Origin: Puccinia triticina | Taxonomy: Eukaryota > Basidiomycota > Pucciniomycetes > Pucciniales > Pucciniaceae | Length of the DNA stretch: 64,000 nt | Assembly: GCF_026914185.1 (NCBI RefSeq) | Contig: NC_070566.1 | Location: 744,001-808,000, forward strand | Direction of reading: 5' to 3' | Part shown: positions 1 through 64,000 of the stretch, one piece after another | Layout of the letters: every line of letters starts with the position of its first letter | Numbering within the stretch: the first letter of the stretch is position 1 | The notes under the pieces: model-generated | The model's database searches: none | What the model was told of the DNA's origin: nothing | What the model saw: only the letters and a program-made list of their open reading frames with translations | Made by a program: the position numbers and the translations under genes

Positions 1-1413
1 GCCGGCTGGAACCAAGTTTCGCTACAAGAGCTGACCAAACTGACGAGTTGCAGCCCTGATCAGCTTCTTTCTTTCGCTGAGGACAAGCATGTGGCGGGTT
101 TACTCGCGCTTCCCTCGACGGTAGTCCTCGCGACACTGAAACCGTATCTAGATGGCCGACTGATTGCCCAAGATAAAGCCTCATGCATGCCTGCACAATT
201 GCTTCTGGGTGACTATCCTAAAAATCGTCCAATCGAAGTCATCGACGCCACCGCTGCTCCTGGTAACAAAACTACCATGCTTAGCTCGATTGTCGGGATG
301 AACGGAAAAGTGTGGGCTTTCGAAAAAGATAAACAGAGGTTTCGCGTCCTTCAGGAGATGATTAAACTAGCAGGTTGTACCAGTAAGTGCATTTAACCTT
401 TGGCCTCTAGTATTCTTCTCACTGTGTTTGGTTACCTCGGTCAGCATGTTTCTAAGGGGAAGTGTTTTTCTCAAATATAGATGTCCAATGTATCAACGGC
501 GATTTCCTGGCTGTTGATCATTCTGATGCACGCTTCCAGAATGTTTCGCACATCATGGTGGATCCATCGTGTTGTAAGTCTCTTCAACTTATCATGGAGC
601 AGCGTGTGTGGCTTGATTCACTTTCATGCCTGTTTTCAGCCGGATCAGGAATTTCTAATCGGCTCGATCACCTCTCCCAAACCGGTTCAAAAAATACGCA
701 AGATGAAGGTCGCATTCAATCCTTATCACGCTTCCAGACAACTATTGTGTCACATGCGCTTCGTTTCCCGTCCGTCCAAGAAGTGGTTTACTCAACTTGC
801 TCAATTTGGGTGTGTTTCATTTTCTTTGAAGGTACCCTTTCTGGGCATACAAAAACTGATCAAGCACCAGTACTATTATTGTTTCTCGCGGTCAATTGCT
901 TCTTCAGAAAGAGGAAAACGAAGAAGTAGTCTTCAGGATCTTGAATAAGCCCGAGATGATCAACAAAGGCTGGACCCTCAAAGACGTAGAAAATACATTC
1001 CTTGCCAACTCAAAAACGCCGTGGAGGCGCAGTGTGGATGTAATCTTCCCAGATCAAAAACGTAAATATTCTGGTTTCCGCCGATCTTGATGATGTTTTT
1101 GTTTTGTCTGAATAATTGAAGATATATTGGTTATGCAGTGTTGTCAGATCGAATGGTCAGATTTGATCCCTCAGTCGACCAGACAATTGGCTTCTTTGCA
1201 GCGGTCTTCCTCCGCCCTGCCCCACAGAACTCAAAAAAAGAAGACGAAAGCCAATTTGACTTACCGGCTCAGATACCAGAGCCCGCCCGGACTCGCCGTG
1301 ATCAACGTTCCGTCATATCCCGCCAAACAACCGTCACTGCCACCAAGAAAGAAATCAGGGAGAAGAAGAGTAGTCTCTTCAATGGTATTCGACCTGGCAG
1401 GCTGATCTCTTGA
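1..1413 (+). CDS. RCM1: rRNA cytosine-5 methyltransferase, NSUN5/Rcm1 type (5' partial, five exons)
   Basis: Product of the NOL1/NOP2/Sun family; Rcm1/NSUN5 methylates one cytosine of the large-subunit rRNA in the nucleolus using S-adenosylmethionine. Inferred exons: <1-382, 481-573, 640-809, 908-1061 and 1139-1413; introns are GT-AG, 66-98 bp. The frame is open to base 1, so the N-terminus lies outside the window. Exon 1 carries the SAM-binding motif DATAAPGNKT. Joining exons 2 and 3 restores DPSCSGSG, the motif IV form typical of NSUN5. Exon 3 has YSTCS, whose Cys is the catalytic TC cysteine of motif VI. Exon 5 has the late family block TIGFFAAVF and then a basic tail rich in Lys/Arg. The 810-907 intron leaves a Trp after STCSI where relatives usually have His or Tyr, so that donor is the least certain. 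Family assignment is strong; the symbol is by homology. Confidence 0.9.
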
Positions 1414-1840
1414 TGAAGTCAGGTTTTAATTTACATTTGCTTCTCTTGATTCGCATGTATCATTCTGTTTCTTTCTCCTGCTTCTTCAGTTTGAATGATT
1501 ATGATAATATCTACACTGAGACATAACCGTACGTGATTGATACTTTAAGCATGACATCACTTAAATAGATCGCTCAAAAGGGTGGCAGAGCTATTGATTG
1601 CGAGACATTGTTTATACTCTAGTATACTCATAGTACGCCCTAGTTCATCACCCATAGAGAACGCCAAATTATACAGGTTACATGGTTGTATTGAGAGTTC
1701 AATAAATCAGGGACAGAGGAGGGAAATGCAAGGTGGCCGCAAGAATCAAGCAGAAATTAATCAGATAGATTTGGACTGCCTAGACAGGAAATGTTTCAGA
1801 AATCAGACCAGCGAAGAGGGATGTATGGAACCTTAGACAA
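1414..1840. other. intergenic region between convergent genes
   Basis: The methyltransferase gene ends at 1413 on the plus strand and the next gene ends at 1841 on the minus strand, so this is shared 3' flank. It is AT-rich with several AATAAA-like and TAATAA stretches near 1700-1855. I see no ORF with coding character and no repeat. Confidence 0.5.
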
Positions 1841-2814
1841 TCACAAGAATAATAAAGAAAGGGCAGCTACAATGTAGGGACTAGCCGTTGGTAAGGTTGC
1901 ATGGGAATTGGCTACAGATGAAGCATCCGCTGAGTTTGGAGAGGAAGCGGCGGTGTTTCTGACTGCTGCGTTTGTAGTCGAGTTGGCGGCAGCAAAGGTC
2001 TCGACCGGAATAGGGATTGATGGTTTATTGGTAGCCGTGACGGCTCGCGAAGATGCATCAGTCGAATCGATCAGTGTGGCAGGGGCAGCCGCAACTGGAG
2101 CAGTCGTCGCTGCAGGAACGCTGGGGGCGGGAGCAGCCGCTACGGAAGAGGCAGGCGCAGTCACAGGCGCAGTCACAGGCGCAGTCACAGGCGCGGTCAC
2201 AGGCGCAGGTGCGGCTGCACTGGCCGGAGCGGCTGCACTAGCTGGAGCAGCTGCTGGAGTGGCAGGAGCACTGCCCGGAGCTGCTGCCTCCGAGGAAGCG
2301 CCGGCAGGAGGGGCCGCGGTGGAGGGAGAAGCGGCTGCGGGAGAAGATGCAGGACTTGACTTGGCAGGTGTCGAGGATGAGCTGGGCGGGCTACTGGCCG
2401 CAGGTGGAGTGGTCTTCAAAAGGTGAAAGCAAAAACTATGTTAGTCTGATGCGTTATGCGACGGTGAGTATGTAAGTAAGCCTCACAACTTCGGAAGCGG
2501 CGGGAGTTGCATTGGGAGCAACCGCGGCCGCCCTGTTGATTCCGGTGCCTTGGGGTGCGTTGTTCATCTAAAATGAGGTAATGTCAGCCAGGTATACAAG
2601 TGTTGATGATTTGGAAATATCATCGAATTCGAAAACCCACCATCTCCACTGGAGCGCTGAGCGCTGGCGGCCCAGCCGGTACCATTGGTAATGCCGGCAC
2701 GGGTGACATTGCAGGGCGGGACGACACCTCAATCACATTGGCGAAAACTGCGAGAAGGCAAAGGCCCAGAGACGTCAGCGGGAGTATTGGTGGATATATG
2801 ACCGTTATCTTCAA
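1841..2814 (-). CDS. secreted Ala/Pro/Ser/Thr-rich protein with GPI-like C-terminus (three exons)
   Basis: Inferred exons on the minus strand: 2814-2641, 2567-2487 and 2413-1841. Both introns are 73 bp, begin GTGGG and GTGAGG, end in TTTTAG and TTGAAG, and are phase 0; the product is 275 residues. Residues 1-33 form a signal peptide (MKIT, then a hydrophobic core LTSLGLCLLAVFA). The middle is an almost pure Ala/Pro/Ser/Thr mucin-like stalk with four VTAP repeats near residues 157-172, a likely site of dense O-mannosylation. The last 15 residues are hydrophobic (ending YIVAALSLLFL) with small residues before them, the layout of a GPI attachment signal. Expected location is the cell wall or plasma-membrane outer face. 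No enzymatic domain is visible. The antisense frame is also open, a by-product of GC-rich Ala codons. Function unknown; such stalk proteins are common among fungal wall proteins and candidate effectors. Confidence 0.72.
2158..2206 (-). repeat. 12-bp coding minisatellite (VTAP x4)
   Basis: Four tandem 12-bp units (plus-strand CAGTCACAGGCG, the last with one change) encode the VTAP repeats of the mucin-like protein. In-frame units allow repeat-number change without frameshift. Confidence 0.85.
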
Positions 2815-5174
2815 CTATCTCACCTCCAATAACAGCAGCTCGGGTGATGTGAGTAGAACGCATGACAGAAATAGTTATTATGAAGAACGAGGATTATGGT
2901 CAAGCTGCCTTGGGGAATATTGCAAGAAGATGGATTAATGTGTGAGGTGAGGAAAGATGCGCTTGATTGGGGTTGGAGGGTGCTCTGTTTATTGCCGGGA
3001 AAATAACAGTCTGTGGTGGGTTTTCATCCATTTGGCCTGCATTGGTTAGGGATCAGTTTAACTTGGTCCTTAAATAGAGAAGGCTTGCTAATCGGGAGAA
3101 GGCTGGCAATTCCTTCGGTTCAATGGCCGGCTCGCCGGTCAGCTTTAGAATGCTCGCCCTCCCCCAGCACTTTCCCAGTGAATAGGGTGGGGGTCTGAGC
3201 TTAACGGTTTGCCCGTACATTCCATCAACAAAGAGGGGAAGCCATTCGACCATTTTGAACTCATAGACCGATCCACATTTAAAAATCACAAAAATAGAAA
3301 CACTCCATATTCCTAGGCGGGCCAGGGGCTGCAAGTCTACCATGTGCCTCTTTTGTGTAGCATGAACCACTTAACACTCTGTACCGGGGTTCACGATACT
3401 GGTTCTTACTTGCAGGAGCAGTGTTTTTTTCGGAGTTTCGGGAGGTGCAACACGACAGCGTGAACGTGTCTAAAGAAGTCAAGAACTTGGGTTGCAATAT
3501 ACGACGATATGAAAATGACGACCCATACTAATAGGCTATTTTAAATCACGAGTTGTTAGACGAGAAAGAAAAAACGCGGCCAGCTGATGAGGAAATAAAG
3601 TGGAAGACTTTCCTCGCGAATTTTGATGAAAGAGAAGTGGAAGACTTTCCTCGCGAATTTTGATGAAAGAGAAAAAAATGGAAATCATGACTAATGATAG
3701 CAGCATTGTTAAGATTTTAGTGGTTTGACAAGCCTCGCTCGTTGGACATATGGGATAGATTTCGCGTATGAATGCCATTGAAAGTGTTCTCTTATGGCTG
3801 AAAAAGGAAGGTTAAATTTTTTGTCGCCAATTCATCATGCTTCAGCTCTGATTGAAGCTTTCCTTTGGGCGGAAGATCTTATGTGTCGAAGTCCACATGA
3901 CCCAGTTCAGTTTTACCGTCGTAATACAAGTCCCATCTCCTGTTATAAACAGGGATGATTTAATTTTCACCGGAAGTTGGCATGGCACAAATTGGACAAA
4001 GGAAAGTATAGTGCTCACTTTGGGCTTGTCCAAAGCTTGAAAGGCAATTCCTTGCGAGACTGCGACTCAATCTCGAGTAAAGCTCGGAAAGACTTTCTTT
4101 TCGCACTGTCAAACTCCAGCAGCATACCAAAACATAAAGAACGGCTGGCTCATTTTTTTCACGAAGGCACGTGTAGTTTTTATTCACGTGGTTGAACAGA
4201 GCGCGTAGTTGGTAAATTTTTATGTGAATATGAATATAGATGAGGTAACAGAAAGAAGAAGATGCGACGTACGCTACGCCATCTCTTAAGGAACTATCTT
4301 CATTCATTGTGAGGGAGAGCCTTGATGTATGGACTCCCGAAGTTGAGACATATGGAACGGTGTAACCGGCGTGCGCAATAGACTGAGCCCGCTGGACATT
4401 AAACTTGGCGTGCTATTTATAATAAGGATTCATTTATTAGGAATTAGTATTACAGACCTCATCCAAATAGTAATTTTTTGGTCAGGTATGCGTTTGCACC
4501 AGAGAAGAGCTGAAGTCAGGCAGGACGGGCAAAGGCTTACTTCATTTACTCCTAACTGAACCCCGATTGAAGTCTCCCGCATTCTATAGAATGGGGTTGT
4601 TTCAGCAGTTGTATGAATCTTACCATCCTGTGGAAAAATTGCCTGTGAATAAATGGGATCAGTAGTAGATATGTAAAAGAGCCACAGAAATTAGAGACAA
4701 AAGGAATCATCGCCAGGGAAAGTGTAAATTGAAACCAGCAGGTAAGGAAAAACCTGTGAAACAGATTGAATTGGGGGGAAAATGAAAACAAAATGAAAGC
4801 ACAAATTAGGAAGGGCTTACCTTGATGACTGGTGAATTACACAAGCCCATATGCATGCTCTCAGGCTCCAGCGTTATATTTATGTTGACGTGTTTGACCC
4901 TTGATTTTGGGTCCTGCGAATGGACTACCAGTCGGAAGCCTATTTAATTGTCGAGGATTTTGGGTATCACAACTTGAAGGTGTCAGCTCTTGGTGTGCAA
5001 TTACTGGAGCAATTCAAAACTTGAAGCTTATAGAGAGCAAAGTACCAATCAAGCAGCTATGGAATGGTATCAAAGGCGAGACTTCAGGATACAAGCAATG
5101 CGTCTTCGTTATCAAAAGTCTATGATAAATCCAGTTTCGGCGGAAATGAATGCAAAGGAAAATTAGCGCTGAGG
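2815..5174. other. region without a confident gene
   Basis: The first ~100 bases are the upstream flank of the GPI-like protein gene. Several short minus-strand ORFs occur (3053-3370, 3842-4033, 3960-4307). The 3960-4307 frame has a CPxC pair near its end, and a 31-bp GT-AG interval would join it to the 3842-4033 frame, but that is too short for a normal intron. I recognise no family. A minus-strand multi-exon gene continuing from the exons at 5175-5625 is possible but cannot be assembled by eye. Confidence 0.3.
3600..3673. repeat. 37-bp direct tandem duplication
   Basis: Two adjacent near-identical 37-bp units beginning GTGGAAGACTTTCCTCGCG, at about 3600 and 3637. The palindromic core GGAAGACTTTCC resembles the end sequence of the TIR elements at 33.8-61.1 kb only weakly, so no relation is claimed. 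Confidence 0.8.
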
Positions 5175-5625
5175 TTATAACGTCTTTGAAGACAAGAGTT
5201 CAAAGTTAAAGGCATAAGTTTCTTGAGTTCTAACCTGTTTTTGGCTACTGTGACGTCTCCAACTAAGATCTGCTCTACGATGAAGCCCCGCTGGCGCGCC
5301 TGCTGCGGCGGCTGCTGCGGCGGAGCCTGCAGCCGCATGATCAGCTACTCCGGACAACATTGGGTATTGGTCATTGGCAACAACTGATGCCATGTGAGCT
5401 TGTATGTGAACTATGCAAGAGATGGAGAGAATGGAACTGGTTCAGACTTCATGCGATTGATGAGTAAAGGCTAGGAAAAATTTAGATCAACTGGGCAAGC
5501 AAAGAGATACTTATGTCAGGAGGCAGCTGGAGAGCTGCCCTTTTAACCTGGTGCCTGAGTGAGTCGTAGGGAGCGGCCTGAGCGGCCGAATCATTCCACC
5601 CTGCTGCTTCTGAGATGTCTGGCAT
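5175..5625 (-). CDS. possible spliced gene, hypothetical protein (ends uncertain)
   Basis: Proposed exon 1 is 5625-5511 (starts MPDISEAAGWND). A 100-bp GT-AG intron (5510-5411, donor GTATCT, acceptor GCATAG) then joins it in frame to 5410 onward (IHIQAHMASVVANDQYPML, followed by an Ala-run). The joined reading PPDI-IHIQAHMASVVANDQ is smooth and both exons share Ala-rich composition, which is why I accept it. After about 5235 (a possible donor GTTAGA) the frame could splice on or run to a stop at 5175. I recognise no domain. It may be the 5' part of a longer gene on the minus strand, or chance. Confidence 0.35.
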
Positions 5626-5947
5626 TTGTTTGTTTGTTCCCTCTTCCAGAGTTTCGGATTTCCTGACAACTGGCCCACCTCTACATAAATATTTAAATAT
5701 ATAAATATCTATATGCTGTGCACGTTTGCAGAAGCTTGGTGATCTGCTGAGGATAGGCTCTCCGGTCAGATTTATTTTTTGGTTCAGTGTGGTTCCCGCT
5801 CTGGATACACGGCGGACGCAAAACTCCAAAGTATCTCCGAAAGTATTTCGGAGAGCCTCCAAAGTTCCCGCCACCAGCAGCGGACGGTCAGCACTTGGTC
5901 AAAATATCTGACAAAGGTCCTCCGAAGTGAGATTTCAATGGACCTTT

Positions 5948-5998
5948 GAATGTCCTTCGGAGAGCCTTCGGAGGAAAATGGCTCTCCGAAGGACATTC
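5948..5998. repeat. perfect 19-bp inverted repeat (hairpin)
   Basis: Arms 5948-5966 and 5980-5998 are exact reverse complements (GAATGTCCTTCGGAGAGCC) around a 13-nt loop. The stem sits in a larger field of CTCCGAAGG repeats, so it is probably the heart of a degenerate foldback element rather than a terminator. Confidence 0.85.
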
Positions 5999-7867
5999 GA
6001 AGATTCTTTGGCAGGCCTTCGGAAAAACTTTGAAGTATTACTACTTCAAAGCCCCTTCGCAATGGTACACCACGGGCGCAATTCACCGATGGGACAATGT
6101 TCTCCCACCGGTTTGCCTTCGGAGGAGCCGCCTGCAGCGGCTTCCGTTAAATTATGGCACTCATGTCATTCTGATTAACGTTGGGCCCACCAGAACGTTG
6201 GTCTATCGGTGGGACCGCGGATTGCAATCGGTCGGGCGGAGCATCCGAGCGTGCAAAAGGGGTCCACGCCTCGCGAGCGAGGCATGCTGGTTCGCCTGTC
6301 GTACACGGAGGCGCAACGGTACCGACCACAAGCGGAACAGGGCATGGTGCAATCAGCAAGCACCATGCACAATTGGTTGGGAGGCACCCCCGGAATTGCA
6401 GATTATGTAGGTCCCCAGGAAGGTCCTGGGTTCGAATCCTGGGGTCAGAGTCTTCATCAAGACACCAAACGTTGTCGTTGCGTTGAAAACTCGTCTGCAC
6501 AACGGATTATTTCCATCCGTTGTTGCAGCGGTCAGAACTCCGCATGCTCAACGGGTCGCTTGACATTGACGATGCAGGCCCGTTGGGAACATGTCTGCTG
6601 AACCAGACCGTTGCAGCAACGGTCTGGGATGTCAGAAACAGGCCCGGTGGTGTACTAGGCTGTTACTTACATAACCCTGTACCTATTGTCAGGTTTTGGA
6701 GGCAAACAACCGGCATGCCCTCCTTTAATCGGAGAAAAGGCAGAGGAAATCTAGGCAAAAAAATCTTGCCCAAAATTTCCGTACCCACTGTCTTGTTGGC
6801 GTTGCTGAGAACTTGATGAACCACTTGGACCACAAGAAAGCAACCTGGAAGCCGGTGGAGGCAGCGCAAATTGATCAATTGACGTCACATTCAGTGGTGT
6901 GAATGTAGTACCCAATGTACAGGAATTGGGATGCTGTTTCAATTGCACGACGCAGAGTAGAATGAATTTGGAGGTATGAGGGGGACAGTGCAACAGGGAA
7001 AAGCTAAAAATATGATTATGCAGAGTACAGGAGTTTTGTAAAGTACTGGATCCTGGATTTGATCTTCTTTGAATTATCCAGTTTATGCATTCTGATTTGT
7101 TGGAATTGATAGATGTTTATGAGATCTGGACAGTGCCCACATGTTTGGCAGAGGGTTGCAAACTGATTGGGACAATCAAAAAGCCATATTTATGGTTTAT
7201 GGTGGGATTTTCATTCAAATTACCATCACAGAAAGAGTGCCAGGCATGAAAATAGGTTTCATTGTTGTGAGAGATCAACCCAAAGGACTTTAAAAGGTTC
7301 TTGACCAGCTTCGGCCAGAGGACTTTGCCCCTGGAGGATAGCGGATTCAACAATTGAATTGTATTGCTGAGGTGTAATCTTGAGGTTCTTTGGCTGGGTG
7401 GACATGTGAAGGATGCTAAAATGCTTGCTGGGTGTTATCAGAAGTATATAAGGATCTATCTAAAGAAAGCTCACTTGCTTTTCAAGTAGGCCAGATACTG
7501 TGATAGAATAATTTGTCTAAGGAGTGCGTTCTAGTCCCATGAAAGAGGTGGATAAGTTTGGCAGGTAATTCTTGGTTTGGATAATCTTCCCCTCCACAAT
7601 TGAGCCAGGCCACATTGCAAGGACAAAGCCTCTCTCTGAGCAAGCTTTAACTAAGCTTCTCCAAGGAGGCGCGAAGCGTCTCCAAAGGAGGGGCTTGCCT
7701 CTAATTTCACACCATTGGCACTACAGACTTGAGATTTTTTGGTAAAAAACACATATTTTCTTTTTAAACTATTTGTACAAATGTTTTTTTTATTTAAAAA
7801 AAACTGAGTAGAAAGACTTGTAGCTGCAATCTCAGATTCTCAGCTTTCAGATCATGGTTTTTTTATG

Positions 7868-7914
7868 CAAGTCCCTCCTTGGGAGGTCGCTACGCTCCCC
7901 CGAGGAGGGACTTG
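7868..7914. repeat. short palindromic element, CAAGTCCCTCC family
   Basis: Ends CAAGTCCCTCC and GGAGGGACTTG are perfect 11-bp inverted termini around a GC-rich, partly palindromic centre. The same termini recur at 11834-11923, so this is a dispersed miniature element. A related degraded copy (CTCCAAAGGAGGGGCTTG) lies at about 7650-7700. Confidence 0.7.
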
Positions 7915-8342
7915 TGTTTATAAGTTCGCTCTCTGAGGAGGCTCGCGCTTCACGACACCCGCCACCTCAAAAGGGAAGGGAACTGGTCACGCTCGCCACA
8001 GGTGGACGTGTATCATAGTACCCAGTAGATTGAGATTGTTTCTGGATGGCTTGATTTAGCTCGACTGTTTCTGAAAAATGACCCAGACAATGAAAGGCTT
8101 GTCATGCAGCACTTAGCGCACATTAAACGCATCAAAGGAGCTGGGACATGCATATGTAATCTGATTTAGTTGTGACACAAACGAGAGCTACAATAAACGT
8201 GTGATTCTTGCGATACAAACAGTTTTTTGCTGGATTTAAAAAAGGGAAGGAACTCGTGTATTTTGTGTTTGTATTATTTTATACGGCGGGAAGGCTGCTG
8301 AGGGAGATGAGAGGGGGAGAGAGAGGAAAGAGGGAGGGGCGA

Positions 8343-8896
8343 TCAATGGTGGCCGTGTTTTTTCTTCTTGGTGGCATCCTCGAGTAAGCTGCCCATGATG
8401 GCGCCACCGACAGTACCGAGGAAGCCATGGTTGTTCTTCTTTCCGAGCAGTCCACCGGCAGCTCCGCCGGCCAGCGCGCCCATCATTCCACGGTCGCCCG
8501 TTTGGCCCGATGCACCTTGTCCAGGAGGGCCCGCTTGGGTGTTGTTGTACTGGTTCTGGGGCTGCGAGTAGTTGTATTGAGCATTGGCTGGAGGTTGGTA
8601 GGACTGGTTGGATTGGCCACTAAGGAAGCGAACGATTCGAGAAATCATCAGCATCTTGAAGACACGGTCAAGAGGCTCTCTCACTGAGGTCACACTTACT
8701 ATGCAGGCTGAGCTTGGTAGCCACCGCCGGGTGCGTTACCGTAGTTCTGAGGAGCCGGTTGGCCGTATTGCCCGCACGGTTGGCCTTGATAGCCTCCCTG
8801 GGTTGGGTGCTGCTGGGGAGGGTACGGCTGCTGGTTTTGTTGGAAGCCGCCGGTGGGATGGCCGTTGTATCCTTGGTTGTAACCGTAGCCAGACAT
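8343..8896 (-). CDS. Gln/Gly/Tyr-rich protein with C-terminal glycine zipper (two exons)
   Basis: Exon 1 is 8896-8700, exon 2 is 8619-8343, with an 80-bp intron (GTAAGT...TTAG) that rebuilds a Tyr codon; product 157 residues. Residues 1-100 are low-complexity and Q/N/G/Y/P-rich (MSGYGYNQGYNG at the start), the composition of prion-like, phase-separating or wall-associated segments. Then comes MMGALAGGAAGGLLGKK and, after HGF, LGTVGGAIMGSLLED: two GxxxG-type glycine-zipper helices able to pack in a membrane. The end is basic and His-rich (KKKKHGHH). There is no signal peptide. This layout occurs in small fungal and bacterial glycine-zipper proteins of mostly unknown role. A TATA box lies about 105 bp upstream of the ATG. 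Confidence 0.8.
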
Positions 8897-8999
8897 GATG
8901 ATGGTGCTGTGGTCTTAAGGGATTAAAATAGATAGTGTGATGGTTGTGGGAGTGGTGGAGGGAAAGTATGGGCTCGGCGGTGGATCGACCGGGGAGGGA

Positions 9000-9006
9000 T
9001 TATATA
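9000..9006 (-). promoter_or_regulatory. TATA box of the glycine-zipper gene
   Basis: TATATAA on the minus strand, in the context CCCTATATAATCCC, about 105 bp upstream of the ATG at 8896. The spacing fits a fungal TATA promoter with a short leader. Confidence 0.55.
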
Positions 9007-9009
9007 GGG

Positions 9010-9721
9010 CAGGGTAAGCCCATAGCTCTTGCACCGCCACTGGACTTTTGCCCAACGGTCGGTGCTCGTAGTCGTGACTGGGAACTGTGGGAGCTTGTCG
9101 CTGGTTGCCAACGCTAGCCTGATCTGCTGTACACCCCGTACAGCCCCCACGTTTCACATAGCCAGCCAGGGTCCAGGCCGATCTCGAGCAGGCGTGCTGC
9201 TGTCGGACTGGGCCGGATCAGGCCTGATCAGGCTCGTCAGGACTCAGTTGGACCCGTCTTGGAAGCTGGTCGTCAGCTGTCCGGGCCTGCACCCCGTTTC
9301 TTTGAAGCTGTATGGATGCTCACAACCTGCGCCGCAAATGATCAAGGGGAAAAAGCCATCGATGAGCCCGTGCTGACTTGATTACTATAATCCCCTGGTT
9401 ACAATCGCGCCTCAGCCGTTTGCATCAGGCTCAAACGGGCGGATGTGCTGGAGCTGCGGAGCCCAGTGCGGCGCTCTTCTGACGCCCCAATCCGACGATA
9501 GGCGTCGCCATCACAGCGGAGAAAAATGTAGCTCATCAAAGCCTGCGGCCGCTCACCGTCCCGGCAGTCGGGGCGAGCTTCCCTCGCCCGCCAAGACCGA
9601 GCCGAGGGGATTGGATTGACTGAGGAAACGGCACCTCAAGCACATAAATATGCTATTTTCTGCCACAAAAATAAGGGAGATTGCCTCCGCCCACAAAAGG
9701 TGCACACAGAAGGGTATTTTA
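9010..9721. other. upstream intergenic region
   Basis: No supported gene. It contains GC-rich stretches and the perfect palindrome GATCAGGCCTGATC near 9217-9230. The right part becomes AT-rich just before the copia remnant. Confidence 0.4.
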
Positions 9722-10231
9722 TCACAAGAAAGCTCGAATATATGTTGGCGTCAAGGATTTTGAGTCGAGTTGAGTTTGTATTATCTCCAGAGTCAATGGT
9801 TGCTTGGTGAAAATGATATCCTTGGTGTTTGCATAATTTGACGGAATCTTGCTCATGATGATTTCAGCTAGATGATTTTCATTGACTGTTGGTTCAGTAG
9901 GGAGAGGAACACGAATGGTCATGCCTACTGCGCGCATGTTAGCAATACCGGTGTCGATGTTAGACATGTAGGTGCTGAGATTGTTACAAAAGGGGATTTT
10001 GAGCAAGTTCTGATAGACTTTCAACTGATTTTCGACAGTCTTGGCTTCAAAGTGATCGCAGAGAAGCTTCCACAATGTGTGAGCTTGTTGCTGATTTTTG
10101 TCCGTACACGGCGGGCGCGTTTCGCCGTCAGGAGGACAGAGATTTCCTGTACTCAGGACTCTGTTTGACCCACCAGTGGTTGACGACATGATGGCGGGGC
10201 GCACGATGTCTGCCAAAGAGCCGGCAGGCAC
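9722..10231 (-). pseudogene. copia gag central domain (UBN2-type), fragment
   Basis: The frame shows the copia Gag pattern: LWKLLCDHFEAKTVENQL, then an LLKI...STYMSNIDTGIANM stretch and IIMSKIPSNYAN, the usual L-x-LP-x-Y position of UBN2 domains. The frame is open for 169 residues, but the upstream gag part is displaced by about 900 bp of unrelated sequence, so it is a dead fragment. Confidence 0.7.
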
Positions 10232-10639
10232 ACCGGTCGGATGGCCGGTGTAATAGCAGTGTCAATGACAGCCAGCAGATCGTCCACACAACCAGGGCTG
10301 TCTTGAGGACGACAAAATGGGTGGCCTTGGGACGAGCCCCTCACATGCCATAACCTTAAACACCGACCCCCAAGGTCGGAAATAGGCGGCAGAATACTGG
10401 CGCTCAGACCCAGGCAGGCCGCGAGCCCAATTGGCAGTCTTATTGGACGGCAATTATTTTTACTTTAGCAGATTGATTTTCTTTGCAAACTCAACAAGCA
10501 AAAATATATTTATGTACACCAAGCTGATTAACAACTACAAACATTACATATAGACTACAGCTATTACAAAAATTTTGAGCTTATTATCCGCGATAACGGG
10601 CTGTAGGCAAACAAAAAGAGAGCCAAACAAGAGCAAGAG

Positions 10640-10835
10640 ACAAGGGAGGAGCAAGCGAGCGAGGAACGATGGAGCAAGGAACAATGGAGCAATGGGGGGA
10701 GGAGCAAGAAGGAAGGATGGAGGAAGGAGGGAGGAGCGATGGAAGGAGGAGCAAGGAGGGATGGAGGGGGGAGTGAGAAGCGAGGAGCAAGGATGGGAGG
10801 AGGATGGGGGAGAGGATGAGGGGGGGACTTGAGAC
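10640..10835 (+). repeat. purine-only low-complexity tract
   Basis: About 200 bp almost entirely A and G on the plus strand, built from variants of GGAGGAGCAAGGAGGGATGG. It sits between the two halves of the copia gag and probably expanded by slippage. Such tracts can form H-DNA. The long antisense Pro/Ser/Leu frames across it are artefacts. Confidence 0.8.
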
Positions 10836-11145
10836 TCGGGAGGACAAGAGCATGCCTTTGTACTCTCAAAGTCAAGAAGCAGGTGACGTCACCGGCCCTG
10901 CTGTCCAAAGTTGCCCCAAGGACTTGTGCACAGGACCGACCACCATCTGCCCGGGAAACTGACCAAGTTGAGCAGCTCCCAACAGGTCTGGCATCATGAC
11001 CAATAATATCTGGTCATGTTGCCGGTCTCTAGCGAAGCGGACGTGGTTTTGCCGGGGTCAGGTCCGACCTCACGTCCTGGCGGTCAGAGATGGGGCAGCG
11101 CGTTGTCTGCAGGGCCCGGATCAGGCAATTTGCCGTCACCTGGGG

Positions 11146-11436
11146 TCATTTAGGCGTCAATCCGGCCCGCCCGTTGGCTGGACGGGCTGGATCGTCCTCA
11201 ATCGCTCCTGCCGTGTAGCAAAGCGAGCTTGATTCTCGGAACCCATGTATCAAACAAGAACACCGGCCGCTATGTGCTTTTGATCCGTCCAGAGCTCTAG
11301 CTGTGGCTGCTTTGTCAGAAGCCAAGTACGCAGCGCACGGTTTTTTGGCGCAGTACAAGTGGATGACCGCCTTCCAGTCTTTGAAGTTGGATTTGGTGAG
11401 GGTCGTAAGACCAGAGTAATACTTGTTGTCTGACAT
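11146..11436 (-). pseudogene. copia gag N-terminal fragment
   Basis: Begins MSDNKYYSGLTTLTKSNFKD and continues with WKAVIHLYCAKK, the typical copia Gag N-terminus (a small residue, L-x-xxN(F/Y)xxW, then an amphipathic helix). It lies 57 bp downstream of the primer-binding site, as expected. After about residue 35 the similarity fades. Confidence 0.65.
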
Positions 11437-11492
11437 GATGAAGAGGATTGATTGTAAATTGATGCTTGTGATTCCCAGTGCTTAAGCGCAAC

Positions 11493-11506
11493 CTGGGCTC
11501 ATAACC
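11493..11506 (-). other. primer-binding site, initiator tRNA-Met internal type
   Basis: Plus-strand CTGGGCTCATAACC equals the anticodon stem and loop of eukaryotic initiator tRNA-Met (CAT anticodon), so the minus-strand element RNA is complementary to it. Priming by a cleaved tRNA-iMet half is established for Drosophila copia and yeast Ty5. The same string recurs at 26489-26503. Confidence 0.7.
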
Positions 11507-11521
11507 TATAAGACAAATAGT

Positions 11522-11651
11522 CTTGTATGATGAGGGATAGCGTTAGACACAAGCAAGCGGTGGCTACGGGCACTCAAAGGACAAACCTTGTATGATGAGA
11601 GACAGCGTTAGACACAAGCAAGCGGTGGCTACGGTCACTCAAAGGACAAAC
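11522..11651. repeat. 65-bp tandem repeat, two units plus a displaced third start
   Basis: Units begin CTTGTATGATGAG at 11522 and 11587 and are nearly identical; a third start occurs at 11727 but diverges after 20 bp. The position next to the copia-0 primer site suggests a duplicated LTR piece. Confidence 0.8.
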
Positions 11652-11752
11652 CTAGACAAATGTTGAGGGATGTCAGCGAGAATGTTGAGATGGATCAGAT
11701 GCTGAATGATTGATTACTATGCACACCTTGTATGATGAGGGACAGCTAGCTT

Positions 11753-11923
11753 AACACAAGTCCCACCTGGTGGGAGGCTTGCTGTGTAGCACTGGCTGGC
11801 GGCGAAGCCGCCCCTCCCGCAGGGCTGACTTATCACAAGTCCCTCGCTTCAGAGGGCCCTGGTACAGCCTGGGCTGGCGCAAAGCACCCTTGCGCGAAGC
11901 GCGACCTCCGAAGGAGGGACTTG
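11753..11923. repeat. two miniature palindromic elements, ACAAGTCCC family
   Basis: One degraded copy starts near 11754 (ACAAGTCCCACC). A second spans 11834-11923 with termini CAAGTCCCTC and GGAGGGACTTG and internal palindromes such as GCGCGAAGCGCG. They share ends with the copy at 7868-7914. Confidence 0.6.
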
Positions 11924-12732
11924 CAGGTCAAGCCAAGAATTTGGCTTGAGAGCTTTCAGTGTTTTGGTGGGAGTTTTTTCCCGCTCCCCTTTCAGGGGTC
12001 TTCTCCTTGTGTATTCCTATCGCCTGTGGTGCCAGATCAACACCAGGGGAGATATGTTCCCACTCCCCAGGGAGTGCCAGAGCTGAATTTGATGTGAGTT
12101 TTGGTCGGATGTGAGCCTGATGTGCATCAGTAACTCATCCTTAAATGAATTGAAGTGGATGCAGAATTGAGTCAAAACTCAGTCAGAATTGATTTGGGAG
12201 TCAACACAATGTTGTGTAGAATTCTGTTGTTTTCTAGGTACAACTAGAGGAAAAAATATGATGAAATGATATTTCACCCAAGTCCAACTCATCAATTGCT
12301 CCTGTTTGATGATGTCAAAGGATAGGAAAGGAAAATTGCTGTTCTTGAATGTAATTCCTGTAAAAAAATGAGTTTCTTGTAATTCACATTATATGCCCTC
12401 ATGTACAAAATTAAAGTAAAAGTCAACTTGGTATTATTGGGTTTAGAATTTCGGAATGTGGTAATGTTGCAGTAAAATTAGTGAAACCCATTTTCTTGGA
12501 AATGCTGTAATTAATTTAAATTTGGCTAAAAAAATGGTGATAAACTATTGTATTGGGGTGAAAGTCTGAGGTAAGTCAAGGTTGGATTGCAGTGCCACCC
12601 CAGTTTGGCCACATATCCTGGCCTCTTCACAAAAATGAATGTGTGATTTTTTTTTTTTTTTTTGCTTTTCAAAACCCACATGTGCACATGCAAGTGAACT
12701 TTTTTGCACTTTGCTAATACTCACCCTAATGT
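11924..12732. other. AT-rich non-coding stretch
   Basis: No ORF of note. It contains a T16 run near 12648-12663 and ordinary AT-rich DNA. Confidence 0.5.
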
Positions 12733-13359
12733 ATGCGTTGTTGTGCGGCAACAGAGTTTATTGATGATGACACAGACACCAAGCTGGGTTCCTCTGAACA
12801 ATCCATTGAAGATCCAAAACACACCAACACGGTATCAACTCCACAGTCCTCCTGTTCTAGTCCAGTTGCTTCTGCACCTTCTATCGAGAGCTATTCATCT
12901 GCCCTTGCCCAAAAAGGTCACAAAGATTTCAATTCCGAGGACAAAGACTCCAAGCTTTATCTTTCCAAACAATCAATTGAGGCTTCAAATCACACAGAAG
13001 TCCTTGTGCCATCCAATGAATTGCTTTTGTCTTGCCCTATAGGCCTTAGCTCGGCTGAGGAGCTTACGCGTGCGGCCTCTGAGTTGGAAGAAGAAAATTG
13101 GAGCGCTATTCCCGGAACTACCAAGCAATCAATACAAGCTATCCAGTCCCTTAAACCACCCAGTCCCGACTCTGAGGTTGTAGAGAAGATGAAATTGGAA
13201 CCAAGTTTGAAGGAAATGATCTCTGCCTCTGCCGTCAATCTCACTGTCCGGCCGCCACTTGTATGTTACTATTGCCACCGCAGAGGTCACCGACTTAGCC
13301 GCTGTGAGAACTCCTTTGGGACGGGTGGCAGTTCTGCAAGGGGGAAATACCAGTTATAA
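12733..13359 (+). pseudogene. Ty3/gypsy-like gag fragment with CCHC zinc knuckle
   Basis: A 208-residue frame ends in a zinc knuckle CYYCHRRGHRLSRC (C-x2-C-x4-H-x4-C), close to CYYCHRENHGTLRC of gypsy-1 and CYYCHFEGHG of gypsy-3 in this window. The part before it is acidic and Ser/Thr-rich with two internal repeats sharing the motif KQSIE/EQSIE. No capsid domain or protease adjoins it, so it is most likely a degenerate gag piece of the same lineage. A host zinc-knuckle gene is a less likely alternative. Confidence 0.55.
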
Positions 13360-15031
13360 TATTTCAAAGATGTAAGAAGCTATTACAACTGTTACGGGTG
13401 GTTTGAAAGACCTGCCCCTCTATGATACTACACAAGAGCTATCACAACAAATTTATTTATTGTTGTGGCAAACTAATGATAGAGAAAACTATGTGCAGCA
13501 GTCTCTTATCAGACCCAGATCAAAAACTTGAATTCAGCGGAAAGTGGATTTTGTATGGGAAATGGAGTTAGAGCGGTTTACAGCAGCCTTGAGTCAGATA
13601 ATGGAAATGAGCCTAAACGTAAGATATGTTTTATATGGTTTTATATGTTTGTGATATGAAAGTGGAGATAAACTGATACAAAACTTGTGAGAGAACTGAT
13701 GTTATATGTGAACTATTCAAAGTGTCTTTGCCCTCTTCCTTAACCTTCAGTTAAGAGCACAATGGGTTAAGATCACTCTGACTTGTTAAGAGCACAAGTG
13801 GGTGATGCTTGCTACTTGACTACTTAGAACTACTCTGAGGCATGAAAGATGTTGATGGGCAACTTGATTGAGATCACACTACTGGATTTTATGTGGATGT
13901 GACTAGTAACTCTGAGTGAGATGTGTGTTCTGGTTAGGATTGCCTGAGTGGCATGCTGAAACTGAGGAGGGGAAAGGTCCTCCTTTTATAGTAAAATGTG
14001 AGGGATTTTTGCTGGTGGGGATCCTTGTGAGGGATTTTTGCTGGTGTGACCACCATACAGGTGTCCATGTGGTGATGGTATCCACGTGGTTGTGGTTGTG
14101 GTGCCCATATGGTGTCCACGTGGTGGTGTCCACATGGTGGTGTCCATGTGGTGTCCACGTGGTGGTGTCCATGGAGCCTACACAATTATGGAGGTGTCCA
14201 CAGGTGGAGCCATGCTGTGGTACGTGGGTGGAGCCAAACAACAAACCTGGAGGTGTCCACAGGTGGAACCATGCCGTGGTGCATGGGTGGAGCCAAACAA
14301 CAATCATGGAGTTGTCCACGGGTGGAACCATGCCATGGGCAGAGCCAAACCACGCCACTACATACACTATAAATATGTCCTTGATTCTAATTCTATACTA
14401 TTTACTATCAAAATATCTCTACAGTATGTAATTATGCTTATGAACACAGTATAATACTAGTCACTTTTGACTGAGTGCAGCTAGCCTAGTGGTTCCAGTG
14501 AGTGACTAGGGGTTAAATGACCTGTAGAATCCAATTATGCAATAATACATCTAGAAATATGTCTCCTTCTCAATATTAAACTGTGACTTTATGTGATTTG
14601 ATACTTGAAACACATTTGGCACACCACACCGCTGTCTCAATCTTCAGAGAGACAGGAAGGATGCGCTGGTAAAACAGAAGGGAAAAAGTCTCTTCCTTCC
14701 AAGTGGCACTCAAATCTCCTTTGATTCTAGCCGCCCTATCCGCCACATTGTCATCTATTTTCAATTAGACTCTGCAAAAGGTTTTGGGCGGAAAAGTAAG
14801 GCGCCGGCTAGTTACCGCCCATACCATTGTTTATGTTGAGGGTAACTGGGTGACACAAGACTAAGAGAGATTGACAAGGTGTCAAGGACATGGTCCAAGC
14901 ACAGTGATCAGTCAACTTGTAATAATCATTCAGTGAGGAAGGATAACAGTAAGAAGAACAACTAGACTATATACATGTATAATACAGGCTAAGTTGTGGG
15001 TGTATAGGTTAGAAGCATACTACATAGGGAA
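13360..15031. other. non-coding region with local tandem repeats
   Basis: No supported gene. A minisatellite lies at 14050-14351. A small minus-strand frame at 14576-14764 has no recognisable family. Confidence 0.4.
14050..14351. repeat. GTCCACGTGG-rich repeats and ~59-bp tandem units
   Basis: 14050-14170 is a mosaic of GGTGTCCACGTGGT variants, each holding the palindrome CCACGTGG or CCACATGG. 14190-14351 holds nearly three ~59-bp units starting GGAGGTGTCCACAGGTGGA at 14190, 14249 and 14308. Confidence 0.7.
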
Positions 15032-15907
15032 ATGCTAATACACTATCTCAACAGTTTCCCAATCAGAAGACCCGTCAGTTCCACCCCGTCCGACTCCAGC
15101 TCTCCGCCGTGTTCCGTTCAATCTGCACAGGTGGTGGATCGAGTGCTCAAGAAGTTTGCAAACATGATTGTTCCTGGCTTCTCTGCTTCTGCCCTTGTGT
15201 CTCCAAATGGAATTAGCTCTAGTCCTGCGGCCAACCACCAAGAAGGGGTTAAACTAGGTCCCAGCTCTCCTCCGCTTCCAACTCCCGATCTGTGTTTTAG
15301 TTGCCAACTCCGCCAGAGGGTGGAGCATCTGATTCCACCTCCTAACCTCCAAGAAGAGGTTAAACTAGGTCCCAGCTCTCCTCCGCTTCCGACTCCCAAT
15401 CTGCGTTTTAGTTGCCAACTCCGCCAGAGGGCGGAGCATCTGATTCCACCTCCTAACCTCCAAAACAAGGTTAAACTACACCCCCGTTCTTCTTTGAATC
15501 CAACTCCTGATCTCCATCCCGGTGGCCAACTCCGCCAGGCGGCGGAGCCTCTGATTTTGCCCCCTAGCTTCCCAGAAAAGAATCAATTGACACCTTTGCT
15601 ATTCTATGCTGCGGAGCCGCCCCGTGCGCTCAATGATACCGTTCCATCCCTGCCATGTGATCCTCTTTCCTCAATTACCCCAGACTCTTCTCAAATCTCT
15701 ACTTCACCTCGATCCCCTTCTTTGAATCCCCATCTTTTATCATTGCCAATTATCCCAATGCTCTCTGATCTTCCCATCTGGATCCCGTTTTTGCCGCAAT
15801 TAGCCAACTCCACTCCGTCTGAGCTTTCTGAGCTTGGGCATCCTTCGCCTCCTGTTCAAACAAATCTCAATCATTCCCATCATGTCCAATCCGGTTATTC
15901 TTGTTGA
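15032..15907 (+). pseudogene. gypsy linker-region fragment with 37-residue repeats
   Basis: The 291-residue open frame is Pro/Ser/Leu-rich and has three tandem 37-residue repeats with the signature NLQEEVKLGPSSPPLPTP and QLRQR.EHLIPPP. The same L-x-x-E-x-KL motif is iterated in the linker of gypsy-1 (upstream of its reverse transcriptase) and in gypsy-3, so I read this as a surviving linker of a related element. There is no catalytic domain. The frame stayed open, which could mean recent decay or a composition effect. Confidence 0.5.
15241..15573 (+). repeat. 111-bp tandem repeat, three units
   Basis: Units start at about 15241, 15352 and 15463 (the AAACTA anchor at 15251, 15362 and 15473 gives an exact 111-bp period). 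The first two are about 95% alike, the third is more diverged. The period is a multiple of three, so the frame is kept. Confidence 0.85.
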
Positions 15908-16198
15908 GATACATATATGCTTATATCTAGTACATTGTATGCTTCAACCAAACATGGCCAATCTTGTATTTAGTCTACACTAGATTGGCGCCTGGAGTTT
16001 CATCCTCAGTGAATCAGAACCATCTTCTCACTCCCTCAAGTGTCACAGTCTTGTCATCCTGTGAACTTCAGGTTTTTCCCCCCTGGTCTCTCTCAACAGG
16101 TCATGAGGCCCATTTGCTCACCCTGCTTGCAACTCTGAAATTCTACTTGCAAGACTCGAACTCACTCAATCCCGTCCAAATTTAAGACCACAATCATC
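15908..16198. other. leader-like sequence before the copia gag fragment
   Basis: No ORF of note; pyrimidine-rich. It may be leftover leader or LTR of the copia fragment that follows. Confidence 0.3.
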
Positions 16199-16494
16199 AT
16201 GCCTGCTCGGACAACTCAGAACCCCTCAGCACTTATTGCAAACGTTCCTGTTCTTGATGGAAACTCAGTTGGTTTCCCGGCGTGGCGCACCCGACTCAAA
16301 GAGCTGTTTACCATTCAGGGGGTGCATGATATAGTTGTCGGAAAGCTTCTTTGACCAGAAACGGACTGGAAGGATGCGGCCAACAAACCAATCACCTTGG
16401 GTTCCCAACGAGTTTACTACGCCAAAGAGTCTGGTTCTGACTGGGATACTCTATCCAATGTGGCTCGAGCAACACTAAAAATGGCCTGTTGATC
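16199..16494 (+). pseudogene. copia gag N-terminal fragment with internal stop
   Basis: From the ATG at 16199 the frame reads PVLDGNSVGFPAWRTRLKEL and FTIQGVHDIVVGKLL, the classic copia Gag N-terminal helix (L-x-G-x-x-F/W-x-x-W-x-x-R). A TGA interrupts at about 16352, after which the same frame continues (VYYAKESGSDWDTL) to a second TGA near 16494. Nothing of the pol region follows. Confidence 0.6.
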
Positions 16495-17621
16495 GATCTG
16501 GCCATTGTGGTAAGCCAATCCTGAATATGGCACCAAAATCAAAGTCTTTTCCCCTCAATATAACCCTCTCTGGATTACTCAAGCACCCACCTCCCTTAAG
16601 GATCAAGGCCAGGACAACTCATACCCATCAACAGGCCCCCCTTTCTCTCTTCACCCTTTTTCCCCACCTTCTGGATACCCACCTACACCAACTCAGTATT
16701 TCTCAGGCTCCCAGCTAGGCACAAGTGGGAGAAAGTCACCCATCAGACAGAGCCAGACTATTAGGAAAGACCCTGGATATTCATCATCTTTTTCTCTCTT
16801 CCCAATCCAGCATAACAACCCCATCTTGGCATTAGCCACACATGTAATAACCATAGAGATTTCATCTTGGTTACCCCTTGTCCCCTTTGGTTTCAGCCCT
16901 TCCCTTTTCAGACTCTCATGTGATATGTAATCCCTTTCTTCTGATGTTTCATTGTCTCTCCACATTCCAGCCTCATTCCAGAACTTTCCATCCCCATAGC
17001 ATTTTCAGCCTCAGCCCCTTGATTGAGAATTTTCACTGTTTCATCTTTTCTTCCAACCACAACTCAGCCCCATAATATTTTGTATATAGTCTGCCCTCTT
17101 TGGCCCTACCTTTTGTCCCCCATCAGATCCTGTCCCAGCAATCCAGATCACTGGTCACCGTTCACTAGCCTAGCTTATGCCATTAAATCAGAGTGGACAA
17201 GCTTGATAAGTCTATGCCAAATATATCAGGTTGGACAGACTTTACATTACCTTTACCTTGCTATTAGATTAGTAGAAAGTAAACCCTTAGACATACCTCA
17301 AGAATCTCCATAGCCACACCTTTCCTTAAGAGTCCATACTCTTATATTCTGTTTCTTGTTCCCCTGAGAGGCAGCCCTTCAAGCACCAAATCCCTCTCAA
17401 GCTCTATTCTTCCCTCAGAGTAGTTCCACAAGGGATTGTTTAAGTAATTTTATAATGTTTTTATGATTTTTTCTTTTTTTTGCTATATTTATGTGATTTT
17501 GTTCACCCCCAACTTGGGTGAATTATACTGGGTTCTTAAGATATTTGAAAGAGGACTACTTAGTGAAAATCAGAGAAGAAAAAAGAAAAAGGAGTAGAGG
17601 TCTGGGCTTCTAAGATATGCG
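16495..17621. other. pyrimidine-rich non-coding region
   Basis: C/T-rich on the plus strand with only chance ORFs. I see no family signature, tandem repeat or hairpin worth separate entry. Confidence 0.5.
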
Positions 17622-17897
17622 TCACAAGAGATCAAGTTTTGTTATCTCTATTTGCGAAAGCTTTCGAACGACCAGCTTTCGTCGGTCCGCAAGCGCTCCA
17701 TTGAGTTCCTCGACCGCGCGGTCGCATTCTTCGAGTGTGGTGAAGACTACCAAAGCAGTAAGGTTGAAAGCAGAGAGGGGAGCCGGAATAAAGCAGTGCT
17801 TAATATGTCCTATCTGAGACAGCACGGCGGTGAGATCGGCTTCGGTAGTCCCATTACCGAGATTACTTATGGAAATAGGAAAGAAAGAGTTTTTCAT
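17622..17897 (-). CDS. small RRM-domain protein
   Basis: A 91-residue frame that is almost wholly one RNA-recognition motif: beta1/RNP2-like ISISNLG, helix 1 TEADLTAVLSQIG, RNP1-region LTALVVF, helix 2 CDRAVEELNG, and a final LVVRKL strand. The key RNP1 aromatics are largely absent (VVF keeps one Phe), so binding might be weak or protein-directed. It stands alone with no partner exon seen; it could be a complete small protein, an exon of a larger gene, or a captured fragment between transposons. Confidence 0.6.
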   Translation of the reverse strand: MKNSFFPISISNLGNGTTEADLTAVLSQIGHIKHCFIPAPLSAFNLTALVVFTTLEECDRAVEELNGALADRRKLVVRKLSQIEITKLDLL

Positions 17898-19184
17898 CGT
17901 GAGTTGTTGTTTTGTTCAAATGAGTACGAGGGTGATTAAGTAACTGTCTCCTCTCGTCTTTAAGTCGGTCGGTGCAGCCTACTCTTCCAAGAAATTTTTA
18001 TTATGGACGCCGAGCGTCACCGCAACTTAACGGCTTTCCCCTGCTGTAGATACTATCCAAGAGTGAACCCGCTCTTAGTTGACGGAACACCGCCGAGACG
18101 GGTCTAAACTTTGCTTAGTTCGGTGGGTCCACGACTTTCTGATGTCATGCGTTGTAGCCGGCCACGGCTAGGCTTTAGAGATAAGGGTTTAGATACAAAG
18201 ATCTCAAGCCGTTGGTCAAGCTATCCCCCGTTTTCTCTGTGATTTCATGTGGTTTTGATTCTTCTTCTCCCTTTCTTATCTTTCCATTGGAATTTGGTGG
18301 TTAATTGTTTCGTCTATGTGTCTGCCTTATCTCTTTGGTTTCTCCTTTTTGTCTTGTGTTTTTTTTTTCTTTTCTTTTCTCCCTGTTGTCTGTTGTGTTG
18401 TGCGCGCGCATGGCGCGCAAGGAGATGATGAAATGTATGTGACAGGTCGCCTCCCTGAGTCCAAGTTCGCCGAACTTGGAGGATGGGAGAGGCATGGCAT
18501 TCTGATCCAAGAAATAAGGCCATCACTTTTTCCAAATCATCATCAAGAGTCCACCCCCTCCCATCAAGAATCCTTTCCTAGATCCTTTCCCAACAAACCA
18601 AACCGCCGCCAAGGATCTGAACCCCGGCAAAACAACTCGAAACCACTTCCACTGCTATCAATTCAAATCGGTACGACTCTTTCTGGACCAATCCGTGAGG
18701 GCAGTCATCCCAACACCTTTTCCCCTCCCAGCGCTGCCGCCAGCCTAGCACCAAGCAGAGTTCCATACCGTTGGAGCCAAGGGTGGATCAAACATGGCAA
18801 GAAGACTTTGCATTTGTTCCCAAACCTCCAGAGGAACTGTGACTCCAGTGGATGATGGTGTGTTGGTAATTGTGGGGGGAGGGTTTGGGGTTGGCATTGT
18901 TTGATTTCTGTTGGTTTGTCTTGAGGAAGCATGGTCACCACAGGGAATTGATGGACTTGTGCAAGATCTCAATTGTTGTGGTTGGGGTGTCCGGGTGAGT
19001 ACGCCAATTTGTATGGGCCCGCCCTCATTGAGAGTACGCCAGCATATCAAGCTTGGAGTGCGCGGGTTGTGGACACCATACCTTCAACAATGGGCCTTTA
19101 CTATACAGATATTGGTATAGTATAGTTATCATATTTTTTTGCTCCAATAACAGTACTGTTATTTCCATTTTCCATAATGAATTT
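17898..19184. other. TE-derived and unassigned sequence
   Basis: Apart from the LTR remnant at 18300-18520 I find no domain. 19080-19140 (ACTATACAG...TATAGTATAG) is shared in inverted form with 62300-62460, so another dispersed repeat is present. Confidence 0.4.
18300..18520 (+). mobile_element. degenerate LTR of the gypsy-1 family
   Basis: The stretch GCGCGCATGGCGCGCAAGGA followed by GATGATGAAAT, CCAAGTTCGCCGAACTTGGA and GGGAGAGGCATGGCATTCTG matches, in sense orientation, the gypsy-1 LTR (reverse complement of about 34270-34400). No internal element sequence flanks it, so it is a solo or fragmentary LTR of an older relative. Confidence 0.7.
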
Positions 19185-19498
19185 TGATGAGATGAATCAT
19201 CCTGTGGCAGAAGAACACAATGTGTGAGTGAGTTTGTGGAAGGATGATTCATTTCATGAAGAGAGAGAAAAGAAACAAAGAAAGAACAAAGAAGAGAGAG
19301 AGAGAGAAGAAACACTAACCTGTGGCAGCAGAACACAATGTGTGAGTGAGTTTGTGGAAGGATGAGGAAAAGACTTCCACGCCTCTGCTGCCACAGGGTA
19401 ACTACCTACAAGCTGTCACAGATGTGAAAGGTGATAGAAAGGTTTGAAGCAGAAAACAACAAGAGAGAAACATGAAACAAAGACGTGACACCTCAACA
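19185..19498 (-). repeat. copia-1 3' LTR
   Basis: On the plus strand it runs TGATGAGATGAATC to CACCTCAACA; in element sense it begins TGTTGAGG. Same length as its partner at 25724-26037 with only a few differences seen. It contains the internal duplicate GTGGCAGCAGAACACAATGT. Confidence 0.9.
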
Positions 19499-19543
19499 CC
19501 CCCCTTGCTGAAAACCTAGAAAATAAGACTGAAAAGGAAAATA

Positions 19544-19739
19544 GAGATGGCACTTGGCACCCGCCACACTTCAGCACATAATTCTATGCGCTTGTAGGTA
19601 CCCATTGCGCGTGTGCAGCTCCCTGCATGTATTTTTACTAAAATGGAACCTCTGGCACCCGCCATGGGCGCCTTCAGGCGCATAGAATTATGTGCTGAAT
19701 TGTGACGGGTACCCGCCGGCGGGTGCCAAGTGCCATCTC
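19544..19739. mobile_element. Stowaway-like MITE with TA target duplication
   Basis: Terminal inverted repeats GAGATGGCACTTGGCACCCG (about 22 bp, perfect) at both ends, flanked by TA (19542-19543 and 19740-19741). Subterminal arms (CAGCACATAATTCTATGCGC) are also inverted. A 196-bp element without an ORF and a TA duplication point to mobilisation by a Tc1/mariner transposase. It sits between the copia-1 RNase H end and the 3' LTR. Confidence 0.85.
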
Positions 19740-19848
19740 TAAAGGAAAACTTGAAAAAGAAAAGGAAGAAAAGGAAGAAAAAAGATAGGGAAGGGAAAGG
19801 GAAAATTGAGGTGGGGAGAGGTAAGGGAAAGGGGAAGGAGAAGGGAGA

Positions 19849-20676
19849 TTAGACCACGCCAAAACAAGCCCAGTGGTCCTCCAGGAGAGCCCTATTCAGG
19901 GGTTTGGTCAGCATGTCGGCCAGCATGTCTTTCGTCGACACGTGAAGAACAGAGATCTTTCCGGACTTGACGCACTCCTGCAAGAAGTGATAGCGCACAT
20001 CAATATGCTTGGTGCGCGCATGATGCTCGGGATTCTTAGCTAGCGCCTCAGCTCCTGCATTGTTGACGTGGAGGGGAATGGCTGACTGTGGACAAAGTTT
20101 CAGTTCAGACAAAACATAACAGAGCCAGAGTCTTTCCTTGCAGGAGTCGGACATTGCCTTGTATTTGGCCTCAGTGCTTGAGAGGGATACAGTTGCTTGT
20201 TTTTGGGACTTCCAAGAGATGGCCCCATCACCAATCCGATAGGTGTAAGCTGATGTTGAATTCCTGTTGTGCCTGTCTTCGGCCCAGTCTGAATCCAAGA
20301 AGCCCGCACAGTTCAGGGAGCCGCCGAGTCTGAGGCGCAGTGATTTTGTGGAGATGAGATAGTGGAGCACTCGGACCGCCGCTCTCCATTGTGAATCCAA
20401 AGGGTCTTGCAGGAATTGCAAAAGTCTATTGACCGCAAAGGCAACATTGGGACGAGTACACTGTGCAGCCCAGAGAAGGGCGCCAATGAGCTGGGGATAA
20501 GGTCCTGAGGATGCTGGTTCATTTGGCTTTCTGGGAACCAGATCTTTAAAGTATGAATCTGTGGGGGTCTTGACTGAGATTGGATCCGTGGTTAGAAAGC
20601 GGTTTCCTATGTCGGTGATGTAGTGGGCTTGAGAGATGTACAGTAGCCGGTCATCAACGTTCCTCTCGATTTTCAT
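19849..20676 (-). pseudogene. copia-1 reverse transcriptase C-part and RNase H
   Basis: Contains the copia thumb/connection block GALLWAAQCTRPNVAFAV and RNase H signatures: DSDWAEDRHNRNSTSAY (first acid), SLSSTEAKYKAMSDSCKE, and ARTKHIDVRYHFLQE with DMLADMLTKPL at the end. Relative to copia-2, HVNNAGAEAL replaces HVDNKGAEA, so an acidic residue is lost. It is cut off from the upstream RT by the 20709-22093 insertion. Confidence 0.88.
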
Positions 20677-20708
20677 GGAGAGGAAATGGTGGAGTTCCTC
20701 ATCTGCGC

Positions 20709-22093
20709 TGTGGTAACCCTGTTCCTGTTCATACCACCACTTCTATATCTCATAAAAACTTCATAAATACTTCATTATTACTTCATATTCAGATTCTACA
20801 CCCCATTTAAAATTGCTCTCCTTCATATCCCTTCAAGATTTTTTCTCTGTTATTATCATCTGGAAATTACACTCCTTCCCCAATCCTTCTTCAGATTTTT
20901 TCTTCTCTTCTCTTCATGAGCATTACCTCAGATAAAAATTCCTCACCCCTCTTCTTGCCACTGGGTTTATTCTTCCTTCATAAAAAAAATCTTTCAAAAT
21001 ATATACTTCACCTCTCTGGCCACTTTGGACTACTTCTTACTTCAGATACTCCAGCTATTCATTTCCTACATATGAAACCCACTTCATACATATAAATTCT
21101 GGTCAACCATTCCCCCCGCCTTAAAAATTTCTTTTGAACTCTGGACCCCTTGGACTCTGGACTCCATATAAAATCCTCTTCTTCTAGGAATTCCTTCTAT
21201 ATCTCATAGACCCTTCATAAATACTTCATTATTACTTCATATTCAGATTCTACACCCCATTTTACCCCTAGTCACCCACTCATTTCACCTAGGATTTCCA
21301 AATGGATCAGCAATTATTGGCAGGTATTTTCTTCATACATATCCTTAGCATTATTACATACATCATTCATTAGTATCATAGCTACATATAAGGACTGCAG
21401 ATCTTACATAACTTCATTACTCATTTTCCCCTTCATCTGAATCAGCAGTACATTCCTTCATAGCTCTTGTAGTTATTACCAAATGCTCATCATTATTTCA
21501 TATTCTACATAGTTACCTTTCATGTACACTCCTTGGTCATTGCACCTTCATCATGACTGCCCATCCTCAGATAATGTTACTATGTGCTCATCATGTATCA
21601 CCCCCCTGTAGTACTTCTCACATATATAAACACCCCTCTAGATGTTGTATCCCCATCATGCACTTTCTACTACATCCCCTCTGTAGCACCTTTTTACACC
21701 CCCCTTATCATGCACTTTCTACTACATCCCCTCTGTAGCACCTTTACACACCTCACTTAGATAAGATTTCACCCCTCAGAAATATATCCCCCAGCATATA
21801 TCTCATTACCCATCTCAGAGTGACTCCCCAAGAGCTTCTGCTTTTCTCCCCATCTCACTTCTCCTCTCTCCCTCAGTAGGATTGATACACCTCAAACTCA
21901 TAAAGTGTTAAAGTCATCTAAGTCAAAGAGAATCATCAGCCACACCCTTTTCTTTTTCTTAGTGTAACCCTCTCTCCATCAGCATTAGTCCAGAGGGCAG
22001 CCTCACCAGCACCTGTAGACTCTTCTACATTATCAGTAGTTTAGTTGGCTATTTCCCCTCACAGCTCTTTCCTGATCTTTTAGGAGTTCCACA
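20709..22093 (+). mobile_element. solo-LTR-like insertion with GCGC target duplication
   Basis: Begins TGTGGTAACC and ends GTTCCACA; flanked by GCGC at 20705-20708 and 22094-22097. It interrupts the copia-1 RT exactly between the residues that are contiguous in copia-2 (IGAD|ED). 1,385 bp with no ORF. Internally a ~74-bp block (TTCTATATCTCATA...) occurs at 20738 and 21190, and a 52-bp tandem duplication lies at 21655-21758. TGTGGT ends and a 4-bp duplication are shared with gypsy-1, gypsy-3 and the solo LTRs at 24240 and 61382. Confidence 0.8.
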
Positions 22094-22395
22094 GCGCCGA
22101 TCTTGAAGAGACGTCCAAGCGATTTGACAAGGGGGTTAACAAAGGACGATTCCCCGACTATGGCCAGATCATTGACGTGGACGGCAACCGCACCAACAAG
22201 AGCACCATTCTTGATTGTGAAATATAGCGTTGGGTTGTATTTTGATTGCGTGAGACCACACTTCACTAGCCCACAATGAAGCTTGACGTTCCACTCGTGG
22301 GGGGATTGTTTGAGCCCGTAGATAGAGCGCTTTACCTTGCAGACCCATTCTGCGTGTTCTGGATCCTCAAAACCCGGGGGCTGTTCCATGTACAC
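22094..22395 (-). pseudogene. copia-1 reverse transcriptase, central part
   Basis: Reads MYMEQPPGFEDPEHAEWVCK, SIYGLKQSPHEWN and then VAVHVNDLAIVGE. The catalytic box, HVDD in copia-2, is HVND here, a lost aspartate. The copia signature YGLKQSP is intact. Confidence 0.88.
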
Positions 22396-22485
22396 CGGTT
22401 CCTGGAGACGTCCATTGAGGAAGGCCGTCTTGAAGTCAACCTGTCTTCCGGTCCATTTCTTAATTGCAAGTAGGCTAAAGATCAG

Positions 22486-22677
22486 TCAAAGCGTTTCTAA
22501 GCATAGCGTGGGCACAAACACCTCCTCATAATCCACTCCTTTCACCTGTGTGTACCCCATGGCGACTAACCTTGCCTTGAGTTTTTGGATGGAGTTGTCC
22601 GGACGGCGCTTTACCTTGAACACCCACTTAGACTTGATGATCTTATGTTTAAGTGGGCGCGGCACCAGGTTCTCCAT
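22486..22677 (-). pseudogene. copia-1 reverse transcriptase, N-terminal part
   Basis: Matches the copia RT start: KHKIIKSKWVFKVKRRPD, LKARLVAMGYTQ, GVDYEEVF. The Trp of KSKWVFK is intact here whereas copia-2 has a stop. The frame breaks before and after it. Confidence 0.85.
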
Positions 22678-23077
22678 TTAGCTCAGGGGAATGGGGAGGT
22701 CCCAGCTTGTGTGAGATTCCGACTTGATCCAGATATGTGGTGACCTCAGATGACAAGTAATCTCCTCCATTGTCAGAGTGCAGAGCCAGGATTTTGTGTG
22801 ACCCATCTTTCTCAAAGTGGGCACGGAAAAGCTTGAAGCATTGGAAAACATTGGCTTTTGATTTCATCGGATAGAGAGAAACATTTTTGGAGAAATCATT
22901 GATGAAGGTGACAAAATATTTATACCCTTCCCTGGACTGTATTTCAAAAGAGCCAACATCCGAGTGAATGAGTCTCCCCGGGGCATCAGATCTGTATGGC
23001 GCTTGAGACTTGAAGGGGGTTTGGTGCATCTTGGATTGTACGCAGATGGGGCATCGCTGTACATCAATTTTGTTCAT
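22649..23077 (-). pseudogene. copia-1 integrase core
   Basis: Zinc-binding CPICVQSKM, then IHSDVGSF (first catalytic Asp), FVTFINDFSK, LHSDNGGDYLS (second Asp; copia-2 has RSDNGGEYLS) and GPPHSPELNG. The catalytic Glu that should follow (VAERANRT in copia-2) is replaced after a frame break. Confidence 0.88.
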
Positions 23078-23115
23078 CGTGGTGGGTTTGATACCAAGAA
23101 TTTTGAGGAGGGCCT

Positions 23116-23640
23116 TCAGGGGTTTGAGGCTAGGCGTTGATGGAAACCCAGAAGGGACCTGTCAACGGATGACAGAGAAGCACAGGAGGTGGAGAAAGAC
23201 TGTACCTCGTCGGACAGTAAGTAGTAAAGATTTCCTTTACGGTATCCCTGTCCAACGGTGTTGCCCTTGATCTCAGCTGACAACGACTTGAGGATATTGC
23301 ACTTGTCTTTGCTGAACACGCATGTGAGTCCAGCGTCGCACATCACAGCCATTGATAGCAGGGGTTCATGGAGGTCGGCAACGGATACCGGGGAAGACAG
23401 CGGCAGATTCGCGGTGCCGCAATGAGATGCGGTGACAAGAGAGTGATTGGCAAGGCGCACGGGGGTGTTGTCCTGCTTGACGTTGAAGACTCCCGTTGAG
23501 TAAGGGGTGATGCAGTTAGTGCACCCAGAATCAAGATTTGCGTCACGGGAGGCGTCTGAGCCCGCTGCCGAGACTTGTTTTGACACCACAACTGCATTAC
23601 CTGCCCTCGCCAAGAGTTGTGGGTGGCCATCTTCATCCAA
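23116..23640 (-). pseudogene. copia-1 protease and pre-integrase region
   Basis: DANLDSGCTNCITPY is the aspartic protease active site (DSG), followed by PVRLANHSLV and VADLHEPLLSMAVMCDAG, as in copia-2. It ends with GNTVGQGYRKGNLYYL and LLGFHQRL, the pre-integrase segment. The frame shifts near 23110 before the integrase. Confidence 0.85.
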
Positions 23641-23699
23641 GTCCGAGTAGTCAGACTTGTCCTGGCCGTCATCTCCGCCTAGCTCGACTACGGTGGTTT

Positions 23700-24239
23700 T
23701 TCCGGCCTTGGCGTGAGGCCTGTGGTTCTGTCCGCCTCTGCGGGAGCCTTGGTGACAGGGGCGGTTGGTGGAGCGAGATGAGTCGGCCGGACGGGAACGG
23801 GATGGATCGGTTGAGTGGTTTTGTTTGTGTTCAGATAGAACACAAGCCGCAGTCTTGCAGGCTGAGAGCTCGTGACTGTTGACATTGCAAAAGGTGCAAA
23901 ACAGTGCCGGATTGTACAGGGGTCTGGTCTTGCGGTCTGTCGAGACATTGGCCCAGGCAACGGATTCAATCAGTCGGGACTCTTCAAGGCGTTGTTGACG
24001 TCAAAGGGAGTCTTGGCAAAGAGCTGAGACGATCTTCAGGGACAAGACTTGGCTCTTGTTCATAAGCGCAGAAACACACGGAAGCCAATTGGGTGGCAGG
24101 AAGTTGAGAAGCGAGGTGGCATGGATATTGTCAGGGGTGAGTGGCTTCTGTGGGGTGACAATTGGTTTAGACGTTTGGCAAACAAATTGAGCTCATTGAT
24201 GTGTGCTTCCACGTCATGGCCCGTCATCCTTGCGGTCGT
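23700..24239 (-). pseudogene. copia-1 gag C-part with CCHC knuckle
   Basis: A zinc knuckle CTFCNVNSHELSAC (C-x2-C-x4-H-x4-C) lies near 23860-23900. Upstream in element sense (24239-24060) the gag helix region reads DVEAHINELNLFAKRLNQL, aligned with HIKEMAVCAERLNSL of copia-2. Frames are broken between the parts. Confidence 0.75.
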
Positions 24240-25227
24240 TGTGGTAGACGGAAAAGTGGAAAAATAAAAAGTTTTTCTATGCCACATAATTACTCATCCT
24301 AGGCCTCAAGATACCATCAAATGGACCCCAGAAATGGATTCTACGGCCAATTTCACCCCTAGTCACCACTGGAAGTACCCCTGGACCCCCTCTAGTGTGG
24401 AAGTTACCCCTCATGGACACCTATCACACGGCCAGCCCTAGTAACCCAGCTGTCACCGGCCTCAACCCAAGCTCCACAGTAGTACACTTATACACATCAC
24501 AGGATACAAACATACATCTCCCTGTCAGGCTACACTCATTACATATTAACTACATACACTCCTTTATACACATAGTATGACATCATTTACACTGTTTCTG
24601 CAACCTCAGACTTTAGGTATACACTAATTCCCCCTGTATGACAGCTCATGCAGTCTACTGTCACCTCATGCATGCGTTAGAATGTTCTGTTGTATATTCT
24701 GACATCATGTATGCACCCCTGGCATGTTTAGAATGTTCTGTTGTATATTCTGACACCATCCATGCACCCCTGAGGGGTTATGACATCATTTGTATCCACT
24801 CCCACCAGCTAAAATCCCTCACCCTGCTGTCTAGATTAGCTGAAACCCTAACCCACAAGCCCCTTTGGGGCTCCACTTTTGTCTATAAAAGGAGCTCTCT
24901 CCACCCCCAGGGCCTGCTCCCCAGTTCCTCACCCAGAACTCACAAGTCACCCAACACTCATCCTCACTCAAATCCTAAAACCCTTATAACAATAAATCAA
25001 CCCTTATAACAAAGTAATTCAACCCTTATAACAAAGTAATTAAAACACTTACACGTTGCCGGTCAAACAGATTTCATCTGGAACAGACCAGACCTATCAC
25101 TTAATAAAACTTGCCAAGCTGAGCTTGGTGGGTCTTGTTGACTGATAACAGAAGGGCAGAGCTTGCAAATCCACCATACCCTTCACCATTCAGCAAAAGG
25201 GTTTCATTACCACTTTTGAGTCTTACA
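24240..25227 (+). mobile_element. solo LTR with TCGT target duplication
   Basis: Starts TGTGGTAGAC and ends GAGTCTTACA, flanked by TCGT at 24236-24239 and 25228-25231. It splits the copia-1 gag between WLRKL and its continuation. Sequence and layout match the solo LTR at 61382-62176 over both ends (GAATCTACGGCCAA-type block near the start; AACTTGCCAAGC, GAGCTTGGTGGGTCTTGT and ATTCAGCAAAAGGGTTTCA near the end). A TATA box sits at 24884-24890. Confidence 0.88.
24884..24890 (+). promoter_or_regulatory. TATA box in solo LTR
   Basis: TATAAAA followed by GGAGCTCTCTCCACCCCC; the same context (TATATAAGGAGCTCTCTC) is conserved in the second copy at 61862. It gives the LTR sense as plus. Confidence 0.65.
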
Positions 25228-25624
25228 TCGTGAGTTTGCGCAGCCAGTACATGCGTCCACCAGATGAGGAGTCCTGGTGGGCCTCTTTCAACGCATCCCA
25301 CATCCCCTTTGCATCTTGGATTAACAAGCGGATGTAGCGCAGGTTGACCGATTCTATTGTGCGCGAGATGACAGAGCAGATCGCCATGTTGTCCTGTTCA
25401 AACGTCGCCCTTCGGGGGCCTTTGTTGTTAGAGTGCGGTGGTTTGATGATGTATGAGACACCAGTCACATTGAAGTGGATCTCCAGGAGGACTGCCCAGT
25501 TGAGGTAGTTCGAGTTGACTCCTGGAGCTTTGAGGGCCTTGACGCCTGAGATTTTTAGAGCCGGATGGCTGATGAGCTCCATGTGCGGTGGAGTGGCTTT
25601 TTGATGTTGATCACTAGTCAACAT
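25228..25624 (-). pseudogene. copia-1 gag N-terminal part
   Basis: The frame has GVNSNYLNWAVLLEIHFNVT and DAKGMWDALKEAHQDSSSGG then RMYWLRKLT, aligning with the copia-2 gag. The 5' end lies about 85 bp inside the primer site, as expected. It is interrupted by the solo LTR. Confidence 0.88.
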
Positions 25625-25708
25625 TGTGATAAATTGAGCGAATGGGGTGATCCTTTGAGTGTTTACAAACCAATTATCTGTTATTTTACGTGCTAGAGCT
25701 GGTACACA

Positions 25709-25723
25709 GTGGGACTCATAACC
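25709..25723 (-). other. copia-1 primer-binding site (mutated)
   Basis: Directly inside the 5' LTR. Plus-strand GTGGGACTCATAACC corresponds to the initiator tRNA-Met anticodon arm CTGGGCTCATAACC with two changes. An internal, half-tRNA primer is implied. Confidence 0.65.
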
Positions 25724-26037
25724 TGATGAGATGAATCATCCTGTGGCAGCATAACACAATGTGTGAGTGATTTCGTGGAAGGATGATTCATTTCATGAAG
25801 AGAGAGAAAAGAAACAAAGAAAGAACAAAGAAGAGAGAGAGAGAGAAGAAACCCTAACCTGTGGCAGCAGAACACAATGTGTGAGTGAGTTTGCGGAAGG
25901 ATGAGGAAAAGACTTCCACGCCTCTGCTGCCACAGGGTAACTACCTACAAGCTGTCACAGATGTGAAAGGTGATAGAAAGGTTTGAAGCAGAAAACAACA
26001 TGAGAGAAACATGAAACAAAGACGTGACACCTCAACA
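25724..26037 (-). repeat. copia-1 5' LTR
   Basis: Partner of 19185-19498, also 314 bp, TGATGAG to CTCAACA on the plus strand; followed by AATTT, the second copy of the target duplication. Confidence 0.9.
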
Positions 26038-26102
26038 AATTTTTAACACTATATCCAATTACTTGAGAATTTTTTTTTGAAAATACTATTCCTCCTTCAA
26101 CC

Positions 26103-26471
26103 TTAAACGTCAAACTCCCTCAAGCAGCCAAAAAAAATGATCCCAAGACCACCGCGTGGGCAGCCGTTGGCCCCCACTGGATCTGCGATGGGGGAATTGT
26201 AGCGACTCCAAACACCCTCCTTCTTATACCCATTTGGGCTTACACCCTGAATCCAAAATGCTCCTTTTTTTCCATCGACATCCTGTGCATTCAATGAGTT
26301 TAGCATTTGACTTGCACCGCGTTCATCTGGTATGTTCACGGTGATTGCTATTGGCGGCATGAGACAACATATCATTTCCATGTCCCAGTCACCTTTTTGA
26401 ATGTTCACCGGGTGAATTCCCCCGTGCTTGATACAGGGTTGCGCGCAATGCACCAATCTTTCCAAGTTCAA
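26103..26471 (-). other. unassigned 122-residue ORF
   Basis: An open frame lying just inside a tRNA-iMet primer-site sequence (26489-26503), which is where a minus-strand copia gag would start. The protein shows no copia Gag signature and I do not recognise it; it may be a rearranged element fragment. Confidence 0.3.
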
Positions 26472-26488
26472 TTTTGAAGCAGCAAGCG

Positions 26489-26503
26489 CTACCTGGGCTC
26501 ATA
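26489..26503 (-). other. orphan initiator tRNA-Met primer-binding site
   Basis: Plus-strand CCTGGGCTCATAACC, preceded by AAGCGCTA as in the tRNA-iMet D-stem side. It belongs to a further minus-strand copia remnant whose LTR is not visible. Confidence 0.55.
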
Positions 26504-26562
26504 ACCTATTGAACAAGTGAAAAGAAAGGTCCGAGTGAAGTGGGTGTTGAACCCACAACCTC

Positions 26563-26589
26563 GTGTACTGTGAGAGTCGAACTCACATA

Positions 26590-26631
<42 letters not shown>

Positions 26632-26633
26632 AC
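26563..26633 (-). tRNA. tRNA-like sequence (pseudo-tRNA or SINE head)
   Basis: On the minus strand a 71-nt segment has a perfect 7-bp acceptor (GTGTACT/AGTACAC), D-arm GCTC...GAGC, and a perfect T-arm GTGAG-TTCGACT-CTCAC. The anticodon arm is irregular: CTCATGA would give a CAT (Met) loop, but its stem does not pair in register. A second T-arm-like GTGGGTTCAACACCCAC follows immediately. I take it as a degenerate tRNA or tRNA-derived repeat, not a proven gene. Confidence 0.4.
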
Positions 26634-26751
26634 ATTGCTATGTTGCAGTTGAATACAGTAGATGTATGCTTATGATGATGTGTGGTGTTGCCCCAAACAT
26701 AAGGATCAAAAACCCCTCTTCGTTACACTCTACGAAACGAACTCGGTCATC

Positions 26752-27372
26752 ATGGCCGAACAAGCTCAATTCAACGTTCCAGACTCGTCGGACAACTCGT
26801 CACTTCGGGTCACTGGAATTCCTCAGCTTCAGGCTCCGGAGGCCGACTCCAATTATCTCAAATGGAGTTTCGTCGTCAAAGTCCACCTGAACTCTATCAG
26901 TCTCGGCTATCTCCTCAAGGAAGTCAAGCCCAAAGATCGTAACGCCAAATGGGCCAAGGACAACGCCGACGTTTGTTCCTTCATCGTCCGAACCATTCAC
27001 CAAGACAACCTTTGTCTTATCCAAGCGTATCCCGACGATGCAAAAGGGATGTGGGACGCTCTTCACAAGGCTCATCTGGACTCCACCGCGGGAGGCCGAA
27101 TCTACTGGCTCCGCAAGCTAGTCCTTCTTCGTTTGACTGAAGATGACATCGACTCCCACATCAAGGAGATGGCGGTATGCGCCGAGCGACTCAACTCCCT
27201 CGTCACCGCCGAGAAACCTCTCACTGTGGACGACATCCATGCAGCTGCCCTCTTGGGATCTCTCCCCGTCGACTGGCTGCACTGTGTGTCCGCCATGATG
27301 AACGAGGAGAACGTTACCTCGGCTCGCATTGTCGCAGCTCTCAAGGCAGAGTCCCTTCGTCGCAAAGCTTGA
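26752..27372 (+). pseudogene. copia-2 gag
   Basis: ATG at 26752 (MAEQAQFNVPDSSD). The UBN2-type region reads SNYLKWSFVVKVHLNSIS, DDAKGMWDALHKAHLDS, TAGGRIYWLRKLVLLRL and LLGSLPVDW. A TGA at 27370-27372 interrupts, after which the same frame continues through the zinc knuckle CSFCRIKGHELSAC (27443-27500) into protease, so the ancestral product was a single gag-pol polyprotein. Confidence 0.85.
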
Positions 27373-29772
27373 GTCGAAGGCGCCGTCTCCGTCTCGGCTG
27401 CCCAATCGAGAACCTCTTCGAACACCAGGACCCGACCTCCCTTCAACGAGTCTCTATTCTGCTCATTCTGTCGCATTAAGGGTCATGAGCTATCGGCCTG
27501 TAAAAGTGCGGCTAGGGTCTTGGATGATCACCAACGCGGCCGCAGGTCTAACACCGATCAAAGTAGTCGCTCGGACTCTGACAAAGGCTCTTCCAGGGAC
27601 AAACGTCCCACCTCTGGACAAAACCATCCAACACCCAAACCGGCTGCCAAGGCCGGTCTCACCACTGTTGTTGAACTCGGCAGTGACTCATCCTACGAGT
27701 CAGACCAATCCAAATCCGCGTACGCTGGCACGGCTACCGACTTCCTCACTCCCGTCACAGCCCTCCAAACGTCGGTCGATGCCAACATCGACTCCGGGTG
27801 CTCGATGAGCATGACCCCATACTCCGACGATGTCACTCAACTCAGGGTCACATCTACTCCGGTCCGCCTTGCAGACAACTCTGTCGTGTCGGCCACTCAC
27901 AAAGGTTACTCTACCCTTCCTCTGGCCGTTTCCAAAGCCATCAGAACCCTGGTCGTCCCCACTCTCCACAAACCCCTTCTTTCCGTGGCTGGATTGTGCG
28001 ACGCTTCTTTGCGAGTAGTCTTCACCCCGGATTCCTGTGACATCTATCACTCGAATGACTTTGAGGTCACCAGAAACGTCGTCGGCCAGGGCTACCGAAA
28101 GGGAAATTTGTTCTACCTCCCTTCCGCCGAGGTTACGTCTCATTCCGCCTCCCTGGTTCCTGGACAACTGGCTGATAATTCTCTTTTTGGTTACCATCAA
28201 CGACTATCACACATAGGTCTGAAGTCCCTACGCCGCCTTCTCAAGCTCCACCGGATCAAACCATCATCCATGAATGAGGCCGATGTCCGCAAATGCCCTG
28301 TCTGTATTCAATCAAAGATGCACAGGTCACCTTTCACCTCTCGCTCTCCTTATCGCTCTAAAGTCCCCGGAGAACTCATCCATTCGGATGTAGGATCTTT
28401 CGAAGTCGCATCCCGAGAGGGATACAAATACTTTGTTACTTTCATAGACGATTTTTCAAAGTCTCTTTCCGTCATGCCATTGAAATGCAAAAGCGATGTT
28501 TTTCGCTGTTTCAAACTCTTCAAAGCGTCCTTCGAAAAGGATGGGCGATTTATCATTCGTGCGTTACGATCGGACAATGGCGGAGAGTACCTCTCCAAAG
28601 CATTTGAGACGTTTCTTCTTGATTCTGGCATCAATCACTCTCCGGGTCCTCCCCACTCCCCTGAGCTCAACGGTGTTGCGGAACGTGCGAACAGGACAAT
28701 TGGCAACTTGATCAGATGTCTTTTGATCAGTTCCAAACTTCCTAAGTCGTTTTGGGCAGACGCTCTTCGCCACATTCTTCATTCCATCAACTCCATCCCT
28801 TTCTCCACCCCTTCTGGTTTCCACTCACCTCATTCTCTTCTGGGTCATGATTCCGTCGCTGTTGAATACTTACATCCCTTCGGCTGTCTAACTTGGTACA
28901 AGGTGCCCGAGGCGAATCGCAAGAAGCTTGATCCGAAAGCTCGAGCGGCGTTGTTCCTCTCCTATCTCCCGGATGGAAACGGATATCGCGTGTGGGATTT
29001 GGAGCGCCGTCAAGCAGTCAAAACCCGCGATGTCCTTTTCGATGACTCTGTCTTCCCATACGACCTTCAAACTGTAGGTCCGTCTCCTACGGTCACGGTC
29101 AAACTACCCTGGCCTTCTCCTGACCACCGCGCCCCGGTGTTGCCACCTACTGCTTCCACGGTACCTTCCACCCCTCCAGCGGCGCCCACCGTCCCTGCTC
29201 CATCCATTCCATCCATCCTTGATTCCCCACCCTTAAACATACCTCTCCAACCCCGCTTTGACCGACGGCTGACTGCATCCATGCATGCACCTCTGAACAG
29301 AGTTCGAGATCGGACCCCGTCGCCTGTCTCCTCGTCAAATGACACAGATGCATCGGACGGTAAGTCTGCCCCGTCGCCGATCCCCCTTCCGTCGCCATTT
29401 CTTCGCCCTGCATCTCCTCCATCTCTTCTCCCATCTCCTCCTCTGCTTTCCCCTGTCGCACGGGCTCCTCCTAAGGTTCGCCCACCTTCACCGCTCCACA
29501 GGTCCTCTCCACCGGTGCTGCCTCCCGTTCTCCCGACTACGGAAAACTCCCCTCGTGTCCCTCAAGTGGCGAACCCTCCTCCGCCTCCACTCCTCCTCCG
29601 CCTCCCCCGCCCCGCGTCCCCTCGCCTCCACCGGTACGACGGTCCAACAGATCCAGGAAAGCCCCGGATCGCTACGGGCAGTGGTCAAAATCAGCGACTG
29701 CTCCTGAAGAAGTTGACACTCCCAAGACCTGGCGCCAGCTTCAGCGGTCCCCACACAAGGACAAATGGCTAA
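27373..29772 (+). pseudogene. copia-2 CCHC, protease and integrase
   Basis: In order: CCHC knuckle; protease DANIDSGCSMSMTPY; pre-integrase VVGQGYRKGNLFYL; integrase zinc ligands ending CPVCIQSK; catalytic IHSDVGSF, RSDNGGEYLS and VAERANRT (D, D, E all present); then a 150-residue Pro/Ser-rich linker. Within the linker (about 29.58-29.63 kb) the frame shifts, so the 29772 stop is out of the coding register. Confidence 0.88.
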
Positions 29773-30731
29773 AGGCTGCTAACGAAGAATTCTCTTCTCT
29801 TCTAGGGATGAACACGTGGAAATTGGTACCGCGTCCGGTGAAACGTCGTATCATAAAATCGAAATGAGTTTTTAAGGTCAAACGCAGACCGGACAAATCT
29901 ATTCAGAAACTGAAAGCGCGGTTGGTCGCCATGGGCTACTCCCAAATTCGAGGTCTAGACTACAATGAGGTTTTTTCGCCCACACTTCGAATGGAGACAT
30001 TTCGTCTCATCTGCACTCTCCTCGCCGCCCGGAGCTGGAAAGGCCGCCAGGTTGACTTCAAAACCGCGTTCCTAAACGGTCACCTCGACGAGCCGATCTA
30101 CATGGAGCAACCAATCGGTTTCGAAGATTCCGCGCACCCGGACTATGTATGCGAGGTGACCAGATCTTTATACGGTCTGAAACAATCTCCCCGTCAGTGG
30201 AATCAAGAACTCAATTCTGCTCTCGTGGATCTTGGCATGTCTCAATCGAAATACGATCCCACGCTTTACTTCCGCATAACCGGCAAGAAGCTCGTGTGTG
30301 CGGTGACAGTTCACGTGGACGATCTCACGGTAGTGGGCGAGCCGGCTCATGTAGATGGGCTCATAACTTCCCTGGGCTCTCGATTTAAAATTGGGGCTGA
30401 CGAGGACCTGCATCATTTTCTATCTATCAAAATCACCAGGGACCTTGAAAACCGTCTGATCTATCTTTCCCAATCGCACTATATCGACGATATGATCTCT
30501 TGTTTTATTCCTGGAGATTCCCTCAACGTATCGACACCTACGGACTCGTTTTTCAAAGATCTCCGCCGGCGCAAGCCCGGAGATCCCATCTCATCCGGTC
30601 CGTACAACCAATTGATCGGGTCTCTTCTGTGGGTTGCGCAATGCACCAGACCGGATGTCTCGTTCGCCGTGAACAGGCTTTCTCAGTTCCTGAAGGACCC
30701 CTCCGACTCTCACTGGACGGCTGCTGTTTGA
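29640..30731 (+). pseudogene. copia-2 reverse transcriptase
   Basis: After the shift the frame reads TPKTWRQLQRSPHKDKW, then KSK-stop-VFKVKRRPD (TGA at 29865, Trp in copia-1), RQVDFKTAFLNGHLDE, SLYGLKQSPRQWN, VTVHVDDLTVVGE (catalytic DD intact) and GSLLWVAQCTRPDVSF. TGA at 30729 replaces the Arg of AAVRVLHY in copia-1. Confidence 0.9.
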
Positions 30732-31253
30732 ATTCTCCGTTACCTCGCTGCTACCAAAAATCTCCGTCTCCGTCTTGGCGGCTCCCTTGTTTTCGGGGGT
30801 TTTTCTGACGCCGACTGGGCTGAAGACAGGGAGGATCGCAGGTCTACTTCGGCTTACACTTACCGTCTTGGTGATGGATCAGTCTCGTGGAAATCTCGCA
30901 AACAGGCGACTGTTTCTCTTTCCAGCACCGAGGCAGAGTACAAAGCTCTCTCGGATTCGTGTAAAGAGGGTCTCTGGTTCCGCAACGTCCTAACTGAACT
31001 GTGCCTTCGTCCAAAGCAAGCAATTCCTCTCCACGTCGACAACAAAGGTGCAGAGGCTATGGCCAACAACCCTGAACATCACTCAAGAACCAAGCACATT
31101 GATGCGCGATATCATTTTGTGCGCGAGTGCGTCAAAGACTCCAAAATCAAGATTCTTCACGTCTCGACACATGACATGCTGGCTGATATGTTAACAAAAC
31201 CGCTATCCCGTCTGCTCCTCGAAAAGCACCGCCTTATGTTTGGTATCGTTTAG
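30732..31253 (+). pseudogene. copia-2 RNase H
   Basis: Continues in the same frame as the RT after the stop: SDADWAEDREDRRSTSAY, SLSSTEAEYKALSDSCKE, HVDNKGAEAMANNPEHHS, SRTKHIDARYHFVRECVKD and DMLADMLTKPLSR, with natural stop at 31253. All acidic positions seen in copia RNase H are kept. Confidence 0.88.
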
Positions 31254-31333
31254 TTTTTTTTTGTTGTCACTACAGTTTCTTTCCTCATGTTTTCATTTTT
31301 TTTCTCTCATCTCAGATTCTCAGCAAGGGGGGG

Positions 31334-31516
31334 TGTTGAGGTTGGCTCATCTGGTTGTCTGCTTCGATCTTCATTTCTCATCCGCTCATCTCATGTCACA
31401 CGCCTGTCACATTGTTTCTTTGTTTCCGCTCGACTACATAACCTGGAGTAGCAGACGTTGGAAAGGCTTTCCTCATCCTTTCCAACACACTCACCATACT
31501 CGTGTCTGCTGCTTCA
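31334..31516 (+). repeat. copia-2 3' LTR (about 183 bp)
   Basis: Starts TGTTGAGGTTGGCTC directly after the G-rich polypurine tract and ends near CTGCTGCTTCA. A 39-bp piece ending in the same string is repeated at 31573-31612, so the LTR might extend further. There is no partner LTR upstream. Confidence 0.65.
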
Positions 31517-31619
31517 GGTAAGTTTCATCTCTTTATATTTCTCTGTATAGTTGTCTCATATGAAATCAATATCCTTTCCAACACACTCACCATACTCGTG
31601 TCTGCTGCTTCAGTCCCAT

Positions 31620-33420
31620 TTATTACATCAAGATCATTCTCATACGCGTCTGTTCAAGGTATGAGGTACCCTCCTATTGGTAACATTGGAGGGCCTGAAT
31701 CAAACAGCACCTAAAACATCATTCAAGTGATGTGCCATTGCCAGTGCTTGCTGTCAAGTAAAGAATTCCCGGCTACCAAGTTAGGCCGTTGAGGACACCC
31801 AGGAAACTTTAGAACATTCATAGTTACCATTACTGGAGCAGTATACTGCTCCCGTGAATCAGGAGATGAGATTGTTTGGTGCGATTATGAACCAGTATAA
31901 AGTAAAGGACCTGTCAGATCTTATTGCTTGGCACCACTGCACCCAATGCCTTTTACCAAACTCACCATCATCTCAGCAGTCTATGTCGCAGACCGTCCTT
32001 GCATTGGCTCAAACAACCTATATAAGATTCCGAGTGTGCTCCCTTGGACTACATCTGGCGGCCAAGTGGATCCGCAATACGCCTTACCACTGAATGTTTT
32101 TACTCTGGCCCCAATGGAATTGGGACCAAATCCTCGCTCCTGGCTGATATTTCAAGGCCAGTTATCAGCCCCATTGAAGAATGATGTGATCAATTTTTAC
32201 ACCCATGCGGCAACGTACCACGACGCACTCGATGCGCGTAGTTGAGATTTGTGTTGCGTTGTTTTGGAAGGTGTTCTGGAGGTAATTGTGAACGGGCACA
32301 TTGTTGTTGCAACTGATCCTGATACCAAAGATGTAAGTTTGGTCTAACTGCTCTCAACTGCATGTATGATTTGTCTGCCTGCTCGGATAACCTGACCTCT
32401 AAAAGGAAAACAAGTCACAATCCCACAAGTAACCCTTTTTCACAAAGGGGATTCATATGTTAAAATTTCTTTCTACAGGTATCAAGTTCCTGTTGCTCTG
32501 GCAGCTGGCTTTTGCCATGACTATTAATAAGTGTCAAGGGCAAAGCGTGAGACAAGTGGCATTGGTCCCACGTAATCAGGTGTTTGGCCATGGCCAATTG
32601 CATGTTGGCTTCTCTTGTGTATGTAGAGTTGTAAATGTTGTTAAAAAATGTCAGCGCCCGTCTCTCATGTGACGTGGTACTGATGGGTTTTGGGTGCAGT
32701 CCGCTGCGGTTATGTAGCAGCAGGCACAGATTAGGGTCCCACTATAGCTGAATAGCCAGTGGAAAGAAGTCCTACTCAACGCCGTAAGGCGGAGGGACTA
32801 GCACCCTTACGTAAGTAAGGGGACACGGCAAAAATCAGCCAAGCGCCGTTGCGTATAAGGGAAAGATCCTCTTATCTTCTAGGGTATGGGGTTATAACCC
32901 ACACCTGTACCTAAGGGAAAATACACAAAGATGGGAGGAGCTGTAAAGAAAGAAGGGTTAGTTGGATGATTGGAAACCCCACTTACTATGATTTTAGTAA
33001 GGTGTACAGGTTTGTATGGTAATAATCTGGGGGGAAAGATCCCCCCCTTTTATATTACAGGGATCAGCTCCTCCTTTGAGTCAAGGCCCAAAGGGATCCT
33101 TAACTCCAAGGAGAGGAAGGAGTCCACAGAATTCAGATGAAGGATTTACATAAATAATTATGTAATCTCTCTATTTGTATATAAATTGTTCTTAATCAGG
33201 ATAAATACACAGAGAGATAATATTATCTCTCTCTGTATGGAAAATATGTAATCAATGTGAAATAAAGTTGATTGCATACTTAAAAGAGTGTGAAAAATTA
33301 TAGTTTAATACATAATAATTGTACATATATATAAAAGGTACATCTTTAATGTATTGACAGGGAATTGAACTCATGACTTCATGTACATGAGTCAATTTCT
33401 ACTGGAGTCTTTTACCCTGG
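31620..33420. other. transposon remnants, mostly unassigned
   Basis: Contains the Pif1-like helicase fragment at 32430-32672. Otherwise AT-rich with short chance ORFs. 32700-33050 shows no clear repeat ends; I looked for Helitron-type CTRR ends and found none I could defend. Confidence 0.4.
32430..32672 (+). pseudogene. Pif1-family helicase C-terminal fragment (Helitron-like), frameshifted
   Basis: One frame has RYQVPVALA and the next has [32 protein letters not shown]. Together they match the last Pif1 helicase motifs ([26 protein letters not shown]). A one-base shift between them and the loss of the final SR show decay. Such isolated C-termini usually come from Helitron RepHel proteins, but no Rep part is visible. 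Confidence 0.7.
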
Positions 33421-33426
33421 GTTACA

Positions 33427-33534
33427 CTACAGGCAAACAGGTGACATTCCCGCACGCAGTGTCACCTGCGCAGCTACTGCGGCCACCAAAATTAGGTGAC
33501 GCTGCGCGCGGGAGCAACAGCTGTCTGCCTGTAG
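33427..33534. repeat. 108-bp palindromic element, copy 1
   Basis: Termini CTACAGGCAAACAG and CTGTCTGCCTGTAG are inverted; the inside repeats GGTGAC/GTCACC and GCGCGC blocks, so the whole can fold on itself. A second copy follows after 25 bp. Confidence 0.8.
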
Positions 33535-33559
33535 TGTTTTAAGACATGTACTTTTCACC

Positions 33560-33666
33560 CTACAGGCAAACAGGTGACGTTCCCGCACGCAGCGTCACCT
33601 GCGCAGTTACTGCGGCCACCAAATTAGGTGACGCTGCGCGCAGGAGCAACAGCTGTCTGCCTGTAG
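33560..33666. repeat. 107-bp palindromic element, copy 2
   Basis: Same sequence and orientation as copy 1 with few differences (ATT to GTT, AAAATT to AAATT). A tandem pair of foldback elements separated by 25 bp. Confidence 0.8.
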
Positions 33667-33943
33667 TGTCAGTTGTAGACACATGGACTTAGTGTCTCAG
33701 TGTCTGACAAAAAAACTGTATTTTTGTAATTTTCTTATATTATTATGTGAACTAAAATGAGACTCATAGAATAATTTAAAATCAGTGGACATTAGTGGCT
33801 GATATTGTGGAAATGTAGGCGGCGCAGCCACCTCTGTACTCTAGTGGAGGACTTCCCTTCAATTTACATGGCCGTGTAAAGTCAGATTTGGCACTTGTAA
33901 AGCCAGATTTTTACACCCTGGTTTTACACGCACTTTTCAGCGG

Positions 33944-34857
33944 TGAGGGACTCCTGTCCGTACTAGCGGTGGCAGTCGGTTGAGGGGATGTTTGCTGTTT
34001 AGGCTGCCCTCGAGGTGATGGTCCGTGAAGGTGAGCGCGGATGAGATCGGTGATAGCTTTGGGGTTAGGTGGTTTTGAGAGGTTCGCCGGGGTCTGGATC
34101 CTCGGCGGCGGTTGTTTGTTGTTGTTGAAGGGGGGGTAGGAGGTGATCTTAACGAAGAGAAAGAAGGGGGATTGCGAAAACTCTAGATGAAGAAAGATCG
34201 GCGAGCTGAGCTCGAAGGTTTGAACTCTGAAGATATGATCGATATACTCTTGATGGTCCGTATTCTGGGGATCAGAATGCCATGCCTCTCCCATCATCCA
34301 AGTTCGGCGAACTTGGACTCCGGGAGAGCCACATGTCACGTATATTTCATCATCTCCTCCGCGCGCTACGCGCGCACACACACACAACAAGCAACAGAAG
34401 CAGGAAAAGGAAACACAACACAAAGAAATGAGGAAATCACAGTGAGATGAGATAGAAGGAAAAGAGGCATGGAGAAGAAGGAAAAGCAGCAAGAAAGGAA
34501 AAGCCAGAAAACACTCAAACCAGACAAACCAAACAGAAAGAAAAGAAGCCAGAAACAAACAAGGAAATAAACCCACAGCAGGTGCTGTGTTAGGACCAAG
34601 AAAGATGAAGAGGCTGGGAAACTGAGAAAGAAAGGAAATGGGAAAAAAGTGTTGAAAAGGGGGGAGTAGAAAGAGAGAAGGGGGAGGGGAAGATCTTGAA
34701 GATAGAGCCAGTTGAAAGTAAGAAGGTGATGGAGAGGGATCTTGAGGTTTGACGGTGGATTCTTGAGTCTTGAAGCGTGAGAGGGAAGTTGAGTCTTGAT
34801 GATCTTGCTGGCGGCGGAGATGTTCCTGACTAGCTGGCCACGAGAGGGGCCACCACA
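33944..34857 (-). repeat. gypsy-1 3' LTR, 914 bp
   Basis: Plus-strand TGAGGGACTCC to GCCACCACA; in element sense it begins TGTGGTGGCC and ends GTCCCTCA. It contains the CG-rich GCGCGCTACGCGCGC palindrome and the CCAAGTTCGGCGAACTTGGA palindrome at about 34300-34317. Confidence 0.95.
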
Positions 34858-34871
34858 TCCACCCACCACTT

Positions 34872-34891
34872 GGAGTCTGTCCCCAGACTCC
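34872..34891 (-). other. conserved hairpin near the polypurine tract of gypsy-1
   Basis: GGAGTCTG and CAGACTCC form an 8-bp stem around a four-base loop that reads GGGA in element sense (GNRA class). The equivalent place of gypsy-3 has GCAGTCTG/TAGACTGC with the same loop. Confidence 0.6.
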
Positions 34892-35034
34892 TTCGACGTT
34901 CGGTGCGGCCAAAAGTAAGAAGAGGAAACTGGAAAGGAAACCAGAACAAAGGTCCCACGGATGGCTCACGAAGTGGCGACGTAATGCTTACAACGGTGTA
35001 GAGATACCCTAAGGTGCATACTAAGGAGGGGGAC

Positions 35035-38000
35035 TTACTTTTGGTCAGTAATGCCCCCGCGCGGAAAGTACCGCTTGACCTGATCCGCCGCAAACCGGCG
35101 CTTGAGTTCTGTTCCATCGAGCTCAGAGAGAACGTACGAACCCCCTTGAACCTGCTTGACCACGCGGTAAGGGCCGTTCCACTTGTGGGCAAAGAGCTGC
35201 CCCCACTGAACCTCGAGTGATCGATTGTATGCGAGGACGAGGTCGCCAGCCGAAAGCGGGGCACGGAACCGACCAGAATTCTTGTCTTCCCAGTACCGAA
35301 CAGACTCTCCGCGCGCCTTCATCATGCGCTCGTAAGCCAACGCCCGAGTCTCTTCGCTTCTTACCAGCTGCTTGGACCGCGCGACCAACAGATCCTCCGT
35401 GCTGCGAACCTCCTCCCAGTCCACGCCCAAATAAGACTCAATGTCGAGATCAATAGGCAGCGCTGCTCGCTGGCCGAACACTAGCTCATACGGAGAATAT
35501 CCCGTCGTACGCTTAGTTGAGATCCGATCGGCGAAAAGCACCAGAGGCAGAAATTTTCGGCAGTTCTTGCCTGATTCGCCTGCCAACTTGACTAATGCCG
35601 CTTTAAGAGGGCCGTGTCCTCGCTCGACCATGCCCTGACCTTCGGGGTAGTAAGGCGTGGAGACTCGATGCTGACCTGGCAACGAACGCAGCATATCCGC
35701 TAGGGCCCCGCCAAATTCTGAGCCACCGTCTGTCGAATAGGAACGAGCTAGCCCATAGCGCATGATCCAGTGTTCTTGAAGGAATGCCGCCACAGCTTCG
35801 GAAGTGAGATTATTCAGAAACTTTGCCTCAACCCATCCGGAGAAATCGTCCCGAGCAACAATCAAATACTTGGCGCCTCCAGCTTTGATGTGCACGGCAT
35901 CCATTGCCACGCGGCCAAACACCGTCTCTTCGCCCGTCGGGTACCGTGGCTCCAGGGGGCGCTTCAGATCCCTCTTTTGACACGCCTCGCAGCTCTGGCA
36001 CCATCTGGCGACAGCCTGTTTCAATGATGGCCACCAGAAACGATCCGCTACTCGGCGATAAGTCTCGGCGACGCCTCGGTGGCCTAGATCTTCATGGAGC
36101 TTGCCCAAAATCTCGTCCTGCTTGAGGGGTAGAGTGACAACAATTCGTGGAAGAGGGCTTCCGCGCTTCATCAAGCGCCCCGCCTGCACAAAGAATTCTG
36201 CCGACTTGCGCTTTAGTGCTTGATATGTCTTGGGGTCCATGCCTTCAGGGCGAGTCAAAGTCGTCAGGTAATCTTCTAGCTGCCGCCAGAACCCTTCCTG
36301 GTATCCGTTGTATACTGGTTCGGAGCAGGTCGAGTAGGAATGCAGCGGCCTCACGTGTGGTGAATCTTCGTCGAAGTCAAAGCTCGGCGGATCAGAGTCC
36401 TCATCGCCCTGCGGCCGTCGAGAAAGTCCGTCAGGCATAGTAAAAGACTTGCCGGGGCGATGGACGATATCAAACGAAAAGAGTTGAATGAAAGAGACCC
36501 AGCGTGTCATTGGCGCGTTGGGTAGACTGGGGGCGTTAATCATTTGGATGAGCGACTGGGCGTCAACTTGCAGCTCAAAGTGCTGGCCCCATAAGACCGT
36601 CTGAAGTTTCTTGAGAATTCGTGCCACACCGCATAGCTCGAGCTTTGATTGTGAATACCGCGACTCGACATCCGAGAAAAGCAAAGATTCGTAAAGAGCT
36701 GGCCGGTCAAAACCATTCGCGTCCTCTTGCGTAAGAACCGCTCCAGTAGCGTGAAAACTAGAATCAACCGCCAGTTTAATCTTTCCAGCGTCAGGCCCAT
36801 AGTCGATCTTCACTAGGACAATGTCCCTGCCCACGCAGACCTTGAGCGCCTCAAACGCCGCCTCGCAATCCGCCGACCAAACAAAGTCCGCGTCTTTGCG
36901 CGTCAGACGTCGAACAGGAACACAGATTTGGGAGAGGGAGGGGATGAAAATGCGAACATACACCACCACGCCTAAGAAACCCCGAACCTCGGTAGCATTG
37001 ACTGGAGTCGGCCACGAGAGTATTTTATTGACTTTACTCTTTGCCATCCGCCGTCCCTCCTTGCACACAACATGCCCGACGATCTCAAGAGCGGGGACGC
37101 ACGCCGCTAGTTTTGATGCCGATACAGTCAAACCTGACTCCTCAATTCGAAAGAGAATCCGCTCCAGCGTCTCTGCATATTCCCAAATGAAACGCCGAAT
37201 ACCAGAGTGCCAAGGAAGGAGCTTGTTGTTGTAATCCGAAACGGGGCCCTTGATGCCCCCATCGTCGATGAAAATGCCTGCGTGGTCCGGAATCTCCTCC
37301 TGCAGGATCCACATCATCTGCGCTTGGTAGACGGCAACTGAATTAGTAGCACCCTGCGGAAGACGCGTGAGCTGGAACCTGCCCAATGGGGTTTCAAAAG
37401 TGGTCAGAGGTCGAGAGATCGGATCTAGCGCACGCTCGTCGTAGCCACCCATGATGTCGCCAAGCCCGTAGCATGCACGCCCTGAAAATGACTCCACAAA
37501 CTCTTCGGTGGCCGGTGGCACGCCCGCATCCTTGACCGTGACTTTATTTAGAGGCTGAAGATCATGGACAATCCGAAGTTTGCCGTTGCCTTTGAGGACA
37601 CAGAAGACCGGACTTGAGTATGAGGAAGTTGACTGCTCGTATAGGCCGGTACGGACTCGCTCTCTGATCAGCTTGGTATACTCTTCAAGCTTTGCGGCCG
37701 GAATTGGGATTTTGCGCTTCTGCCAGGGTTCGTGTTCAATGACCGGAATGACGTAGGGCAGCCCGTAAGAGTCTTTCAACAGCCCGCGCTCCCCTTCGTT
37801 GAAAGCGATGGCCCCGTTGCGCTCCGCAAGAACATTCTTGATGAGATTAAGCTCGTCCGGATACAACCAGCCCTCGGGCCCAAAATTGACTACCAAGAGA
37901 CGCTCCGCCGTAACTCTTCCTTTGGGAACAAAGGGCCCCGCCAACGAGCGGGACAGTCCCTGATACGGATCACGAGAAAGGGGAGGCCGTTGCAGCGGCG

Positions 38001-39371
38001 GATTGAGTCCCTGCGGCATTGGCACATTGACGGGCTTGATCTTGCGCGCGACCGGCTTGTACTTGGCTGCGAACACCAAGTACTCTCCGCTCCTCCAGGC
38101 ATCTAGAAGTGTGGCCTGGGCACGATAACTGAGACCACACTGGAGCAGGCTCCACGTCCGTAGCTCGGCCGGTTCCTCGAAAGCCGCTTTATCTGCATAA
38201 GACAAACCAGATGGCGGGGCGAGGCTCACGAGTGTGGCACAAGGTATTGCTTTGACAACGTTGTGGGTATCTACCCCCGGAGGTGCACATTGGGAGGAAC
38301 TTACTTTTACCTCTCCCAGCCTCCGCGCCATCCTGAACTCCACCATGCCGCCCTCGCAGTCCACCCAATGAGAATCTAGTTTAGACTCCTTGCGGAGTGA
38401 TGAGTCGCCAGAAGGGATAGAAACACCATTCGCCGGAGACGAGGCCCTCCTGAGTCGGAACGGGGGTAGTGCCTCCTCCCGGAGGTCATCTTGACGCAGA
38501 GTTGTACCATCTACAGTGGTGACAGAAGAAAGGGGTCCTTGGAGGCTCACGACAGTGGCACGCGGTAGAGTTTTTGACATTGACGTGGCATCTAGCCCGG
38601 AGGTGCATGATTGGAGAGAACTTACTTTTACCTCTCCCAGCCTCCGCAAAGTCCCTGGATCCTCCTCAAACGCCCGAGCCTTCGTAGATAGAGAAAGTAG
38701 TTTACCCTCATTGCGGAGGATCCTTAGTTTACCCTCGTCGCGGAGGTAGTGAAGTTTATCCTCATTGCGGAGGGTCTCGATAGACGGAACTAGATTAGCC
38801 TCGTTGCAGAGAGTCTCAATGGACCGGGTTAGTTTATTCTCTTCCCGGAGACGAGAATTGATGCGTAGTTTATTCTCATCGCGGAGACGACGATGATGAA
38901 GCGAAAAGTTGCCTAGACTGGAAGACAAACAAGGATCCGACGAGTCGCTCACATGTGTGGCCAGAGGTAATGTTTTTGACAAGACGGTAGAGTCTACCCG
39001 GGGATGCATACCATGGAGGGGACTTACTTCTACACTTTGTGCCCCCGCGGGAACCCCATGATGCCACCCACCATTTGCGCTCGACGCGAGCGCCCGGCGA
39101 ATCCTTTTTGCCGGATCGAGTGAGAAAGATTCAGGAAGTAGCGGAAACGGAGACCGAAATGGCGGAAGGTTGGTGTTTTTTATTGGTTTTCGATTTTGTG
39201 GATGTTTTTGACTTTTAACGTTTTCGACAGGCGAGATAGAAGAAGCAGACCGAACCGAAGAAAGAAAGCAAACGCTACCGTGGGCCTCTGAGGGGTGAGT
39301 TGGTTTCCCGGACAGCATGCGAGGCCCTAGATTATTGCTGCCGGACAACAAGCCAACTCCACTCATAAAAA
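35035..39371 (-). CDS. gypsy-1 pol: linker, reverse transcriptase, RNase H, integrase
   Basis: Read in the -1 frame after the slippery site; the open frame itself extends upstream to 39465 inside gag. About 450 residues of linker come first, with repeated L-R-(N/D/E)-E-x-KL motifs. Then RT: SSPVFCVLKGNGKLRIVHDL, YGLGDIMGGYDE, and a catalytic box GIFIDDGGIKG near 37265 (Ile in place of the usual Tyr-x, both Asp present). RNase H begins LAVDSSFHATGAV. Integrase: LHEDLGHRGVAETY with CQSCEACQKR (HHCC), MDAVHI, STDGGSEFGG and GQGMVERGHG (D, D, E present). The C-terminus has a GPYRVV-type motif (WNGPYRVVKQVQGGSYVL) but no clear chromodomain. The frame ends at 35035, 180 bp before the 3' LTR. Confidence 0.92.
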
Positions 39372-41534
39372 AGAGAGATGCTCCTCCCCCTCGGGCAACT
39401 CCATGACGCGCCCGCAGTGAGTGAGAACAGCCTTTCGCCCGTGTGCCGGAAATTCCCGCTCCCACCGGCCTTTTTCGATGGGACAGAGCGAGAACTCAAT
39501 GTTCCGTCCTTCAGAATCGGGGAGGATGATCCGCTCTCCTGCCGTGGGAGAGAACAAGAGCGTTGCCTCGAAATCCATAAGGAACGGCCGGCCTAGGATG
39601 AAAGGGCTGTCTTGACGGGTAATCCAGAAGTGGCAGTAGCCCACGATGCTCTTGCCCACTCGAACCGGAACGTCCTCAGCAACCCCAATCAACTCGCAGG
39701 CCTGGTTGTTGATGCCGTAGACCGCAGAGCTGAAGTTGACGCGCGGCGTCAAGTTGAATTGATTCGCCATACTGTCGGATATGATATTCAGCTGCGAACC
39801 CGAGTCGATCAGCGGAGAGCCCGCGCTCTCCCCTGCTCCAATAAGACAAGTGAGATAGCCCAGTGGGCAGGAGTAGAGACAGGGGTTCACCTCCGATTCT
39901 CTAAACTCCCGGCCTTCCGCCAAAGTGCCCGAGTGCACTTTCAGTTCTTCTGGGCCCACCTCCACGCGGCGCCGTGAGACCCATTTCTTAACACCGTCTG
40001 ATACTGCCGGGGAAACTGAGCAAATCTCAGCAACAGTTGTCGAAACTGGGAGGTCAAAAATCTTCTTGACGAAACCCTCGACAGCGTCCGGATGGTCTCG
40101 TGAGACGTCTCGCTCGAAACGGACCTTGGGTTGAGAGCTCGTGACTTTAGGCGGCGTTGCTGGCCTGCTGGGAGTGCCTTTTGGCGTAGAAGACCTGGGA
40201 TCGGGATCGTTCATGATCCGATCGAAAAGCTCCTGCTCTTCCGCTGGTTCCGACTCGCTGGGACCGCTAGGAGCAGTCGCCGGCTTCCGTAGCTGTCGTT
40301 TTACCTGAGAGGGCGGTGCCAAAGGAGCCTTATACGGCCTAGACTCCTCGTGCCGCTTCTTCCCAGCTGCTTCCGACTCGTAACTGCCCGAGAATGATTG
40401 GGATGAAACCGCTGGGGGGTACCACTGCTCTAGAGACCCGCAGCTGGCCTTGAACTCCACAGAGGCGGAGTGAGTCGACGAACGTGGTCCAGGAGACTGG
40501 GGACGAGAGCTCGACGACTGATTCGGTTGAAACGACGCCACTACGTGGCGGATTGGGTGAGTACGATCGAACGGGATGAGCGCCCCGTTGGGCAAAAAGA
40601 AGTTGTTGCCCTTCTTCTCAACTAGCCCTGCGTCCTGATCTTTCTGCAGCTCGGCGCAGCGCAAGGTCCCGTGATTTTCGCGGTGACAGTAGTAGCAAAT
40701 CATTGGCCCACGGTCGGCCGATGTTCCCGATTTTCCGCCCCCCTGCTTCATGTACTGTTCAAAAGCCTTGAACATCCTCGTGAGTTCGTCCACGGAGGCT
40801 TCAGGCTTAGAGTCGGAAGAGGATGCTGTGGGGCGCTTGTCGGACCCCATCTTCTTCATGATTTCGTTCGCCTCCTGAAAGGGCGACGAGACGGGGGCTG
40901 CCGATCGAGTGTCTTCGAATGTGAGTGAAATTTGACCCTTCATGACAGTATCAATTGCGGCGCGAAGTACCGCAAAAGCCGGAAGCCGTGCGCGATTGTC
41001 AGTTGTGACCACCAAAGTATTGTCCTTGATCATTTGATCTCGGATCCGGCCCTGGAAACCCTCAGAGAACGCCTGATAGAACGCCTTCTTGAGCTCCTCA
41101 GCCGAATCGACGTGACCCTTAGATACCAAGTAGGCCTGAATTGGATCCCAGGCCTTGCGGAACCCGTGGTAATCCGATAACGACGACACCCCGCCCTTTT
41201 TCACCCAAGAGTCGACCAGACTAGTGATGTCCCTTTCGGTAAACAACGCTTTGTCGACATCGACCCAGTAACTCAGCATCGCCGCTTTGAGTTTGGTCCA
41301 GTCGGGAGGCTTGTAACCATCGAGAGTTGCGAGGATTGTTCTCGTCTCTCCCGTCTCCACAAAGGCCCCGATCTGGCGGGCCTTGTCATAGTCCGACGCC
41401 CCATCCAGCTCCGCCGCGAGCTCGTAGTCGTCCAGGAATTGCTCCACGTCGGAGCCCGCAAACTTCAAGCTCTTGTCTTGCGGCTTGATCTTGATCATCC
41501 TCCCGCGAGGGGGATCGGGGTTGAGGTCGGCCAT
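39363..41534 (-). CDS. gypsy-1 gag-protease
   Basis: 723 residues, start MADLNPDPPRGRM. The capsid-like region (about 30-230) has VEQFLDDYELAAELDGASD and FRKAWDPIQAYL. A zinc knuckle CYYCHRENHGTLRC is near residue 278. A long Ser/Pro-rich basic segment follows. The aspartic protease SPLIDSGSQLNIISD is near residue 576 (catalytic DSG), with FILGRPFL as the later flap/ILG motif. The stop TGA at 39363-39365 directly follows the slippery heptamer, so protease is made with Gag and pol by frameshift. Gypsy-3 encodes a close relative of the N-terminal part. Confidence 0.93.
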   Translation of the reverse strand: MADLNPDPPRGRMIKIKPQDKSLKFAGSDVEQFLDDYELAAELDGASDYDKARQIGAFVETGETRTILATLDGYKPPDWTKLKAAMLSYWVDVDKALFTERDITSLVDSWVKKGGVSSLSDYHGFRKAWDPIQAYLVSKGHVDSAEELKKAFYQAFSEGFQGRIRDQMIKDNTLVVTTDNRARLPAFAVLRAAIDTVMKGQISLTFEDTRSAAPVSSPFQEANEIMKKMGSDKRPTASSSDSKPEASVDELTRMFKAFEQYMKQGGGKSGTSADRGPMICYYCHRENHGTLRCAELQKDQDAGLVEKKGNNFFLPNGALIPFDRTHPIRHVVASFQPNQSSSSRPQSPGPRSSTHSASVEFKASCGSLEQWYPPAVSSQSFSGSYESEAAGKKRHEESRPYKAPLAPPSQVKRQLRKPATAPSGPSESEPAEEQELFDRIMNDPDPRSSTPKGTPSRPATPPKVTSSQPKVRFERDVSRDHPDAVEGFVKKIFDLPVSTTVAEICSVSPAVSDGVKKWVSRRRVEVGPEELKVHSGTLAEGREFRESEVNPCLYSCPLGYLTCLIGAGESAGSPLIDSGSQLNIISDSMANQFNLTPRVNFSSAVYGINNQACELIGVAEDVPVRVGKSIVGYCHFWITRQDSPFILGRPFLMDFEATLLFSPTAGERIILPDSEGRNIEFSLCPIEKGRWEREFPAHGRKAVLTHCGRVMELPEGEEHLSFL
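39366..39372 (-). promoter_or_regulatory. -1 programmed frameshift site U UUU UUA
   Basis: In the gag frame the codons are TCT TTT TTA TGA. The heptamer T TTT TTA is in the exact X XXY YYZ phase, the stop follows at once, and the pol frame (-1) is open from 39465 across this point, continuing FFMSGVGLLSG. This is the same heptamer class used by lentiviral gag-pol. No obvious strong pseudoknot was checked downstream. Confidence 0.88.
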
Positions 41535-41773
41535 CGTAAACAGAGCCTATGGGAAAAAAAGATTGGATATCGAGGATGGCTCACGGAGTGGCTAGGTTGT
41601 TTTGACAATGTAGAAACCTCTGAGGTGCAACTGAGTTGGAGGGGACTTACTTCTACCTCTCCTATGCCCCGCTGCTGAACACCAAAAAAAAAAAAAAAGA
41701 AAAAAAAAAAGAAAAAGGGATCCGAAAGAAAATATGGCAAATTATAACCGCCAAACGGCCTCAAAACCACAGT

Positions 41774-41823
41774 CGAGACTGTAAATCTTGAGGTCGCTGG
41801 TTCGATCCCGGCTCGGGGGACCA
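41774..41823 (-). other. gypsy-1 primer-binding site: 50-nt match to mature tRNA-Tyr 3' part
   Basis: The plus strand reads as tRNA positions 27-76: anticodon stem CGAGA, loop CTGTAAA (GTA anticodon), TCTTG, AGGTC, T-arm GCTGG-TTCGATC-CCGGC, acceptor TCGGGGG and ACCA. The element RNA is the complement. It begins two bases inside the 5' LTR. A usual primer site is about 18 nt. CCA is not gene-encoded in eukaryotes and no tRNA intron is present, so the sequence came from mature tRNA. Confidence 0.9.
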
Positions 41824-41825
41824 AA

Positions 41826-42739
41826 TGAGGGACTCCTGTCCGTACTAGCGGTGGCAGTCGGTTGAGGGGATGTTTGCTGTTTAGGCTGCCCTCGAGGTGA
41901 TGGTCCGTGAAGGTGAGCGCGGATGAGATCGGTGATAGCTTTGGGGTTAGGTGGTTTTGAGAGGTTCGCCGGGGTCTGGATCCTCGGCGGCGGTTGTTTG
42001 TTGTTGTTGAAGGGGGGGTAGGAGGTGATCTTAACGAAGAGAAAGAAGGGGGATTGCGAAAACTCTAGATGAAGAAAGATCGGCGAGCTGAGCTCGAAGG
42101 TTTGAACTCTGAAGATATGATCGATATACTCTTGATGGTCCGTATTCTGGGGATCAGAATGCCATGCCTCTCCCATCATCCAAGTTCGGCGAACTTGGAC
42201 TCCGGGAGAGCCACATGTCACGTATATTTCATCATCTCCTCCGCGCGCTACGCGCGCACACACACACAACAAGCAACAGAAGCAGGAAAAGGAAACACAA
42301 CACAAAGAAATGAGGAAATCACAGTGAGATGAGATAGAAGGAAAAGAGGCATGGAGAAGAAGGAAAAGCAGCAAGAAAGGAAAAGCCAGAAAACACTCAA
42401 ACCAGACAAACCAAACAGAAAGAAAAGAAGCCAGAAACAAACAAGGAAATAAACCCACAGCAGGTGCTGTGTTAGGACCAAGAAAGATGAAGAGGCTGGG
42501 AAACTGAGAAAGAAAGGAAATGGGAAAAAAGTGTTGAAAAGGGGGGAGTAGAAAGAGAGAAGGGGGAGGGGAAGATCTTGAAGATAGAGCCAGTTGAAAG
42601 TAAGAAGGTGATGGAGAGGGATCTTGAGGTTTGACGGTGGATTCTTGAGTCTTGAAGCGTGAGAGGGAAGTTGAGTCTTGATGATCTTGCTGGCGGCGGA
42701 GATGTTCCTGACTAGCTGGCCACGAGAGGGGCCACCACA
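41826..42739 (-). repeat. gypsy-1 5' LTR, 914 bp
   Basis: Partner of 33944-34857, same length and sequence where compared; in minus-strand sense it is the 5' LTR, with the primer site at its 3' border. Confidence 0.95.
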
Positions 42740-43916
42740 GCGGCTAGATCAAACCAGAACATCCCTCTCAATGGCTGGTACAGACCGGTCATTGAGAGTA
42801 CACAACCCTCCCGATAGCTGGTCTGTACCGGCCATCCAGAGTACACAACCCTCTTGATGCCCGGTACAGACCAATTGTTGAGGGGACTCAACCCTCTTGA
42901 TGCCCGGTACAGACCGGCCATCAAGAGTACGCAACCTTGATGCCCGGTCTGTACTGGTCATTGAGAGGATTCAACCCTCTTGATACCCGGTCTATACCGG
43001 CCATTGAGAGTACGCAACCTTGATGCCTGGTATAGACCGGCCATTGAGATAACGCAACCCCCTAGATTCCCGGTCAAGACCGGCCATCAAGAGTACACAA
43101 CCCTCTTGATGGCCGGTATAGACCGGTCATCGCAAGGACATAGCCCACTCAATGACCGGCCTGTACCTTGAGAGGACACATCCCTCTTGATGGCCGGTAA
43201 AGACCGGCCATCGAGAGAGAGGGCACCACCCTCTGGTAGATCTGTGCCGTTCATTGAGAGGACACAACCTTCTCAATGGCCAGTACAGACCGGTCATTGA
43301 GGGGGTACATCTGTACCGGCCATTGAGAGGCTTGAGTCCTCTTGATGAGCGGCGGTGTGTCCTCTTGATGTCCTACCCACCGGTCATTGAGAGGCATGTG
43401 TCCTCTCAATGACTGGTAGAGGGGACACATCTGTACCGGGCATTGAGAGGACACTGTACCCTCTCAATGACTGGTCCGTACCGGGCATTGAGAGGGGTCT
43501 GTACTCTCGATGACCGGTCTGTACCGGCCATCAAGAGGGATGTGTCCTCTCAAGGGACAGGCCGGTCATTGAGTGATTGATGACCGGTCTATACCGGCCA
43601 TTGAGAGGGTTGTGTACTCTCGATGACAGGTCTCAACCGGGCATCTAGAGGGTTGCGTACTCTTGATGGCCGGTCTATACCGGGCATCAAGAGGGTTGTG
43701 TACTCTTGATGACCGGTCTCAACCGGGCATCTAGAGGGTTGCGTACTCTCAATGGCCGGTCTATACCGTCCATTGAGAGGGTTGTGTACTCTTGATGACC
43801 GGTCTTGACCGGCCATCTAGAGGGTTGCGTACTCTTGATGGCCGGTCTATACTGGGCATCGAGAGGGTTGAATCCTCTTGATGGCCGGTCTATACCGGGT
43901 ATCTAGAGGGTTGTAA
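42740..43916. repeat. 43-bp palindromic satellite array of element A
   Basis: Repeated units of the form GATGCCCGGTATAGACCGG followed by (C/T)CATCGAGAGTACACAACCCTCTT. Every unit has two inverted pairs: CCGGTxxxxACCGG and CTCTTGATG/CATCAAGAG. It is read from element end to centre, and the same order occurs reversed in element B. Confidence 0.88.
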
Positions 43917-44157
43917 ATCTGGCAGGTATTCTGGCATCTCAAGCCTGCGGGAAAACTTCTAAAGCTAAAAATTACAAGGTGGGTCAGATCTGGCTTTACA
44001 AGTGCCAGATCTGACTTTACACGGCCGTGTAAATCGAAGGGAAGTCCTCCACTGGCCACATCTGGCCAGTATAGTGTTGAGATTTTCTTTATTTCTTCCT
44101 TCATTTGGATACTGGAGGACTTCCCTTCGATTTACACGGCTGTGTAAAGTCAGATCT

Positions 44158-44630
44158 GTTGATGCCCGGTATAGACCGGCCATCGAGAGTATGCAACCCT
44201 CTAGATGCCCGGTCGAGACCGGTCATCGAGAGTACACAACCCTCTTGATGCCCGGTATAGACCGGCCATCAAGAGTACGCAACCCTCTAGATGCCCGGTC
44301 GAGACCGGTCATCAAGAGTACACAACCCTCTCGATGGCCGGTATAGACCGGTCATTGATCACTTGATGACCGGCCTGTCCCTCGAGAGGACACATCCCTC
44401 TTGATGGCCGGTACAGACCGGTCATCGAGAGTACAGACCCCTCTCAATGCCCGGTACAGACCGGTCATTGAGAGGGTACAGTGTCCTCTCGATGCCCGCC
44501 ACAGATGTGTCCCCTCTACCAGTCATCGAGAGGACACATGCCTCTTGATGACCGGTGGGTAGGACATCAAGAGGACACACCGCCGCTCATCGAGAGGACT
44601 CAAGCCTCTTGATGGCCGGTACAGATGTAC
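44158..44630. repeat. 43-bp satellite array, left part of element B
   Basis: GATGCCCGGT recurs at 44161, 44204, 44247 and 44290, an exact 43-bp period; variants continue to 44630. The array resumes at 56451 after gypsy-4. Confidence 0.88.
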
Positions 44631-44977
44631 TGTAAGAGCTCGCTTGGAGCTCTTCACTGGATTGTCGGGCGGAGGCTCAAAAGGGGGCGGAGCTCAAGGC
44701 TTGGACAGTTCTAGTTCCAACGGTACTGTATTTCAGGGAGCTAGCACAGTAGAGAGATGAAAGGGGTCCGGGATCTCTCTAGTAAGTACAACTAGAAGGG
44801 AAACATGAAGAGGAAGAGAGATGAGAAGGAGAAGACTTACCTAGCACAGTAGAGAGATGAAAGGGGTCCGGGATCTCTACTGGCTAGGAAGGGGAAAGGG
44901 GGAACTCAGACTAAGTACTGATGGTTGTGACAGGACTTGTGAAAGGCATTGTAAGACCCCAAAGGAGGGGGCTTACA
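44631..44977 (-). repeat. gypsy-4 3' LTR
   Basis: TGTAAGAGCTCGCTTGGAGC to GGGGGCTTACA. Contains a direct duplicate CTAGCACAGTAGAGAGATGA (two places, about 130 bp apart). Differs from its partner by one base in the G-run. Confidence 0.92.
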
Positions 44978-47238
44978 GTCTCCCCTCATATAAAAAAAAG
45001 AAAAGAAAGTGAAGGAAGGGATTTGAGATGAAGAAGGAAAATAATAAAAAATAAAGGGGGTTTGGGAGCAGGAATAAAAATTGGTTGCAACGGAGCGGAA
45101 CGGATAGTGGGGAAGGAGAGAGCTTAAGACAACACAGCATAACAAGCAGGACAGAGGGATGGAGGGAGGGTAGGGTGACAGGATGGCGGGATGGGTGGGC
45201 GGAATGAGACGGACAGACGGACGGAATGAGACGGACGGACGGACGGAATGAGACGGACGGACGGACGGACGGACGGAATGAGACGGACGGACGGACGGAA
45301 TGAGACGGACGGACGGACGGAATGAGACGGACGGACGGACGGAATGAGACGGACGGACGGACGGAATGAGACGGACGGACGGACGGAATGAGACGGACGG
45401 ACGGACGGACGGACGGAATGAGACGGACGGACGGACAGACGGAAGATGATCAGTGACGGACTGAGCTCTTAAGAAAGGGCCTCCGCTAGAGAGCCCTTCA
45501 GAAAGGACCCCCGATGCTCGGACGCAACAGGAAGCAAACGGGACGGACTGAGCCCTTAAGAAAGGACCTCCGCTATGGAGCCCTTCAAAAAGGGCCCCCG
45601 ATACGCTGGGACGGACGGATGGAAATAAGGTGGGGTGGACGGAGCGGACGGAGCGGTTGGCTGTGAGTGTACTGTTGTCGGAGAAAGTGTGTCGGAAAAG
45701 CAGAGGAGCGGAGGGAGGTGTTGGAGGAGCAAAGGAGGGACAGAGGGAGTGTGAGGCCATACTGGGGTTTTTAAGGTTGTAGGCTCTTGTTGGTGGTCGG
45801 AGCGTCGAGGAGATGGAGAGGTTGGTACGCGGCCGTCGGGCCTAGAGAGAAGAGGCGGGGACGGATGATTGTCCCGTCCGGTTGTCTGATTGCAGAAAGA
45901 GAAAAGACAGGGGACTCGGACAATTTCCCCAGCTTGTCTGCTCGAGGAGACAAAAGGGGAGGCTGGCTGATCTGTCCGATTGTCAATTGAGCTAGAGAGA
46001 GGGGAAGGGGAGGACCCGGAACATTGGTGGTGGATGAGGGTGGGCCGGTTGCGAGCAGGTTGGCGGCGGGGTGCCGGAGAGAGACGAGGTCGACGACAGA
46101 GTGCGGAGGTTGGTGGGAGCAGACTGCTGCTGAAGGGCTTGACAACACTTGCTCATCGCGGCAGACTTGAGCGCGAGAGGATGGCTGGGCCGGGGCGATG
46201 TTGAGGGAGGTCAACGAGGAAGCCTACAGTCGGGGTCCTGCGAGTGTGAGCGGCCCATTCGTCGAATGGGCTTCGTTCTTGTTGGAGATGTGACACGAGT
46301 GTGAGTGTGCCTAGAGGTGGACAGCTGTTGATCTGATGGTCAAGATCGTGGTGGCGGTCTCGAGGGGGCTCATCAGCAGCAACCGGATAGTCGCAGGACA
46401 ATGCTGTTTGAGACAATTGGTCCAGGATGCTTCATTCTGCAGCAACAGAGGATGAGGGAGCAATTGTTGAGTGGATCACGGCTGATTCCCTTTGGTGCTT
46501 CCGAGAAGGAGGAGGCACTCGGATGGGGACTCTTCAGTAGCGGCAGAACAGAAGGGTTGGCCGAGGTTGACCTAGACGAGGGAGTGGGTCATGACGAGCC
46601 GAGGACGAGATAGAGCAGGACGGGATGGAGATATAGAAGGTGAGAGGGGCCAGAACTTGAAGGAGGAGGTTGGGAGGAGAAGCAATGGCTTGGTTGTTCG
46701 GGTGGGTCAGGCGAGATGAGAATTGCCGGCCAAGGGGGTTGTCAATGTCTCAAGCTGTCGGCGTGACCATAAGCCAGCTTGTGATGTTGGGAAATCGTCG
46801 CGGCAGGCTTGGTGATTGAAGGCGGGAGCCAATGAAGGCCGGCCAGAGTGCCCGGGCAGCGAGTATGGAGAGGGCGGGGGTGATTGCAGCCGGAGTAAAA
46901 ATGAGGCCAAGCGGCGGTCGTGTTCTATAACCTGTGGTCAAGTGATGCACTTCTGACCCACTGATTTGTTCAGACCGGCAGAGCAGGGTGTGTGACAAGC
47001 AGTTGCCGTTCTGATTGATTAGAGGACGGCGGACGGAGACCATGTGTGTCGTCTAGACTATCCGAGGGCGGAATGCCGTCGCAGGGCCGACCACGACCTT
47101 GTTGCCGCAGATTTTCGACAGGGCGGAGGAAGGAAAGTTCCAAAGCAATTGAAGAAGAAAAAGGAAAAAAGGACAGCCACAATCGACAAAAATTTGTCCA
47201 GTCGATCGTGGTTGGTTTTGTGGGACTAGAAAAAAAAA
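44978..47238 (-). other. gypsy-4 internal region without recognisable proteins
   Basis: Several open frames exist (45760-44906, 46214-45771, 46416-46153, all minus strand), but they are Ser/Pro/Arg-rich, overlap each other and show no gag, protease or polymerase motif. The longest is inflated by the GGACGGACGG minisatellite. I treat the region as structural non-coding sequence of a LARD-type element. Confidence 0.55.
45199..45442. repeat. 22-bp minisatellite (GGAATGAGAC + GGAC units)
   Basis: GGAATGAGAC recurs every 22 bp (45201, 45223, 45245), then 30 bp (45275) and 22 bp again; the variable part is (GGAC)n, so period changes are multiples of 4 bp. It generates an antisense Arg/Pro/Ser/Val frame that is unlikely to be a real protein. 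Confidence 0.9.
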
Positions 47239-47302
47239 GGGGATATTGAATTTTACAAAGTGTTTTTTACAAGGTACAAGGCCCTGTAAAAGTACACATT
47301 AA

Positions 47303-47688
47303 GGCCCTGTTTGGCACCGATATAATTATAGGTGATATAATCACTAATTAATTCAATAAAAAATAGAAAATTCAACATGAAGCCTCCAAATTTTTTTTGT
47401 GGGCAACCTACAGTGCTGGTCTCTTCAACTTTGAAATCAGATTCAACTGATTCAGCCATCTTCAGCACCATAATACCATTATGTCACTTTTGACCAACAT
47501 GAAGTGATATAATGGTATTATGGTGCTGAAGATGCCTGGATAAGTTGATTCTGGGTTCACAGTTGAAGAGACCAGCACTGTAGGTTGCCTACAAAAAAAA
47601 TTTGGAGGCTTTATGTTGAATTTTGTATTTTTTGTTGAATTAACCGGTGATTATATCACCTATGTTTATATCAGTGCCAAACGGGGCC
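47303..47688. mobile_element. PIF/Harbinger (Tourist-like) MITE with TAA duplication
   Basis: TIRs GGCCCTGTTTGGCACCGATA and inverse (GGCCCCGTTTGGCACTGATA), with long inverted arms (AGGCTTCATGTTGAATTT, CAGTGCTGGTCTCTTCAACT). Flanked by TAA at 47300-47302 and 47689-47691. The matching arm of element C at 55990-56030 lacks it (AACTTCAAGGG), a natural unoccupied site. Confidence 0.9.
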
Positions 47689-47766
47689 TAAGGGAGGGTA
47701 TGTGTAATTTTACAATGTGTTGGCTAGATTCCAACCTTGTAATGTAAAAGCAACCTTGTAAAATTT

Positions 47767-48109
47767 ATGGTATTCAAAATTGCATATGCCACTGTTTACA
47801 TAAAATCATAAAGCCCATTTTGGCTGGGAGATGTCAGCGTGCATAAAACTTAAAGTGACATCTCCCAGCCAAAATTGCAGTTTATGATTTTATGTAAAAA
47901 AATCTTATGCAATTATGGTGTTCAAAGTTGGTTTGCATAATTTTATGCATGCATAATTCATAAAATCATAAAATCTTTTTTGCAGGGGATATGACTGTCT
48001 GATTGTGTAATACAAAATTTCCTCACCAAAATATTTTTATGATTTTATGATTTATGCATGCATAAAATTATGCATACCAACTTTGAACACCATAAATTTT
48101 GAATACCAT
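47767..48109. repeat. nested foldback elements
   Basis: Outer arms ATGGTATTCAAAATT (47767) and AATTTTGAATACCAT (48109). Inner arms ATGGTGTTCAAAGTTGGT (47915) and ACCAACTTTGAACACCAT (48093), plus a further pair GGCTGGGAGATGTCA/TGACATCTCCCAGCC at 47823-47873. The other arm of element C (near 55935) lacks the whole block, so it is an insertion. Confidence 0.8.
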
Positions 48110-48329
48110 AATTATACCTGAATTGTTCCATGTGGAATTTTACTTGGTGTTTTTTTACAAATTGCCACCTTGTAAAAAAAGTACCTTGCAAAATTGCATA
48201 TTTGCAGCAAAAACCTGAATTTTACAAAGCAAATGTCGAGGAAGCAGTACACCATGCCAAATATACCTTGTAAAAATCAATAACAATGCCAACCAGGTTT
48301 GAAATTACAAGGTGTTGTGCAAATATCAC

Positions 48330-48675
48330 TGTAAGAGCCCGGTAGGCTCTTCACTGATCCGTTGGAGAGACTTGTACAACAAGGTTGATGAACAACCTTG
48401 AGGGAGAATTCTAGAACCTTGGTTGGTATTGCTAGCACGGTAGAATAAGATGAAGGGCAGTCCGGGAATTCTCCCCATCAGTATGTACAAGCAGGAACAG
48501 AGTTGAAGAGGAAGAGAACAATCATAGAGAGGGGACTTACCTAGCACGGTAGAATAAGATGAAGGGCAGTCCGGGAATTCTACCGAGCTAGGAAGGCTGA
48601 GGAGGAGCAGAGACTATGTAGGCTGGCTTATGTAATCTTTTCTTGTGAAAGCCCAAGGTGGGCAGGGGTTTCACA
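48330..48675 (-). repeat. gypsy-2 3' LTR
   Basis: TGTAAGAGCCCGGTAGGCTC to GGTTTCACA, 346 bp. Contains a duplicated CTAGCACGGTAGAATAAGAT block, the same architecture as the gypsy-4 LTR. The polypurine tract GGGGGGGAGAC borders it. Confidence 0.95.
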
Positions 48676-51600
48676 GTCTCCCCCCCTATAAAAAGAAGAA
48701 AAAAAGGAAAAGAAAGCAATAAGAAAAGCAAGAGGATGAAAGGGGGTGGATTGGGATGAGGGACCAGAAGTGTGAGGGAGGGGGACGGGAGTCGAGGGCG
48801 GGGATGCTGGTCGAGAATGTGGGGGTGTAGGCGTCAAAGGTGGAATGGGTGGGTCAGGGAAAGGAAGAGTCGTTGGTGACGGTTGGCCGGCTACTGGTTG
48901 GGCTGATCGTAGTGGAGTAATTGTCTCCCCTGAGCCTAAGGGAGGAATGCGGCCGGTGGAATGCTCACAGAGTGGCCAAGGAGTTGTTTTCTTCACGGAG
49001 GATGGGGGTAGAGAGAGCCCGGAGGTGCACAACTGGGTGGAACTTACTTCTACTGGTTTGTCCTCCATCACGCCTCCATCCTCCCGTAGTCTTTTGAGCT
49101 TCGACACATGCATGACCGGGTGGCGTCGGTCGCCCTCCGGCAAAGCCAGACGGACGCTTTGGCCATGGTTGAAAACCTCTAACACTTGGTAGGGACCCTC
49201 GAATCGTTCCTTCAACTTGTCTGTCCCGCCTGAGTGTCGGCCACGCCAGTCCGCCAAATCTAGGAAGACCCAATTCCTGCTGACCAGAGCGGGCAGATTT
49301 CTGCAGTGCTTGTTATGGTGCAACGCCTGCTTCACCCTTGCCGTCCATAAGGCGTCCCTGGCTTCGGCCCATGCGGATTTGCGCAACTGGATCCATTTCC
49401 TCAGAGTTGGAGGATCATCGTCTTTTGCCGGATTTGTGGGGAAAAGTTGGGGATTCCGGCCAAGTATCAGGTTAAAGGGAGTGAAACCCGTCGAGACATT
49501 GATGGCCGAATTGATGGCAAACTCGACCGACGGCAGTGCCTCTAACCACTTCCCCTGCTTCTTTGCCGTGAAGGTGCGGAGGATTTGGACCACCGTCTTA
49601 TTTGTACGCTCACTACGGCCATCGGCCTGTGGGTGGAAAGACGAAGACATGTGGAATCGTGTGTTGATCCTGCTCATGAGAGCCTGCCAGAACCGAGATG
49701 TCCAGGCCTTGTCCCTGTCGCTGATAATGCTTCGGGGCGCCCCAAACACGGCCACCCAACCCGCGAAGAACCGGGAGGCTGTTTTCTCTGCTGTGTCCGT
49801 CTGTAGAACCGGGATGACTCTGGTGAACCCCGATAGTCGACAGGTACAGGTCAGCATCATATCATAATGTCCCGATGCTCGGAGGGGGCCCACAAAATTG
49901 ATTCCAATATCTGACAGGGGTTTAGAAGGGAATTCCGGGGTGAGCATCTTACCCGGCGGTGCCGTCGTTGGGGCCTTGGTCAACTGGCAGGTTACACAGG
50001 CTTGAGTGATCTCCCTAACCTCTTTCGACATCTGCGGCCAGAAAAAATCTCGCCGCAACTCGTGGATGGTCTTTAGGTAGCCGAGGTGACCCAGTCGCAC
50101 GTGAGCCTTGTCCACCAACTTCCGCCTCAGATCACCCCCTGCGGGGATGACCAGGCGGTTGTCCACCCAGAGAAGTCCATCCCGCTTGGCGTAGTTGTCA
50201 TGGAGCGGTAGAACCTTTTGTAACGAGAGACAGAAGGGATCCTCCTTGTATCCGCCAACGATCCGCTCCTTGAGGCTGTCCGACAGTACTCCCCGCATTT
50301 CTGTCAGAGCTGCGACACACGCGACGTCCTTGGGCAAGATTTCTGGGTCTTCACAGTCGGAGTCCTTCCGGGACAAGGCATCCGCAACCGTGTTGTCCTC
50401 CCCGCAAATGTAGTTGAAGTTCAGGTCGAAATCTGCCATGAGCTCGGACCATCGGGCTTGTCGACGACTAAGGTTCCGCTGATTGAGGATGTAAGTGAGG
50501 GAGTGATGATCACTCATTACATTCACTTTCATGCCTAAGAGTAGCATTTTCCATTTTTGCAAGGCATGGATGACTGCCAGCAGTTCCTGTTCATGCACAG
50601 GGTAATTGCGCTCAGCTGCACTCATCTGTTGAGACTCGTAGGCAATAGGGGAAGCCAATTTCCACTCCTTACCCTGGAAAAGCGCGGCGCCCAGACCGGT
50701 TCCGCTGGCGTCTGTGAACAGCCAGAGTGGGTCGAGCGAGTCAAAGTCAATGTTTTTCAGGCAAGGTAAAGAGGTCATTATTCTCTTGATGTTCGCAAAC
50801 GCTGTCTCTTCCGCCTCTCCCCACTTGAAGTCCTTGGCCGCAAGCTTTGAGCTGGTGAGGGGTGTCAAGGTGCCGACGTACTTCTCGAGACCCCAGATGA
50901 ATTTCTTCATCCATTGTACGGTCCCCAAGAACTTCTTCACTCCCCTTGATGACAATGGCGACGCCCAGTTCAGGACTGCTTCCACCTTCTTGTTGTCCGG
51001 TCGGATGCCCTCTGCTGAAATCCAGTGACCGAGGAACTTGACCGAATGCTGAAAGAGCTTGGTTTTCTTGGGGCTACAGTACAAGTTGGCGGCGCGTAAT
51101 TGTCGGAGAACAGCCCGTACATGTAATTCATGCTCTTGGAATGAATCTGAAAAAACCACGATATCGTCTAAATAGACAACACAGAACTTGTTGATCAGAT
51201 TTCCAAGAGCTTCTTCCAGTCTCGCCTGATGGGTCGCAGGCGCATTAGATAGTCCCATAGGCATAACTACCCACTCCATTAAGCCCCAGGGGGTCTTGAC
51301 TGCCGTCAGAGGAATGTCTGCATCCCTCATGCGAGTTTGGAAAAATGCATTCGTCTGGTCCAGGATCGAAAAGCACTTCCCTGAAGCTACGAGACGGACA
51401 AGTTCGTCGACGTTGGGTAAGGGGGAGCGGTCGCGGACGGTCACGGCGTTTAATTTGCGGTAGTCGCAAACCCAGCGTGGAAGGGCCTGAGGGTCTTTCT
51501 TGGGAATGATCATACTGGGAGAAGCGTATTGACTGGTTGATCGGCGAATGCGTCCCGCCGTGAGATGTTGTTCAACCAGCAGTCTCCAGGCGTCCAGGTA

Positions 51601-52314
51601 TTTCCGGGGATAAGCGTACTGACGCTCATTGATAACCGCGTCGGGGTTCGTCAGAATTATTTTATGGCGGACCCTTGATGCTTCATTTTGTAACTTTGAG
51701 GGGAAAAAGTCGTCGTCGTCCTCCCCCGCTTCTTCTGAATCCTCGGTGACCGCCGGAATGTCAGCTGGGAAGAGATCACTGAACTCGAGGAGAATCTTCT
51801 TCTCGGCGGACTCGCAGGGATAGTGCAGCGGTTGTGGGTCGGCTGTGGTGGCCGCGATACACTCAGTGGCGGAGTCCACACGGTAGTCGAGCACAGATCT
51901 CGCTGAATTTTTGCACACCAGTCTGCGCCTAGGGATTGAGACTGTCAAGTCGAACTGTGTGAGGAATGGTGTCCCGAGGATCATGTCGTGGTCCCCCGTG
52001 ACGCGGCCGATTTTGAGAGAGACCCCGTGAAACGTCAGAGAGGTGGCTGGATCGCGCAAGTTCAGTGTGGTGAACTGGCGTAGGATGATTGGACTAGTAG
52101 ATGGTTCGTCCAGAGCCAGTCGCACAATTGTGGGTCTGTCCAACGCACGCCGCGGAAGATTCCCTGCAGAGACGGTGCGATCCGAGATGAGGTTCAGTTC
52201 CAAGCCTGTATCTACCAGTCCCCGCAGGGCCACATTGCCGTGGAATAGTACCACCACCAGCCTAGGTTGCGCGGGTCGCGTTGGGGGTGTTTGTTGGACC
52301 ATGAGAGCACTCAA
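48628..52314 (-). CDS. gypsy-2 pol: protease, reverse transcriptase, RNase H, integrase
   Basis: 1,228 residues, uninterrupted. Protease-like start RGLVDTGLELNLISD (residues ~32-46) and MILGTPFL. RT: SPSMIIPKKD, CDYRKLNAVTVRDRSPLPNV, FSILDQTNAFFQ and FCVVYLDDIVVFSD (YLDD near 381). RNase H: LWLFTDASGTGLGAALFQ near 533 and DNTVADALSR. Integrase: HVRLGHLGYLKTIHEL with CVTCQLTKA, INFVGPL, SIISDRDKAWTS and ADGRSERTNK (D, D, E present). C-terminal GPYQVLEV and HPVMHVSKLKRL. The last ~130 residues are Pro/Ser-rich and run into the 3' LTR. The Gln/Asp wording in RT (LDQTNAF) is slightly divergent from LDLRSGY-type motifs. Confidence 0.93.
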   Translation of the reverse strand: MSALMVQQTPPTRPAQPRLVVVLFHGNVALRGLVDTGLELNLISDRTVSAGNLPRRALDRPTIVRLALDEPSTSPIILRQFTTLNLRDPATSLTFHGVSLKIGRVTGDHDMILGTPFLTQFDLTVSIPRRRLVCKNSARSVLDYRVDSATECIAATTADPQPLHYPCESAEKKILLEFSDLFPADIPAVTEDSEEAGEDDDDFFPSKLQNEASRVRHKIILTNPDAVINERQYAYPRKYLDAWRLLVEQHLTAGRIRRSTSQYASPSMIIPKKDPQALPRWVCDYRKLNAVTVRDRSPLPNVDELVRLVASGKCFSILDQTNAFFQTRMRDADIPLTAVKTPWGLMEWVVMPMGLSNAPATHQARLEEALGNLINKFCVVYLDDIVVFSDSFQEHELHVRAVLRQLRAANLYCSPKKTKLFQHSVKFLGHWISAEGIRPDNKKVEAVLNWASPLSSRGVKKFLGTVQWMKKFIWGLEKYVGTLTPLTSSKLAAKDFKWGEAEETAFANIKRIMTSLPCLKNIDFDSLDPLWLFTDASGTGLGAALFQGKEWKLASPIAYESQQMSAAERNYPVHEQELLAVIHALQKWKMLLLGMKVNVMSDHHSLTYILNQRNLSRRQARWSELMADFDLNFNYICGEDNTVADALSRKDSDCEDPEILPKDVACVAALTEMRGVLSDSLKERIVGGYKEDPFCLSLQKVLPLHDNYAKRDGLLWVDNRLVIPAGGDLRRKLVDKAHVRLGHLGYLKTIHELRRDFFWPQMSKEVREITQACVTCQLTKAPTTAPPGKMLTPEFPSKPLSDIGINFVGPLRASGHYDMMLTCTCRLSGFTRVIPVLQTDTAEKTASRFFAGWVAVFGAPRSIISDRDKAWTSRFWQALMSRINTRFHMSSSFHPQADGRSERTNKTVVQILRTFTAKKQGKWLEALPSVEFAINSAINVSTGFTPFNLILGRNPQLFPTNPAKDDDPPTLRKWIQLRKSAWAEARDALWTARVKQALHHNKHCRNLPALVSRNWVFLDLADWRGRHSGGTDKLKERFEGPYQVLEVFNHGQSVRLALPEGDRRHPVMHVSKLKRLREDGGVMEDKPVEVSSTQLCTSGLSLPPSSVKKTTPWPLCEHSTGRIPPLGSGETITPLRSAQPVAGQPSPTTLPFPDPPIPPLTPTPPHSRPASPPSTPVPLPHTSGPSSQSTPFHPLAFLIAFFSFFSSFYRGGDCETPAHLGLSQEKIT

Positions 52315-52693
52315 GGACCGGTTGACGGTGATTTCGGGGAAAAAATGAAAAGGAAATCAAAAGGTAGGTCGTGAGCGTTAATGCAGTGGGAGAATCAAAG
52401 CTAGTAAGCTCGTTGGACCGGATTCTGGCAGTAGAAATGAGACTAAGAAGCCTCTCGGAACAGATTCGGACGGATGATTTAAGGCTAAGAAGCCTACGGA
52501 CTGGACTCGGACGGATTTGGACGGATAATTAAGGCTAAGAAGCCTACGGACTGGATTCGGAAAGAGGTTGATGGACAGAGCCTCGCGGAGAGGAATTTTG
52601 TTTGAAAAAAAAATTGGCTGAGAAGTCTCTTCTTTTTTGTTTGAGTGTGTTTGGAAGGATCCGGGTTTGTTTGTTGGATCTAGAAAAAAAAAG
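52315..52693 (-). other. short leader of gypsy-2 in place of gag
   Basis: Contains three copies of a short repeat (GGCTAAGAAGCCTACGGACT and variants at about 52440-52560) and ends with CTAGA10G at the LTR. No zinc knuckle or capsid-like frame. Either gag was deleted or the family never carries it. Confidence 0.7.
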
Positions 52694-53039
52694 TGTAAGA
52701 GCCCGGTAGGCTCTTCACTGATCCGTTGGAGAGACTTGTACAACAAGGTTGATGAACAACCTTGAGGGAGAATTCTAGAACCTTGGTTGGTATTGCTAGC
52801 ACGGTAGAATAAGATGAAGGGCAGTCCGGGAATTCTCCCCATCAGTATGTACAAGCAGGAACAGAGTTGAAGAGGAAGAGAACAATCATAGAGAGGGGAC
52901 TTACCTAGCACGGTAGAATAAGATGAAGGGCAGTCCGGGAATTCTACCGAGCTAGGAAGGCTGAGGAGGAGCAGAGACTATGTAGGCTGGCTTATGTAAT
53001 CTTTTCTTGTGAAAGCCCAAGGTGGGCAGGGGTTTCACA
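52694..53039 (-). repeat. gypsy-2 5' LTR
   Basis: Same 346-bp sequence as 48330-48675; followed by ATCAC. Confidence 0.95.
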
Positions 53040-53044
53040 ATCAC

Positions 53045-54189
53045 AAGGTGTTTTTGGTACGCTGCACAAAATCTACCTTGTAGAAATCAATAAAAGTGGT
53101 TACCAAGCTCAAATTTACAAGTTGCTGTGGGAAATTTACAAGCCAGTTTTGACTTGTTTTTTTTTTTTTTTGGAAAACCCACTACTACCAACTGCACTTA
53201 GAAATTATGAACTTTGGCTGGAATTATGAAGTTTCTGGGAGTCATGAATCACCATATAACCCTTGGTCAAAGTTTTTTCCAGTGGATTGAATTCTCTTAT
53301 TGCTCCTGCACCTTCAATAATTTCAGCAGGAGTGCATATTGGACAATGTGCAGTTGGGGGAAGTCAATGTTCCAAAGGAAAAAGGAGTATAAACACCCTG
53401 TAAAATTTCCACAACACATTGTAAATTGGAACCTGGTAGTCATTGGTATTGATTTTTACAACATATATTTTGCATGGTGTACTGCTTCCTCAAATTTTGC
53501 CTTGTAAAATTCAGGTTTTTGCTGCAAATATGCAATTTTGCAATGTATCCAAGTCTATTAAAACCAGAGTTTTGTGGGAAAAAAATTCAAGGGTTTCCCC
53601 TATTTTTTATCCACAAAACAACAAAGAAAGGGTTTTCCCTATCTTTTAATCACACAAAAGCAAAAAAGGCTTCCCCTATCTGAGGAAAGCCTCTGCAAAA
53701 AACACAACCTAGCCCAACACCAGCCGAAGCTGCTGCACCCAGGCCCATACTGCCGCCCAACTCACCGGATGGGTCAAACAGTATGTAAGGAAGGCCCCCA
53801 GCAGCGCGGTGGCAATCTGCTAAGTGGGGGCCAGCTCTTTAACCCCCCAGGCTGTGCAAATGCAAAAGCAGCAGCGGGAGAGCGTGAGACGCACCGCCAG
53901 CTGGAATTACAGACAAAACGGATGCGGCTGGGGGGAGAATCTGACTGGCCAGCTCGCGGTCTTATATACCCGAGCCCGCAGGCCTCTGGCTTCGAGTTGG
54001 ACTTGCCACCGCGTCCACAACAACACTGCCATGGCAAAAAAGCCACCGCCATGGAACCAACGCCACCACCGATATGTACAGCAAACGCAGACCAACACTA
54101 CCATGGCAAAAACGCCACCGCCATGGAACAAACGCCACCACCAATATGTACAGAAAACGCAGGAAACGCGCCGGCCAAAGCCAAAACCT
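53045..54189. other. right arm and interior of element C, no gene
   Basis: 53400-53545 is the inverse of 48180-48315 (GCAGCAAAAACCTGAATTTT in common), part of the C arms. A plus-strand frame at 53574-54197 is open for 207 residues but has no start context, domain or conserved look and includes a local DNA duplication (ACCGCCATGGAAC..), so I do not call it a gene. Confidence 0.5.
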
Positions 54190-55110
54190 ATCGGTGACCA
54201 GTAACATCTCCCCTTGATGACCGGTCTGTGCCGGTCATCGAGGGAGTAGCACCTCCCCTCGATGTCAGGTACACACCGGTCATCGAGAGGAGTAGCACCT
54301 CCCCTCGATGACTGGTACACACCGGTCATCGAGGGGAATAACACCTCCTCTGGATGACCGGTGTATACCGGTCAACGCGAGGAGGTGTGAGTCCCCTCGA
54401 TGGCCGGTAAAGACAGGTCATCGAGAGGAGTAGCACTTCCCCTCGATGACTGGTACACACCGGTCATCGAGAGGAGTAGCACCTCCCCTCGATGTCCGGG
54501 ACACACCGGTCATCGAGAGGAGTAGCACCTCCCCTCGATGACTGGTACACACCGGTCATCGAGGGGAATAACACCTCCTCTGGATGACCGGTGTATACCG
54601 GTCAACGCGAGGAGGTGTGAGTCCCCTCGATGGCCGGTAAAGACAGGTCATCGAGAGGAGTAGCACCTCCCCTCGATGACCGGGACACACCAGTCATCCA
54701 GAGAAGTTGTTATTCCCCTTGATGACCGGTCTGGCCGGTCATTGAGAGGAGGTGCTACTCCCCTGGGTGACCGGCACAGACCGGTCATCGAGAGGAGATG
54801 TTACTCCCCTCGATGACCGGTGATGACCGGTCATCGAGAGGGGGTCTTATTACCCTCGATGACCGGTCTGTGCCGGTCATCGGGAGGTGTGACTGATGAC
54901 CGGTCCGCGCCGGTCATCGAGAGGTGTGATTGATGACCGGTCTGTGAGTCCCCTCGATGACCGGTACAGACCGGTCATCAAGAGGTGTGATTCCCCTCAA
55001 TGACCGGTGTGTACCAGTCATCGAGGGGAGGTGCTACTCCTCTCGATGACCGGTGATGGCCGGTCATCGAGAGGAGGTGTTATTACCCTCGATGACCAGT
55101 CTGTCTTGAC
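54190..55110. repeat. 46-bp palindromic satellite array with 230-bp higher-order unit
   Basis: Units of about 46 bp: CGGTCATCGAGAGGAGTAGC, then ACCTCCCCTCGATGACTGGT and ACACAC. Inverted pairs CCTCTCGATGACCGGT and ACCGGTCATCGAGAGG recur. A block at about 54306-54435 returns at 54536-54665 (ACTGGTACAC at 54311 and 54541), a 230-bp higher-order period equal to five units. It is related to, but distinct from, the 43-bp arrays of A and B. Confidence 0.85.
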
Positions 55111-55870
55111 CTCTTTAATTCCTTCTCCCTTGCTCACTGGTTAAAATCTTTCCTAGCTCCACATTGTAGCAATCAATTATCAAGCTGGCCTGCCTGTCCT
55201 TGGCCTGAATTTTTTTTCTTGTTTTCTGGTCTTCTTGATGCCACTGTTTGAATACCAGTGATCAATCTGATTTTGTTTTTCCCTCAGGAAACAAGGGTTG
55301 TTGTTTTGAAATTTTTTCTTGTATCTGACTTTAAAGTTGGAATAAATTATAATAAGACTCAGTGACAACCATATTGGACTTTCAAACTCTCCAGCTACTT
55401 AGGCAAACTGAAAGCTTTTTCTAATGGAGCAGTGGAGACTGTCAAAATTTGAGCTGGTGGAATGACAAATCTGTTCAGCAGATATGATTTTGATCTCAAT
55501 GATGGGAAGGCATCAAGCTTATCATGTGTACTTTAGGATTCCCATTTAACCTCAATGCCAAATTCAACTCCCAGTTCCAGGCAACAAGGCTAACTTACTC
55601 AGGCTATGCAGATGTCCATTCAAATTGAAATGAAAAGACCCATCAGTACTGGAATAGGATAAGGAAATTTAATAATATGCTGATACAGGTCTCAGGGTTT
55701 TATTTATGTATCTATCCTTTTACATATTCTGGAGTTTTTGAATGCATTTCATATTTAACATTTGCTTTCAATAGGGCATTTACTGGCCTGTGGAGAAGAA
55801 TGGGGAAAGGGGCTGATGATAAATTTTCCCTGAACTCCTAAATTTGCAGCGGCGAAGCCGCCTTGGCCTC
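55111..55870. other. unassigned single-copy-like sequence in element C
   Basis: AT-rich, without ORFs longer than chance and without inverted counterpart in the window. It could be captured host DNA (MULEs often carry such), but no identity can be given. Confidence 0.35.
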
Positions 55871-56104
55871 TAGTTTGTTTTACAAGGTGGCAATTTGTAA
55901 AGAAACACCAAGTAAAATGTGACATGGAAGACTGCAGGTATAATTTTACAGGGTTGCTTTTACATTACAAGGTGGGAATCTAGCCAACACATTGTAAAAT
56001 TACACATACCCCCCCTTGAAGTTTACTTTTACAAAGAAATTTTTTACAGGGCCTTGTACCTTGTAAAAATTACTTTGTAAAATTCACCCACCCCAAAAAA
56101 AAAG

Positions 56105-56450
56105 TGTAAGAGCTCGCTTGGAGCTCTTCACTGGATCGTCGGGCGGAGGCTCAAAAGGGGGGGAGCTCAAGGCTTGGACAGTTCTAGTTCCAACGGTACT
56201 GTATTTCAGGGAGCTAGCACAGTAGAGAGATGAAAGGGGTCCGGGATCTCTCTAGTAAGTACAACTAGAAGGGAAACATGAAGAGGAAGAGAGATGAGAA
56301 GGAGAAGACTTACTTAGCACAGTAGAGAGATGAAAGGGGTCCGGGATCTCTACTGGCTAGGAAGGGGAAAGGGGGAACTCAGACTAAGTACTGATGGTTG
56401 TGACAGGACTTGTGAAAGGCATTGTAAGACCCCAAAGGAGGGGGCTTACA
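56105..56450 (-). repeat. gypsy-4 5' LTR
   Basis: Partner of 44631-44977; followed by TGTAC. Inside it on the minus strand lies the leader run of T that took the element C insertion. Confidence 0.92.
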
Positions 56451-56513
56451 TGTACCCCCTCAATGACCGGTCTGTACCGGCCATCGAGAAGGTTGTGTCC
56501 TCTCGATGACCGG
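56451..56513. repeat. satellite piece of element B between gypsy-4 and gypsy-3
   Basis: 63 bp reading TGTACCCCCTCAATGACCGG to CTCTCGATGACCGG; it continues 44630 on one side and 60515 on the other. Confidence 0.85.
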
Positions 56514-57168
56514 TGTGGAGCTTCGTCCGGTGCTAGGCCGGCGACAGCGCTGGGAAGGGAAAGTGGTGATGAGCCTGCCTTCCTGTGAGGTCCTAGGATG
56601 AATGAGATCTGAGAAAACCAGAGAAAGGGGGTTGAACAACACTGTCAGTGAGACTTGTTGGCGGGTTTGGGGGTTGAGGATCTGGAAAGGGATGCTGATG
56701 AGGATCTTGAAGGTTGATAAGGATCTAATGAGGTGATAAGGATAAGGATCTGTGAATCTTGATGGTGTATTTCGTGGATCAGAAGACTGCCATGCCCCCC
56801 CCTCATCTGAGTCCGAACTTCAAACTCAGACTCCAGGAAGTGAACATGTCACAGACATGTTCATCACATCCCTAACTACAAACAAGCTCTGCACAACACA
56901 AACAAAACAAAACACACACAAAGAAAAGATCAACCACATACATAGAAAAATGAGGAGAGTAACATAAGAGGATGGGTGCAATGGATCAAAAAGAACAGAG
57001 AGAAAAATCAACAATAATCATCAATATCAATCATAATATCTTGAATCTTGAGCTTGAAATTTGAGATGGATAATCTTGAGGGCTTGATCTTGATAACTGG
57101 TCACTTGAATCTTGAGTCTTCATCTGGATCTTGAACCATGGACCGTCTGTACCATTTTGCTCACCACA
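56514..57168 (-). repeat. gypsy-3 3' LTR, 655 bp
   Basis: TGTGGAGCTTCGTCCGGTGC to TTGCTCACCACA; in element sense it begins TGTGGTGAGC, the same terminal TGTGGT as gypsy-1. Confidence 0.95.
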
Positions 57169-57182
57169 TCTCTCCCCAACTT

Positions 57183-57202
57183 GCAGTCTGTCCCTAGACT
57201 GC
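57183..57202 (-). other. conserved hairpin near the polypurine tract of gypsy-3
   Basis: GCAGTCTG-TCCC-TAGACTGC: the same position, loop and stem length as in gypsy-1 (34872-34891), with one G-C pair changed to C-G. Confidence 0.6.
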
Positions 57203-57259
57203 TCTCCTCTTCTCTCCAAATAAACTTATGCTGAGTCAAAGTTGAACTGAAAGAAAAAC

Positions 57260-59233
57260 CTAAAAGAATGGGAACCAGAAGGGAGTCCGGGGCTCTTGGA
57301 GATGATCTTGAAACTGAAGGAGCTGGCCTAAACGAGCGGAAGAACCAAGGGATCGAGAATTGCTCACAAATGTGGCACAGGGTAGAGTTTTGACAACTAA
57401 AGAGGCATCAAGCCCCGGAGGTGCACAATTGGGAGGACTTACTTGCACTCCATTTTGCCTCCGCAGAAAACCAAAACCCAACACATCCAAACCATGTGGA
57501 ACTAGTTTACCCTCATTGCGGAGGCGGGATTGAGGAAGGCGGCAACGTTTTGTTGAATAAGAATCAGGGAAAGGGCTGAGAAAGGAACCAGATAACGGAT
57601 CAGGATCGGATAATTTCTTCTCATTGCGGAGAATGGCTGTAGAAGAGCGGAGACGATCGGCAGAGATTGGCGGGTAAGGAGCGGGAATTGGATCAGGATC
57701 AGATAGTTTAACCTCTTTGCGGAGGGGGTCGCAAGCACGGATTGGAAAAGATAGTTTAACCTCATCTTGGAGGCGGAATGGCGGAATCGGAATCTCTGCA
57801 GGCTGGCAGAGCTGGTGGCTAGGAACAAACTCAGAACTGGAACTAGAAAGGGTCGCGGGAAAATCTTGATCTTGCTTCACTTTGATTTGACGGGAATCCA
57901 AACAGGGGCACGGAATCTTCTTCCTTCTATCCTTTGCAACAGGCGGAGCGGTAGCGGCGAGATTGGGAACAAGGAGAGCGGATATTTTCTCAAGAACGGC
58001 ATCTACTGCTTGCGGAGACGGAGAACTAGGGGTGGATGAATCTTGCGTTGCTTGCCTGCGGATCGGGTGACAAGGCGGCGGCGGAGTCGGAGAAGCTGGC
58101 GGATACCACGGGTGAAGAGCTCCGCAACCAGTCCTGAATGGCGCGGAAACAAAGCTGCTAGACGGGTGTGATGCCTTAAAGGAGGACACCACGCGGCGGA
58201 TCGGTCGACTAGGATCAAAGGGGATCAGGGCACCACTTGGGAGGAAGTAGTTGTTGCCCTTCTGCTCAACAAGCTTATCTTCCTTGTCCTTCTGGAGCTC
58301 GAAGCATCAGCCAGTCCCGTGGCCTTCGAAATGGCAGTAGTAACAGATCAATGGTCGCCGCACTGCGGAGGGCGGAGTGGTGTGCGGAGCGGAGGACTGA
58401 GGCGGAGAGCGGAGAGCAAACTTCTCCATCAGGCGCTGCTCAAAGGACTGGAGCATCCTGGTGATCTCATCAATGGTCGCCGGGGCCTGCGGAGCGGTAG
58501 TGACGTCGTTTGTTGGGCGCCGCTCCGCTTCCATTTTCCGCATGACTTCATTCGCATCCTTGAATGGCGGCGAAGGGACAGGATTAGTTGATCTAGAAGG
58601 CTCAAAAGTCAAGGCAATCTGGCCTTTCATAACTTCGTCGATGGCGGAGCGGAGATCGTGGAGAGGAGGAAGCTTGAAGCGATGATCCAGTGTAGTGATC
58701 ATCTTATCACTCTTGATGAGAGCTGTGCGGATCTGATCTTGAAAACTAGAAGAAAAGGATCGATAGAAGCGAGTGCGGAGCTCTTCAGCGGAGTCGACAT
58801 GCTCGTTCCGCACCAGATAAGCCTGGATTGGGTCCCAGGATCGCCGGAACCAATGATAATCACCCGAGGACGAGACTCCGCCCTTTGACGACCAGGAATC
58901 AACCAGAGAGTCGAGATCTTGTAGCGTAAAGCGAGCCTCATCGACCCGACCCCAATGAGAGAGCATTGCCGCCTTCAATTTCGACCAGTCGGGCGGGCTA
59001 AAACCATCCAGTGTCTCCAGAATATCTAGCAGTTCTCCATCCGGGACGAAGAGACGAATCTGCCGAGCCATATCCTGCTCAGAAGCTCTGTCCACCTCCG
59101 CCGTCAACTCGTACATATCCAGGAAGCGTTTGACGTTGGATCCGTCGAAACCAAACTGCTTGTCCCGCGGCTTAATCTTAACCGTTGGGACCCTTGGCCT
59201 TGCTGTGCCGCCGAGTAGATTTGCGGGATCCAT
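57260..59233 (-). pseudogene. gypsy-3 gag plus linker, one in-frame stop
   Basis: Starts MDPANLLGGTARPRV; residues 20-230 align with gypsy-1 Gag (FLDMYELTAEVDRASEQD, FRRSWDPIQAYL, DEVMKGQIALTF). The zinc knuckle CYYCHFEGHGTG-stop-C is cut by TGA at 58307-58309 where gypsy-1 has Arg, a likely CGA to TGA change. The same frame then continues to 57260 with the post-knuckle block (VVSSFKASH) and four LQDEVKL/LRKEVKL/LRNEKKL/LRNEGKL repeats, ending before any protease or RT. With the stop, only capsid and half a knuckle would be made. Confidence 0.88.
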
Positions 59234-59807
59234 TGCAAAGGAAGAGAGAGAAGGATCAAAACAAACAAGGGATCTGATGAATCCCTCCTGGCGCCTGATG
59301 AAGAGAAAACCACACAGAGAGACACGACCAATCGTTCGAGCGGGTAGCTAGAGATCAAGCAACAAAGACGGCCGCTCGAACGTCCAGAAAAGGATTGCAA
59401 AGCAACAGAAATCCAACCAAGGGTAGAACGGCCCTCGACTCGTCCGTTCCAAGGGTATATGGAGATAAAAGCCGCTTCAGATGATAGATTGTCCGCACTG
59501 ATTCGATAGCGGAGTCGGCGGAGTCTAGGACCGCACTCTGACGACTTGCGGAGGATCAGAGAACGGCAGAAAAGTCGTCCAAGTACCGGGAAAGGGCCGG
59601 AAGCTTGCAGATTGAGATCGGCGGAGCTGGGGGATCCGATATTCAAGGTTTGAGAATGTGATTTTCAAGGTCGAAAATCCGGATTTTCCAGGTTGGATCT
59701 AGAAAGAGAAAGGGAAGAGGAGTCCTGAACCAAAGCTGGAGATACTGAAACAAGAACTAGAGACTTGAGATCCTCAAGGTTTGACCGCCTGTTGTCCTAA
59801 AGTGAGA

Positions 59808-59857
59808 CGAGACTGTAAATCTTGAGGTCGCTGGTTCGATCCCGGCTCGGGGGACCA
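59808..59857 (-). other. gypsy-3 primer-binding site: the same 50-nt tRNA-Tyr match
   Basis: Identical to 41774-41823, starting at tRNA position 27 (CGAGACTGTAAATCTTG...) and ending in ACCA two bases from the LTR. Upstream of position 27 the two elements differ (GAGA- versus CAGT-), so the shared segment ends exactly at the anticodon stem. Confidence 0.9.
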
Positions 59858-59859
59858 AA

Positions 59860-60514
59860 TGTGGAGCTTCGTCCGGTGCTAGGCCGGCGACAGCGCTGGG
59901 AAGGGAAAGTGGTGATGAGCCTGCCTTCCTGTGAGGTCCTAGGATGAATGAGATCTGAGAAAACCAGAGAAAGGGGGTTGAACAACACTGTCAGTGAGAC
60001 TTGTTGGCGGGTTTGGGGGTTGAGGATCTGGAAAGGGATGCTGATGAGGATCTTGAAGGTTGATAAGGATCTAATGAGGTGATAAGGATAAGGATCTGTG
60101 AATCTTGATGGTGTATTTCGTGGATCAGAAGACTGCCATGCCCCCCCCTCATCTGAGTCCGAACTTCAAACTCAGACTCCAGGAAGTGAACATGTCACAG
60201 ACATGTTCATCACATCCCTAACTACAAACAAGCTCTGCACAACACAAACAAAACAAAACACACACAAAGAAAAGATCAACCACATACATAGAAAAATGAG
60301 GAGAGTAACATAAGAGGATGGGTGCAATGGATCAAAAAGAACAGAGAGAAAAATCAACAATAATCATCAATATCAATCATAATATCTTGAATCTTGAGCT
60401 TGAAATTTGAGATGGATAATCTTGAGGGCTTGATCTTGATAACTGGTCACTTGAATCTTGAGTCTTCATCTGGATCTTGAACCATGGACCGTCTGTACCA
60501 TTTTGCTCACCACA
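59860..60514 (-). repeat. gypsy-3 5' LTR, 655 bp
   Basis: Partner of 56514-57168; followed by CCGG. Confidence 0.95.
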
Positions 60515-61010
60515 CCGGCACAGATCTACCAGAGGGTGGTGCCCTCTCTCTCAATGGCCGGTCTGTACCAGCCATCGAGAGGGATGTGTCCTCTCGAGGT
60601 ACAGGCCAGTCATCAAGTGGGCTATGTCCTTGCAATGACCGGTCTATACCGGCCATCAAGAGGGTTGTGTACTCTTGATGGCCGGTCTCGACCGGGCATC
60701 TAGGGGGTTGTGTTATCTCGATGGCCGGTCTATACCGGGCATCAAGGTTGCGTACTCTTGATGGCCGGTATAGACCAGGTATCGAGAGGGTTGAATCCTC
60801 TTGATGACCGGTACAGACCAGGCATCAAGTTTGCGTACTCTCAATGGCCAGTCTGTACCGGGCATCAAGAGGGTTGAGTCCCCTCGATGATCGGTCTGTA
60901 CCGGGAATCGAGAGGGTTGTGTACTCTGGATGGCCGGTACAGACCAGCTATTGGGAGGGTTGTGTACTCTCAATGACCGGTCTGTACCGGCCATTGAGAG
61001 GGATGTTCTG
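60515..61010. repeat. satellite array, right part of element B
   Basis: 43-bp palindromic units in inverse orientation to 42740-43260 of element A and nearly collinear with them, ending with ATGTTCTGTTTTGATCTAGC before the TIR. Confidence 0.88.
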
Positions 61011-61121
61011 TTTTGATCTAGCCGCTGAAAAGTGCGTGTAAAACCAGGGTGTAAAAATCTGGCTTTACAAGTGCCAAATCTGACTTTACACGGCCGTGTA
61101 AATCGAAGGGAAGTCCTCCAG

Positions 61122-61381
61122 TACCAATACTCAGTAGGGATGAAAATCTATCTATTTCTTGGGCTTGGGGATCAGAGCACCCAAAGCCTTTAAGGCCTCA
61201 GCAAAGTACCTGAGAGGGGAAAATCCTCACAAAGCCACATAAGGCTTCTGAAGGATTTTGAAGTAGTTGAAGGGAACAGACAACCGCATCTGGAGCCACA
61301 CACATCTGCAGCCACAGAGAGAAATCTCTCAACAGAACAAGACCTACCCGGTGTTCCTAAATAAACCCTTGCTATTACCGC
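61122..61381. other. spacer between element B and solo LTR
   Basis: 260 bp with no recognisable feature beyond the TA duplication at 61122-61123 and CCGC at 61378-61381. Confidence 0.5.
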
Positions 61382-62176
61382 TGTGGTATACAAAATGGGA
61401 AAAATCAAAAGTTTTTCTCTCATTTGCGTAATTAGTCATAGAATGCCTCAAGGTACAACCATATGGACCCCAGAAAAGGAATCTACGGCCAAAGTACCCC
61501 CTAGTCCCCACTGGAAGCGTAACCAGAGCCCCACTACACTGGAAGTTAGCCCTTTGGACAACCTGTAGCATCCCATCAAACCCCTGTCACACATCTCAAG
61601 TCACCTTTCCCTCACTATACACATACACACCCATACGTTCCCCGCTCCACTCTAGCTCCACTGCATATATTAGTTTGTATTTGTTTGCCATCTACATTAC
61701 ATCATGTAGCACTGCCCCTGCGGGCTGTGCCCTGCAACCCCATTGTTCCCCGCCTCATTTATGCACCTCCTTGCATAAATTAAGCACAGCCTCACTCATG
61801 CATGCACCCCTTGCATAAATTGTACACAGCCCCCCTGGAGCAAAAATCCCTCACATTTTTCTATATAAGGAGCTCTCTCGCCCCCCATTTTTGTTCCTCA
61901 TTTTATTACTCATCAGTGATTCACTCACCACCTTGTACTCTTGACACTTACAACTTACAACTATACTCATAACAACCCTTATATATCAATAACAACTCTT
62001 TATACGGTTCATTGAACAAACTCATCTTGAGCATCCACTCCTATCACCTTATTAAAACTTGCCAAGCGGAGCTTGGTGGGTCTTGTAGCTGGTAGTATAG
62101 AAGGGCAGAGCTTGCAACTCCTTCATCCCCTTCTCCATTCAGCAAAAGGGTTTCACAACCTCTTTTGAGTCTTACA
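61382..62176 (+). mobile_element. solo LTR with CCGC target duplication
   Basis: TGTGGTATACAAAATGGG to GAGTCTTACA, flanked by CCGC (61378-61381 and 62177-62180). Same family as 24240-25227 but about 190 bp shorter in the middle. TATA box at 61862-61868. No internal element sequence on either side. Confidence 0.9.
61862..61868 (+). promoter_or_regulatory. TATA box in solo LTR
   Basis: TATATAA followed by GGAGCTCTCTCGCCCCCC, aligned with the TATA box of the other copy (24884). Confidence 0.65.
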
Positions 62177-62180
62177 CCGC

Positions 62181-63249
62181 AAGGACCAGGTAGGTGTCAT
62201 GGTTTGCCTGTACAATCATCAGGAGCCCAAATGTCATTGCCTTATGTTCACACCTGGTTAAGTGCGTTATTGCGGTAACCAAGGGCAAAAAAAGTTACTA
62301 TACCTGTATTTTTTGTTCCAGAGAAAAACCACAGAATACTATACGGGCCAATACTAGTATAGTTATTAGTATAGGTTGGTACAACCAGACCTATACAATA
62401 ACAGAAAGGCCCGGTTATAGTAGACTATAGTATAGGCCCATTGTTGATACCTTGGGGAGTAAGCAACCGGAGCACGCCTGTAAATAAGCTACTTTTGGGG
62501 TGGTGTGATGGGCCCGCCACTCTCTTTGAGGTTTCAAATCTTCACGCCACCTTTCTTGGCGTCGAAAATGTGCACTCCATTCATGAATGGTGTGATCCTC
62601 AGATGATTGCCTCTTGATAGCGCCCCAAGTCGCTTTATAGCAACATTAAAACCGCTAAAATAGCGCGAGAAACACTGCTATAGAAGCGGCAACGTAACCG
62701 CTAAAATAGTGTTTTTTGCCGCTACTTTAGCAAACAGTACAGAAGCTCACTGGGGACACAAATTGCACCAAATCACGCCAATTGCGCAACCACCTCCAAA
62801 CAAAAAACTCAGCTCCTGTCCCCAAGGGGCCGAGTTCGCAACATTCCTGCATGCCACCACCTACAGCACATGTATTGATTCATGTGTAGCGTATTGATAT
62901 GGTGTATCAATCCCGTCTGGGCACTTGGCCCAGTCCCGCTGGGCACTTGGCCACGCGAGCTTGGGAGTGTGCACAGCGGGCTGGATTGGGCGGGTTCCGC
63001 AGGGCCCGAATCTTGGCACAGAGCCAAGCCCCGGGTGAGCCTACACAACCGCTTGGCCGATTTGGTTTCAAGCTCCTCAAGCCACCCATCACCCATTCGG
63101 TACGCAACACCACAACACAACGCACCTATGTTGGTATGTACGGTTTTTTATCCTCTTGTATGGTTTTGACTACCTTTTCTGGAATTTTAACACTTTGTTT
63201 TTCCCTGTTGACCGTCATTTCTGTTTGATTTTTTGACCAGGAACCAACG
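62181..63249. other. region upstream of the mariner transposase, with possible element end
   Basis: 62300-62460 holds TATAGTATAGG palindromes shared with 19080-19140. 62630-62745 has repeated ACCGCTAAAATAG and inverted GCCGCTACTTTAGC blocks that may be the terminal region of the transposon. 62880-63120 is GC-richer and has a minus-strand frame without a known domain. Confidence 0.4.
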
Positions 63250-64000
63250 ATGGATCCTGTCATGTCGGCGGAGGATCTGCAGATCCAAGCAAACAAACAG
63301 GAGGAGGACTCACTCATGAAGCGGCTCCAGGAGCTCCGTCAGCAAACATCTCAGCACACGGCAGTCAAAAAAGGAAAAGAATCGGACCTACCAAAATGAT
63401 CGACTCCAACACACCTCCCGCAAGCCAAACGGCATCATCAAGCCCAAGGTTCGTCAACTCATTCGCAAAAAAGTTTCAAGCGGACAAATGAAAATTGCTC
63501 AGGCTACAAGAGCCTTCAAAGTTTCGCGCCGAGCTGTCCAGCGGATCGTCAGGGAGGATCCGAACAACTTCAAAACCTTCAAAAAGCGACCCTCCAAGTT
63601 CACAGACAACATGAAGACCGACCTCCTCATTCAACTTGAGGAACAATCTACTGTCACACTCCCTGAGCTTGTCCAATACCTCAAGGACACTTTTGATGTC
63701 AAGGTCAGCACCCAGGCTGTTAGTGACCTGATCCATGATATGTATATATCATGGAAGCAGGTCACTAACATCCCAGCTGCATGGAATAAGCCTGAGCTTC
63801 TCGAGCAGCGAGCCAACTTCGTCAACTGGCGTGGTCTTGATCTCGGATGTAAGCAGGTTTTTGTTGATGAAGCTGGCTTTGACCTTCACTCAGGCCAATC
63901 ACATGGCTATGCCCCATCTGGTGTGTCTTTATTTTCTTTCTCTGTTTTCTTGAATTGAAAATAATGTAGTTATGTTTATTTTGGTTGGCTTAAGGTCAAC
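63250..64000 (+). pseudogene. Tc1/mariner-like transposase (3' partial, intron, probable frameshift)
   Basis: An ATG at 63250 starts MDPVMSAEDLQIQ in one frame. From about 63375 the homologous frame is the next one, after an A6 run (63367-63373), giving IIKPKVRQLIRKKVSSGQMK, an HTH stretch QATRAFKVSRRAVQRIV (63491-63550), a second HTH-like VKVSTQAVSDLI, and the DDE start KQVFVDEAGFDLHSGQSH (first catalytic Asp). A 74-bp intron 63921-63994 (GTGTGT...TTAAG) restores the family string APSGQ at the window edge. The remaining two catalytic acids lie outside. A short extra intron instead of a frameshift is not excluded. Confidence 0.72.

What the first reader, a model, noticed from the sequence alone, without database searches (positions are those of the whole stretch)
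41774..41823. Primer-binding site equal to 50 nt of mature, spliced tRNA-Tyr
The match covers tRNA positions 27-76 exactly (anticodon stem to CCA), with the GTA anticodon, no intron and the untemplated CCA. Usual primer sites end near 18 nt because reverse transcription stops at modified A58. Here the template was copied past position 58 and up to the 5' edge of the anticodon stem, suggesting that the primer is a cleaved 3' tRNA part or that copying stops at a modification near position 26.
Basis: partly seen in the sequence, partly recalled or inferred. Interest (0 to 1): 0.85.

Follow-up and report, generated by a model that had tools for sequence, protein, structure and literature searches.

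The report
Retrotransposon carrying most of a tRNA
A group of rust-fungus jumping genes carries an exact 50-letter copy of a host transfer RNA instead of the usual 18 letters, suggesting that they copy much further into their primer RNA before a different chemical mark stops them.

Summary
Window 41774-41823 equals positions 27-76 of the spliced, CCA-tailed host tRNA-Tyr(GUA). It lies 2 nt inside the 5' LTR of a young Ty3/gypsy element on the minus strand (LTRs 914/914 identical). A second, gag-only element carries the same 50 nt at 59808-59857. The window's own genome holds 196 exact copies of the 50-mer. Five intron-containing tRNA-Tyr genes were found, and no exact spliced copy reaches position 25.

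Of 95 distinct 18-mer contexts examined, 92 carry the long form. At 44 gag matches (51-85% identical), 43 have it upstream. Inside 27-58, non-CpG divergence is 4 of 2880 cells, against 316 of 3459 in the adjacent DNA. Position 58 is A in every copy read. Position 26 is a variable junction base in two of six flank families.

Best reading: plus-strand strong-stop DNA is copied from tRNA-Tyr past A58 to position 27 and ends at G26, the usual m2,2G site. The 32 extra nucleotides act as a giant primer over-extension sequence. Copying is inferred, not shown. Selection for long annealing, and a cleaved 3' tRNA primer, remain possible. This is a new variant of a known kind.

The parts
41774..41823 (-). 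Extended primer-binding site: complement of mature tRNA-Tyr(GUA) 76-27 on the element's sense (minus) strand; core 59-76 = 41806-41823, extension 27-58 = 41774-41805
   Evidence: Exact match to five host tRNA-Tyr genes after intron removal plus CCA
41824..41825 (-). 2-nt spacer between LTR end and PBS
   Evidence: Sequence and LTR alignment
41826..42739 (-). 5' LTR of element 1
   Evidence: 914/914 identical to 33944-34857
39363..41534 (-). gag-protease open frame, 723 aa
   Evidence: ORF; weak aspartyl protease match at 575-652, below Pfam's cut-off
35035..39465 (-). pol open frame, 1476 aa: RT, RNase H, integrase in Ty3/gypsy order
   Evidence: Pfam RVT_1, RT_RNaseH, Integrase_H2C2, rve; Ty3 RT 4ol8 E=2e-28
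33944..34857 (-). 3' LTR of element 1
   Evidence: Identical to 5' LTR; candidate 4-bp TSD GCGG
41740..41773 (-). Leader just downstream of the PBS on the sense strand, predicted to pair with the distal PBS
   Evidence: RNA fold z=-2.42, 4 of 200 shuffles as good; mean distal PBS-flank pairing above shuffled flanks in each family
59808..59857 (-). Second exact 50-nt tRNA-Tyr PBS, element 2
59860..60514 (-). 5' LTR of element 2
   Evidence: 655/655 identical to 56514-57168
56514..57168 (-). 3' LTR of element 2
   Evidence: candidate 4-bp TSD CCGG
58307..59233 (-). gag-like open frame of element 2 (308 aa); no pol frame recognised in the ORF list, so probably non-autonomous
   Evidence: ORF list; about 62% DNA identity to gag of element 1; no Pfam match

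Best explanation
This is the primer-binding site of a Ty3/gypsy group that starts minus-strand DNA at the CCA end of mature host tRNA-Tyr. Inferred: plus-strand strong-stop DNA is then copied from the still attached tRNA not 18 nt, to m1A58, but 50 nt, through A58, the T arm and the anticodon arm, and stops at G26, probably because it is m2,2G. The 50-nt end anneals to the same 50 nt at the end of the minus strand for the second strand transfer, so the tRNA segment is rewritten in each cycle. The 32 nt beyond the classical PBS work as a very long primer over-extension sequence. Shown: identity with the spliced tRNA, the sharp 26/27 edge, near-zero divergence inside against high divergence outside, and junction variability in two families. 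Inferred: copying in each cycle, the modification states and the block.
For: Exact 27-76 match to spliced tRNA plus CCA. No exact genomic copy of spliced 25-59, so no intronless gene was seen as a DNA source. 92 of 95 distinct 18-mer contexts keep 27-58 with at most 4 mismatches. 43 of 44 gag-anchored loci have the long form: 35 read with 0-3 mismatches in 27-58, 5 listed as exact 50-mers, 3 with 2-3 changes in the 51 nt; 1 has none. Non-CpG divergence in 27-58 is 4 of 2880 cells, against 316 of 3459 upstream and 1727 of 10147 in the first 120 nt of LTR (my sums). 35 of 40 changes in 27-58 are TpCpG transitions, as expected of decay after insertion. In none of the six families does the majority base differ from the tRNA at any of the 32 sites, although 19 are G or T, where a change leaving a G.U pair would be tolerated. 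Junction base 26 in family A varies in 8 of 25 equal-length tails, against 0 of 125 cells in the five free columns before it; 99.1% identical copies L001 and L005 differ there. TRM1 and GCD14 families present. m2,2G is reported to block and mis-template RTs at 26 (PMC12140624, passages).
Against: No copy has a non-A at position 58 (0 genome-wide in an exact 34-nt context; 92 of 92 A), although m1A58 is usually misread; so the primer would have to lack m1A58 or be read faithfully, or the segment is not copied from tRNA. Position 26 is constant in families C, D and F and nearly so in B, so a new error at 26 in each cycle is not general; C and F are constant for A, not G. In HIV-1, products reaching position 37 were minor and not active in transfer (PMC13191261, passages). 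In Ty1 and Ty3, tRNA sequence is not inherited (PMC5371799, section 2.2). The tRNA modifications of this fungus were not measured. Families are related, so counts are not independent.
Confidence: 0.6

Rival explanations
1. Selection for long annealing without copying: the 50 nt are kept because the genomic RNA must pair with acceptor, T and anticodon arms of tRNA-Tyr, and the PBS is copied from the element's RNA, as in Ty1/Ty3.
For: Ty1/Ty3 do not inherit tRNA sequence. No m1A58 scar. Families C and F have a constant A at 26. The edge at 26/27 is also the edge of the anticodon arm.
Against: No family-majority change in 27-58, G.U-tolerated ones included, although gag has diverged to 51% identity; variable base and short indels exactly at the junction in family A.
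Confidence: 0.22
2. The primer is a cleaved 3' tRNA-Tyr piece starting at 27 (or 26); plus-strand copying simply runs off its 5' end.
For: Gives the same edge and explains extra or variable end bases. A tRNA cut in the anticodon loop serves as primer in Ty5 and a half-tRNA in copia (passages).
Against: No small-RNA data; I know of no common cleavage between 26 and 27 (recalled: cuts are usually in the anticodon loop). G at 26 in 65 of 92 copies suggests that base 26 was often present in the template.
Confidence: 0.12
3. A one-off capture of tRNA cDNA in an ancestor, carried along passively.
For: The flank families look related to each other, so shared ancestry is likely.
Against: Adjacent DNA and LTRs diverged strongly while 27-58 did not.
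Confidence: 0.02

Closest known systems
Retroviral PBS plus primer over-extension sequence (lentiviruses, spumaviruses)
   Same: Sequence next to the PBS is complementary to the tRNA beyond A58, so that over-extended plus-strand strong-stop DNA can still transfer (PMC13191261, passages)
   Different: There the active over-extended products end at Psi55 or m5U54, a few nt; here the match is 32 nt beyond the core, to position 27
Ty3 and Ty1 of yeast
   Same: Ty3/gypsy RT-RNaseH (Ty3 RT is the best solved match); priming from the tRNA CCA end
   Different: Bipartite PBS, tRNA sequence not inherited (PMC5371799, passages and section 2.2)
Helenus TRIMs and Copia elements of rust fungi (Kojima 2024, PMC10886601)
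   Same: Rust fungi; PBS implies mature spliced tRNA, including tRNA-Tyr
   Different: Most have a PBS complementary to the anticodon loop, with Copia as the inferred driver (abstract and passages); here the full CCA end in gypsy elements

Membership tests
Ty3/gypsy LTR retrotransposon | RT, RNase H, integrase in this order | tested here: met
   Pfam order 625-798, 863-995, 1116-1274 in pol; Ty3 RT 4ol8 E=2e-28
Ty3/gypsy LTR retrotransposon | LTRs, target-site duplication | tested here: met
   Identical LTRs; candidate 4-bp repeats GCGG and CCGG
Ty3/gypsy LTR retrotransposon | Polypurine tract before the 3' LTR | tested here: inconclusive
   Purine-rich but interrupted by T in both elements
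Retroviral-type PBS (tRNA 3' end, about 18 nt) | Begins with TGG next to the LTR and matches the tRNA 3' end | tested here: met
   2-nt spacer, 59-76 exact
Retroviral-type PBS (tRNA 3' end, about 18 nt) | Match ends near A58 | tested here: not met
   Match runs to 27 or 26 in 92 of 95 contexts with at most 4 mismatches in 27-58
Primer over-extension sequence | tRNA-complementary sequence directly beyond the PBS | tested here: met
   32 nt, 27-58
Primer over-extension sequence | Rescues transfer of over-extended strong-stop DNA | not testable with these tools
   Needs replication intermediates
Half-tRNA (copia/Ty5/Helenus) priming | PBS next to the LTR matches the anticodon region, not the CCA end | tested here: not met
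   PBS starts at CCA

The most novel reading that the evidence does not exclude
A whole gypsy group has reset the stop that defines its PBS from m1A58 to m2,2G26 of tRNA-Tyr: it copies and inherits two thirds of a tRNA per cycle, using a primer pool lacking m1A58 (no error scar at 58), so hundreds of genomic PBS copies act as a fossil record of the modification state of one tRNA.
Probability: 0.45. Interest if true: 0.8.

Novelty: new variant of a known kind. Interest (0 to 1): 0.64.

Why it matters
The length of a PBS is normally explained by one tRNA mark, m1A58. A natural, high-copy case with the edge at position 26 would test whether tRNA modifications set strand-transfer boundaries in LTR elements, whether Ty3/gypsy elements can inherit tRNA sequence, and whether PBS copies record tRNA modification in organisms that are hard to study.

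Tried and rejected
Relatives outside this genome: no exact match of a 31-nt segment in viral contigs; pol relatives in viral contigs and genome contigs gave no confirmed locus. Protein relatives exist in Puccinia coronata, P. striiformis and Phenoliferia, but their DNA could not be read, so whether they share the 50-nt PBS is unknown. Another exact match of 12 nt or more to tRNA-Tyr in the window, on either strand: none but the two PBSs; so no bipartite site of that length, and no tRNA-Tyr match in the window's other gypsy element (48321-53042) or at the LTR pair 19185-19498/25724-26037. An intronless tRNA-Tyr gene as DNA source: no exact contiguous 25-59. Position-59 control: 0 exact, so the zero at 58 is not unusual by itself.

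Rows dropped and limits. Three of 95 contexts (L047, L059, L079) match only to about 43, 55 and 41 (read by eye); the filter of at most 4 mismatches dropped them before the divergence counts, and 2 further copies fitted no flank family and were left out. All 95 were chosen by an exact 18-mer, so 59-76 could not be compared. 90 of the first 100 listed 18-mer places were fetched, out of 323; 10 on C4 were not. Identical contexts were counted once. In one search, 44 gag hits were used: those's 150 that lie on C1-C3 and on C4 below 4.635 Mb; one (L106) has no PBS in the 1.2 kb read. One search's 25 tails exclude family-A copies with a base more or fewer, and two of its seven columns were fixed by my selection, so I cite the other five. 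In family E, position 15, a CpG-type site, varies more than 26.

Not in print, as far as searched: the listings show no paper on a PBS of about 50 nt for tRNA-Tyr in gypsy elements; most subscription journals and Repbase are not covered.

Full report
What is there. The + strand at 41774-41823 reads as tRNA sense, and the element runs on the minus strand. Element 1 has LTRs at 41826-42739 and 33944-34857, 914 of 914 identical, a gag-protease frame and a pol frame with RT, RNase H and integrase in Ty3/gypsy order; the nearest solved RT is that of Ty3. Two bases separate the LTR from the CCA complement. A second element, with 655-bp identical LTRs, a gag-like frame and no pol frame recognised, carries the same exact 50 nt at 59808-59857. 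The two gag regions are only about 62% identical in DNA, so an exact 50-nt match between them is striking.

The host tRNA. A gapped pattern found five tRNA-Tyr genes in the window's own genome (122.8 Mb, 18 contigs). Each has an intron after position 37 and no encoded CCA.

How common. Exact counts in the genome: 18-mer 59-76, 323; 32-mer 27-58, 218; 50-mer, 196; 26-60 with a base other than G at 26, 65 (C 30, A 24, T 11 by my reading of its list, counted); spliced 25-59, 0. Reversed-pattern controls were 0. I read 95 distinct contexts of the 18-mer: 92 keep 27-58 with at most 4 mismatches, 3 are shorter. Starting instead from gag, 40 of 44 loci (51-85% identical to element 1's gag N-terminus) have the exact 18-mer 197-767 nt away; of these 40, 35 were read and have 0-3 mismatches in 27-58, and the other 5 are's list of exact 50-mers. 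Of the remaining 4, 3 carry the match with 2-3 changes and 1 has none. One search scored 150 of 1086 candidates, so more distant gag relatives were not sampled.

Constant inside, variable outside. Within six flank families (90 copies), bases off the family majority, CpG-type transitions left out, are 4 of 2880 in 27-58, 316 of 3459 in the 40 nt upstream and 1727 of 10147 in the first 120 nt of LTR (my sums). No family majority differs from the tRNA at any of the 32 sites. Of 40 changes in 27-58 in the 92 copies, 35 are C to T in TpCpG on one or other strand. This context is the one reported for RIP-like mutation in Pucciniomycotina (PMC5381629, passages); a later survey found few RIP-like signatures in rusts by another index (PMC12210899, passages). 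L021 and L095 are 99.7% identical over 368 bases and their one difference is such a change, at position 28, so at least some arose after insertion.

The edge. Base 26 is G in 65 of 92, A in 12, C in 9, T in 6. Further family-A copies have one base more or fewer. Off-majority at 26: A 13 of 31, E 4 of 14, B 1 of 28, C 0 of 5, D 0 of 9, F 0 of 3. So the junction is a hot spot in two families, as expected where a reverse transcript ends, but not in all.

Position 58. It is A in 92 of 92, and no copy in the genome has another base there in an exact 34-nt context; position 59 likewise. GCD14/Trm61-family and TRM1-family matches are present, so m1A58 and m2,2G26 are both possible, but neither was measured. 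If the segment is copied from tRNA, A58 must be read without error or be unmethylated in the primer.

Mechanism. In HIV-1 the plus-strand stop at m1A58 sets the 18-nt PBS; when the m1A58 enzyme is mutated synthesis goes further, and a primer over-extension sequence in lentiviruses and spumaviruses accepts slightly longer products, while products reaching position 37 were minor and not active (PMC13191261, passages). In Ty1 and Ty3 the tRNA sequence is not inherited (PMC5371799, section 2.2). m2,2G26 hinders and mis-templates RTs (PMC12140624; PMC4697793; passages). The rust elements fit an over-extension to the next strong block, G26. The absence of G.U-tolerated family changes favours copying over selection for pairing, but only moderately, because pairing through the anticodon arm has the same natural edge.

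Also seen. The leader next to the PBS is predicted to pair with its distal 20 nt (family means of 12-17 positions paired, against 4-7 for flanks shuffled base by base; in family B about 5 of 20 shuffles did as well; z=-2.42 for element 1). Families look related and the PBS side does not vary, so this is a lead, not proof.

Noticed in passing
41740-41805: Predicted stem-loop between the distal PBS (tRNA 27-46 complement) and the leader just downstream; mean pairing above shuffled flanks in each flank family, by eye through GTCTCG or CCTCAA motifs in most.
   Followed up: partly
34857-34900 and 57168-57210: Short inverted repeat (AGTCT..AGACT) just before the 3' LTR in both elements.
   Followed up: no
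L047, L059, L079: Three genomic copies in which the tRNA-Tyr match ends early, at about 43, 55 and 41: possible shorter strong-stop products or rearrangements.
   Followed up: partly
48321-53042: Another gypsy element with a Tf2-1-like SH3 domain and no evident tRNA PBS; may be self-primed like Tf1 (recalled).
   Followed up: partly
42738-44630, 54200-55104, 60515-61027: Related repeat arrays, with inverted matches among them, next to the LTR elements.
   Followed up: no
26561-26634: Predicted tRNA-Ser(TGA), a type that Kojima 2024 reports as inflated by Helenus elements in Puccinia.
   Followed up: no
39363-39465: gag and pol frames overlap by about 100 nt in different frames, suggesting frameshifting.
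   Followed up: no
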